Assembly: GCA_020445765.1 (NCBI GenBank)
Contig: JAGRFY010000059.1
Location: 1-37,175, forward strand
Direction of reading: 5' to 3'
DNA: 37,175 nucleotides
DNA from: Rhodocyclaceae bacterium
GTDB lineage: Bacteria > Pseudomonadota > Gammaproteobacteria > Burkholderiales > Rhodocyclaceae
Made by a program: the position numbers and the translations under genes. The notes beneath the pieces were generated by a model. That model worked only from the letters and a program-made list of their open reading frames with translations, made no database searches and had not been told where the DNA came from. Positions 1 through 37,175 of this stretch are shown here, piece by piece (within the stretch, counting starts at the first letter, position 1; each line of letters begins with the position of its first letter).

Positions 1-1712
1 ACGTGCTGCGGCGGATCATCCGCCGGGCGATCCGCCATGGCTACAAGCTGGGCGCCCGTCAGGCCTTCTTCCACAAGCTGGTACCGGACCTGGTGGCCGA
101 GATGGGCGCGGCCTATCCGGAACTGACCCAGTCCCAGGTCAGGATCATGGAGGTGCTCAAGCAGGAGGAGGATCGCTTCTTCGCGACCATCGAGCACGGC
201 ATGGCGATCCTCGAGGGCGAACTGGCCGAGATGGACAGGGCCGGCAATGCCGTGTTCGACGGCGAGACCGCGTTCAAGCTGCACGACACCTACGGCTTCC
301 CGCTGGATCTTACTGCCGACGTCTGCCGCGAGCGCGCAGTGTCGGTCGATTCCGATGCCTTCGACGCCGCCATGGCCCGACAGAAGGAGCAGGCCCGCGC
401 CGCCGGCAAGTTCAAGATGGCGACCAACCTCGAGTACGAGGGGCCACCGACCAGCTTCCGCGGCTACGACATGCTCGAGGCCGGCGGCAACGTGCTGGCG
501 CTCTACAGGGACGGCGTTCCGGTCAATGAACTGGCCGAGGGCGAGGTCGGCGTCGTCGTGCTCGACGACACCCCGTTCTATGCCGAGTCCGGCGGACAGG
601 TCGGCGACCGCGGCGAACTGCGCGGCAGCCATGGCATCTTCGCGGTCGAGGACACGCAGAAGATCCAGGCGGCCGTGTTCGGCCATCACGGCGTCGTCAA
701 GACCGGCAGCCTCAGCGTCGGCAACGGCGTCCAGGCCCGCGTCGATGTCGCCGCCCGCGCCGCCACCGCGCGCAACCATTCGGTCACCCACATCATGCAC
801 AAGGCGCTGCGCGAAGTGCTCGGCGGGCACGTGCAGCAGAAAGGCTCGCTGGTCGATCCGGACAAGACCCGCTTCGACTTCGCCCACACTCAGCCGATGA
901 GCGCCGAGGAAGTGCTCGAGGTGGAGCGCCGGGTCAATGCCGAGATCCTCGACAACAGCGCCACCGAGGCCCGTGTGATGGCCCTCGACGACGCCCAGAG
1001 ATCCGGCGCGATGATGCTGTTCGGCGAGAAGTACGGCGACGAGGTGCGGGTGCTGTCGATCGGCAGTTCGAAGGAATTGTGCGGCGGCACCCACGTCGCC
1101 CGTACCGGCGACATCGGCTTGTTCAAGATCACGATGGAGGGTGGCGTCGCGGCCGGCGTGCGCCGGGTCGAGGCGGTTACCGGCGCCAACGCGCTGAGGC
1201 TGGTGCAGCACCAGCAGCAGACCCTCGACCGGGTGGTCGGGACGCTCAAGGCCCAGCCGGCCGAGCTCGTGCAGCGGGTCGCGCAGATCGTCGACAACGT
1301 GCGCGCACTGGAGAAGGAAGTGGCTCGGCTGAAGTCGAAGCTCGCATCCAGCCAGGGCGACGACATCGCCGACCGGGCGGTCGACGTCAGGGGTGCCAAG
1401 GTGCTGGCGGCACTGATCGAGGGGGCCGACGTGCCGCGCCTGCGCGAGACCATGGACAAGCTCAAGGACAAGCTCGGCAGCGCAGTGATCGTGCTGGCGA
1501 CCGCCGAGGGCGACAAGCTCAGTCTGATCGCCGGCGTCACCAAGGACCTGACCGGCAAGGCCAAGGCCGGCGAACTGGTCAACTTCGTCGCTCGGCAGGT
1601 CGGCGGCAAGGGCGGTGGTCGCCCCGACATGGCGCAGGCCGGCGGCAACCAGCCCGACCAGCTGCCGGCGGCGCTGGCCTCGGTGCAAGGCTGGGTCGAG
1701 GAGCGACTCTGA
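1..1712 (+). CDS. alaS: Alanyl-tRNA synthetase, C-terminal ~570 residues (5' end outside window)
   Basis: This enzyme charges tRNA-Ala with alanine and edits mischarged Ser/Gly. The reading frame is open at the left edge and enters at the [12 protein letters not shown] segment, which lies about 300 residues into bacterial AlaRS (usual length ~870), so most of the aminoacylation core is missing from the window. What remains is the end of the tRNA-recognition region and the editing domain. The editing-site zinc motif is intact: HSVTHIMH (near 780-800) followed by CGGTH (near 1081-1095). A coiled-coil stretch follows ([14 protein letters not shown]), then the C-Ala domain ending with the glycine-rich [15 protein letters not shown] signature. 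The stop codon is at 1710-1712. The Nudix gene follows after 58 bp on the same strand. I see no defect in the visible part. Confidence 0.97.
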
Positions 1713-1770
1713 GCGCCCGCCACGGCGCGTCCGGGTCGCGCCCGGGCGGCCCCTCGGCCGGTATGGCACG

Positions 1771-2268
1771 ATGAACCGATACCGCTTCTGCCCGTGCTGC
1801 GGCAGCCCGCTGGAGGCGTTTCCGATTGCGGGCAGCCTGCGCCAGACCTGCGCCGACATGCGTTGCGGCTGGGTGTTCTGGGACAATCCGGTGCCCATCG
1901 TTGCCGCCATCATCCAGTGCGAGGATCGGGACGGTGCCGTGCTGCTGGCGCGCAATGCGGCCTGGGAACCGGGCAAGTTCGCGCTGGTCACCGGCTTCCT
2001 CGAGCGCAACGAGGATCCCGTGCATGGGGTCGCGCGCGAGGTCCGCGAGGAGACCGCGCTGGTGGCGGGCGAGATCTCGCTGGTCGGCCTCTATCCGTTC
2101 GAGCGCAAGAACGAACTGATCCTCGCCTACCACGTCCGGGCGCGCGGCGAGATCGTGCTCAACGAGGAGCTCGCCGAATATCGGCTGATTGCACCCGAGG
2201 ATCTCAAGCCCTGGGACTTCGGCACCGGACTGGCGGTGCGCGACTGGTTGTCGGGGCGCACCGGCTGA
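1771..2268 (+). CDS. Zinc-ribbon Nudix hydrolase (NudC-like)
   Basis: The protein has 165 residues. It begins with a small zinc ribbon (CPCC near residue 8, then C..RCGW about 20 residues later). A complete Nudix box follows, GFLERNEDPVHGVAREVREE, with spacing GX5EX7REVXEE; the usual Gly after EE is Ala. Nudix enzymes hydrolyse nucleoside diphosphates linked to another group. The ribbon plus Nudix order recalls NADH pyrophosphatases, but the protein is shorter than NudC (~257 aa) and I do not see the NudC SQPWPFPxS signature, so the substrate is unknown. The ATG at 1771 is chosen because the zinc ribbon starts right after it and upstream codons look unlike coding sequence. It has no clear Shine-Dalgarno. 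It converges on acxR, whose stop lies 40 bp downstream. Confidence 0.88.
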   Translation: MNRYRFCPCCGSPLEAFPIAGSLRQTCADMRCGWVFWDNPVPIVAAIIQCEDRDGAVLLARNAAWEPGKFALVTGFLERNEDPVHGVAREVREETALVAGEISLVGLYPFERKNELILAYHVRARGEIVLNEELAEYRLIAPEDLKPWDFGTGLAVRDWLSGRTG

Positions 2269-2308
2269 CACGATGCGGCGCGCGCCGCGGCTGGTCGCCG
2301 TACCCGCC

Positions 2309-4300
2309 TCAGCGCGGCGCTTGGCCGCGCCGGCAACGGTGAATCTGGACGTCGTCCTGCAGGCCGTAGTCCCGCAGCTTCTGGTACAGCGTGCTCTTGG
2401 CGATCGCCAGTTGGCGCGCGGCCTCGGTCAGGTTGCCGCCGCTGCTGGCGATCGCCTGGCGGATGCATTCGGACTCGGCCTCGCTCAGACGGCCCCCGTG
2501 GGCGGTGGCTGCGGTCGTATCGGACGTCGATGCGTCGTCGTCGAACTCGGGTGGCAGGTCGTGGCGACCGATCCGTCGGCCGTCGCTGACCAGGAGCATG
2601 TTCTCGACCACGTTGCGAAGCTCGCGCACGTTGCCGGGCCAGGCATAGCCGGCGAGGCTCTGGTGAACCGCCGGGTCGATGCGCGGGCACGGGACCTGGT
2701 GCCGTTGCGAGAAGTGGCCGAGGAACAGATCGGTCAGCAGGCGGATGTCGCCGTCGCGGTCGCGCAGCGCCGGGATGCGGATCGAGGTCACCGCGACGCG
2801 GTAGTAGAGATCCATCCGGAATCGGCCGTCCGCCACCTCCTGCCGCAAGTCCCGATTGGTGGCGGCGACCAGCCGAAAGTCGACCTTGCGCGGCGTGTTC
2901 TCGCCCAGTCGGTAGATTTCCCCCTTCTCGAGCACCCGCAGCAGGTGGGGCTGCAGGTCCAGCGGCATCTCGCCGATCTCGTCGAGAAACAAGGAGCCGC
3001 CGTCGGCGGCCTCGATCTTGCCGACCATGCCGCCCCGCCGTGCGCCGGTGAACGCGCCTTCGGCGTAGCCGAACAGCTCGCTCGCCAGCAGTTCCCGCGA
3101 CAGGCCGCCGCAATTCACCGGCACGAACGGGCCGCTGCCGATCGGACTGGCGCGGTGGATGCCCTGGGCGAACTCCTCCTTGCCGACGCCGGTCTCGCCG
3201 AGCAGCAGCACCGGCACCTTCGAGCGGGCCAGTTGTCCTGCCTTGCGGATCACGGCCTCGAGCTTGGCGTCGCCGGTGACGATGTGGCCGAAGCCGGGCA
3301 GCGGTTCGTCGTGCTCGTCCCGGTCGGACCTGGGCGTGCGACCGATCGACGGCAGCGGCAGGATCAGCAGCGTGCCGATGTGTTCCGCGTGTTCGATCAC
3401 CGGTGCCAGCCATTCCGGGCGCATCCACGCCGGCAGCGCGGACGGGTCGCCGTCCAGCGCCAGTGCCGGGATTCGCCTGGGCCGAGCCAGATCCAGGTCG
3501 GCACCGAGCGCGGCCAGGGCCACCTGGGCGTTGCCGTTGGCCTTGACCGGGTAGCCGCGCCGGTCGAACAGCACCACGCTGTCGGTGGTCGAGTTCCAGT
3601 ACGGAAGTGCGGATTCGACCAGGCGCAGGCGCAATTCGGTCTCGCGCATCTTGAGCCGGCTCTCGATGCGGTTGGCGGTGGTGACCACCAGCGCAAGGCT
3701 CTGCCGGTTGTAGGTCTCCGACAGACCGGAGACGTCGACGACGCCGAGAATCTCGCCATCGTTGGGATGACGGATCACCATCGCCGAGCAGGTCCAGCGC
3801 TTGATGCCGGCGCAATAGTGCTCGGCCGAGTGGATCTGCACCGGTTCGCCGACGGCGAGCGCCGTGCCGATCGCGTTGGTGCCGCAGATGCGCTCGCTCC
3901 AGGCGACGCCGGGCAGCAGGTGAATGTTCTCGGCCGAGCCACGGGTGCGGGTATCGCCTTCCATGCTGAGGATCGTGCATTGGGTGTCGGCGAGCGCCAT
4001 CACGGTGCCGGTCTCGGCCAGGAAGTCGCGCGCGCAGGCCATCACCGGCGCGCCGGCCTGCAGCAGCTCGGCGTGGGTGTTGCGCAGTGATTCGAGCCGC
4101 GATTCGCCGACCGGCGGCGGCGCGCTACGCTTGTCGGGATCCACGTTGTGGTCGCGACAGCGCTGCCACGATCCTTCGACCAGGCTGCGCAGGGCATCGT
4201 CCGGGCGGCCGCTGCCGTCCAGGAATCGCTCCCAGGCAGCCATCACGGCGGTGTCGTTGCCGGGCTCGCTGAAGCGCCGTTCGTCGGGAGTCCATGCCAT
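2309..4300 (-). CDS. acxR: Sigma-54-dependent activator of acetone carboxylase genes (AcoR/AcxR type)
   Basis: The protein has 663 residues in the AcoR-like order. An N-terminal GAF-type sensor region spans roughly residues 70-320. The AAA+ domain spans about 335-575, with Walker A GETGVGKE near residue 368, the sigma-54-contacting GAFTGA motif near 415, and Walker [14 protein letters not shown] Fis-type helix-turn-helix closes it ([19 protein letters not shown]). Such proteins bind upstream enhancers and use ATP to open sigma-54 promoters. Xanthobacter AcxR controls acetone carboxylase this way, and placement beside acxBAC supports the name. No receiver domain is present, so it is probably ligand-responsive (acetone or a derivative; inferred). 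The ATG at 4300 has GGAGGAG about 9 nt upstream. Its own 307-bp upstream spacer holds a -24/-12 promoter and two dyads, implying autoregulation. Confidence 0.9.
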
Positions 4301-4450
4301 CCTTCGAGTCTCCTCCAGAGGGAAGCAGTGGCCCGGCTGCGCCTCGACAGCTGGCGACCGGCCTTGCGGTCTCGCCGGGGATCCCTGCTTCTTCCTGCCT
4401 GCCCCGGCTGCCCGTCGTGGTCGGCCGGTGGCTGTTTTGCTGTTAGCTTA

Positions 4451-4465
4451 GCAAGTGAAGTGCCA
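4451..4465 (-). promoter_or_regulatory. Sigma-54 (-24/-12) promoter for acxR
   Basis: Read on the minus strand, the sequence is TGGCAC-TTCAC-TTGC followed by T, an essentially perfect match to TGGCAC-N5-TTGCW with GG and GC ten bases apart. Transcription would start near 4439, giving a leader of about 140 nt before the acxR ATG at 4300. Two GTTCGA-N3-TCGAAC dyads lie 87 and 120 bp upstream of the -24 GG, a normal enhancer distance. The match and geometry are visible in the sequence; the assignment to acxR follows from strand and position. Confidence 0.85.
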
Positions 4466-4532
4466 TCGTGTCGGCGGTGATGGCCGGGAATGCGGCATGG
4501 TGGGCTCTTGCGCGCACAGGTGCGCAGGCATG

Positions 4533-4569
4533 CAGGTGGCGGCGTTCGACAATCGAACGCCGCCACCTG
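4533..4569. repeat. Perfect 17-bp inverted repeat with 3-nt loop in the ligase-acxR spacer
   Basis: The left arm CAGGTGGCGGCGTTCGA (4533-4549) and right arm TCGAACGCCGCCACCTG (4553-4569) are exact reverse complements around CAA. The inner 15 bp form the dyad GTTCGA-CAA-TCGAAC, which recurs in this spacer and upstream of acxB. It lies 38 bp past the ligase stop on the minus strand, so as RNA it could also end or protect the upstream transcript. No T-run follows on that strand, so a classical intrinsic terminator is not supported. Confidence 0.9.
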
Positions 4570-4591
4570 ATCGAACGTTCGAAATTCGAAC
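4544..4591. promoter_or_regulatory. Candidate AcxR enhancer: two GTTCGA-N3-TCGAAC dyads
   Basis: Site A1 is GTTCGA-CAA-TCGAAC (4544-4558). Site A2 is GTTCGA-AAT-TCGAAC (4577-4591). Both are perfect 6-bp dyads with a 3-bp spacer. Their centres are 33 bp apart, about three helical turns, so two dimers would sit on nearly the same DNA face. Another TCGAAC (4571-4576) abuts A2. They lie 87 and 120 bp upstream of the acxR -24 element. That AcxR is the protein that binds is an inference from the shared dyad before acxB. Confidence 0.65.
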
Positions 4592-4607
4592 GGTTTCCGG
4601 GATGCCG

Positions 4608-6593
4608 TCAAGGGCTTGCAGGCTCGGTGGCGCGACACGCGCGCAGGCCGTCCAGGGCCTCCGGGTTTTCCAGCGCGCCGAGGTCGCCGGGCGGCTGGTC
4701 GAGCCACACCGCGCGCACGACGCGGCGCAGGATCTTGCCGTTGCGAGTACGCGGCAGCGCAGCCACCGCCCGTACGCGGGCCGGCGCCAGCGGCTTGCCA
4801 AGCTTGCCCGCCACGTGGGCAATCAGCGCCCGCTCGCGGCTGGCCCAGTCCTGTGCTGCCTCGGCGGACGGTTCGGCCAGGGTCACGAAACAGCTCGCGA
4901 CCTCCCCCTTGACCGGGTCCGGCACGCCGATCGCGACCGCCTCGGCCACCAGCGGATGGTCCACCAGCGCCGACTCGTATTCGGCCGGTCCGACCCGCTT
5001 GCCGGCGATCTTCAGGGTGTCGTCGCTGCGACCCTGGATGAACCAGTGGCCTTCCGCGTCGATGCGGGCCCAGTCGCCATGAACCCAGGTATCGGGCCAG
5101 CGCGACCAGTAGCTGTCGAGGTAGCGCGCTCGGTCGCGCCAGAAGCCGTGGGCCATGCCAGGCCAGGGCGCGCGCAGCACCAGCTCGCCGACCTCGCCGG
5201 CCGGGCCGCCGATCAGCGAATCGCCGTCGGCATCGACCACGTCCGCCTGCATGCCCGGGATCGGTCCGGCGAAGCCGCAGGGCTTCTGCGGCAGGCCGGC
5301 GAAGCAGGCCAGGATGCCGCCGCCGATCTCGGTGCCGCCCGAGTAGTTGATGATCGGGCAGCGACCTTTGCCGACGGTATCGAACAGCCAATGCCAGGGA
5401 CCCTCGTTCCAGGGTTCGCCGGTCGAGCCGAAGACCCGCAGGGCGTCGAGCTGACCGGTCTGCGGCAGACCGGCCTCGCCGGCTGCCATCAAGAGCCGCG
5501 CCAGGGTCGGCGACAGGCCCAGGTGGGTCAGCCGGTGGCGCTGTGCCAGCTGCCACAGCCGGTTCGCCGTCGGGTGATCGGGTGTGCCTTCGAACAGCAC
5601 CAGCGTGGCGCCGCGCAACAGGCCGCCGAAGACCAGCCAGGGACCCATCATCCAGCCCATGTCGGTGACCCAGCAGAGGCGATCGCCAGGGTTCAGGTCG
5701 AAGGCCATCAGCAGGTCCTGGGCGGCCTTCAGCGGAAAGCCGGTGTGGGTGTGCACGACACCCTTCGGGCGGCCTGTGGTGCCCGAGGTGTAGACGATCA
5801 TCAGCGGCGTATCGGCGGCGTGGGTGGCCGTGCCGGCGGCTGGCGGGTGGGCGGCCAGCAGCCCGCGGTAGTCCCATTCGCGCCAGCGCCCGCTGCTCGC
5901 CCCGGCCCACGGCCTGCCCAGCCGGGAGACCACCAGCAGGTGCTGCAGTGCCGGCGCGGCGGCCGACGCCTTTCGGGCCTCTGCCAGCATGTCGACCGGC
6001 CGGCCGCGACGCAGGTAGCCGTCGGCGCATACCAGTACGCGGGCCTCGCTGTCCAGTAGCCGTCCGGCCACGGCGTCGGCGCCGTAGCCGGAGAACAGGG
6101 GCAGCACGATCGCGCCGAGGCGGGCGGCGGCCAGGAACAGCGCCGCGGTCTCGGGCAGCATCGGCAGGTACATCGCGATGCGGTCGCCGCGACCGATGCC
6201 CAGGGCGGCCAGCGCGGCGGCCAGCCGGCGTGCCTCGAGCGCCAGTTCGTGGTAGCTCACGCGACGCACCTCGCCGTCGTCGCCTTCCCACACCAGCGCC
6301 TCGCGGTCGGGCTCGTCGCGACCCATGCGACCCACCAGATTGTCGAACAGGTCGAGCTCGCCGCCGACGAACCAGCGCGGCCACATCGGTCCGTCGGACA
6401 GGTCGCACACGCTTCGGTAGCGGCGGCTCCAGCAAATGCCGAGGGCGTCCTCGACCTCGGCCCAGAAGCGCTGCGGTTCGTCGGCGGCGCATTGCTGCAG
6501 CGCGGCCAGGTCGGCGTGGCCATAGGCTTGCATGTAGGCCCAGAGCGCGGTGTCCTCGAAGCGCGTGCCCCGTGCCAGAGTCATCTCCGTCAT
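4608..6593 (-). CDS. AMP-forming acyl-CoA ligase, probable acetoacetyl-CoA synthetase
   Basis: The protein has 661 residues and belongs to the ANL adenylating superfamily, in the acetyl-CoA synthetase branch. Visible motifs are the phosphate loop YTSGTTGRPKG (residues 268-278), the acid/AMP-site motif NYSGGTEIGGG, the hinge region DWARIDAEGHWFIQGR with SDDTLKIAGKRV, and the C-terminal catalytic Lys620 in RTRNGK. Acetyl-CoA synthetases carry WWQTETG where this has YSGGTEIG. The latter resembles acetoacetyl-CoA synthetases (SGGTDI) and implies a pocket not closed by the acetate-limiting Trp. Directly after acetone carboxylase, whose product is acetoacetate, the likely job is acetoacetate + ATP + CoA to acetoacetyl-CoA. 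The ATG at 6593 has GGGGAG 6 nt upstream. A terminator-like hairpin separates it from acxC, so it may be expressed at a lower level or from its own promoter. Propionate or another short acid remains possible. Confidence 0.85.
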   Translation of the reverse strand: MTEMTLARGTRFEDTALWAYMQAYGHADLAALQQCAADEPQRFWAEVEDALGICWSRRYRSVCDLSDGPMWPRWFVGGELDLFDNLVGRMGRDEPDREALVWEGDDGEVRRVSYHELALEARRLAAALAALGIGRGDRIAMYLPMLPETAALFLAAARLGAIVLPLFSGYGADAVAGRLLDSEARVLVCADGYLRRGRPVDMLAEARKASAAAPALQHLLVVSRLGRPWAGASSGRWREWDYRGLLAAHPPAAGTATHAADTPLMIVYTSGTTGRPKGVVHTHTGFPLKAAQDLLMAFDLNPGDRLCWVTDMGWMMGPWLVFGGLLRGATLVLFEGTPDHPTANRLWQLAQRHRLTHLGLSPTLARLLMAAGEAGLPQTGQLDALRVFGSTGEPWNEGPWHWLFDTVGKGRCPIINYSGGTEIGGGILACFAGLPQKPCGFAGPIPGMQADVVDADGDSLIGGPAGEVGELVLRAPWPGMAHGFWRDRARYLDSYWSRWPDTWVHGDWARIDAEGHWFIQGRSDDTLKIAGKRVGPAEYESALVDHPLVAEAVAIGVPDPVKGEVASCFVTLAEPSAEAAQDWASRERALIAHVAGKLGKPLAPARVRAVAALPRTRNGKILRRVVRAVWLDQPPGDLGALENPEALDGLRACRATEPASP

Positions 6594-6614
6594 CGATTGC
6601 TCCCCACGGCAGAC

Positions 6615-6632
6615 CGGATCGGGTCCGATCCG
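6615..6632. repeat. 8-bp inverted repeat ahead of the ligase gene
   Basis: CGGATCGG-GT-CCGATCCG is a near-complete palindrome with a 2-nt centre. It lies 22 bp upstream of the ligase start codon, between that start and the terminator-like hairpin at 6643-6673. It could be a repressor operator or a short hairpin in the leader. It does not resemble the GTTCGA dyads, and no -24/-12 element is seen beside it. Confidence 0.45.
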
Positions 6633-6635
6633 CCT

Positions 6636-6673
6636 GAAAAAGCCCCGGCGGGCCTGCAGTGCGGCCGCCGGGG
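6636..6673 (-). terminator. Rho-independent terminator after acxC
   Basis: On the minus strand the arms CCCCGGCGG (6673-6665) and CCGCCGGGG (6651-6643) form a perfect 9-bp GC stem. A T5 run follows after one base (6641-6637). It begins 27 bp past the acxC stop. It should end most acxBAC transcripts and set the downstream ligase to read-through level or to an independent promoter. Confidence 0.75.
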
Positions 6674-6699
6674 AAAGGAGGGTGGTCGGTCGTGGCCGC

Positions 6700-7203
6700 T
6701 CAGGCGGCCTTCTCCGGCACCGGCAGCCCGACCCATTCCTGGTAGAAGGCCTCGATGTCGGGCTCGAAGTCGTGGATCACCGGATACCAGGGGGTCGGCG
6801 CCTCGACGTCGTGCAAGGTGCCGCAGCTCGGGCACAGGTACTCGCGATAGACCTGCCACTGGGTGTCCGGCGCCATCAGCTTGGGATAGACCTCGGTCAT
6901 CGCCTCCTCGGTGTCGCGCACGTGGATCGCAGCGTGGAGCTTCCAGTTCTCGCGGTAGTCGCAGAACTCGTGGCCACAATCGCAGATGGTCTTCCATTGC
7001 TTGCTCTTGGCCGATTGCACGATGTACAGATGCGGGCCCAGCGGAAGCACGATGCGGTCCTTGAAACCCACGCGCGACTGCAGCGCCGCCAGGTACTGCT
7101 CGAAGCGGCTGCCGTCCTTGGGCATCGACAACATGCGGAAGGTGGTTTCCCAGTCGAGCTTGCCGTCGATCAGATTCGCGACCTGTTCGTTGGTGTAAGT
7201 CAT
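6700..7203 (-). CDS. acxC: Acetone carboxylase gamma subunit
   Basis: This is the small subunit of the (alpha-beta-gamma)2 acetone carboxylase, which converts acetone and bicarbonate to acetoacetate using ATP. The protein has 167 residues, matching the family (~168). Two Cys/His-rich elements are visible: CDCGHEFCDY with following His residues near the middle, and CPSCGTLHD towards the C-terminus. They look like a zinc site, consistent with the zinc found in known acetone carboxylases. It starts with MTYTNEQVANLIDGKLDW at 7203, with AGGAG 7 nt upstream. It follows acxA by 37 bp and is the last gene before the terminator. Confidence 0.95.
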   Translation of the reverse strand: MTYTNEQVANLIDGKLDWETTFRMLSMPKDGSRFEQYLAALQSRVGFKDRIVLPLGPHLYIVQSAKSKQWKTICDCGHEFCDYRENWKLHAAIHVRDTEEAMTEVYPKLMAPDTQWQVYREYLCPSCGTLHDVEAPTPWYPVIHDFEPDIEAFYQEWVGLPVPEKAA

Positions 7204-7240
7204 TTCTTGCTCCTTGAATCAGATATTGGTGACGCCCGCT

Positions 7241-9565
7241 TCACTCTTCGACCTGGACGACGGTGGTGACGTCGGGCAGCAGCGACAGGTCCATGCGGTG
7301 CTTCGAGCCGTAGGTCGGCACGTTCAGGTCGGACTCGTTCAGTTCCCAGTCCGCCGGCAGATCCCAGAACGCCTTGAATTGCCTGGTGAACTTCTCCGAC
7401 AGCGCAAAGCTGGTGGCGAACATGTGCTGCACCTGCACCGAGGCGTGCTTGTTCAGGATGCGGTCGCGCTCCTCTTTCATCCACACGCGGGTCGGCACCG
7501 CGCGCGCCAGCCGCTCCTTGCGCATCTCGGCGCGGCGCGCCTGGGTGCTGGCGGCATCGACCGTGTAGAAGCCCTGGGCATCCCGCGTGAACACCGCGCC
7601 ATAGACCTTCTGCGCGTACTCCGGCAGCAGGAACTTCTGGTTGAGGTCGTGCTCGATCGCCTTCGGCTCCCGGTCGATCGGGTCGCCGAAACCCGGCCCG
7701 CCGCGCAGGTAGTTCAGGTAGAGGTCGTGGTTGTCGTAGCAGTCCTCGGTGGTGATGCACTGATTGTCGCGCTTGACCACCGCGGTGGCGTCGATGTGGC
7801 GCTCGTAGTCCGGACGGGAGGGATCGATGTCGCCACCCAGCGGCAGCGAGTCGCCGATCGCGATGCGGTGCTCGAGGCCGGTCTTGTGGGCCTCGAAGCG
7901 GTAGCCGGTGGCCGAGGGGTAGCCGCCCATCATGCCCCAGTCGCTGTTCATGAAGCCGTTGCCCATGAAGAACATGGTCCAGTCCTGGGCGTTCCATACC
8001 ATGCGCAGCGTCTCGAAGCCGCAGCCGCCGCGGTACTTGCCGTAGCCGCCCGAGTTGGCCTTGACATTGCGGCCCAGGTAGAGCAACGGTTCTGCCATCT
8101 CCCAGATCTCGATGTCACCCATGTCGCCTTCCGGGTTCCAGATCGCGGCGGCGTGGTTCAGGCCGTCCTTGATCGCGCAGGCGCCGGTGCCGCAGCTCGA
8201 TGCTTCGAAACTATTCACCGCGTGGATCTCGCCGTCCTGGTTGATGCCGCCGCCCTGCAGCCAGTTCGAGGTGTTGGCGTTGCCGGCGTTGACCTCCTCG
8301 AGGTAGCCGCGGCTGAAATAGGCCTGGGAGAGGCCGCGCCACAGGGCTGCCCAGCCGGAGACCAGGAAGTGCCAGGCGTAGGCGTGGCCGGTACGGCGGT
8401 CGTCCGGGTTGCACCAGGTGCCCTTGGGCAGGCGGAACTCGGTGGCGAAGTAGGCGCCGTCGTTGATGCGCTGGGTCGGTACCAGGGTCTGGCACATCAT
8501 GACCCAGATGCCGGAGGTGAAGGCCACCTGATGGGCATTGAAGGTATGCCAGCCCCAGCGGCTCGCGCCTTCGAAGTCGAGCCGCCACTTGCCGTCGGAC
8601 TTGATCGTCATCTCGCACGGCGAGTGCATGATCGAATCGAGCTTGGCGAAGGCGTTCGAGACCTGCACGTCGTCGTGCTTGTAGGGCACGTCGACGAAGG
8701 CCACCTTGCGGTACTTGCCCGGCAGCGTCATCGCCTTGATTCGGCTTTGCAGGCCACGGCGGCCCTCCTCGATGACCTCGTAGGCGAACTTCTCGTAGGC
8801 CTCGATGCCGTCGGCGCGGATCACCTCTTCGACCAGCTCTCGAATCATGTGGCAGCCGGCGATGCGGGTCTTCTCGTCGAGGATCCAGTACTTGGGCGTG
8901 CGCACCGAGCGCTGGCTCTCGTGCAGCCAGTCCCGCAGCGGCTGGTCGTTGATGCCGGTCTTGCGGCAGGTGATCATGTAGCCGTCACCGAAGCGCTGGG
9001 TCTGGCCGGTGGACATCGAGCCCGGCGTCACCGAGCCGGTGTCGATGACGTGGGTGACACCGCCGACCCAACCGATCAGCCGGCCGTCCCAGAAGATCGG
9101 CACGATGGTCGCGATGTCGCACGGGTGCACGTTGCCGATCGAGCAGTCGTTGTTCGTGAACATGTCACCGGGATTGATGCCGGGATTGGCCTCCCAGTTG
9201 TTCTCGATCATGTACTTGATCGCTGCGCCCATCGTGCCGACGTGGATGATGATGCCGGTCGAGGTCAGCACGCAGTCGCCGACCGCGTTGTAGAGCGTGA
9301 AGCAAAGCTCGCCTTCCTGTTCCACGATCGGGCTGGCGGCGATCTTCTTGGCGGTCTCCCGTGCATGCACCAGGCCGCCGCGCAGCTTCGAGAACAGCTT
9401 CTCGTAGCCGATCGGATCGGCATCGCGGAACGCCAGCGTCTCCAGGCCGTTGTAGCAGCCCGTGGCCTCGGTGCGCTCGATGATGCCGTCGCGGAACTGC
9501 TTCAGCGTCTGCCCGTTCTTCAACAGATCGGCGAAGCCGGTTTCCTTGTTGCTCAACATGTTCAT
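7241..9565 (-). CDS. acxA: Acetone carboxylase alpha subunit
   Basis: This is the large hydantoinase-B-type subunit that carries the Mn carboxylation site. Its 774 residues are close to the ~776 of the Xanthobacter enzyme. The Mn ligands described for that enzyme (His, Asp three residues on, His twenty-five after the first) have exact counterparts: His147 and Asp150 in NVHPCD, and His172 in GVTHVID. Acetyl-CoA synthesis is not involved here; the subunit receives activated acetone and carbonate from the beta subunit. The ATG at 9565 has an AGGAAAG ribosome site. An 86-bp spacer with a GC hairpin separates it from acxB. No frameshift or missing block is seen. Confidence 0.97.
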   Translation of the reverse strand: MNMLSNKETGFADLLKNGQTLKQFRDGIIERTEATGCYNGLETLAFRDADPIGYEKLFSKLRGGLVHARETAKKIAASPIVEQEGELCFTLYNAVGDCVLTSTGIIIHVGTMGAAIKYMIENNWEANPGINPGDMFTNNDCSIGNVHPCDIATIVPIFWDGRLIGWVGGVTHVIDTGSVTPGSMSTGQTQRFGDGYMITCRKTGINDQPLRDWLHESQRSVRTPKYWILDEKTRIAGCHMIRELVEEVIRADGIEAYEKFAYEVIEEGRRGLQSRIKAMTLPGKYRKVAFVDVPYKHDDVQVSNAFAKLDSIMHSPCEMTIKSDGKWRLDFEGASRWGWHTFNAHQVAFTSGIWVMMCQTLVPTQRINDGAYFATEFRLPKGTWCNPDDRRTGHAYAWHFLVSGWAALWRGLSQAYFSRGYLEEVNAGNANTSNWLQGGGINQDGEIHAVNSFEASSCGTGACAIKDGLNHAAAIWNPEGDMGDIEIWEMAEPLLYLGRNVKANSGGYGKYRGGCGFETLRMVWNAQDWTMFFMGNGFMNSDWGMMGGYPSATGYRFEAHKTGLEHRIAIGDSLPLGGDIDPSRPDYERHIDATAVVKRDNQCITTEDCYDNHDLYLNYLRGGPGFGDPIDREPKAIEHDLNQKFLLPEYAQKVYGAVFTRDAQGFYTVDAASTQARRAEMRKERLARAVPTRVWMKEERDRILNKHASVQVQHMFATSFALSEKFTRQFKAFWDLPADWELNESDLNVPTYGSKHRMDLSLLPDVTTVVQVEE

Positions 9566-9612
9566 GGTGGTCTTTCCTCAGAATGGGTGGGTCGCGAGGA
9601 CGCCCGCGCATG

Positions 9613-9640
9613 CCCCGACGGGCAGCAGGCCGTCCCGGGG
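9613..9640 (-). other. GC-rich hairpin in the acxB-acxA spacer
   Basis: The arms CCCCGACGG (9613-9621) and CCGT-CC-CGGGG (9630-9640) pair with a 2-nt bulge around an 8-nt loop. There is no T-run, so it is unlikely to terminate. It may stabilise the acxA message end or tune subunit ratio; this is inference only. Confidence 0.35.
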
Positions 9641-9651
9641 TTGGCCGTTGG

Positions 9652-11802
9652 CTAGCGGACTTCCTTGAGGTGGAACAGGCGGTGCTTGTCGACCGTCGTC
9701 TCGAAGCCGTCGGGCACGACGAAGGTGGTGGCGTCGGATTCGATGATCGCGGGACCGACGATGTGGTTGCCGGCCTTCAACGCCTCCATCTTCCACAGCG
9801 CGGCATCGACCCACTGCTTGTGGCGGTAGAACGGGCGGGTGCCCAGGTAGGCCTCCTGGGGCGGCGTCGGGCCGGCGTCGGCGTCTTCCGGCAGCACTGG
9901 TTTCTGCGTCACCACGGTGCCGCGCAGGATTGCGCCGGTGACCGAGAAACCCAGCTCCGGCGAGCGCGCCGAGCTGGCGTAGACGCGGCCGTAGGTGGTC
10001 TCGAAAGTGTCGACGATCTGGTCCCAGTCGGCCGCGGTGGCCGCACTGGGGACCGGCGAGACGATCTCGAGGTCGTTCAACTGGCCCATGTACTGCATCT
10101 TGTAGCCGGGGATCAGGATCACGTCGTCGGGCTTGTAGCCGTTGATCACGAACTCCTCGATGACCTTCACCGCCAGTTCCGACCAGGCTTCCTGCAGCGT
10201 CTTGCAGGCGGCTTCCTTGTCGGCGTCGGGGGCGAGCTGGGCGACGCCCAGGTCCACCGACTTGTCGTAGCGGTATTCGAAGTCGGCGCAGGCGCAGCCA
10301 AAGGCCGAGAAGCCCGCCGCCCAGGCCGGCACCACGACGTCCTTGAAGCCGACGCCCTCGGTGTAACCATAGGTGTGCACCGGCCCGGCGCCGCCGTACG
10401 AGAAGCAGGTGAATTCGGCCGGGTTGTAGCCCTTGGCGCTGATGTTGGCGCGCAGGTACTCGGACAGCGTCAGGTCCAGCAACTCGATCACGCCGGCCGC
10501 GGCGTCCTCGACCGACAGGCCGAGCGGATCGGCCAGCTGCACCTTGATGTGGTCGCGGGCGCGCTGGACGTCGAGCTTGACAGCGCCACCGAGGAAGTTG
10601 TCCGGGTTGAGGTAGCCCAGCACGACGTGGCAGTCGGACACCGTGACGGTGTCGAGCCCGCTTTCCGGCCAGCAGGTGCCGACGCGGTAGCCGGCAGAAT
10701 CCGGACCGAGTTTGATCGACTTGCTGTAGGGGTCGAGGCGCACGAAGCTGCCGGCGCCGGCACCCACCGAGTCCATCGCCACCAACGGCAGCGACAACAC
10801 CAGCCGCGCCATGTCCGGATCGGACTTGATGGCGAAGTTGCCCTTGGTGATCAGCGCCACGTCGAAGCTGGTGCCGCCGATGTCCGAGCAGGCGATATTC
10901 TCGTCGCCCAGGTACTCGCCCAGCATTCGCGAGCCGATGACGCCGCCAATCGGACCGGAGACGATGGTGCGTGCCAGTTCCTTGGCCTTCCAGCTGATCG
11001 TGCCGCCATGGGTGGCCATCACCCGCAGGTCGAACCTGGCGCCGTGCTTCTTGAAGCGGTCGCTGACCTTCTTCAAGGTCTGGCGCGAGGGCTCGGCGCC
11101 GTAGGCTTCCAGCACCGTGGTGTTCATGCGGTGGCTTTCCTTGCGCGAGGGGTAGTAGTCCACCGAGGCGAACACCGGGATCTCGGACTTCAGCTTGGCC
11201 AGCTCGTCGAGCACGATGTCGCGGGCCTGCTGCTCGCTGCTCTCGTTCTTGTGGGACTGCAGCAGGCAGATCACGATGGCTTCGGAGCCGGCATCGACCA
11301 GCTCGCGGGTGACCTGGCGGACCTCGTCGGCGCGCAACGGGATCACCACCTTGCCCTGCACGTCGGTGCGCTCGGTGACGCCGCGGGTGCGCGACACCGG
11401 GACCAGCGGCTCGTCGTAGCGGTGGGTGTTCAAGTGGATGCGGTCTTCCAGCGCGTAGCCGAGGTAGCTCTGCAGCGCGCGCCCCATCGAATGAATCTGC
11501 TCGAAGCCCTTGTTGCAGATCAGGCCGACCTTAAGACCCTTGCGGCTCAGCACCCGGTTCAGCATCGCGGTGCCCGAATAGACGCAGGTCGCCAGTTCCG
11601 GATAGACGTCGTCGACACCGCGAGCCCAATGAGCCAGCGCGTCCTCGGACGAGTTGAAGATGGCGAGCGATTCGTCCGCCGGGTTGCTCTGCGCCTTGCC
11701 GACCACGAAGCGGCCGTCTGCGCGCACAAAGAAGGTGTCGGTCATCGTGCCGCCGGCGTCGATGCCCATCACCTCCACGCGGGATGCGGTTTGGACTTCC
11801 AT
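9652..11802 (-). CDS. acxB: Acetone carboxylase beta subunit
   Basis: This hydantoinase-A/ASKHA-type subunit uses ATP to phosphorylate acetone and bicarbonate. Its 716 residues match the family (~717). Nucleotide-binding glycine motifs are visible: MGIDAGGTMTDTFF at the N-terminus, CSDIGGTSFDVAL in the middle and SYGGAGP later. The start is set at 11802 (MEVQTASRVEVMGIDAGG) because GGAGAC lies at good spacing upstream. An ATG at 11814 lacks a ribosome site, and longer upstream extensions would cross the sigma-54 promoter. It is the first gene of the operon, with a leader of about 53 nt from the predicted start of transcription. Confidence 0.96.
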   Translation of the reverse strand: MEVQTASRVEVMGIDAGGTMTDTFFVRADGRFVVGKAQSNPADESLAIFNSSEDALAHWARGVDDVYPELATCVYSGTAMLNRVLSRKGLKVGLICNKGFEQIHSMGRALQSYLGYALEDRIHLNTHRYDEPLVPVSRTRGVTERTDVQGKVVIPLRADEVRQVTRELVDAGSEAIVICLLQSHKNESSEQQARDIVLDELAKLKSEIPVFASVDYYPSRKESHRMNTTVLEAYGAEPSRQTLKKVSDRFKKHGARFDLRVMATHGGTISWKAKELARTIVSGPIGGVIGSRMLGEYLGDENIACSDIGGTSFDVALITKGNFAIKSDPDMARLVLSLPLVAMDSVGAGAGSFVRLDPYSKSIKLGPDSAGYRVGTCWPESGLDTVTVSDCHVVLGYLNPDNFLGGAVKLDVQRARDHIKVQLADPLGLSVEDAAAGVIELLDLTLSEYLRANISAKGYNPAEFTCFSYGGAGPVHTYGYTEGVGFKDVVVPAWAAGFSAFGCACADFEYRYDKSVDLGVAQLAPDADKEAACKTLQEAWSELAVKVIEEFVINGYKPDDVILIPGYKMQYMGQLNDLEIVSPVPSAATAADWDQIVDTFETTYGRVYASSARSPELGFSVTGAILRGTVVTQKPVLPEDADAGPTPPQEAYLGTRPFYRHKQWVDAALWKMEALKAGNHIVGPAIIESDATTFVVPDGFETTVDKHRLFHLKEVR

Positions 11803-11866
11803 GTGTGTCTCCATTGCTGTTGATCGATGGCGGTGCTCGCGAAGCGCCGCACCGGACAACCCAGCG

Positions 11867-11881
11867 CAACCGATGTGCCAT
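11867..11881 (-). promoter_or_regulatory. Sigma-54 (-24/-12) promoter for the acxBAC operon
   Basis: Minus-strand reading gives TGGCAC-ATCGG-TTGC, a perfect core match to the sigma-54 consensus. The predicted start of transcription is near 11855, 53 nt before the acxB ATG at 11802. The GTTCGG-CAA-TCGAAC dyad is 129 bp upstream of the -24 GG and an IHF-like site lies between. The same promoter type precedes acxR. Confidence 0.9.
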
Positions 11882-11900
11882 TGCGCGGATGGTGCGCAGC

Positions 11901-11913
11901 AATAACGTGATTT
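11901..11913 (-). promoter_or_regulatory. IHF-like site between enhancer and acxB promoter
   Basis: On the minus strand AATCACGTTATTG matches WATCAANNNNTTR at all but one defined position. It sits in a locally AT-rich patch of an otherwise GC-rich spacer, between the -24 element and the upstream dyad. That is where IHF usually bends DNA in sigma-54 promoters. The motif is loose, so chance is possible. Confidence 0.4.
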
Positions 11914-12001
11914 CCGTTCCCTGGAAGTAAATGCGGTCGATGCGATGGTGCGGCGAAGCATCGGCCCGCAAAGCCGGACGACGACCAGAAACACGATGGA
12001 C

Positions 12002-12016
12002 GTTCGGCAATCGAAC
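12002..12016. promoter_or_regulatory. Candidate AcxR enhancer upstream of acxB
   Basis: GTTCGG-CAA-TCGAAC matches the A1 dyad near acxR except for one base. The similarity extends beyond the dyad: CGTTCGxCAATCGAACGCCG is shared by 12001-12020 and 4543-4562. A weaker relative, GCTCGG-CGA-TCGGAA (12054-12068), lies 52 bp further upstream, about five helical turns. Together with the promoter at 11867-11881 this fills the acxB side of the 680-bp spacer 11803-12482. Confidence 0.6.
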
Positions 12017-12407
12017 GCCGCGGCTGTCTTGGTTGCACACCCGGCGGTGCAGCGCTCGGCGATCGGAATTCATGCCAGACCGCGATCAGCTTGCGGCTCG
12101 TCCGGAACGTCCCGGTGGCGTGGGCCAGGGGCCTCGGTGTGCCGCAACCGGGGGCTCGGCGACGAGGCGACGCCGGGGGCGACGGTGCGGCGGAGGATCG
12201 GGGCCGTGAGCGACCGGGAGTGAAATGGCTGCCGGCGCCGGGTCCCTCGTTACGGCTCGGCGGCAGGCCGCGTCGAAAAGCCTGCGTCAGCCATGGCCGG
12301 CGCGATCGGGCACCTGCGCGCGCGCCTCGGTGCGCGCTGGCGGTCTCGCCCGAACGGGGTCCGGTCGCGCCTGGGGCGACACCGATTCGCATTCCATCAG
12401 CTCATGT

Positions 12408-12446
12408 GACGTGACCCGGAAGTCGCTTGAGCCGCGTGGTCACGTC
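12408..12446. promoter_or_regulatory. 9-bp inverted repeat, candidate operator of the CmcJ-like gene
   Basis: GACGTGACC (12408-12416) and GGTCACGTC (12438-12446) are perfect reverse complements with centres 30 bp apart, about three helical turns. The right arm ends 36 bp before the ATG at 12483. The spacing fits a dimer or tetramer of a regulator better than an RNA hairpin. The nearest regulator is the LysR protein at 14062-14976. The rest of 12080-12400 shows no gene or motif I can support. Confidence 0.45.
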
Positions 12447-12482
12447 GCGTCCAATCAGGTTCAGCAACCAGTGGAGCCACGC

Positions 12483-13364
12483 ATGAATGCCAACACCGCA
12501 CGAGCTTTGCGCCGGAGTCCTGCCAATCCGACCGGCGGGCTGCCCGTCGTCGCCGGGCTCAACTACCTCGTACCGACCGGCGAGCGGCCGTTCAGCTATG
12601 CCTGCGAGCCGCCTGCCGGAGCGCCTTGGGAAAGCGGTCGATACGAACTCAGGCAAATGGCCATCGCCGATGCGCGATCCGGCGCGCCGAGTCCAGCGAT
12701 CGATGTCGAAGGCTTCGAGCTGTGGGAGGCGCCGACGGTCGTCCGCGACTTCTTCGATCCGGAAGAGGTCAGGGCCACCTATTATGCGGAGGCAACCGAA
12801 CTCGCGCTGGCGGTCACTGGTGCGCAGCGTGCCCATGTCTTCGACCACCTCGTGCGCAGGCGCGAGCGCGACCGCGCCCCGGTTTCGTTCGGGCGCAAGC
12901 CGGCCGCCGGGCCGCCCGCCGTCAATGGCCGCATCCATAGCGACTACACCGAAGCGTCGGGTCGGCGGCGGCTGGCCATGGTGCTGTCCGACGCCCTGGC
13001 CGCGGCCAGGGTCGAGCGCTATGCCATCATCAACATCTGGCGTTCGATCAAGGGGCCGGTCCGCGATACGCCGCTGGCGGTCTGCGACGCACGGTCGGTG
13101 GCGGCATCCGATCTGGTGGAGAGCGAAGTGCGCTACCCGCGCCGGACCGGCGAGATCTACCATGCCCGACACTCACCGCGGCACCGGTGGTCGTACTTTT
13201 CCGGGATGGACCGCCACGAAGCGCTGATCTTCAAGCAGTACGACTCCCGCACTTGCGGCGTGGCCCGCTTCGTTCTGCACACCGCGTTCGACCTGCCGCA
13301 GATTCCCGCTGACGCGCCGCTGCGCGAGAGCATCGAGCTGCGCTGTCTCGTGATCTACGATTGA
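12483..13364 (+). CDS. CmcJ/NvfI-family oxidoreductase (2OG/Fe-dioxygenase-like)
   Basis: The protein has 293 residues. Its C-terminal half has the conserved pattern of the CmcJ-like family, named after the cephamycin 7-alpha-methoxylation partner. The pattern is HSDYT (His152, Asp154), then NIWRSIKGPVRDTPLAVCD, then HRWSYFSGMDRHEALIFKQYDS, VLHTAFD (His266) and RESIELRCLV. His152/Asp154/His266 would make a plausible Fe facial triad; this is my inference, since chemistry is known for few members. The ATG at 12483 has GTGGAG 6 nt upstream. The isomerase gene follows after 12 bp, so the two form an operon. The substrate cannot be told from sequence. An aromatic or natural-product-like compound is suggested by the partner gene. 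Confidence 0.75.
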   Translation: MNANTARALRRSPANPTGGLPVVAGLNYLVPTGERPFSYACEPPAGAPWESGRYELRQMAIADARSGAPSPAIDVEGFELWEAPTVVRDFFDPEEVRATYYAEATELALAVTGAQRAHVFDHLVRRRERDRAPVSFGRKPAAGPPAVNGRIHSDYTEASGRRRLAMVLSDALAAARVERYAIINIWRSIKGPVRDTPLAVCDARSVAASDLVESEVRYPRRTGEIYHARHSPRHRWSYFSGMDRHEALIFKQYDSRTCGVARFVLHTAFDLPQIPADAPLRESIELRCLVIYD

Positions 13365-13376
13365 GGGGCCCACGAC

Positions 13377-14036
13377 ATGCCTGACGCCGACACTCCTGCA
13401 ACGAAACCGACGATCGAATTCTGGTTCGATTTCGGCAGCAACTACAGCTATATCAGTACCATGCGCATCGAAGCGGCGGCGTCCCGATCGGGTCTGCAGG
13501 TGCGCTGGCGCCCGTTTCTGCTGGGTCCGATCTTTCGCTCGTTCGGATGGGAGAGTTCGCCCTTCGTGCTGCAGGCGGCCAAGGGCGAGTATGTCTGGAA
13601 GGACATGGTGCGCGAGTGCCGCAAGGCCGGCATCGCCTGGCGCAAGCCCAGCGTCTTTCCGCGCCCGGCGGTGCTGCCGCTGCGGGTGGCGCTGGTCGGC
13701 GCCGGGCAGACATGGATCGGTGCCTATTGCCGGCGCATGATGGCCCTCAATTTCGCGGAAGACCGCGACATCGACAGCGTGGAAACCGTCGCCGAGGTAC
13801 TGCATGGACTCGGCCTCGAGGCCGGCGAAATCCTGGCGGCGGCGCAGTCCGACGCCAACAAGCGCAGGCTGCGCGAGCAGACGGAAGCGGCGAAGGCGCT
13901 GAGGATCTTCGGCGCGCCGACCTTTCTGGTCGGTGATGAGATGTTCTGGGGCAACGATCGACTGGACGATGCCATCGCCGAGGCGCTGCGAGTCGGCGGC
14001 CCTCCCATCGTGGGCCGGCGGCCGCAAACGCCTTGA
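13377..14036 (+). CDS. DsbA-fold 2-hydroxychromene-2-carboxylate isomerase-like protein
   Basis: The protein has 219 residues with a thioredoxin/DsbA fold of the kappa-GST type. The N-terminal FWFDFGSNYSYIS motif holds the Ser that replaces Cys in glutathione-dependent isomerases such as NahD. The cis-Pro segment GAPTFLVGDEMFWGNDRL is the family's C-terminal signature. These enzymes isomerise ring-cleavage products in naphthalene-type pathways using glutathione. No other naphthalene genes are here, so the actual substrate is unknown. It starts 12 bp after the CmcJ-like gene and probably acts on the same compound. It converges on the LysR gene with a 25-bp gap. Confidence 0.85.
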   Translation: MPDADTPATKPTIEFWFDFGSNYSYISTMRIEAAASRSGLQVRWRPFLLGPIFRSFGWESSPFVLQAAKGEYVWKDMVRECRKAGIAWRKPSVFPRPAVLPLRVALVGAGQTWIGAYCRRMMALNFAEDRDIDSVETVAEVLHGLGLEAGEILAAAQSDANKRRLREQTEAAKALRIFGAPTFLVGDEMFWGNDRLDDAIAEALRVGGPPIVGRRPQTP

Positions 14037-14061
14037 GGCGGACGCCGGCGACCGCCGCGGA

Positions 14062-14976
14062 TCATGGCGGAGGCGTTGCTTGCTCCTGGATCCAGGCCGC
14101 AACCCGGCGAACGTCCTCGCGCGGCTGGGCGTCCGCCTGGATGAGCCAGTAGGCGTAGGAGGTCTCCATCCGCTGCCCGGCCGGGGCGGCAAGCACCAGG
14201 CGGCCTGCGTCGAGCAGGGGCTGGATCAGTTCGAGCCTGCCGATCGCCACCCCTTGCCCCGCCAGGGCGGCCTGAATGACCTGATCGTACTGGTTGAAGC
14301 GCAGGACCGTCCTGGGCTTCACGTCCGGCCACCCGAGGGCGGCCAGCCACGCGTTCCACTGCAGCCATGGGTGCTGCGGATCGTCGAATTCCAGCAGGTC
14401 CAGTTGTGACAGCTGTCGTGGCGAGTCGAGCGCCTGCAACTCGAGCGAGCGGTGGGCGACCGGTGCAAGCGACTCGCCGAACAGCCGGATCGCCCCGACC
14501 GGTGCCGCCGAAGTAGTCGTGTAGCGTATCGCCAGGTCGATGCCGTCGTGGCGGAGGTCGGCCACTCGGTTGTTGGCGGACACCCTCAGGTCCACGCTGG
14601 GGTGCCGGTGCTGCAGTCCGCTCAGACGTGGCAGCAGCCACAGCCCGGTGAAGCCGATGGCAGCGCTCAATGTCACCGGACGCGGTGCGCCGCGGGCATC
14701 GATTTCGCCGAGCACGTCCTGCAATTGCTGCAGGGCGCCGTCGGCGCTCCTGAACAGCCGCTCGCCTTGGGGCGTGAAGGCGATGGAACGATGGCCACGA
14801 GTCAGCAACTTGACGCCCAACTGCGCTTCGAGCGCCTTGATCTGGCGGCTGACCGCCGACTGGGTCAGACACAGGTCCTCGGCCGCGAGGGTGATGCTCA
14901 TGCGACGGCCGACCGCGACGAAGCCGCGAAGCAGATCGAGCGACGACAATCGTACCAGCGGCGACGGCATTCCCAT
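14062..14976 (-). CDS. LysR-family transcriptional regulator (GcvA-like)
   Basis: The protein has 304 residues, a normal LysR length. The N-terminal winged helix reads SITLAAEDLCLTQSAVSRQI-KALEAQLGVKLL, ending in a wing with TPQGERL. The rest is a periplasmic-binding-like effector domain. The start is placed at 14976 (MGMPSPLVRLSSLDLLRGF) by homology of the HTH position; ATG 14970 is equally possible and neither has a good ribosome site. Upstream in-frame sequence is Arg/Pro/Ser-rich and looks non-coding. It faces the CmcJ-isomerase operon tail to tail, so it may regulate that operon (inference), although LysR genes are more often divergent from their targets. Confidence 0.9.
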   Translation of the reverse strand: MGMPSPLVRLSSLDLLRGFVAVGRRMSITLAAEDLCLTQSAVSRQIKALEAQLGVKLLTRGHRSIAFTPQGERLFRSADGALQQLQDVLGEIDARGAPRPVTLSAAIGFTGLWLLPRLSGLQHRHPSVDLRVSANNRVADLRHDGIDLAIRYTTTSAAPVGAIRLFGESLAPVAHRSLELQALDSPRQLSQLDLLEFDDPQHPWLQWNAWLAALGWPDVKPRTVLRFNQYDQVIQAALAGQGVAIGRLELIQPLLDAGRLVLAAPAGQRMETSYAYWLIQADAQPREDVRRVAAWIQEQATPPP

Positions 14977-15599
14977 GGCGCATGTGAGATGGTGAAAGCC
15001 TGGATTGGAGCACAGGGCTGGACGATTCGTCACTGCGCGCATGCCCGGGCTTGGCATCGGCCGCCGACGAGTGGATCGCTGGATGCGGCGCCGCCACCCT
15101 CGCTCGGACCGTCGATGCCGGTGACGGGCCGGCTCCGAGCCGGCGGACTCGTGCGCGCAGCCGTCAGAGCCGATGGCGCGGGTACTGACGCAGGGCAAAT
15201 CCGGGCAATGGCGCTCATGCATCGCGTATGACCTGGTCGACAGGCGCACTCAATTTGGCTGAACCGATGCCGTTGATAGAGCCCACGGCGCCGATTTGGT
15301 TGTGCAGCGCAATGTGATGGGCGGGGCCGTGGATACCTGGAAACCGCGAACGACGCAGGCCCGCCACGTCCGCATCGGCACATGCGCAGGGCAGCCGTGG
15401 ACGGTCGCGCAGGGCAGCCAACATCATACGGAGCCACTTCCCTGATTTCCTTCGATTGCCATCTCCCGAAGATCGGAGCCAGAGGCGAAATCGACACCGG
15501 CGGCCGTGAGTGCGCCCGCAATGCCCGGCGCCGGCCGGCCGGGGTACAGACGCTTGATTCGGCCGCTGCCGCTGTCTCTGGCCCATCGGACGCTCACTG
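14977..15599. other. 623-bp spacer between lysR and the PAS-GGDEF-EAL gene
   Basis: This spacer holds the upstream regions of two divergent genes. No consensus sigma-70 promoter or strong palindrome stands out. One small minus-strand frame (15215-15427) has a protein-like end and lower GC than its surroundings; it is listed separately at low confidence. Confidence 0.5.
15215..15427 (-). CDS. Small hypothetical protein or gene remnant (70 aa)
   Basis: The frame starts MMLAALRDRP at 15427 with a GGAAG about 9 nt upstream. Its last 40 residues (PAHHIALHNQIGAVGSINGI and following) have a mixed composition with few Arg/Pro, unlike the shadow frames typical of this GC-rich DNA, and the local GC is lower. 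I do not recognise the family. It may be the decayed 3' end of a longer gene or simply chance. Confidence 0.25.
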   Translation of the reverse strand: MMLAALRDRPRLPCACADADVAGLRRSRFPGIHGPAHHIALHNQIGAVGSINGIGSAKLSAPVDQVIRDA

Positions 15600-17273
15600 A
15601 TGCCGATGCAGTCCAATTTCGAAGGCAGTCAGGCCCTCTACCGGACGCTTTGGGATCTGGTGCCGGACGCGGTCGTCGTCGTCGACTCCGATCAGCTCAT
15701 CCGTTTCGCGAATCCGGCGGTTTGGGAGACCTTCGGCCATCAGCCGGACGATCTCGTCGGGAAACCCCTGGCGATGCTGCAGCCCGAACGACTGCGAGCA
15801 GCCCATCGGGATGGATTCAGCCGATACATCGCCTCCCATGCGCGCAGCCTCGACTGGCGCCGGGTGGAACTGACCGCACTGCACGCGAATGGTCGCGAGA
15901 TTCCGGTCGAACTCTCGTTCGCCGAACTTCAACTGGACGACAGTCACTGGTTCGTCGGCATCTTCCGCGACGTTACCGAGCGAAAGACGCACGAAGCCGC
16001 GCTGCTGCACAGCGCGAACTATGACAGTCTGACCGGCCTTCCCAATCGGAGCCTGCTCTTCGATCGCTTCGACAAGGCGCTCGCCAGTGCGAAACGCCAC
16101 GGCCGCCGGCTTGGCGTGCTGTACATCGATCTGGACAACTTCAAGGTCATCAACGATACGCTGGGCCACGATAGCGGCGACCTGTTGCTGTGCCAGGCAG
16201 CGGAACGAATTCAAGCCTGCGTGCGCGATGGCGATACGGTCGCCCGCACCGGAGGGGACGAATTCGTCGTGCTTCTCGCCGAGGTCGGGCAGCCGTCGGA
16301 TCTCGCACGGATCGCCGACCGGATGCTGAAGTCCATGCGACTGCCGTTCCAGATCGGAGAGGCCAAGGGATTCTCGGGCGCGAGCATCGGCAGTTGCCTG
16401 TTTCCGGAGGACGGCGCATCCCGGACCGAATTGCTGCGGCGGGCCGATCTGGCGATGTACAAGGCCAAGGAGAAGGGCCGAAATCGGGTCCAGCACTACA
16501 GCGAAAAGCTGCAGGAACAGATCCGGTCACGGATGGCGATCGAGCAGGCCCTGAGAATGGCGATCGAACGCGGGGAGCTGCAGTTGCATTACCAGCCCCA
16601 GGTCGACCTGGGGTCGGGACGCATCGTGGCAGCCGAGGCCTTGCTCCGCTGGCACAATGCCGAACTGGGTGCGGTGGCGCCGGATAGATTCATCCCGATC
16701 GCGGAAAATACCGGCATGATCGTAGCCATCGGCGCCTGGGTGATCGAACGCGCATGCCTCGATCTGGCGCAGTGGCGTCAGCGATCCGGCGCCAGGCACT
16801 GCAGGATCGCGATCAACCTGTCGCCGCGACAGTTCGAGCAGGACGCCCTGCAAAAGGTCATCGACGCCGCCATCGAACGCCATGGCGTCCCGGCGTCGGC
16901 GCTGGAGTTCGAGATCACGGAAAGTCACCTGATGGCCGACCCGAACCATATCTCGAGCGTCCTGCACGACCTGCGCGATGCCGGCTGCACGATCGCACTC
17001 GACGATTTCGGCACGGGCTATTCGAGCCTTTCCTACCTCAGAAATCTACCGCTGGACTGTCTCAAGATCGACAAGTCACTGGTCATGGACGTCTCGATTC
17101 TCGTCGCTGTCATCCAGCTTGCCCGAAGCTTCCGTCTCAAGACGATTGCCGAAGGCGTGGAGGACGAGCACCTTGCCACACTGCTCCGCGAGCTTGGTTG
17201 CGACATGGCTCAGGGATACCACTTCGCGCGCCCGATGCCGCTGTCCAGATTGATGGCACTCGAAATCAAGTGA
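15600..17273 (+). CDS. PAS-GGDEF-EAL cyclic-di-GMP turnover protein
   Basis: The protein has 557 residues and no membrane segment, so it is cytoplasmic. A PAS domain spans residues ~10-130 (LVPDAVVVVDSDQLIRFAN to VGIFRDVTERK). A GGDEF domain spans ~135-300 with intact TGGDEF and, upstream, an RDGD product-inhibition site (RxxD). An EAL domain spans ~315-557 with EALLRW, INLSPRQF, EITES, DDFGTGYSS, KIDKS and AEGVE, so the metal-binding set is complete. Both cyclase and phosphodiesterase activity are therefore possible, tuned by whatever the PAS senses. The segment between KIDK and AEGVE is 24 residues, 6 shorter than in the second EAL protein of this window. The start is ATG 15600; ATG 15606 is an alternative. 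No clear ribosome site is seen. Confidence 0.95.
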   Translation: MPMQSNFEGSQALYRTLWDLVPDAVVVVDSDQLIRFANPAVWETFGHQPDDLVGKPLAMLQPERLRAAHRDGFSRYIASHARSLDWRRVELTALHANGREIPVELSFAELQLDDSHWFVGIFRDVTERKTHEAALLHSANYDSLTGLPNRSLLFDRFDKALASAKRHGRRLGVLYIDLDNFKVINDTLGHDSGDLLLCQAAERIQACVRDGDTVARTGGDEFVVLLAEVGQPSDLARIADRMLKSMRLPFQIGEAKGFSGASIGSCLFPEDGASRTELLRRADLAMYKAKEKGRNRVQHYSEKLQEQIRSRMAIEQALRMAIERGELQLHYQPQVDLGSGRIVAAEALLRWHNAELGAVAPDRFIPIAENTGMIVAIGAWVIERACLDLAQWRQRSGARHCRIAINLSPRQFEQDALQKVIDAAIERHGVPASALEFEITESHLMADPNHISSVLHDLRDAGCTIALDDFGTGYSSLSYLRNLPLDCLKIDKSLVMDVSILVAVIQLARSFRLKTIAEGVEDEHLATLLRELGCDMAQGYHFARPMPLSRLMALEIK

Positions 17274-17397
17274 CGCCATCGGAGCGTCCTGTCCGCTGAT
17301 CTCACGATGCGGCTGCATGCATCCCGCTGCGGCTTGCCGCGTCCTGCGGATCGGGCCGGTTTTGCTCGATCTCCCGCCGTCGGTGGCGGCGCGGCCC

Positions 17398-17424
17398 GGC
17401 GGGTACTTCGCCGGCGTACCCGCC
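17398..17424. repeat. 8-bp inverted repeat downstream of the rhodanese remnant
   Basis: GGCGGGTA (17398-17405) and TACCCGCC (17417-17424) are exact reverse complements with an 11-nt loop. It lies 9 bp past the stop of the minus-strand rhodanese remnant. There is no T-run. It is possibly the former terminator stem of that gene. Confidence 0.4.
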
Positions 17425-17433
17425 GTGGCCTGG

Positions 17434-17658
17434 TCAGGCCGCAGCCAGATCCGACTCGACCGGAAGGCCCGCCGCGATCCAGTCCGCTTTCCCTTGCTCG
17501 CACTCGGCCACGTTGCGATGCCCCATGCCGGCCAGTGCTTGCGCAAGCCAGCGCGAGTTCCGGCAGGTCGTGCTCGCGCAATACACGACGATGAAGGCGT
17601 CCTTGTCCGGTGGCAGTTGTTCGGCCTGGGATCCTGCCTCGTCCTGGTTCAGGCGCAT
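17434..17658 (-). pseudogene. Rhodanese-domain remnant (N-terminal half missing)
   Basis: The 74 residues are the second half of a rhodanese domain: QLPPDKDAFIVVYCASTTCR with the active-site Cys loop, then the helix SRWLAQALAGMGHRNVAECE and the GKADWIAAGLPVE end. The usual first half, including the HIPGA-type strand just before MRLNQDE, is absent. In-frame sequence before MRLN is low-complexity (SAAADTG). The break falls at about 17660, a few bases from where the MarR remnant begins on the other strand. A short functional protein starting at MRLN cannot be ruled out, but a half-domain is unlikely to fold. Confidence 0.7.
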
Positions 17659-17672
17659 GCCCGTGTCTGCCG

Positions 17673-18011
17673 CCGCTGAGGTGGTATGACGTCTTGCTGG
17701 AATTGCGTCGGGCCGGCCGAGGCGGGCTGCGGCAGTTCGAGATCGGCAACGCCGTGTTGCTGAGCAAACACAACGTGTCGCGACTGCTCGATCGCCTCGA
17801 GCGAGAGGCACTGGTCCTGCGGCAGGCCTGTGACGAAGACGGTCGTGGCGCCACGGTGATCATTACCGAAGCCGGCCACCGCTTGCTGGAGCGGATGTGG
17901 CCGGTCCATGGCGCGGTGATCCGCAGTCACTTCGCGGGCTACTTCAGTGCGCAGGAACTCGACCAGTTGGCGACGCTGCTCGCACGCCTGCCGGGTGTCG
18001 GTAGCGGCTGA
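17673..18011 (+). pseudogene. MarR-family regulator remnant (N-terminus missing)
   Basis: From PLRWYDVLLEL the frame matches MarR proteins: helix 2, the recognition region LSKHNVSRLLDRLEREALV, the wing DEDGRGATVIITEAG and the C-terminal dimer helices. It lacks helix 1 (about 40 residues). Upstream in-frame codons (17610-17672) encode Pro/Gly/Cys-rich sequence with no homology and antisense to the rhodanese remnant. MarR dimers need helix 1, so the product is probably non-functional. The DNA-binding part itself is intact, so a truncated binder starting at GTG 17610 is conceivable. Confidence 0.7.
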
Positions 18012-18667
18012 TGGTCGGCTTCGACGGTGCAGGCGCTCGAATGCGCGCTTTGTGTCCTGTGGCGGCATCGTTCAAGCTCGCGATCGTTCCGGCTCTCGCT
18101 GTGGTTCGCGCCGTGCCAGGAGGTCGACGCATCGAATCCGCCCTCTCGCAGGCTTTCCAAGCCCGCCAGTTGCGGCGCCGCGAAACCGGATTGTCCGGCT
18201 CACTGCGGTTCAGGTCCGGCACGGCGCCAGGCATGCCGGACGATCGCTGCGAGAGACACGCGATACCGCCTCGCACGGCGCCCGGCCGCGGCCCTGGCAT
18301 CGGCGATCATCCCATGTCGATCGGGTGAGGCTGCCGCTTGGTCGACACATTCCGATTGGGTGGAATGTCGGCCTTGCCGCGCCTGTCGATGTCCGAACCG
18401 GATTGCGTGATGCTTTATAAAAGTATTATTGATCAATGTGTTGTGCGATCTTCGGGCGCGCTCGATGGCGCGCCGCCGGCCTTCTGCGCCGGGCGCATTT
18501 GTGAAAGAAAAGTTTAGGGGGCGTACGCATGCCGCGCTAGCCGCGTAGCCTGTAGGCACCGTGAGATGCTTTCCCTGCGTCCGCCGGTGCACGGCGCCTC
18601 GACCGCCATGCCGGTCTCGACGCGGCGATGCGACCGAGTGGAAGCCCGCCGGATTTCCGATAGCCCG
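18012..18667. other. 656-bp spacer with AT-rich promoter-like island
   Basis: No gene is supported here. Two items are visible. ACATTCC (18347-18353) and GGAATGT (18362-18368) form a perfect 7-bp inverted repeat with an 8-nt loop. A strongly AT-rich island follows at about 18412-18440 (CTTTATAAAAGTATTATT, then ATTGATCAAT, a 10-bp palindrome), unusual in this GC-rich window. The island is the likely promoter/operator of the pseudokinase gene. In-frame codons 18566-18667 ahead of the chosen start do not look coding. Confidence 0.5.
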
Positions 18668-20701
18668 ATGAATCGAACCACCGCCATTCCTTCCGACCGC
18701 GCGGACGAACCCGAATTCGGGGACGCGCCAACGGCGACCGAAGCCGGCCTTGGCGCCCTCCCGCCCGGTGCCTGGCTCGACGAGTACGAACTGCGGACGG
18801 TACTGGACGAGGGACGTCGCAGCATCCGCTATGTCGCCACCGACCACGCCCTGCAGCGGGACGTCGTGGTACGGGAGTACCTGCCTGCCGGCCTGGCCTG
18901 CCGCGGCGCCACCGCCGAAGTCAGACCGATTGCCGAGGATTGCGCCGAGGCCTTTGCCCGGGGCCTGCGCGACTTCGTCGACGAAGCCCGGCTGCTCGCC
19001 AGCCTGGAGGACCCGGCGCTGCCCCGCGTGTTTCGTGCCTGGGAGGCCAACGGCACGGCATACATGGCGATGACCCATGTCGAAGGCGTCGGCCTCGACC
19101 TGGCGCGGGCGGCGATGGCGCGTCCGCCGGACGAGGCTTGGCTGCGCGGTCTGCTGATCCCACTGCTCGATGCGCTGGAGCAGCTGCACGCATCGGGCCG
19201 CTTCGATTGGGATATCTCACCGCACAGCATCCTGCTGCTGCCCGACGGCCGGCCGATGCTGTGCGGTAGCGACGACGGGCCGCAGTCCGGTGCCGGCCCC
19301 GAGCGCACCGTTCCGATGCTGCCCGCGCCAGCCTATGCGCCGATCGAGCGCCAGGCCGAAATGACCCAGCTGCAGCAAGGGCCCTGGACCAGTCTCTACA
19401 GCATTGCTGCGGTTGCCTACTATTGCATCGCCGGACGGCCGCCACTGGCGGCCACCGTGCGCGCCGTGGACGATCCGCTGGAACCCCTGTTCGCGGTCGT
19501 CGATCGCCTTGGTCGCCAGTTTCCGGAAGTCACCTACAGTGTCGCCCTGGTGTCGACGATCGAACGTGCGCTCAGGGTCAGGCCGCAGGAACGCCCCCAG
19601 AGCGTCGCCGAATTCCGCCAGGCGCTGCTCGGTGGCCGCGGGGCCACCGCGCAGCCGGCCACGCAGCAGTCATCGCACTGGGACGAGCCGGCCGTGAGCC
19701 GTTACGGCTTCACCGGACCGACGTCCTTTGGTGATTGGCCGCCGCTGGCGCAGGGCAGCGCGGCCGAGGACGCGTTCCGGACGGCGCCGGATCCCTGGCC
19801 GCCGGCGATCGACCCCAGGCCAGAGCCATATTCGGATTCCACGGTCGCGCACGCGACCGACATCGGTCGGGCGGCCGCAGCCGAACCCTCGCCGCTCGCC
19901 GACCCGGCGGCCTCCGATGGTGTCGCGAACACGCCTGCACCCCGTGCCGACGCCGCGGGGCCCGGCGGCTTTCGCGCCGAGGGCGGCTCGCGGCGAACGG
20001 GTGGCGGGCGTCGCTACCTGTTCCTGGGCCTCGGTGCCGCAGTGTTCGTCGCCCTGGCCGTCGGCGGCGCATCGATCTGGCTGGATCTGCGCGACGCGAG
20101 CCTCGTCCGGCGTTCGACGACGCAGGGTGGCGTGCCGGCGCCTCCCGTCGTTGCCGTCGCGCCGGCGGCGTCCGGCGCAAGTTCACTGCCGACCGGGCCA
20201 ATGGGTGCCGCCGACGGGCTGTCCTCGGTGCCGTCATCGGCGACGCCGACTGGCGTCGATCCGGTCCCGCCCGCGACGCCGACCGGGCTCGCGGCGGCAC
20301 CGTCGGCCATGGCTGGAGCAGTCGCCCCGGCCGTCGATCCAACGCCCGGCGAGGCGCCGACCGAAGGGTTGCCCGATCCGTCACCGGCCACCGGCGAACC
20401 GGCACCGCCGCCACCGCCGGCGGCGGAGGTTGCGGTCGAGCAGGTCGAGTCGCCGGTTGTCGCCGCGGTCGAGGAGCCGGTCGAGGCCGAAACGACTGGC
20501 AGCGCGACCGCCGAGGTAGCGAATCCGCCACCGCCCAAGGTCGTGCAGCGGGCGATCGACAATCCGCGCGAGCTGTGCGCACCGCGCACCCGGTTCGCCC
20601 TATACCGGTGCATGACGCTGGAGTGCGAGCGGCCGCGGTTCTACGACCATCCGGAATGCCGCTATCTGCGCGCGACCGACGAGGTCCGGCCGCTGCAATA
20701 G
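18668..20701 (+). CDS. Membrane-anchored Ser/Thr pseudokinase with Cys-rich periplasmic tail
   Basis: The protein has 677 residues from ATG 18668 (an in-frame ATG at 18566 adds 34 unlikely residues). Residues ~40-330 have the fold pattern of proteobacterial Pkn2-type kinases (VxxEYLPAGLA, FVDEARLLASLEDPALPRV, YAPIERQ, GPWTSLYS, IAGRPPL). Catalytic positions are lost. The Gly-rich loop is DEGRRS, and the VAIK Lys is Arg69. HRD reads Asp180-Trp181-Asp182, the Mg Asn is Ser187, DFG reads Gly200-Ser201-Asp202, and the helix-F Asp of GPWTD is Ser242. A single transmembrane helix (~449-471) is followed by an Ala/Pro/Val-rich stretch and a 4-Cys C-terminal module (LCAPR to HPECRYLR), presumably periplasmic. 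Kinase activity is very unlikely; a binding or scaffold role is inferred. Confidence 0.8.
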   Translation: MNRTTAIPSDRADEPEFGDAPTATEAGLGALPPGAWLDEYELRTVLDEGRRSIRYVATDHALQRDVVVREYLPAGLACRGATAEVRPIAEDCAEAFARGLRDFVDEARLLASLEDPALPRVFRAWEANGTAYMAMTHVEGVGLDLARAAMARPPDEAWLRGLLIPLLDALEQLHASGRFDWDISPHSILLLPDGRPMLCGSDDGPQSGAGPERTVPMLPAPAYAPIERQAEMTQLQQGPWTSLYSIAAVAYYCIAGRPPLAATVRAVDDPLEPLFAVVDRLGRQFPEVTYSVALVSTIERALRVRPQERPQSVAEFRQALLGGRGATAQPATQQSSHWDEPAVSRYGFTGPTSFGDWPPLAQGSAAEDAFRTAPDPWPPAIDPRPEPYSDSTVAHATDIGRAAAAEPSPLADPAASDGVANTPAPRADAAGPGGFRAEGGSRRTGGGRRYLFLGLGAAVFVALAVGGASIWLDLRDASLVRRSTTQGGVPAPPVVAVAPAASGASSLPTGPMGAADGLSSVPSSATPTGVDPVPPATPTGLAAAPSAMAGAVAPAVDPTPGEAPTEGLPDPSPATGEPAPPPPPAAEVAVEQVESPVVAAVEEPVEAETTGSATAEVANPPPPKVVQRAIDNPRELCAPRTRFALYRCMTLECERPRFYDHPECRYLRATDEVRPLQ

Positions 20702-20824
20702 AAATGCCGGGCGGCGCCGCCGCGGTCGATCGGTCGCCGCCGTCAGGCCAGGCGACGGCCCGCGGTGCCGGCGCGGACCGCCCGCCAGTGGAGTCGCACC
20801 GACGCGCAGTCGCGGGCATAATCG

Positions 20825-21937
20825 ATGGCGATTGCCGCGGACGTCGAGCCGATGACCCTCGCATGGCTGCAGAACTTCTCCGTCGCCGAATCCCTGCTGA
20901 TTGCCGCCAACCTGGTGCTGATCGCATTTTCGCGACCCCTGCTGCGGGCGCTGTCGCGCTCGGCGACCAGCGACGAGGCCTTCGTCGGCAAGCTGCACTT
21001 CTTCCGCTCGGCCAATGTGCTGGTGGTGCTGTTGGTGGTCTTCGCCAACGCCGTGCTGCCGGTCGTCTCCCATTCGTGGATGGCGCGTCTGCTCGGTGCC
21101 GTGCTGGTGGCCTTCCTCGGCTACCTGTCCGCCCACGTCGCCAACTATCTGATCAAGCGGCGCTTCGGCCGCCTGCGCGAGGTCGACGGCAGTCAGACCT
21201 GGACCGAGACCTACAACGTTCGGGTGCTGAGCCTGCTGTCCAGCGTGCTGCTGTTCGTCATGGTGTTGATCGCCGAGGTTCGGATCTTCGGATTCGACAG
21301 CCTGCTCGAGGCCGGTGGCGTGATCGGCTTCGTCGGCGTGATGTTGGCACTGACCCAGGGCGCCTGGGCGCCGGATATCATCGGAGGTCTGGTGATCCTC
21401 AACAGCCGGCTGGTGGAAGAGGGCGACGTCATCGAGATCAGTCCCGGCGAGCGCATCATCGGCACCGTCTACAAGACCAAGATCTTTCACACCGAGTTGC
21501 TGAACCTGGTCAACAACCACCGCATGATGATTGGCAATGCGGCGCTGCGGGGTATGACGATCCACAACCTGTCGAAGTTCGCGTCGGCCCGCGGTCTGCG
21601 CGAAGCGATTGTGCTCAAGGTCGGCTACGACACCACCGAAGGCGCGATTCGGGAACTGGTGCATGCGGTCTTCGAACGGCTCGCAGGCGATGGCGATTGT
21701 GCCGTCGAACACAAGTATCCGCCGGAGGTCTGCGCCACCGACGCCGGTGATTACGCCGTCGCCTGGACCGTGTTCTACTACACCAAGGACATCCGCCACC
21801 TGTTGCCGACACGCCAGCGCGTGCTCGCGGCGATCATCGAGGAGGCCAGGATGCGGGGCATCGGGCTATCCACGCCGAGCCTGCACGTGGTGCAGGGCGT
21901 CCCGGCTTCGCCCGGTCGCGGAAGCGCGGATGGTTGA
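20825..21937 (+). CDS. MscS-family mechanosensitive ion channel
   Basis: The protein has 370 residues. Four hydrophobic segments occupy the first ~200 residues (VAESLLIAANLVLIAF; ANVLVVLLVVFANAVLPVV; LLGAVLVAFLGYLSAHVAN; LLSSVLLFVMVLIAEV). The pore-helix region AGGVIGFVGVMLALTQ leads into the MscS beta domain (GGLVILNSRLVEEGDVIEIS) and a C-terminal alpha/beta domain. It should release solutes on hypo-osmotic shock or act as a small ion channel. The ATG at 20825 lacks a Shine-Dalgarno, but CATAAT lies 4 bp upstream, so a very short leader is possible. It overlaps nothing; the next membrane gene starts 59 bp on. Confidence 0.9.
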   Translation: MAIAADVEPMTLAWLQNFSVAESLLIAANLVLIAFSRPLLRALSRSATSDEAFVGKLHFFRSANVLVVLLVVFANAVLPVVSHSWMARLLGAVLVAFLGYLSAHVANYLIKRRFGRLREVDGSQTWTETYNVRVLSLLSSVLLFVMVLIAEVRIFGFDSLLEAGGVIGFVGVMLALTQGAWAPDIIGGLVILNSRLVEEGDVIEISPGERIIGTVYKTKIFHTELLNLVNNHRMMIGNAALRGMTIHNLSKFASARGLREAIVLKVGYDTTEGAIRELVHAVFERLAGDGDCAVEHKYPPEVCATDAGDYAVAWTVFYYTKDIRHLLPTRQRVLAAIIEEARMRGIGLSTPSLHVVQGVPASPGRGSADG

Positions 21938-21996
21938 GCGCCCTCGAAGGCCCGCGCCATGGCGCGTCGCCCGCAGTTGGCATGGCACAATGCCGA

Positions 21997-22740
21997 ATGC
22001 GAAAGTCATATCCCCCGTCGCGGCGGGACCGCGTCCTGAAGATCCGCCGGCGCCTCGAACGGGAATCCTTCCCCCGCCTGCAGATGGGCCTGATCGTCAT
22101 GCTCACCGGCCTCACCGGTCTGCTGTCGTCCTTCCTGATGCTGCGCGCCGGCATCGACGACATGGTCGTGCGCTATCCGCTGGCAGTGGGCTGCGCCTAT
22201 CTGGTCTTCCTGTTGCTGCTGTGGCTTTGGCTGCGGACTCATGCTGCCGACTGGATCGACATCCTCGCTCATGTGGACGATCCGATGCCGGCGCGGGGCA
22301 GGGCGCCGAACGCCGGTGCCGAACCCGGCTCGGGCGACGCGACCGTGTCGCTGTCCGACGAACTGGAGGCGACCGACATGGCTATCGAATCGCTACAGGA
22401 GGTGGTCGTCGCTGCCGACGAGTTCGCAATTCCGTTCGCCGTGCTGCTGGTGCTGGTCGGCATGGCGCTGGCGTCTTGCTATGTCGTGTGGATTGCGCCG
22501 GTGCTGTTCGCCGAACTGGTGGTGGACGGCACCCTGTCCTTGCTGCTGTATCGCCGTCTGCGAAAACAGCCTGACCGGCATTGGCTGGAATCGGCGCTGC
22601 GACGGACCTGGCTGCCGTTTCTGCTGACGGCGGTCTTTTTCGCGCTGGTGGCGATGGCGATGGGGCGTGTCGCACCGGGTGCGCGCTCGCTGGGCGAGGC
22701 CGTGCACAAGTCGCCGGCCGTCGGTGTTGCGGATCGCTGA
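21997..22740 (+). CDS. Integral membrane protein of unknown function
   Basis: The protein has 247 residues. It has a basic N-terminus (RRDRVLKIRRRLERE) and about four transmembrane helices: GLIVMLTGLTGLLSSFLML and LAVGCAYLVFLLLLWLWL, then after an acidic loop FAVLLVLVGMALASCYVVWI and near the end FLLTAVFFALVAMAMG. The start is set at ATG 21997; upstream ATGs at 21982 and in the MscS tail give non-hydrophobic extensions. A CACAAT hexamer lies 5 bp before the start. I do not recognise the family. Adjacency to the MscS gene suggests an envelope role, nothing more. Confidence 0.75.
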   Translation: MRKSYPPSRRDRVLKIRRRLERESFPRLQMGLIVMLTGLTGLLSSFLMLRAGIDDMVVRYPLAVGCAYLVFLLLLWLWLRTHAADWIDILAHVDDPMPARGRAPNAGAEPGSGDATVSLSDELEATDMAIESLQEVVVAADEFAIPFAVLLVLVGMALASCYVVWIAPVLFAELVVDGTLSLLLYRRLRKQPDRHWLESALRRTWLPFLLTAVFFALVAMAMGRVAPGARSLGEAVHKSPAVGVADR

Positions 22741-22776
22741 GCGGGCGGCGGGCGCGTTGCCGCCCGCCATCCGGCT

Positions 22777-23274
22777 TCAGTCTTCGAAGCGCTGGGCAAC
22801 GAGGTAGCCGTAGCCGATCTGCAGGCTTTCCATCAATTCGACCATCGCAGTGGTCTGCTCGGCGAGGATGGCGCCGAAGCCTGACACCAGGTCGTATTCC
22901 TGGTCGACCAGCTTCGACATGGTGTTGGCCTTGCGGATGCTGCTTGCGCCGGCGGTCAGTTCGGCGATCTTGCGGATGGATTCGGTCTGGACGGTGGCCA
23001 GGCGCGCGAGGGCGGCCTGCTGCATCTGGATCGTCTCGGCGATCAGCGAGAAATCCGGGCGGGGCGAGAGCATCGCAGTCAGCGTGGCCTGCTGGATCTG
23101 GAACTGGCGTTGCGCGGCGCGTCCGAGCAGTTCGTGGAAGGCGCCGGCATGCTGCACCGGCAGCCACGCCGGGTGCGGCAGGGCGCCACCGTCGGTGGCC
23201 TGCGAGCACTTTTCGCCGGCCTCGCGCAGTTGCTGTGTCGAACTCTCGGCGAGTTTCATCAATGCCTGGAACAT
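22777..23274 (-). CDS. Phasin family protein (PHA granule-associated)
   Basis: The protein has 165 residues and is nearly all amphipathic helix. The central segment (FHELLGRAAQRQFQIQQATL and following) and the later KLVDQEYDLVSGFGAILAEQ helix fit phasins, which coat polyhydroxyalkanoate granules in the cytoplasm. The start at 23274 (MFQALMKLAESSTQQLREAG) has GGGAG 8 nt upstream. It follows the PHB depolymerase by 25 bp on the same strand, so the two are one operon for PHB storage and mobilisation. The phasin call rests on length, helical pattern and the neighbour; specific residues are weakly conserved in this family. Confidence 0.75.
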   Translation of the reverse strand: MFQALMKLAESSTQQLREAGEKCSQATDGGALPHPAWLPVQHAGAFHELLGRAAQRQFQIQQATLTAMLSPRPDFSLIAETIQMQQAALARLATVQTESIRKIAELTAGASSIRKANTMSKLVDQEYDLVSGFGAILAEQTTAMVELMESLQIGYGYLVAQRFED

Positions 23275-23299
23275 GCGTGGTTCTCCCGGTGAAGGCGCT

Positions 23300-24370
23300 T
23301 CAGTCGCCGCCCAGCCGCTGCAGCATGCGATGGATCGCGCGGATCTGGATCGCGTTTTTCGAGTAGTAGTCCGGATTTTCCGGATTCTCGGCGGTATAGC
23401 CCCACCAGTCCCAGCAACCATCCGGATTCTGGGTGTCGGGATTGTCGGTGCCCTGGGCTTGCGGATAGAGGATCACCAGGTTGTTGGCGTCGGCGATCTC
23501 GTTGTAGCCGGTGGTCGTGTAGTAGCGGTTGCCGTAAGGCACCGAATTCTCCAGGTCCGGCTTGCCGTTGACGAAATTCACGTAGTCGTAGCCCTGCTTG
23601 CAGCCGTGCAGTGCAATGTGGACGCGACACGACGCACCGTCCTCGACCGCCTTCGGCACGTAGGCATAGGCGAATTCGCTCATGCTGGCACGAGGATCGG
23701 AATCGAAGAACTCGGTCTGGTCGAAGCGCACGATGCGGCCCGAGAGCCGCTCGACCGGTGGCTTGAGCGGACCATAGAGGTGCTCGAGGATGCGTTGCGA
23801 CTGCATGAAGCCGCCGTTGTTGAGGTAGGGCGGCCGGTTGGCGTCGAGTGGATTGTCCTCGGGATTATCGGTGATGATCGAATGCCCCGCCGGCAGGCCC
23901 TGCTCGAACCGGATGGCGTCGTCGGGTACGCCGAGCAGGCGGTAGAACTCGCGGGTGGTGCGCACGACACTGGAATCGACGACCTTGTCGGCACTGCCGG
24001 TGAAGATGTAGAGCTTCTGGTCGCGCAGGTGGTCGACCGGGTCGATCTGTCCGCGGGCGGCCGTTTCGCGCGCCATCTGGGCGAGTCGGGCGGGATCGGG
24101 CGCCGCCTGCGGAATCAGCGGATTCATGCAGACATAGAGTGCATTGAGCGTCCAGGCGTCTTCGGCGATCGCCGCGGCAGCGCGGAAGGATTCGGCGCAG
24201 CGGAACGGGCCGCCGGCGATGATGCCGGCACCGATGAAGGTGGACGAGTGGGCCAGGTGCAGTTGCACGGTCATGAACGCGCCGGACGACAGGCCCGATA
24301 CCGTACTCTGTCCGACGTCGGCATTCAGGGCCTTCAACAGCGAGACCTTCGGCGAAGTTCCGTCCGGCAT
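23300..24370 (-). CDS. PHB depolymerase-like esterase, type-2 domain order
   Basis: The protein has 356 residues and an alpha/beta-hydrolase fold. The lipase box GLSSG (catalytic Ser28) is close to the N-terminus. The oxyanion-hole segment HIALHGCKQGY lies about 230 residues later, with a Trp/Tyr-rich end (CWDWWGY). Ser before oxyanion His is the order of type-2 PHB depolymerase catalytic domains. Those characterised are mostly secreted, yet no signal peptide is present here, so it may act on intracellular granules. The start at 24370 (MPDGTSPKVSLL) has a perfect AGGAGG site. The product, 3-hydroxybutyrate, would feed into acetoacetate. A secreted form using upstream codons from 24433 is not supported. 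Confidence 0.85.
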   Translation of the reverse strand: MPDGTSPKVSLLKALNADVGQSTVSGLSSGAFMTVQLHLAHSSTFIGAGIIAGGPFRCAESFRAAAAIAEDAWTLNALYVCMNPLIPQAAPDPARLAQMARETAARGQIDPVDHLRDQKLYIFTGSADKVVDSSVVRTTREFYRLLGVPDDAIRFEQGLPAGHSIITDNPEDNPLDANRPPYLNNGGFMQSQRILEHLYGPLKPPVERLSGRIVRFDQTEFFDSDPRASMSEFAYAYVPKAVEDGASCRVHIALHGCKQGYDYVNFVNGKPDLENSVPYGNRYYTTTGYNEIADANNLVILYPQAQGTDNPDTQNPDGCWDWWGYTAENPENPDYYSKNAIQIRAIHRMLQRLGGD

Positions 24371-24431
24371 CGTTCCTCCTGCGCCGATCGCGGCGATTTG
24401 CGAAGCGCATACGCTACACCAACTGATTAAC

Positions 24432-24446
24432 AAAACGAAACGTTTT
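24432..24446. promoter_or_regulatory. AT-rich palindrome upstream of the PHB depolymerase gene
   Basis: AAAACG-AAA-CGTTTT is a perfect 6-bp dyad 62 bp upstream of the phaZ-like ATG, in the only AT-rich stretch of the 156-bp spacer. It could be an operator in the promoter of the depolymerase-phasin operon. No bound protein can be named. Confidence 0.45.
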
Positions 24447-24460
24447 CTGTTGCGACGCAG

Positions 24461-24527
24461 AACCGGCGCCGGCCGTGCCCGATCCGCCCGGCGGGCAGCG
24501 GCCTTGGTGCGGCGTCCGGCGCCGGTT
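24461..24527 (-). repeat. 12-bp GC inverted repeat after the MBL-rhodanese gene
   Basis: AACCGGCGCCGG (24461-24472) and CCGGCGCCGGTT (24516-24527) are exact reverse complements, 43 bp apart, each with a self-palindromic core. One arm reaches into the stop codon of the MBL-rhodanese gene. It may act as a factor-dependent terminator stem; no T-run is present. Confidence 0.4.
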
Positions 24528-25579
24528 CAGGGCTCGGCGGGCGTGGATTCGATCGGCAGGCCCGACGATCGCCATTGGCTGAAGCCGCCGTCGAGGGCGA
24601 TCGCGCGGCTGAAGCCGATTCCGCGCAGCATGGCGGTGGCCAGCGTCGATATCTTGCCGTATTCGCAGTAGACGACGATGCGCTGCAGCGGATCGGGCAG
24701 GACGCGGTCGACGCGAAGCTCGAGCTGCCCGCGCGGTACGTGTCGCGCGCCGGGAATGTGCCCGTCGGCATAGGCGTCGGACTCGCGTACGTCGAGCACC
24801 ACCAAGGCATCGGATGCATCATCGCGAGCGGCAATGCGACGGTACACCTCGTCGATCGGCATGAACGCGATCTGGTCGGCTGCCTCGGCGATCAGTTGTG
24901 CGACCGATCGCCCTCCGCTGCAGTTGACGCGCAGTGCTTCCGTCAGGTGATCCGGCGCCTTCAGGTTCAGGCTGTCCATCAGCGCGATGAAGGCGTCGCG
25001 GCCGTCGACCTGCAGGCGCGGGTTGCCGGCGCGCTCGGCGCCGATGGTCGAGCTCGACTGATCCCGATAGTTGTGGGCGGGATACACGCGGGTCTCGGGC
25101 GGCAGCCTCAGCAGACGCCCGAACAGGCTGTCATAGAGCAGGCCGGCGTCGCCGGTCGGCAGATCGGTGCGGCCGGTGGCGCCGATCAGCAAGGTGTCGC
25201 CGGTCAGCACGCAGTCCTCGACAGCCAGGCAGATCGAATCCGCGGTGTGGCCAGGCGTGTGCAGGACCTGCAGCCGCAGCGCGCCGACGATCAGGCATTC
25301 ACCGTCGTCGACGCGGATGTCGACGAATGGCGCGGGACTCGCGCGATGCATCACCACCGGCAACCGGAGCTGCCCGGCGAGCTTGCGGCAGGCCGAGAAA
25401 TGATCGGCATGGGTGTGGGTGTCCACCAGGTAGTGCAGACGCAGGCCATGCTGTGCCGCCGCCGCCTGATAGCGATCGACCAGGGCGATTTCGGGGTCGA
25501 CGATCACGGCACTGCCGTGCCGCTCGCAGCCGACCAGATAGGACAGGCAACCCCCGCTGCGGAACTGTTCCAGGATCAT
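24527..25579 (-). CDS. Metallo-beta-lactamase-fold hydrolase fused to rhodanese (persulfide dioxygenase-like)
   Basis: The protein has 350 residues. The MBL domain (1-~235) has THTHADHF (His55, His57, Asp59, His60), HTPGHT, LTGDTLL and PAHNY, the ETHE1/glyoxalase-II-type metal ligands. The rhodanese domain (~250-345) has the DVRE strand, DGHIPGA and active-site Cys305 in CEYGKIS. Fusions of this type handle glutathione persulfide: the MBL part oxidises it to sulfite and rhodanese moves the sulfane sulfur. The ATG at 25579 has GGAG 7 nt upstream. It is transcribed towards phaZ and is divergent from the GGDEF-EAL gene. The distinctive loop EYGKIS differs from TSTU-type loops, so the sulfur acceptor is uncertain. 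Confidence 0.85.
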   Translation of the reverse strand: MILEQFRSGGCLSYLVGCERHGSAVIVDPEIALVDRYQAAAAQHGLRLHYLVDTHTHADHFSACRKLAGQLRLPVVMHRASPAPFVDIRVDDGECLIVGALRLQVLHTPGHTADSICLAVEDCVLTGDTLLIGATGRTDLPTGDAGLLYDSLFGRLLRLPPETRVYPAHNYRDQSSSTIGAERAGNPRLQVDGRDAFIALMDSLNLKAPDHLTEALRVNCSGGRSVAQLIAEAADQIAFMPIDEVYRRIAARDDASDALVVLDVRESDAYADGHIPGARHVPRGQLELRVDRVLPDPLQRIVVYCEYGKISTLATAMLRGIGFSRAIALDGGFSQWRSSGLPIESTPAEP

Positions 25580-25808
25580 CGTCGTTCTCCGCCGCCGGCG
25601 GCGGCTCCTCCCACTATAGTCTGCCGCCGGCCCGGCCCGGCCGAGCCACCGCCCGTGCCCAGACTGGTCGCATGGCTGTCGCGCCCGAACTGGGCGATTG
25701 TCGTCCTCGCCCCGAGAAATATCACGATCGTCGTAGTGTGGCGTTTGTGGCTTTGTGTAACGCGAGGGACAATGCGTGTCATTGGCATGGCTCCGGGCCT
25801 CATTGTCG

Positions 25809-28361
25809 ATGGCACGACGTCGTATCTTCCTGCAGGACTGGTGGACCGAAATCTTCGACCGCTTCGCCCATTCCTATCTGGTCTGGGCGATGGTGGCGGT
25901 GATCCTCGGCCTTGGCGCGCTGAACATCCGCGAGGTCGTCGCCGACTATGCCAAGCGCGAGTCGGCGATGCTCGCCGATCATCAGGCGCTGCTGCTGGAA
26001 CGCAAGCGGGAGGAGCTCGAGGACGTCTTCCGCGCGCTGTACGAAAGCACGCGCACGATCGCGCTGATCCCGGCGATCCGTGCCGTGGAAGGCGGCAACC
26101 GGCGCAGTGCGCTGGTGCACGTCGAACGGCAGGGCCGACTGTCGCTGGACATCCACCAGACCGTGCAGCAGATCTACCGCAACCTCTACCGCAACATTCG
26201 GGTCTCCGAAATCTATTACGTGCTGGACGGCTTCCGCCCCGATCTCGGCGAGGTGCCGTTCTTCATGTATGACGAGTTGATCAGCGCCGACGGCGATATC
26301 GGTCCGACCGGCGCGCACGATCTCGAGTCTGAGGAACAGGAGTACGACCACTACCTGCGCCAGCTAGACTGGTTCCGCGAACGCTATCCACTCTGGCTGT
26401 TCGACGACAATATCGACGGCATTCCGGCCGTGTTGTCGCCGCCGCTGCAGACCTGCGATCTCAGCCAGCTCGACGCCAGCGGACAGCCGGACCCGCGCGA
26501 CGCCGAGGGCCTGCTCTATTCGGTGCCGGTCTACGGTGCATCGGATGGACACTTCAAGGGCTTGATCTCGGCCGTGCTGAGGGCGAACGTGCTGGAAGCC
26601 CTGATCATCGGCGTGCCGCATCTGATCGTCACCGCGGCGGATGCAGTCAGCGCCCGTCGCCTGGGGTTTGCGATGCCCGAGGCCGCCGCGAGCTTCGTCC
26701 TGCGCCATGCCGGCTACGGCATCGAGATCTTCGATCGCCGCAACCGTCTTCTCGCCGGCGGCCTCGACGCGGCCCGGCAACGGGGCGACGGCGGCCGTTG
26801 GGCCGAGATCCGTCTGCGCGGGCGGACCGACGGCGAACTGACGCTGCACCACTATCTTTCGCCGCAGACCATCGCGGACCTGGCCGGGCCACTGCGTGGC
26901 GAGCGTGACCGGGCGGTGGTGGCGCGAGTGCTGCTGTTGCTCGGCCTGATGGCGGTCTTCTGGCGGTCGATCCGCGATCAGCGCCACCATCACGCCGAGC
27001 TGGTCAGGCTGGCCCATTTCGACAGCCTGACCGATCTTCCCAATCGCCGGCTGTTCATGCAGCGTCTCGAACAGTCGCTGGCCCGGGCTCGCCGCCACCG
27101 CAGCCGGCTTGGCCTGATGTTCCTCGATGTCGACAATTTCGGCAGCATCAACGACGCGATCGGCCACGACAGTGGCGACGCGCTGCTGGTGGCGGTCGCC
27201 GCGCGTCTGCGTGAGACCTTGCGCGGTGGCGACGAAGTCGGCCTGGGCGCCGCTTCGCGCGACGAGCGCACGACGCTGGCACGGCTTTCGGGCGACGATT
27301 TCACGCTGATCTTCGAGGATCTCGCCCGTGCCGAAGACGTCGGGGTGGTTGCCGAACGATTGATCGACGCGTTTCGCGAGCCGCTGGTGCTCGGCGGCGA
27401 AGCGGTCGAGGTGACGCTGAGCGCAGGCGTCGCCGTCTTCCCGGACGATGCCGGCAACGGCAACGATCTGATGATCTGTGCCGAACAGGCGCAGCGCCAT
27501 GCCAGTGCCACCGGCGCCTGCCAGTACCACGTCTTCAACGACCAAATGCGCCGCCGGACCGAGCGCCGCAACGCGCTCGTGCGCGAGCTGCCCCAGGCGG
27601 TGCGAGCGCATCAGTTCAGCCTGGCCTACCAACCCAAGCTGGCACTGCAGTCGGGCCGGATCGCGTCGTTCGAGGCCTTGCTGCGCTGGCACAGCCCGGT
27701 GCTCGGCGAGGTGTCGCCGGCCGAATTCGTGCCCTTGCTCGAGCGCAGCGGGCAGATCGTCGAAGTCGGTCGCTGGATACTGGATACGGCGTGCCGGCAA
27801 CTGCGGCAGTGGCAGCGCCAGGGGCACGCCGACCTGCGCATCAGCGTCAATGTGTCGGCGCGCCAACTGCTGCTCTCCGACGTGGTGGCCGCGGTCGACG
27901 AGGTGCTCACCGAGACCGGCCTGGTGGCGAATACGCTGACCCTGGAGATCACCGAATCTATGGTGATCGACAATCTGCAGGACGGGCGCCGCCTGCTCGA
28001 GCGGCTGCGGGGGCTCGGCGTGCGTCTCGCGATCGACGATTTCGGCACCGGCTACAGCTCACTGACCTATCTGCAGAGCCTGCCGGTCGATTGCCTCAAA
28101 CTCGACAAGACCATGATCGATACGGTGCTGGACGCCCGGGGTGCCCACGTCGTGCGCTCGACCATTGCACTCGCCCATGGTCTCGGGCTCGAACTGGTCG
28201 CCGAAGGGGTCGAGGAGGCGGCGCAACTCGAGGTGCTCGCCGGCATGGCCTGCGATATGGTGCAGGGCTTTTATCTTTCCCGTCCGCTCGATGGCGAGGC
28301 TGCCGGCCGCTTTCTGGCGGAACATGCCGGCCGGCGCGCCCGACAGCATGCGGTGTCGTGA
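25809..28361 (+). CDS. Membrane GGDEF-EAL protein with periplasmic sensor, degenerate SGDDF
   Basis: The protein has about 850 residues. A transmembrane helix at ~25-45 (YLVWAMVAVILGLGALNI) is followed by a ~330-residue periplasmic region, a second helix (VVARVLLLLGLMAVFW) near 380, then GGDEF (~405-570) and EAL (~590-850). The signature reads SGDDF instead of GGDEF and no RxxD inhibitory site is evident. A 10-15 residue insertion (EVGLGAASRDERTT) precedes it, so the cyclase half may only bind GTP. The EAL half is complete: EALLRW, INVSARQL, EITES, DDFGTGYSS, KLDKT, AEGVEE, QGFYLSRP. It is therefore a likely c-di-GMP phosphodiesterase controlled by an external signal. The start at 25809 (MARRRIFLQDWWTEIF) is by hydrophobic topology; in-frame GTG/TTG codons from 25776 are possible. 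Confidence 0.93.
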   Translation: MARRRIFLQDWWTEIFDRFAHSYLVWAMVAVILGLGALNIREVVADYAKRESAMLADHQALLLERKREELEDVFRALYESTRTIALIPAIRAVEGGNRRSALVHVERQGRLSLDIHQTVQQIYRNLYRNIRVSEIYYVLDGFRPDLGEVPFFMYDELISADGDIGPTGAHDLESEEQEYDHYLRQLDWFRERYPLWLFDDNIDGIPAVLSPPLQTCDLSQLDASGQPDPRDAEGLLYSVPVYGASDGHFKGLISAVLRANVLEALIIGVPHLIVTAADAVSARRLGFAMPEAAASFVLRHAGYGIEIFDRRNRLLAGGLDAARQRGDGGRWAEIRLRGRTDGELTLHHYLSPQTIADLAGPLRGERDRAVVARVLLLLGLMAVFWRSIRDQRHHHAELVRLAHFDSLTDLPNRRLFMQRLEQSLARARRHRSRLGLMFLDVDNFGSINDAIGHDSGDALLVAVAARLRETLRGGDEVGLGAASRDERTTLARLSGDDFTLIFEDLARAEDVGVVAERLIDAFREPLVLGGEAVEVTLSAGVAVFPDDAGNGNDLMICAEQAQRHASATGACQYHVFNDQMRRRTERRNALVRELPQAVRAHQFSLAYQPKLALQSGRIASFEALLRWHSPVLGEVSPAEFVPLLERSGQIVEVGRWILDTACRQLRQWQRQGHADLRISVNVSARQLLLSDVVAAVDEVLTETGLVANTLTLEITESMVIDNLQDGRRLLERLRGLGVRLAIDDFGTGYSSLTYLQSLPVDCLKLDKTMIDTVLDARGAHVVRSTIALAHGLGLELVAEGVEEAAQLEVLAGMACDMVQGFYLSRPLDGEAAGRFLAEHAGRRARQHAVS

Positions 28362-28413
28362 TGCGTGACCGCTGCCGGTCACGACGCAGCGCGACCGACT
28401 GCGTCGTTCACGG

Positions 28414-29802
28414 CTAGAACGGCAGCTCGAGGCCGGGCCAGACACCCAGAATCGCGTCGCGGAAGGCCTGCTGGATGCGGCCGATCGCGGTTTCGCTGTC
28501 GGCCTCGAAGCGCAGCACGACGACCGGCGTGGTGTTCGACGGGCGCGCCAGACCGAAGCCGTCCGCGTATTCGACGCGGACGCCGTCGATCGTGATCAGT
28601 TCGCGCGCGCCGTCGAAACGGGCGCCTTCCTTGAGGCGACGTACCAGCTCGAACGGTTCGCCCTCGTTCATCTTGATGTTCAGTTCCGGTGTGCTGACCG
28701 CGTCCGGCAGTGCCTTCAGCGTGGCGCCAGGGTCGGCCGCGGCCGACAGGATCTCGAGCAGTCGGGCCCCGGCGTAGAGACCGTCGTCGAAGCCGTACCA
28801 GCGTTCCTTGAAGAAGACGTGGCCGCTCATCTCGCCGGCGAGCGGTGCGCCGGTCTCCCTGAGCTTGGCCTTGACCAGCGCGTGGCCGGTGTTCCACATC
28901 ACCGGCTCGCCGCCGTGCTGGCGGATCCAAGCAGCCAGGTTGCGGGTGCATTTGACGTCGTAGATGACCTGGCCGCCGGGCACGCGCGACAGCACGTCGG
29001 CGGCGAACAGCATCAATTGACGATCCGGATAGATGATCTCGCCGTCCTTAGTGACGACGCCGAGGCGGTCGCCGTCGCCGTCGAAGGCCAGGCCCAGCTC
29101 GGCATCGGTGTCGGCTAGCGCGCGTACCACGTCGCGCAGGTTCTCGGGCTTCGACGGATCGGGGTGGTGGTTCGGGAAATGCCCATCGACCTCGCAGAAC
29201 AGCGGCACCAGCTCGCAACCCAGCCGCTGGAACAACTGGGGCGCCACGGCACCGGCGACGCCGTTGCCGCAGTCGATGACGATCTTCATCGGCCGTGCCA
29301 GGCGAACGTCACCGACGATGCGATCGATGTAGGCGGCCACCACATCGGCCTTGCGGATCGCGCCCCGGCCCTGGTGCAGACGGCCATCCACGATGCGCTG
29401 TCTGAGGTCCTGGATCAGCTCGCCGTACAAGGTCTGGCCGCCAAGCACCATCTTCAGGCCATTGTATTCCGGCGGGTTGTGGCTGCCGGTGACCGACACG
29501 CAGGAATCGGTGCCGAGCTCATAGGCGGCGAAGTAGGCGAGCGGGGTCGGCACGCAACCGATGTCGACGACGTCGACACCGGCCGCGCAGATACCCTCGG
29601 CGAGCGCGCCGGCGAGCGCCGGACCCGACAGGCGGCCGTCGCGGCCGACCGCGATTGCCTGTTGGCCGCGATCGCGGGCTTCGGAGCCCAGCGCGTGGCC
29701 GATCGCGCGGACCGCATCGATGGTCAATGTGCGCTCGACGATGCCTCGGATGTCGTAGGCCTTGAAGATCTCGGGGGCGGGAACTGCGTATCGGTCGGTC
29801 AT
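28414..29802 (-). CDS. algC: Phosphomannomutase/phosphoglucomutase (AlgC-type)
   Basis: The protein has 462 residues, nearly identical in length to Pseudomonas AlgC (463). It converts mannose-6-P/glucose-6-P to the 1-phosphates for LPS, exopolysaccharide and rhamnose sugars. Visible motifs are KAYDIRG at the N-terminus, the catalytic phosphoserine loop VTGSHNPPEYNG, the Mg loop DGDGDRLGVV, the sugar-binding loop GEMSGHVFFKERW and the C-terminal phosphate loop ARPSNTTP. The start at 29802 (MTDRYAVPAPEIFKAYD) is by homology; no strong ribosome site is seen. A 71-bp gap separates it from the upstream YheT-like gene on the same strand. The gene name is by family type; it could equally be called manB. 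Confidence 0.93.
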   Translation of the reverse strand: MTDRYAVPAPEIFKAYDIRGIVERTLTIDAVRAIGHALGSEARDRGQQAIAVGRDGRLSGPALAGALAEGICAAGVDVVDIGCVPTPLAYFAAYELGTDSCVSVTGSHNPPEYNGLKMVLGGQTLYGELIQDLRQRIVDGRLHQGRGAIRKADVVAAYIDRIVGDVRLARPMKIVIDCGNGVAGAVAPQLFQRLGCELVPLFCEVDGHFPNHHPDPSKPENLRDVVRALADTDAELGLAFDGDGDRLGVVTKDGEIIYPDRQLMLFAADVLSRVPGGQVIYDVKCTRNLAAWIRQHGGEPVMWNTGHALVKAKLRETGAPLAGEMSGHVFFKERWYGFDDGLYAGARLLEILSAAADPGATLKALPDAVSTPELNIKMNEGEPFELVRRLKEGARFDGARELITIDGVRVEYADGFGLARPSNTTPVVVLRFEADSETAIGRIQQAFRDAILGVWPGLELPF

Positions 29803-29873
29803 CGGCTGGGGATTCGAGTCGGTGGCAAAGTGCCGATTATCCCAAAGCACGGGCTTGCCTGGGTCTGCAATTG

Positions 29874-30851
29874 TCACCTGATGTCGCACTGCAAAATGCC
29901 GGCGAAGTGGGCCAGCGTGCGCTGTGCCAGCCAGCCCGGCGCGCCCGACCCGGTGGCGCCCGGAAATCCGACATGGCCGCCGCCGGCGGTGACTTCGAAG
30001 CGCAGGGCCGAGGGCAGTCGGGACGGATCGGGCCAGGCGGCGGCCGGTACGAAGGGGTCGTTGTCGGCCACCAGCAGCAGGCAGGGCAGGCCGACAGCGT
30101 CGAGCCACGGCCGGGCGCTGGCGCGGCGCCAGTAGTCGTCGGCGCCGTCGAAGCCATGGGCGGGCCCGGTGTAGGCGTCGTCGAAGTCGTACAGCGTGCG
30201 GGCGGAGCGGATCCGATCGGCGTCGAAGCCGGTGGCGCCGCCGGCGATCTTGGTCAGCGCCTTGGCCTTCAGCGTGGCCAGGAAGTGGCGCGTGTAGATG
30301 CGGTTGAAGCCCCGGGCCAGGGCACGGCCGGAAATCGCCAGGTCGAGCGGAGGACAGATCGCCATCGCCGCGGCGATCGGCGGCGCCGACGTGTCGGCGC
30401 GCTCGCCGAGCCATTTCAGCAGGGCGTTGCCACCGAGCGATATGCCGGCCGCGACGACCGGTGCCGGATGGCGTGCGGCCAGCCGCGCGAGAATCCAGTC
30501 GATCTCGGCGCTGTCACCGGAATGGTAGGCCCGGGCAAGGCGGTTGGGTTCGCCGGAGCAGCCGCGAAAATGGGGCACCACGCCGTTCCATCCCTGCGCC
30601 AGCGCCGCACCCATGATGCTGCGCGCATAGTGCGAGCGGCTCGAGCCCTCGAGGCCGTGGAACAGCACCAGCAGCGGGGCGTCCGCGTGCCGTGGCAGCC
30701 AGTCGAGGTCGATGAAATCGCCGTCGGGGGTGGCCCATCGTTCGCGACGATACGGTGGCATGGCGGCCTTGGCGGCGAGTGGCCAGATCGTCTGGGCGTG
30801 GCGATTCGGCAGCCAGCGGGGCGGTCGGTAGGGTTTCAAGCTGGAAACCAC
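29874..30851 (-). CDS. Alpha/beta hydrolase of the YheT family
   Basis: The protein has 325 residues. It begins with the family's typical PYRPPRWLPNRHAQTIWP, then HGLEGSS (oxyanion region), GISLGGNALLKWLGE with the nucleophile Ser, NDPFVP with the Asp, and GGGHVGF with the His. It is a putative carboxylesterase, and the physiological substrate of YheT proteins is not established. The start codon is GTG at 30851; no Shine-Dalgarno is seen and no ATG fits the conserved N-terminus. It sits between an NTF2-like gene and algC, all on the minus strand. Confidence 0.88.
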   Translation of the reverse strand: MVSSLKPYRPPRWLPNRHAQTIWPLAAKAAMPPYRRERWATPDGDFIDLDWLPRHADAPLLVLFHGLEGSSRSHYARSIMGAALAQGWNGVVPHFRGCSGEPNRLARAYHSGDSAEIDWILARLAARHPAPVVAAGISLGGNALLKWLGERADTSAPPIAAAMAICPPLDLAISGRALARGFNRIYTRHFLATLKAKALTKIAGGATGFDADRIRSARTLYDFDDAYTGPAHGFDGADDYWRRASARPWLDAVGLPCLLLVADNDPFVPAAAWPDPSRLPSALRFEVTAGGGHVGFPGATGSGAPGWLAQRTLAHFAGILQCDIR

Positions 30852-30939
30852 GGTCGCGTGTCGGTGTTTTCAGCGAACGGACCGGCCCGAGCGGAGCGTC
30901 CCGCCTGCCGCCGCTGGCGACTGTCGGGCGTGGGCCGGG

Positions 30940-31389
30940 TCAATGCACCGTACGCGGCGCGTCCTGGACCATCAGTGATCGTTCCTCCGGCGCCGGCGAC
31001 GCATGGTGCATGACCATCCGCCAGCCGTCGGGACCCCGGCTGTAGATGTTGGTGGCGATCATCGGCGGGCCCAGTTGCTCGTCGCCTTCGAGGCTGATGA
31101 ACTCGAGCACGCTATGTACCGCGACCATCATGAAATTCTGGGCCACGCCCTGGGTGATTCGGATGTCGAGCCGCGGGTTGCCGTCGAACAGCTCCCGCCA
31201 GCTTTCGCGTACCGCGGTCAGGCCCTGCAGCCGGGGCCCGCCGGGATGCACGCAGATCACTTCCTCGTCTTCCGACCAGACCGCCATCATCGCTTCCAGA
31301 TCGGAATGCGCGAGTGCTTCGTAGAAGGCGGCCTCGACGTCCCGGGCCGAGGTGAATATCGGTTTCTGGATCGGGCCTGTCTTCGACAT
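30940..31389 (-). CDS. NTF2/SnoaL-like (DUF4440-type) protein
   Basis: The protein has 149 residues and a cone-shaped NTF2-like fold is expected. The pattern AFYEALAHSDLEAMMAVWSE, then VICVHPGGPRLQGLTAVRES W and a C-terminal YSRGPDGWRMVMHHAS is typical of small SnoaL-like proteins found in many proteobacteria. No catalytic function is assigned to this subgroup. The start is ATG 31389 without a strong ribosome site. It lies 46 bp after the zinc-finger gene and 88 bp before the YheT gene, so it is probably co-transcribed in the ilvE operon. Confidence 0.85.
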   Translation of the reverse strand: MSKTGPIQKPIFTSARDVEAAFYEALAHSDLEAMMAVWSEDEEVICVHPGGPRLQGLTAVRESWRELFDGNPRLDIRITQGVAQNFMMVAVHSVLEFISLEGDEQLGPPMIATNIYSRGPDGWRMVMHHASPAPEERSLMVQDAPRTVH

Positions 31390-31435
31390 GGATTGGGCTA
31401 GTTGCGATCGGCGTGCCGGAGCGACCGGCCCATTG

Positions 31436-31636
31436 TCAGTGATGACCCTTGGGACGCTCGCCGGTGAACTTGTACTGGGCGCTGCAGTACGGGCATATCG
31501 CCTCGCCGCTGTCGAGCACGTCGAGAAAGACGCGCGGGTGACGGGCCCACAGCGGGGCGCCGGGTTGCGGGCAGTGTAACGGCAGATCCTTCGCCGTCAC
31601 CTCGATCACAGCACTCTTGTCCTTGTTCTCGGTCAT
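31436..31636 (-). CDS. Small zf-CHCC zinc-finger protein
   Basis: The protein has 66 residues. The zinc ligands fit CHCC: LHCP early, HPRVFLDV, then ICPYCSAQYKF near the end. The domain is related to the NDUFS6 accessory protein of complex I, but bacterial stand-alone members have no proven role. The start at 31636 has a GGAGGAGG site. It follows ilvE by 15 bp, a pairing that recurs in beta- and gammaproteobacteria (from memory). Confidence 0.92.
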   Translation of the reverse strand: MTENKDKSAVIEVTAKDLPLHCPQPGAPLWARHPRVFLDVLDSGEAICPYCSAQYKFTGERPKGHH

Positions 31637-31651
31637 CGATTTCCTCCTCCC

Positions 31652-32572
31652 TCAAATGAAACTGAGCCAGTGTTCGAATTCGGGCGCGCGACCATTGACC
31701 ACGTCGAAGAAGCGCGCCTGGATCTTTTCGGTGATCGGTCCGCGACTGCCGCTGCCGATCACCCGGTTGTCGAGTTCGCGAATCGGCGTGACCTCGGCTG
31801 CGGTGCCGGTGAAGAAGGCCTCGTCGGCGATGTAGATGTCGTCGCGGGTCAGGCGCCGCGGGCGCACTTCGAGGCCGAACTCACGGGCGATCTGGATCAC
31901 CGAGTCACGGGTGATGCCGGTCAGCGCCGAGGCGATCTCCGGCTCGTAGATCAGCCCGTCCTTGATCACGAACAGGTTCTCGCCGGCACCTTCGGCGACG
32001 AAGCCCTGGGTGTCCAGCAGCAGCGCCTCGTCGTAGCCGTCCTGGGTGGCCTCGAGATTGGCGAGGATCGAGTTGGCGTAGGTGGTCGCCACCTTGGCCC
32101 GCGGCATCGTCACGTTGACGTGGTGGCGGGCAAAGGACGAGGTCTTGACGCGAATGCCCTTCTGCAATCCTTCCTCGCCGAGGTAAGCGCCCCACGGCCA
32201 GGCCGCGATGGCGACGTGGACGGTGGTGCCACGGGTCGAGATGCCCATCTTCTCGGAACCGTAGAAGGCGATCGGGCGCAGGTAGCAGCTCTCGAGCTTG
32301 TTGGCCCTGACCACCTCGAGTTGCGCCTCCATCAGGCGCTCCTTCGAGTACGGCAGATTCATCATGTAGATCTTGCCCGAGTTGATCCAGCGCTGGGTGT
32401 GCTCGGCCAGGCGGAAGATCGCCGTTCCCTTGACGGTCTTGTAGGCGCGAACCCCTTCGAATACCGAAAGGCCGTAGTGCAGGGAATGGCTCAGTACGTG
32501 GGTGGTGGCGTCGCGCCACGGCACCAGCTCGCCGTCGTACCAGATGAAGCCGTCGCGGTCGGCCATTGACAT
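31652..32572 (-). CDS. ilvE: Branched-chain amino acid aminotransferase
   Basis: The protein has 306 residues, a PLP fold-type IV enzyme that makes Val, Leu and Ile from 2-oxoacids and glutamate. Motifs are SHSLHYGLSVFEGVRAY near residue 30, RPIAFYGSEKMGI, the catalytic Lys in PRAKVATTYANSILANLEA, and EGAGENLFVIKDG followed by the LTGITRDSV loop. The start at 32572 (MSMADRDGFIWYDGEL) has GGAG 7 nt upstream. It is divergent from nudJ with a 93-bp spacer, and heads an operon with the zinc-finger and probably the NTF2-like genes. Confidence 0.95.
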   Translation of the reverse strand: MSMADRDGFIWYDGELVPWRDATTHVLSHSLHYGLSVFEGVRAYKTVKGTAIFRLAEHTQRWINSGKIYMMNLPYSKERLMEAQLEVVRANKLESCYLRPIAFYGSEKMGISTRGTTVHVAIAAWPWGAYLGEEGLQKGIRVKTSSFARHHVNVTMPRAKVATTYANSILANLEATQDGYDEALLLDTQGFVAEGAGENLFVIKDGLIYEPEIASALTGITRDSVIQIAREFGLEVRPRRLTRDDIYIADEAFFTGTAAEVTPIRELDNRVIGSGSRGPITEKIQARFFDVVNGRAPEFEHWLSFI

Positions 32573-32665
32573 GGGGTATCTCCAACTGCCTGAAGGTCAA
32601 GAGGCGAAATTCTAGCGGATTTGAGCCGCCGCAGAAATGTTGCCGGCGCGGTTAGAATGCCGGCC

Positions 32666-33118
32666 ATGGAGAGAATCTGGAAGCCCAACGTCACGGTCGC
32701 GGCCGTGATCGAGCGCGACGGCCGCTTCCTCGTCGTCGAGGAGCAGACCAGCGACGGTCTGCGTCTGAATCAGCCGGCCGGCCACCTGGAGCCGGACGAG
32801 TCGCTGGTCGAGGCCGCGCGGCGGGAAACCCTCGAGGAGACCGCCTGGGAGTTCACCCCCGAAGCGCTGGTCGGCATCTATCAGTGGCCGCGTCCGAGCG
32901 GCGAACTGACCTATCTGCGCTTTGCCTTCGCCGGTGCCCTCGGCCGCCATTTCGAGCAGCGGATGCTCGACGACGGCATCGAGCGCGCGCTGTGGCTCAG
33001 CCGGGACGAACTCGAAGCATGCCGCGATCGCCATCGCAGTCCGCTGGTGATGCAGTGCATTTCCGACTATGTCGATGGCCGCCGCTACGATCTGGCGCTG
33101 CTCACCCACTACGACTGA
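32666..33118 (+). CDS. nudJ: Nudix phosphatase NudJ
   Basis: The protein has 150 residues, matching E. coli NudJ (~153), which hydrolyses HMP-PP and nucleoside di/triphosphates. The Nudix box GHLEPDESLVEAARRETLEE is complete. The N-terminus WKPNVTVAAVIERDGRFLVV and the C-terminal YDLALLTHY fit the NudJ family. The partner mnmA downstream is the same as in enterobacteria. The ATG at 32666 has no ribosome site; TAGAAT (32653-32658) ends 7 bp before it, so the mRNA may be leaderless. Confidence 0.92.
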   Translation: MERIWKPNVTVAAVIERDGRFLVVEEQTSDGLRLNQPAGHLEPDESLVEAARRETLEETAWEFTPEALVGIYQWPRPSGELTYLRFAFAGALGRHFEQRMLDDGIERALWLSRDELEACRDRHRSPLVMQCISDYVDGRRYDLALLTHYD

Positions 33119-33122
33119 GGCG

Positions 33123-33683
33123 ATGCGCCGCTGCTGGGCCGTGATCCTGCTGCTGCCGCTGGCGGCGATGGCGGCGGAAGTCCGGGTCTGCTTCAACTAC
33201 GGCTGTGTCTCGGAACAGGCGGTCCGCATCGATGAAGCCCTGCTCGCCGGCATCGGCGCCAGCCTGGCCGAGGCGGCCGATGCCAAAGGCGAGCGCATGC
33301 GGACGGCAGCGGCGATCGGGCGTCTCTACCGCGAGGCCGGGCGCCAGTCGCCGATCTCGGCCGATCGCGCGGGCAATCTTCGTGACGACGGCGTCTTCGG
33401 CAAGATGGACTGCATCGACCACTCGATTTCGACGACCCGGCTGCTGGCCCTGCTCGAATCCCGCGGCATGTTGCACCATCACCGGGTGCTGCACCGGGTG
33501 CGGCGCACCCGACTGTTGCTGTTCCAGCACTACACGGCGGTGCTGGAGGAATTGCCGGATGCGGCCGATGCGGGCGCGGCGAGGCGCTTTGCGATAGATT
33601 CCTGGTTTGTCGAACAGGGCGAGCCGCCGGTGGTGCTGCCGCTCGAAGCCTGGTTGGATGGAGAAGGACCGGATGTCCACTGA
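33123..33683 (+). CDS. Secreted protein of unknown function between nudJ and mnmA
   Basis: The protein has 186 residues. A clear signal peptide ([17 protein letters not shown]) would be cut before [10 protein letters not shown]. The mature protein is periplasmic and soluble, with Cys residues at CFNYGC and [10 protein letters not shown]. It contains a His-rich helix ([12 protein letters not shown]). I do not recognise a characterised family; similar small proteins sit beside mnmA in other gammaproteobacteria as far as I recall. It starts 4 bp after nudJ and overlaps mnmA by 11 bp, so the three genes are translationally linked. Confidence 0.85.
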
Positions 33684-34806
33684 AGTGATCAAGGATGGCG
33701 AAGGCACGACCGTCGTCGTCGGCATGTCCGGCGGCGTCGATTCGTCGGTGGCTGCGCTGCGCCTGCAGCAACGGGGCTATCGCGTGATCGGACTGTTCAT
33801 GAAGAACTGGGAGGACGATGACGACGACGAATACTGCTCGACCCGCGAAGACCTGGTGGACGTGGCGTCGGTCTGCGACCGTCTCGGCATCGATCTCGAG
33901 GTCGTCAATTTTTCGGCCGAGTACAAGGAGCGCGTATTTGCCGACTTCCTGCGCGAATACGAGGCGGGGCGTACGCCCAACCCGGACATCCTGTGCAATT
34001 CGGAGATCAAGTTCCGTTGCTTTCTCGACCACGCGCTGACGCTGGGCGCCGAGCGCATCGCGACCGGCCACTATGCCCAGGTCCGTCTGTGGAACAATGA
34101 CGGTCGCTCGGAATTCCAGTTGCTGAAGGCCGAGGACGGCACCAAGGACCAGAGCTATTTCCTGTATCGCCTGAACCAGCAGCAACTCGCGAAGACCCTG
34201 TTCCCGCTGGGCGATCTGTACAAGCGCGATGTACGACGGATCGCCGAACAGGCGGGGCTGCACGTCCATGACAAGAAGGATTCGACCGGCATCTGCTTCA
34301 TCGGCGAGCGACCCTTCCGCGAGTTCCTGCGACGCTACCTGCCGGCCCGGCCGGGGGAGATCCGGACGCTCGACGGCCATCGCGTGATTGGCGAGCATCA
34401 GGGCCTGATGTATCACACCATCGGCCAGCGCAAGGGCCTGTTGATCGGTGGCATCAAGGGCTGCCAGGACGAGGCCGGCGAACACGAGGCCTGGTACGTC
34501 GCTGCCAAGGACGTCGCCGCCAACGTGCTCTACGTCGTGCAGGGCCACGACCATCCGGCGCTCCTGAAGCATCGCGTGAGGGCCACCGAACTGTCCTGGA
34601 TTGCCGGCCGCGCGCCCCGCACCCACTGGGTATACACCGCCAAGCCGCGCTACCGGACGCCCGACATGCCCTGCGAGATCGACGCGCTCGACGGCGACGT
34701 CGCCGAGATCGCCTTCGCCGAGGCGCAGTGGGCGCTGACGCCGGGGCAGAGCGTCGTCGTGTACGAATCGCGCGTGTGCCTCGGAGGTGGCGTCATCGCG
34801 GCATGA
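33673..34806 (+). CDS. mnmA: tRNA 2-thiouridylase MnmA
   Basis: The protein has 377 residues. It inserts sulfur at C2 of wobble U34 in tRNA Lys/Glu/Gln, using ATP and sulfur relayed from IscS/Tus. Motifs are the PP-loop [11 protein letters not shown] near residue 16, [14 protein letters not shown], the catalytic Cys in [21 protein letters not shown], and the second catalytic Cys in [10 protein letters not shown]. The ATG at 33673 is preceded by AAGGA and lies inside the previous gene. No defect is seen. Confidence 0.96.
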
Positions 34807-34862
34807 CCGCGTGCCGCCGGTCGCGGCCGTCGAACTGCGTGCGTCGGCGACGGTCCCAGTTC

Positions 34863-34880
34863 TGCCGCGGTTTCGCGGCA
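34863..34880 (+). other. 7-bp GC hairpin after mnmA
   Basis: TGCCGCG-GTTT-CGCGGCA forms a tight stem 57 bp past the mnmA stop and 5 bp before the AGGAG of the next gene. Without a T-run it is a weak terminator or a structured leader that might limit translation of the DUF2892 gene. Confidence 0.4.
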
Positions 34881-34896
34881 TGCTCAGGAGACGATG

Positions 34897-35115
34897 ATGG
34901 GAGAGCACACCCGCATGCACGACGGTATCGCCGGCGCTCTGATCCTGCTCGGATCATTGCTCGCGGCGTTCGTCCACCCCTACTGGATCCTGTTGCCGGG
35001 CATCATCGGCGCGTTGATGGTCCAGAGCGCGTTCACAGGTTTCTGCCCGGTCTATTACACGCTCGCGAAGCTCGACCGGAAGCACGGTTCGGATCTCACC
35101 GGTCACGCCCACTGA
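34897..35115 (+). CDS. DUF2892 (YgaP-like) small membrane protein
   Basis: The protein has 72 residues with two hydrophobic segments (IAGALILLGSLLAAFV and YWILLPGIIGALMVQSAF) and the family's short GFCPVYYTLAKL end. DUF2892 units occur alone or as the membrane tail of rhodanese YgaP. No rhodanese is attached here. ATG 34897 is preferred over ATG 34894 because AGGAG then lies 6 nt upstream instead of 3. Confidence 0.85.
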   Translation: MGEHTRMHDGIAGALILLGSLLAAFVHPYWILLPGIIGALMVQSAFTGFCPVYYTLAKLDRKHGSDLTGHAH

Positions 35116-35188
35116 GACCGGATCTGCGGCTCCGCCAGGGGCCGATGCCGTTGCTGGCAGGCCGCAGCCTGGGCGCGGATTTGTAAGC

Positions 35189-35230
35189 GCAGGCATTGCG
35201 CCTGCCCGCCCTCGGCAGGCGGAATCGCCT
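35189..35230 (+). other. Cluster of overlapping, mutually exclusive stems
   Basis: GCAGGC (35189-35194) can pair with GCCTGC (35200-35205). GCCTGCC (35200-35206) can instead pair with GGCAGGC (35214-35220), and AGGCG (35217-35221) with CGCCT (35226-35230). It lies in the 248-bp spacer 35116-35363 between the DUF2892 and glycine-zipper genes. The layout looks like a terminator/antiterminator or decayed REP-type element. A further dyad TTACC-TTC-GGTAA lies at 35283-35295. Confidence 0.4.
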
Positions 35231-35363
35231 GAATTGGCCGCTGATTGACGCGGTGCAGCAGCATCGTGTCTCGGGGGCGAATTTACCTTCGGTAACACCC
35301 CGTGTCGGTTTCCAGGTGCCCGCGCCGGGACAATCGAGCCATCGAAACACGCGGGGAAATGCC

Positions 35364-35870
35364 ATGTTGAGCAAGTTTCTGACGGGTTTGGCGCTGGTCG
35401 CCGTGGCCCAGGCGCCGGCCATCGCCGGCGGTGACGCGGGCAGCGCACTCGGCGGTGGCCTGGGCGCTGCGGCTGGTGCAGTGATCGGAAATGCGGTCGG
35501 TGGCCGCGATGGCGCGGTTCTCGGAGGTGCCGTCGGCGGCGCAATGGGCGGCGCGGTCGGCAGCGAGCGGCGAGGACGGACCAGTGCGATGGTCGGTGGC
35601 GCCCTGGGCGGTGCCGCCGGCACGGCGGTCGGCCAGTCGGCCGGCGGTCAAAGCGGCGGTCTGCTCGGCGCCGGCATCGGTGGCGCGCTGGGTGCGGCCC
35701 TCGGCAAGGACATCGGCTCGGACGGTGGCGGCCACGACCGTGCGCGGCGTGAGCAGTCGCGCGAAGTGGTGGTCTACCGCAGCGACGTCGAGCGCCGCTA
35801 CGGCCGCAAGCATCGCGACAAGCATGAACATCGCGGCCACGGTCGCGGCCACGACCGCCATCACGACTGA
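35364..35870 (+). CDS. Secreted glycine-zipper protein with His/Arg-rich tail
   Basis: The protein has 168 residues. A signal peptide (MLSKFLTGLALVAVAQAPAI) is followed by ~90 residues of Gly/Ala-rich repeats (GGALGGAAGTAVG, GGLLGAGIGGALGAALG), the glycine-zipper pattern of outer-membrane or envelope proteins. The last 45 residues are strongly basic and His-rich (KHRDKHEHRGHGRGHDRHHD), which could bind metals or polyanions. GGGG lies ~8 nt upstream of ATG 35364. It is convergent with ispH. The function is unknown. Confidence 0.85.
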   Translation: MLSKFLTGLALVAVAQAPAIAGGDAGSALGGGLGAAAGAVIGNAVGGRDGAVLGGAVGGAMGGAVGSERRGRTSAMVGGALGGAAGTAVGQSAGGQSGGLLGAGIGGALGAALGKDIGSDGGGHDRARREQSREVVVYRSDVERRYGRKHRDKHEHRGHGRGHDRHHD

Positions 35871-35876
35871 TCCGGT

Positions 35877-35894
35877 CCGGGCGTCCAAGCCCGG
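35877..35894. terminator. Short hairpin between convergent glycine-zipper and ispH genes
   Basis: CCGGGC-GTCCAA-GCCCGG is a 6-bp GC stem exactly between the two stop codons (35870 and 35901). No T-run is present on either side, so it is only a possible bidirectional terminator. Confidence 0.35.
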
Positions 35895-35900
35895 CGTCGA

Positions 35901-36833
35901 TCAGCCCTGCAATTCGCGGGGGATCGGGAAGTAGACCTTTTCGGGGACACCGTCGAGCGGTCGTACCGAACGGGCGCCGAGGCTGCCGAGGCGCTCGATC
36001 ACCTGGTCCACCAGCACCTCCGGCGCCGACGCGCCGGCGGTGACGCCGACCCGGCGAACGCCTTCGAGCCACACCGGGTCAATGCCATCTGCATTGTCGA
36101 CGAGGTAGGCGGGCACCTGACGCAAGGCCGCCACTTCTCGCAGACGGTTCGAGTTGGAGCTGTTCTTCGAGCCCACGACGAGTACAAGGTCGACTTTTTC
36201 GCTCATGAGCTTGACCGCATCCTGCCGGTTCTGGGTGGCATAGCAGATATCGTCCTTCTTCGGCCCGATGATTCCGGGAAAGCGTTGCTTGAGGGCGTCG
36301 ACGATCGACGCTGCGTCGTCCACCGAAAGGGTGGTCTGGGTCACATAGGCGAGCTTGTCCGGGTCCGCGACCTCGAGGCTGTCGACGTCTTCGACACTTT
36401 CGACCAACAGGATGCCATCATCGACCTGGCCCATGGTGCCCTCGACTTCCGGATGGCCGCGATGGCCGATCATGACGATTTCGCGGCCCTGGGCGCGCAT
36501 CCGCGCGACCTCGAGATGGACCTTGGTGACCAGCGGGCAGGTCGCGTCGAATACCGTCAGACCCCGTGATTCGGCTTCGTCGCGGACCGCGCGAGCGACG
36601 CCGTGGGCGCTGAAGATGACCGTGCTTCCGGCTGGCACCTCGTCCAGCTCCTCGACGAAGACCGCGCCCTTGTCGCGCAGCGAACCGACCACGAACTTGT
36701 TGTGAACCACTTCGTGTCGCACGTAGATCGGCGGCCCGAAGCGCTTCAACGCGGTCTCGACGATTTCGATCGCCCGCTCGACACCCGCGCAGAAACCGCG
36801 CGGGTTGGCGAGCAGCACTTCCTTGTCACTCAT
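35901..36833 (-). CDS. ispH: 4-hydroxy-3-methylbut-2-enyl diphosphate reductase
   Basis: The protein has 310 residues. It carries out the last step of the MEP pathway, reducing HMBPP to IPP and DMAPP with a 4Fe-4S cluster. The three cluster Cys are visible in [23 protein letters not shown] and ICYATQNRQ. Substrate-binding [13 protein letters not shown] and [11 protein letters not shown] are also present. The ATG at 36833 has GAGAG upstream. It is 28 bp downstream of fkpB, the order seen in many gammaproteobacteria. Confidence 0.97.
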
Positions 36834-36861
36834 TGTGTTCTCTCGATGTTGCCGGCAGATG

Positions 36862-37175
36862 TCACAGGATGCCGATGATCTCGACCTCGAAGGCGATCGT
36901 CTTGCCGGCCAGCGGGTGGTTGAAGTCGATCACGGCGGTTTCGTCGTCTACCTCGCGCACCAGGCCCTGGTAGCGCGAGCCGTCCGGGGCGACGAATTCC
37001 ATCACGCTCATCGCTTCGATCCTGTCCTCGGCCATGTGTTCGCGACGCACCCGCTCGATCAGTTCCGGCTTGTAGTCGCCGAAGGCCTGTGGCGGGGCGA
37101 GGGTGAAGCGCTCGCGCCGGCCGACGTCGAGGCCGGTCAGGCAGGCTTCCAGGGCAGGCATCATCTCGCCGGCGC
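36862..37175 (-). CDS. fkpB: FKBP-type peptidyl-prolyl isomerase, SlpA/FkpB-like (5' end outside window)
   Basis: About 104 C-terminal residues are present; the frame runs off the right edge. [36 protein letters not shown] and [20 protein letters not shown] are the FKBP flap-insert pattern of SlyD/SlpA proteins, with the NHPLAGK signature complete. These are cytoplasmic proline isomerases and chaperones. The visible start-like Met at 37164 is internal, because the frame continues upstream with family-like residues. Its gene order with ispH matches the fkpB-ispH pair of E. coli, and its lack of the SlyD His-rich tail also favours fkpB over slyD. Confidence 0.93.

Follow-up and report, generated by a model that had tools for sequence, protein, structure and literature searches.

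Acetone carboxylase genes of a Rhodocyclaceae bacterium (contig JAGRFY010000059.1, assembly GCA_020445765.1) are accompanied by palindromic dyads that, judged from sequence comparison, are very probably enhancer sites (UAS) bound by dimers of the regulator AcxR, which would switch on acxABC, a ligase gene and acxR. The stretch analysed, hereafter the window, comprises 37,175 nt, and the genes of the acx locus all run on its minus strand, in the order acxA-acxB-acxC, the acetyl-CoA-synthetase-like gene and acxR (Table 1). An earlier note on this DNA had recognized the acx operon and acxR; its gene order, acxBAC, had to be corrected. AcxR matches PF01590 (GAF), PF00158 (sigma-54 interaction AAA+) and PF02954 (HTH_8), with GETGVGK at position 368, GAFTGA at 415 and IAKSTLY at 633; it thus combines the GAF sensor, the AAA+ domain with GAFTGA and the HTH_8 domain of an AcoR-type sigma-54 enhancer-binding protein.

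Table 1. Features of the acetone carboxylase locus and its predicted control regions in the window
Feature	Position	Strand	Remarks
acxR, GAF - AAA+ (GAFTGA) - HTH_8 sigma-54 activator	2309..4300	-	recognition helix contains IAKSTLY
sigma-54 promoter of acxR, TGGCACTTCACTTGC	4451..4465	-	perfect TGGCAC-N5-TTGC
perfect 37-bp inverted repeat, 17-bp arms, centred on proximal operator	4533..4569	.	38 bp past ligase stop codon
proximal predicted AcxR operator of acxR promoter, GTTCGATTGTCGAAC on minus strand	4544..4558	.	centre 86 bp upstream of -24
distal predicted AcxR operator of acxR promoter, GTTCGAATTTCGAAC on minus strand	4577..4591	.	centre 119 bp upstream of -24
AMP-forming ligase, acetyl-CoA-synthetase-like, between acxC and acxR	4608..6593	-	score below NCBIfam cut-offs
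acxC, acetone carboxylase gamma subunit	6700..7203	-	PF08882
acxB, Hydantoinase_B type subunit	7241..9565	-	
acxA, Hydantoinase_A type subunit of acetone carboxylase	9652..11802	-	start 11802 assigned from ribosome-binding site
sigma-54 promoter of acxABC, TGGCACATCGGTTGC	11866..11880	-	perfect TGGCAC-N5-TTGC; sigma-54-like sites before acxA in relatives
IHF-like site AATCACGTTATTG between UAS and acxA promoter	11900..11912	-	1 mismatch to consensus WATCARNNNNTTR
predicted AcxR operator (UAS) of acxABC promoter, GTTCGATTGCCGAAC on minus strand	12002..12016	.	centre 129 bp upstream of -24 element

A window scan for GTTCGA-N3-TCGAAC found perfect copies at 4544-4558 and 4577-4591 and a copy with one mismatch at 12002-12016, which are the three good copies noticed previously; the remaining 23 matches have 2 or 3 mismatches each. 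The 26 matches with up to 3 mismatches barely exceed those in shuffled sequence (mean 19; at least 26 reached in 6 of 100 shuffles), and hence only the good dyad copies stand out. Recomputation reproduced both the shared block described in the earlier note, with 19 of 20 bases identical between 4543-4562 and 12001-12020, and the 33 bp between the two acxR-side dyads; of its distances to the promoters (87, 120 and 129 bp), 129 was borne out, and the other two became 86 and 119 bp. The dyads have the marks of a UAS for bacterial enhancer-binding proteins, being palindromic, located about 80-200 bp upstream and often paired on one helix face. Perfect TGGCAC-N5-TTGC occurs at just two sites in the window, both on the minus strand with correct GG/GC spacing, and these are the two matching sigma-54 promoters that had been proposed. 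The acxA upstream regions of relatives likewise carry sigma-54-like sites (up to 2 mismatches), except that of locus L092. IHF sites follow the consensus WATCARNNNNTTR, and IHF-like sites by this consensus were found at acxA promoters in 9 of 23 loci (window included) and in 23 of 29 loci, versus 2.8% and 9.7% of the single-base shuffles used as control; at acxR promoters the count was 1 of 28.

Conservation was assessed in the best 80 of 292 AcxB relatives, among them loci with acxR downstream of acxABC (G1) and loci with divergent acxR (G2). Regions upstream of acxA were counted in 33 of 34 G1 loci and 11 of 15 G0 loci, contigs lacking the upstream stretch being left out; L090 repeats L037, and the upstream stretches of L043 and L061 are identical. 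Unsupervised dyad counting recovered GTTCG-N5-CGAAC in 11 and GTCCG-N5-CGGAC in 9 of the 34 G1 acxR regions, and the latter word in 23 of 29 G2 acxA regions, while in five shuffles the top count of any word was 5 and 2, respectively. The consensus is (C/T)GTYCGR-N3-YCGRAC(G/A), with N3 mostly A+T-rich. The motif originally proposed, GTTCGA-N3-TCGAAC, is indeed a word at acx promoters, but it is too narrow for the family, as it found nothing at divergent-acxR loci even with 2 mismatches; the family form is GTYCGR-N3-YCGRAC.

With at most one mismatch, the family form was present, among these best 80 of 292 relatives, upstream of acxA in 29/29 G2 loci (27 distinct) and 23/33 G1 loci, and upstream of acxR in 29/34 G1 loci, one of them probably by chance. 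Shuffle means for these locus counts were 0.5 to 0.9, and the remaining 1.58 Mb held 56 such matches, so that enrichment upstream of acx genes in relatives, the check on which the prediction had been staked, was passed strongly. The raw counts are inflated by relatedness, and similarity-reduced sets agree with them (G2 acxA, 11/11; G1 acxR, 10/12, one probably chance; G1 acxA, 16/21), as does a small out-of-sample locus set, which also passed the dyad test. The G1 acxA-promoter matches lie 128-131 bp upstream in 11 of 27 cases (window included), and many loci have dyad pairs with a spacing of 32-33 or 29-30 bp, while 15 and 19 bp also occur. All four Aromatoleum genomes have sites at acxA (three exact, one with one mismatch) and, outside the 22-kb acx stretches, site pairs 32 bp apart at acxR (one exact, three one-mismatch). 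Exceptions were also encountered: 10 of the 33 G1 acxA regions have no match with at most one mismatch; the acxR match of the closest AcxB relative, L010, coincides in part with a promoter-like stretch and probably arose by chance; and one sublineage (L018, L027, L059 and L060) shows no clear dyad despite sigma-54-like acxA promoters and a genomic AKSTLY-type regulator, L060 having a single one-mismatch copy. In the acetone user M. extorquens CM4, only 2-mismatch forms were found. The sample is hard to enlarge owing to the rarity of acx, which was present in 2 of 398 and in 5 of 369 genomes searched, own included; 16 of 27 plasmid hits were examined.

Across whole genomes, most strict copies of the motif are located at acx loci. 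The organism's own assembly (4.84 Mb, 94% complete) contains GTTCGRNNNTCGAAC five times, including the three window dyads, and its backward-pattern control not once; the fully exact dyad occurs at only two places, both beside acxR. GTYCGR-N3-YCGRAC alone is not enriched there (14 places versus 19 for the backward control), so that specificity comes from the motif's extension and its setting at a promoter. Among its 11 exact matches elsewhere in this genome, only C90:24648 adjoins an AcxR-like regulator whose sigma-54-like site has one mismatch. The exact dyad C53:53363 lies upstream of an AcoR-type regulator with a TRTTLYRK helix (C53:53713), without a sigma-54-like site; it is a probable chance match, yet it counts against strict specificity. 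For strict forms, 17 of 18 places in 26 genomes are at acx (16 assigned from sequence and 1 from coordinates; backward control, 3), and the eighteenth adjoins a further GAF-AAA regulator. In 33 genomes, 27 strict places divide into 21 at acx, 2 beside AcxR-like regulators and 4 elsewhere (backward control, 11).

The dyad tends to follow the recognition helix of the regulator. In a uniform recount, which omits 22 loci without a GAF-side match, 13 of 25 AcxR-type regulators had a match upstream, versus 2 of 40 with other helices (one exact, one one-mismatch), AcoR-type helices being mostly RNTLYRK, RNTIYRK or STLYRK. AcxR proteins with an A-K-S-T-L-Y helix typically have CGTYCGA-N3-TCGRACG upstream of acxR, and divergent AcxR, mostly with an S-R-S-T-L-Y-V helix, has TGTCCGG-N3-CCGGACA, the half-site being preceded mostly by C or T according to regulator type; the link between base and helix is imperfect, the sixth base of G1 acxA sites being G in more cases than A. 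Two paralogs with an AKSTLY helix in the own genome both have dyads and a sigma-54-like site. Acetophenone-carboxylase-like genes and the adjacent paralogous regulator in this genome, as well as Baeyer-Villiger monooxygenase-type operons and regulators in other genomes, are also preceded by the dyad, which is thus not exclusive to AcxR. Conservation, concentration at acx across genomes and association with regulator type together support the AcxR motif predicted in the earlier note, AcxR binding being what we infer from them.

Another, shared regulator binding the dyad instead of AcxR is a reading we consider improbable. Twelve of the 25 AcxR-type regulators lack a match within the 650 bp covered by the scan, although their site may be at acxA instead, and NifA influences acx expression in P. 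phymatum nodules, as stated in the accessible part of PMC8305402. A different regulator would, however, have to explain why both AKSTLY paralogs have dyads and a sigma-54-like site, why regulators with other helices so seldom have a match (2 of 40), and why the site marks both acxA and acxR in Aromatoleum, where acxR lies outside the acx stretch. The UAS of NifA is TGT-N10-ACA, and neither this nor TGT-N11-ACA is present at 4466-4610 or 11881-12225. NifA and NtrC systems have a UAS-IHF-promoter architecture, to which the acx regions bear likeness in their dyads about 80-140 bp upstream and, at many acxA promoters, an IHF-like site in between; the operator words differ.

The proximal acxR-side dyad lies within the perfect 37-bp repeat past the ligase stop (Table 1), which as RNA (4533-4569) would form a very strong hairpin (fold z -6.0), and at loci L080, L083, L087 and L089 a T-tailed hairpin resembling an intrinsic terminator has the dyad as its 12-bp stem. 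It is quite unlikely, nevertheless, that the acxR-side dyads are mainly a terminator or an RNA hairpin at the 3' end of the acxABC-ligase operon, with the acxA-side likeness secondary: stems of at least 8 pairs occur in only 7 exact G1 acxR dyads, and neither the GTYCGR letters nor the 32-33 bp pairing is expected of a bare terminator. As the sole explanation, termination is ruled out by the window hairpin, which has no T tract after it and so does not qualify as an intrinsic terminator, and by the matches before acxA in 23/33 G1 and 29/29 G2 loci, where no acx operon ends. Finally, although many loci are closely related and the degenerate pattern is outnumbered by its backward control in the own genome, functionless likeness by shared descent of neighbouring DNA plus chance palindromes in G+C-rich sequence is scarcely credible in view of the reduced sets, shuffle means below 1, concentration of strict forms at acx, and regular positions and spacing.

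On the preferred reading, the GAF domain of AcxR may sense acetone or a metabolite, and AcxR would assemble, perhaps as a hexamer, from dyads often paired on one helix face. As in its family, it would then contact RNA polymerase-sigma-54 at the -24/-12 promoters via DNA looping, which IHF may aid at the acxA promoter, the IHF-like site lying between UAS and promoter. AcxR would thus turn on acxABC and the ligase and, presumably, its own gene, giving positive feedback where acxR is downstream. GAF, AAA+ and HTH_8 domains are common to AcxR and the AcoR-type enhancer-binding proteins, whose members include regulators of acetoin and alkane monooxygenase genes. Activators of this type bind upstream of the sigma-54 promoters they serve, and IHF often takes part, according to the accessible part of PMC8899819.

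Published data on acx control exist for other bacteria. In the parts available of the respective reports, acxR deletion abolishes the enzyme in C. metallidurans (PMC11886801), acxABC and a downstream sigma-54 regulator rise together in P. phymatum (PMC8305402), control by sigma-54 and AcxR is cited for X. autotrophicus (PMC2244623), and TGGCATGNNNNTTGC is reported between acxR and acxA (PMC2864759). In C. metallidurans we found an exact dyad lying 140 bp upstream of the acxA promoter, and in P. phymatum exact dyads at both acxA and acxR. Regulator family and sigma-54 promoter type are the same here as in X. autotrophicus Py2 and Cupriavidus metallidurans CH34; in the window, by contrast, acxR follows acxABC and has a sigma-54 promoter and predicted operators to itself. 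Six exact motif strings were absent from the literature searched, as was an AcxR operator, which 2002 work on X. autotrophicus may describe.

More broadly, GTYCGR-N3-YCGRAC could be a common operator of a ketone-responsive AcoR-type branch spanning acetone carboxylase, acetophenone-type carboxylase and Baeyer-Villiger monooxygenase, tuned by C or T before the half site and a K/R change in the helix; in some lineages the acxR copy would have become part of the intrinsic terminator that closes the operon before it, one palindrome ending one transcript and switching on the next. We hold this tentatively, as a serious possibility rather than the expected outcome. The dyad provides a testable candidate operator for AcxR, one not found in the literature searched, and makes AcxR regulons findable by sequence. 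Recognition helices and candidate half sites form a natural series for specificity studies of HTH_8 activators, and the elements could serve as components of acetone or ketone biosensors. With acx- and apc-type operators so alike in a single genome, cross-talk between them becomes a concrete question.

A scan of the window for TGGCAC-N5-TTGC returned perfect copies before acxA and acxR and nowhere else. The earlier note's figures for the distances between these promoters and the three dyads, for how closely the shared block agrees and for the 33-bp dyad spacing were reproduced to within 1 bp. AcxR, the predicted sigma-54 activator of the acetone carboxylase genes acxABC, contains GAF, AAA+ (with GAFTGA) and HTH_8 domains. 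A divergent CmcJ/NvfI-family oxidoreductase gene (12225-13364) adjoins acxA, and two GGDEF-EAL proteins are encoded elsewhere in the window (15600-17273 and 25776-28361). In the assembly of the same genome (4.84 Mb, 210 contigs, 94% complete), GTTCGRNNNTCGAAC was found at five places, three of which are the window dyads, and its reversed pattern (backward control) at none; one of the two further places falls within a long open frame. The degenerate form GTYCGRNNNYCGRAC was not enriched across this genome (14 places vs 19 for the backward control).

Coordinates of acx-related features in the window and of a related cluster in the same genome
Feature	Sequence or content	Location	Positions	Strand
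acxA, acxB, acxC, acetyl-CoA-synthetase-like ligase, acxR		window		minus
Promoter before acxR	TGGCAC-N5-TTGC, perfect	window	4451-4465	
Dyad	GTTCGA-N3-TCGAAC, exact	window	4544-4558	
Dyad	GTTCGA-N3-TCGAAC, exact	window	4577-4591	
Promoter before acxA	TGGCAC-N5-TTGC, perfect	window	11866-11880	
IHF-like site between dyad and acxA promoter		window	11900-11912	
Dyad	GTTCGA-N3-TCGAAC, one mismatch	window	12002-12016	
Acetophenone-carboxylase-like cluster	AcxR-like regulator (56%), own GTCCGA dyads, sigma-54-like promoter	L140 (contig C90)	7231-9663	

The comparison covered the best 80 of 292 relatives from a scan with AcxB, three further stretches (one of which, L090, repeats L037) and the window. 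In 34 loci (G1), acxR lies downstream in the same direction and AcxR is 51-79% identical, the window itself aside; in 29 (G2), acxR is divergent and AcxR is 43-46% identical. The others have acxR upstream in tandem (G3, 5 loci), in one other arrangement (G4, 1 locus) or not in the stretch (G0, 15 loci). When all dyads were counted with no preset word, GTTCG-N5-CGAAC and GTCCG-N5-CGGAC exceeded shuffles in G1 acxR regions, as did GTCCG-N5-CGGAC in G2 acxA regions. The family pattern GTYCGR-N3-YCGRAC, with at most one mismatch, likewise occurred upstream of acx genes above shuffles: at acxA in 29/29 G2 loci (27 distinct), at acxR in 29/34 and at acxA in 23/33 G1 loci, and at acxA in 3/5 G3 and 6/11 G0 loci. 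Shuffle means across these region sets were 0.1 to 0.9, and 56 matches fell in the rest of the loci (1.58 Mb). Similarity-reduced sets gave 11/11 for G2 acxA, 10/12 for G1 acxR (including L010) and 16/21 for G1 acxA. A match at acxA or acxR is present in 34/34 G1 loci if L010 is counted; its match overlaps promoter-like sequence and is not taken as support.

The dyads also keep characteristic positions. Their centres lie 128-131 bp from the -24 element for 11/27 matches at G1 acxA, mostly 134-143 and 107-111 bp at G2 acxA, and 79-119 bp for 34/54 matches at G1 acxR. Pairs are spaced by about three helical turns, 32-33 bp at G1 acxR promoters (12 times) and 29-30 bp at G2 acxA promoters (9 times); spacings of 15 bp and 19 bp were also seen at G1 acxR, 8 and 3 times respectively. 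An IHF-like site (at most one mismatch) separates dyad and acxA promoter in 9/23 G1 and 23/29 G2 cases (single-base shuffles, 2.8% and 9.7%), and was found at 1/28 acxR promoters.

Across whole genomes, TGTCCGG-N3-CCGGACA occurs at 18 places in 26 G2 genomes (backward control 3): 16 are acx loci by sequence match, one lies 0.9 kb from the acx-locus site of L049's genome, and one (L105) adjoins another GAF-AAA regulator. CGTYCGA-N3-TCGRACG occurs at 27 places in 33 G1 genomes (backward control 11), with 21 in acx loci, 2 beside AcxR-like regulators (L141, L145) and 4 elsewhere; the 21 comprise 18 assigned to the upstream stretch by sequence, one by coordinates (L083) and two upstream of acxA. 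These last are extra sites in two Paraburkholderia loci (L079 5442, L075 3917), the former adjoining a second GAF-AAA-HTH_8 regulator gene, with a nearby sigma-54-like site only in reverse orientation. Three Burkholderia genomes (L142, L143, L144; ~5.1-5.3 kb) carry a very similar palindrome, TTCGTCCGA-N3-TCGGACGAA, and no AcxR-like regulator was seen in the two neighbouring frames of L142 searched.

The recognition helix of the HTH_8 domain is AKSTLY in G1, G3 and G4 and mostly ISRSTLYV in G2. In exact sites, the base preceding the half site differs in accord with helix type: G1 half sites have C there in 86-100% of cases, and G2 half sites have T in 84-89%; the sixth base splits less cleanly. 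By a uniform recount, in which 22 loci were not countable, regulators with AcxR-type helices (window included) had a dyad match in 13/25 cases (6 exact), and those with other helices in 2/40 (1 exact). The window's own genome encodes at least seven long AcoR-type regulators. The AKSTLY pair, AcxR and its 56% paralog, each have dyads and a sigma-54-like site upstream; five others with different helices gave one exact dyad (upstream of the regulator at C53:53713, without a sigma-54-like site), one weak match and, for the remaining three, none. The acxR gene of Aromatoleum is located beyond the 22-kb acx stretches, and its promoter has two dyads 32 bp apart plus a sigma-54-like site in 4/4 genomes. 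These dyads are exact in L223 and each carry one mismatch in L224-L226; acxA has a dyad in 4/4.

Among seven out-of-sample acxA-like genes, the window's own genome excluded, three of four at 66-70% identity are preceded by an exact dyad, in one case with no sigma-54-like site; neither element was found upstream of the fourth or of three at 45-49%. An exact dyad lies 140 bp before the acxA sigma-54-like site of C. metallidurans CH34, in which, according to passages of PMC11886801, the enzyme is abolished on acxR loss. In P. phymatum, exact dyads precede the sigma-54-like sites of acxA (133 bp) and acxR (68 bp); judging from gene order, this plasmid locus is probably that of PMC8305402, passages of which describe a joint increase of acxABC and the downstream sigma-54 regulator in nifA nodules. 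A dyad also lies 85 bp ahead of a sigma-54-like site upstream of acxA in Ancylobacter, where it is exact, and in Acidibrevibacterium, where it has one mismatch. Only 2-mismatch forms were found in M. extorquens CM4, and L018, L027, L059 and L060 have no clear dyad, though sigma-54-like promoters are present at acxA and each genome encodes an AKSTLY-type regulator; a single 1-mismatch copy occurs in L060, and repeated GTCCG half sites are common to L027, L059 and L060.

Similar arrangements were also seen beyond acx. The 56% paralog sits between an AMP-ligase-like gene and acetophenone carboxylase subunit-like genes, below curated cut-offs. Both Beijerinckia indica and Bradyrhizobium sp. 186 carry an AcxR-like regulator (AKST helix) together with a protein annotated as an FAD-dependent oxidoreductase and with a serine hydrolase. 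Before the oxidoreductase, B. indica has an exact dyad 126 bp upstream of a sigma-54-like site (two-mismatch promoter; L255 ~12336), and Bradyrhizobium a one-mismatch dyad 74 bp upstream of such a site (L256 ~3715). The Bradyrhizobium protein, the only one compared, matches phenylacetone, steroid and cyclohexanone monooxygenases and is assigned to the Baeyer-Villiger type. Of the plasmid loci examined whose regulator helix ends in YRK or YRR, several adjoin monooxygenase genes; the set as a whole gave some one-mismatch matches and no exact dyad.

A 37-bp perfect inverted repeat (4533-4569) is centred on the window's proximal acxR dyad; its RNA has a strong predicted fold (z -6.0) and is followed by no T tract. 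In four Burkholderia loci (L080, L083, L087, L089), the equivalent dyad forms a stem of 12 bp, after which comes TTTCTTTT or TTTGTTTT. These hairpins are T-tailed and intrinsic-terminator-like, and the dyad possibly has a double role there, as terminator and enhancer.

A sigma-54 activator with its upstream activating sequence (UAS) is an arrangement already known, and an exact-string search of our literature library found no paper carrying the motif strings. For the dyad of the earlier note, GTTCGA-N3-TCGAAC, the consensus is broader and the family wider than it proposed. These data strongly suggest that the predicted operator is real and best explained, on sequence grounds, as an AcxR enhancer site.
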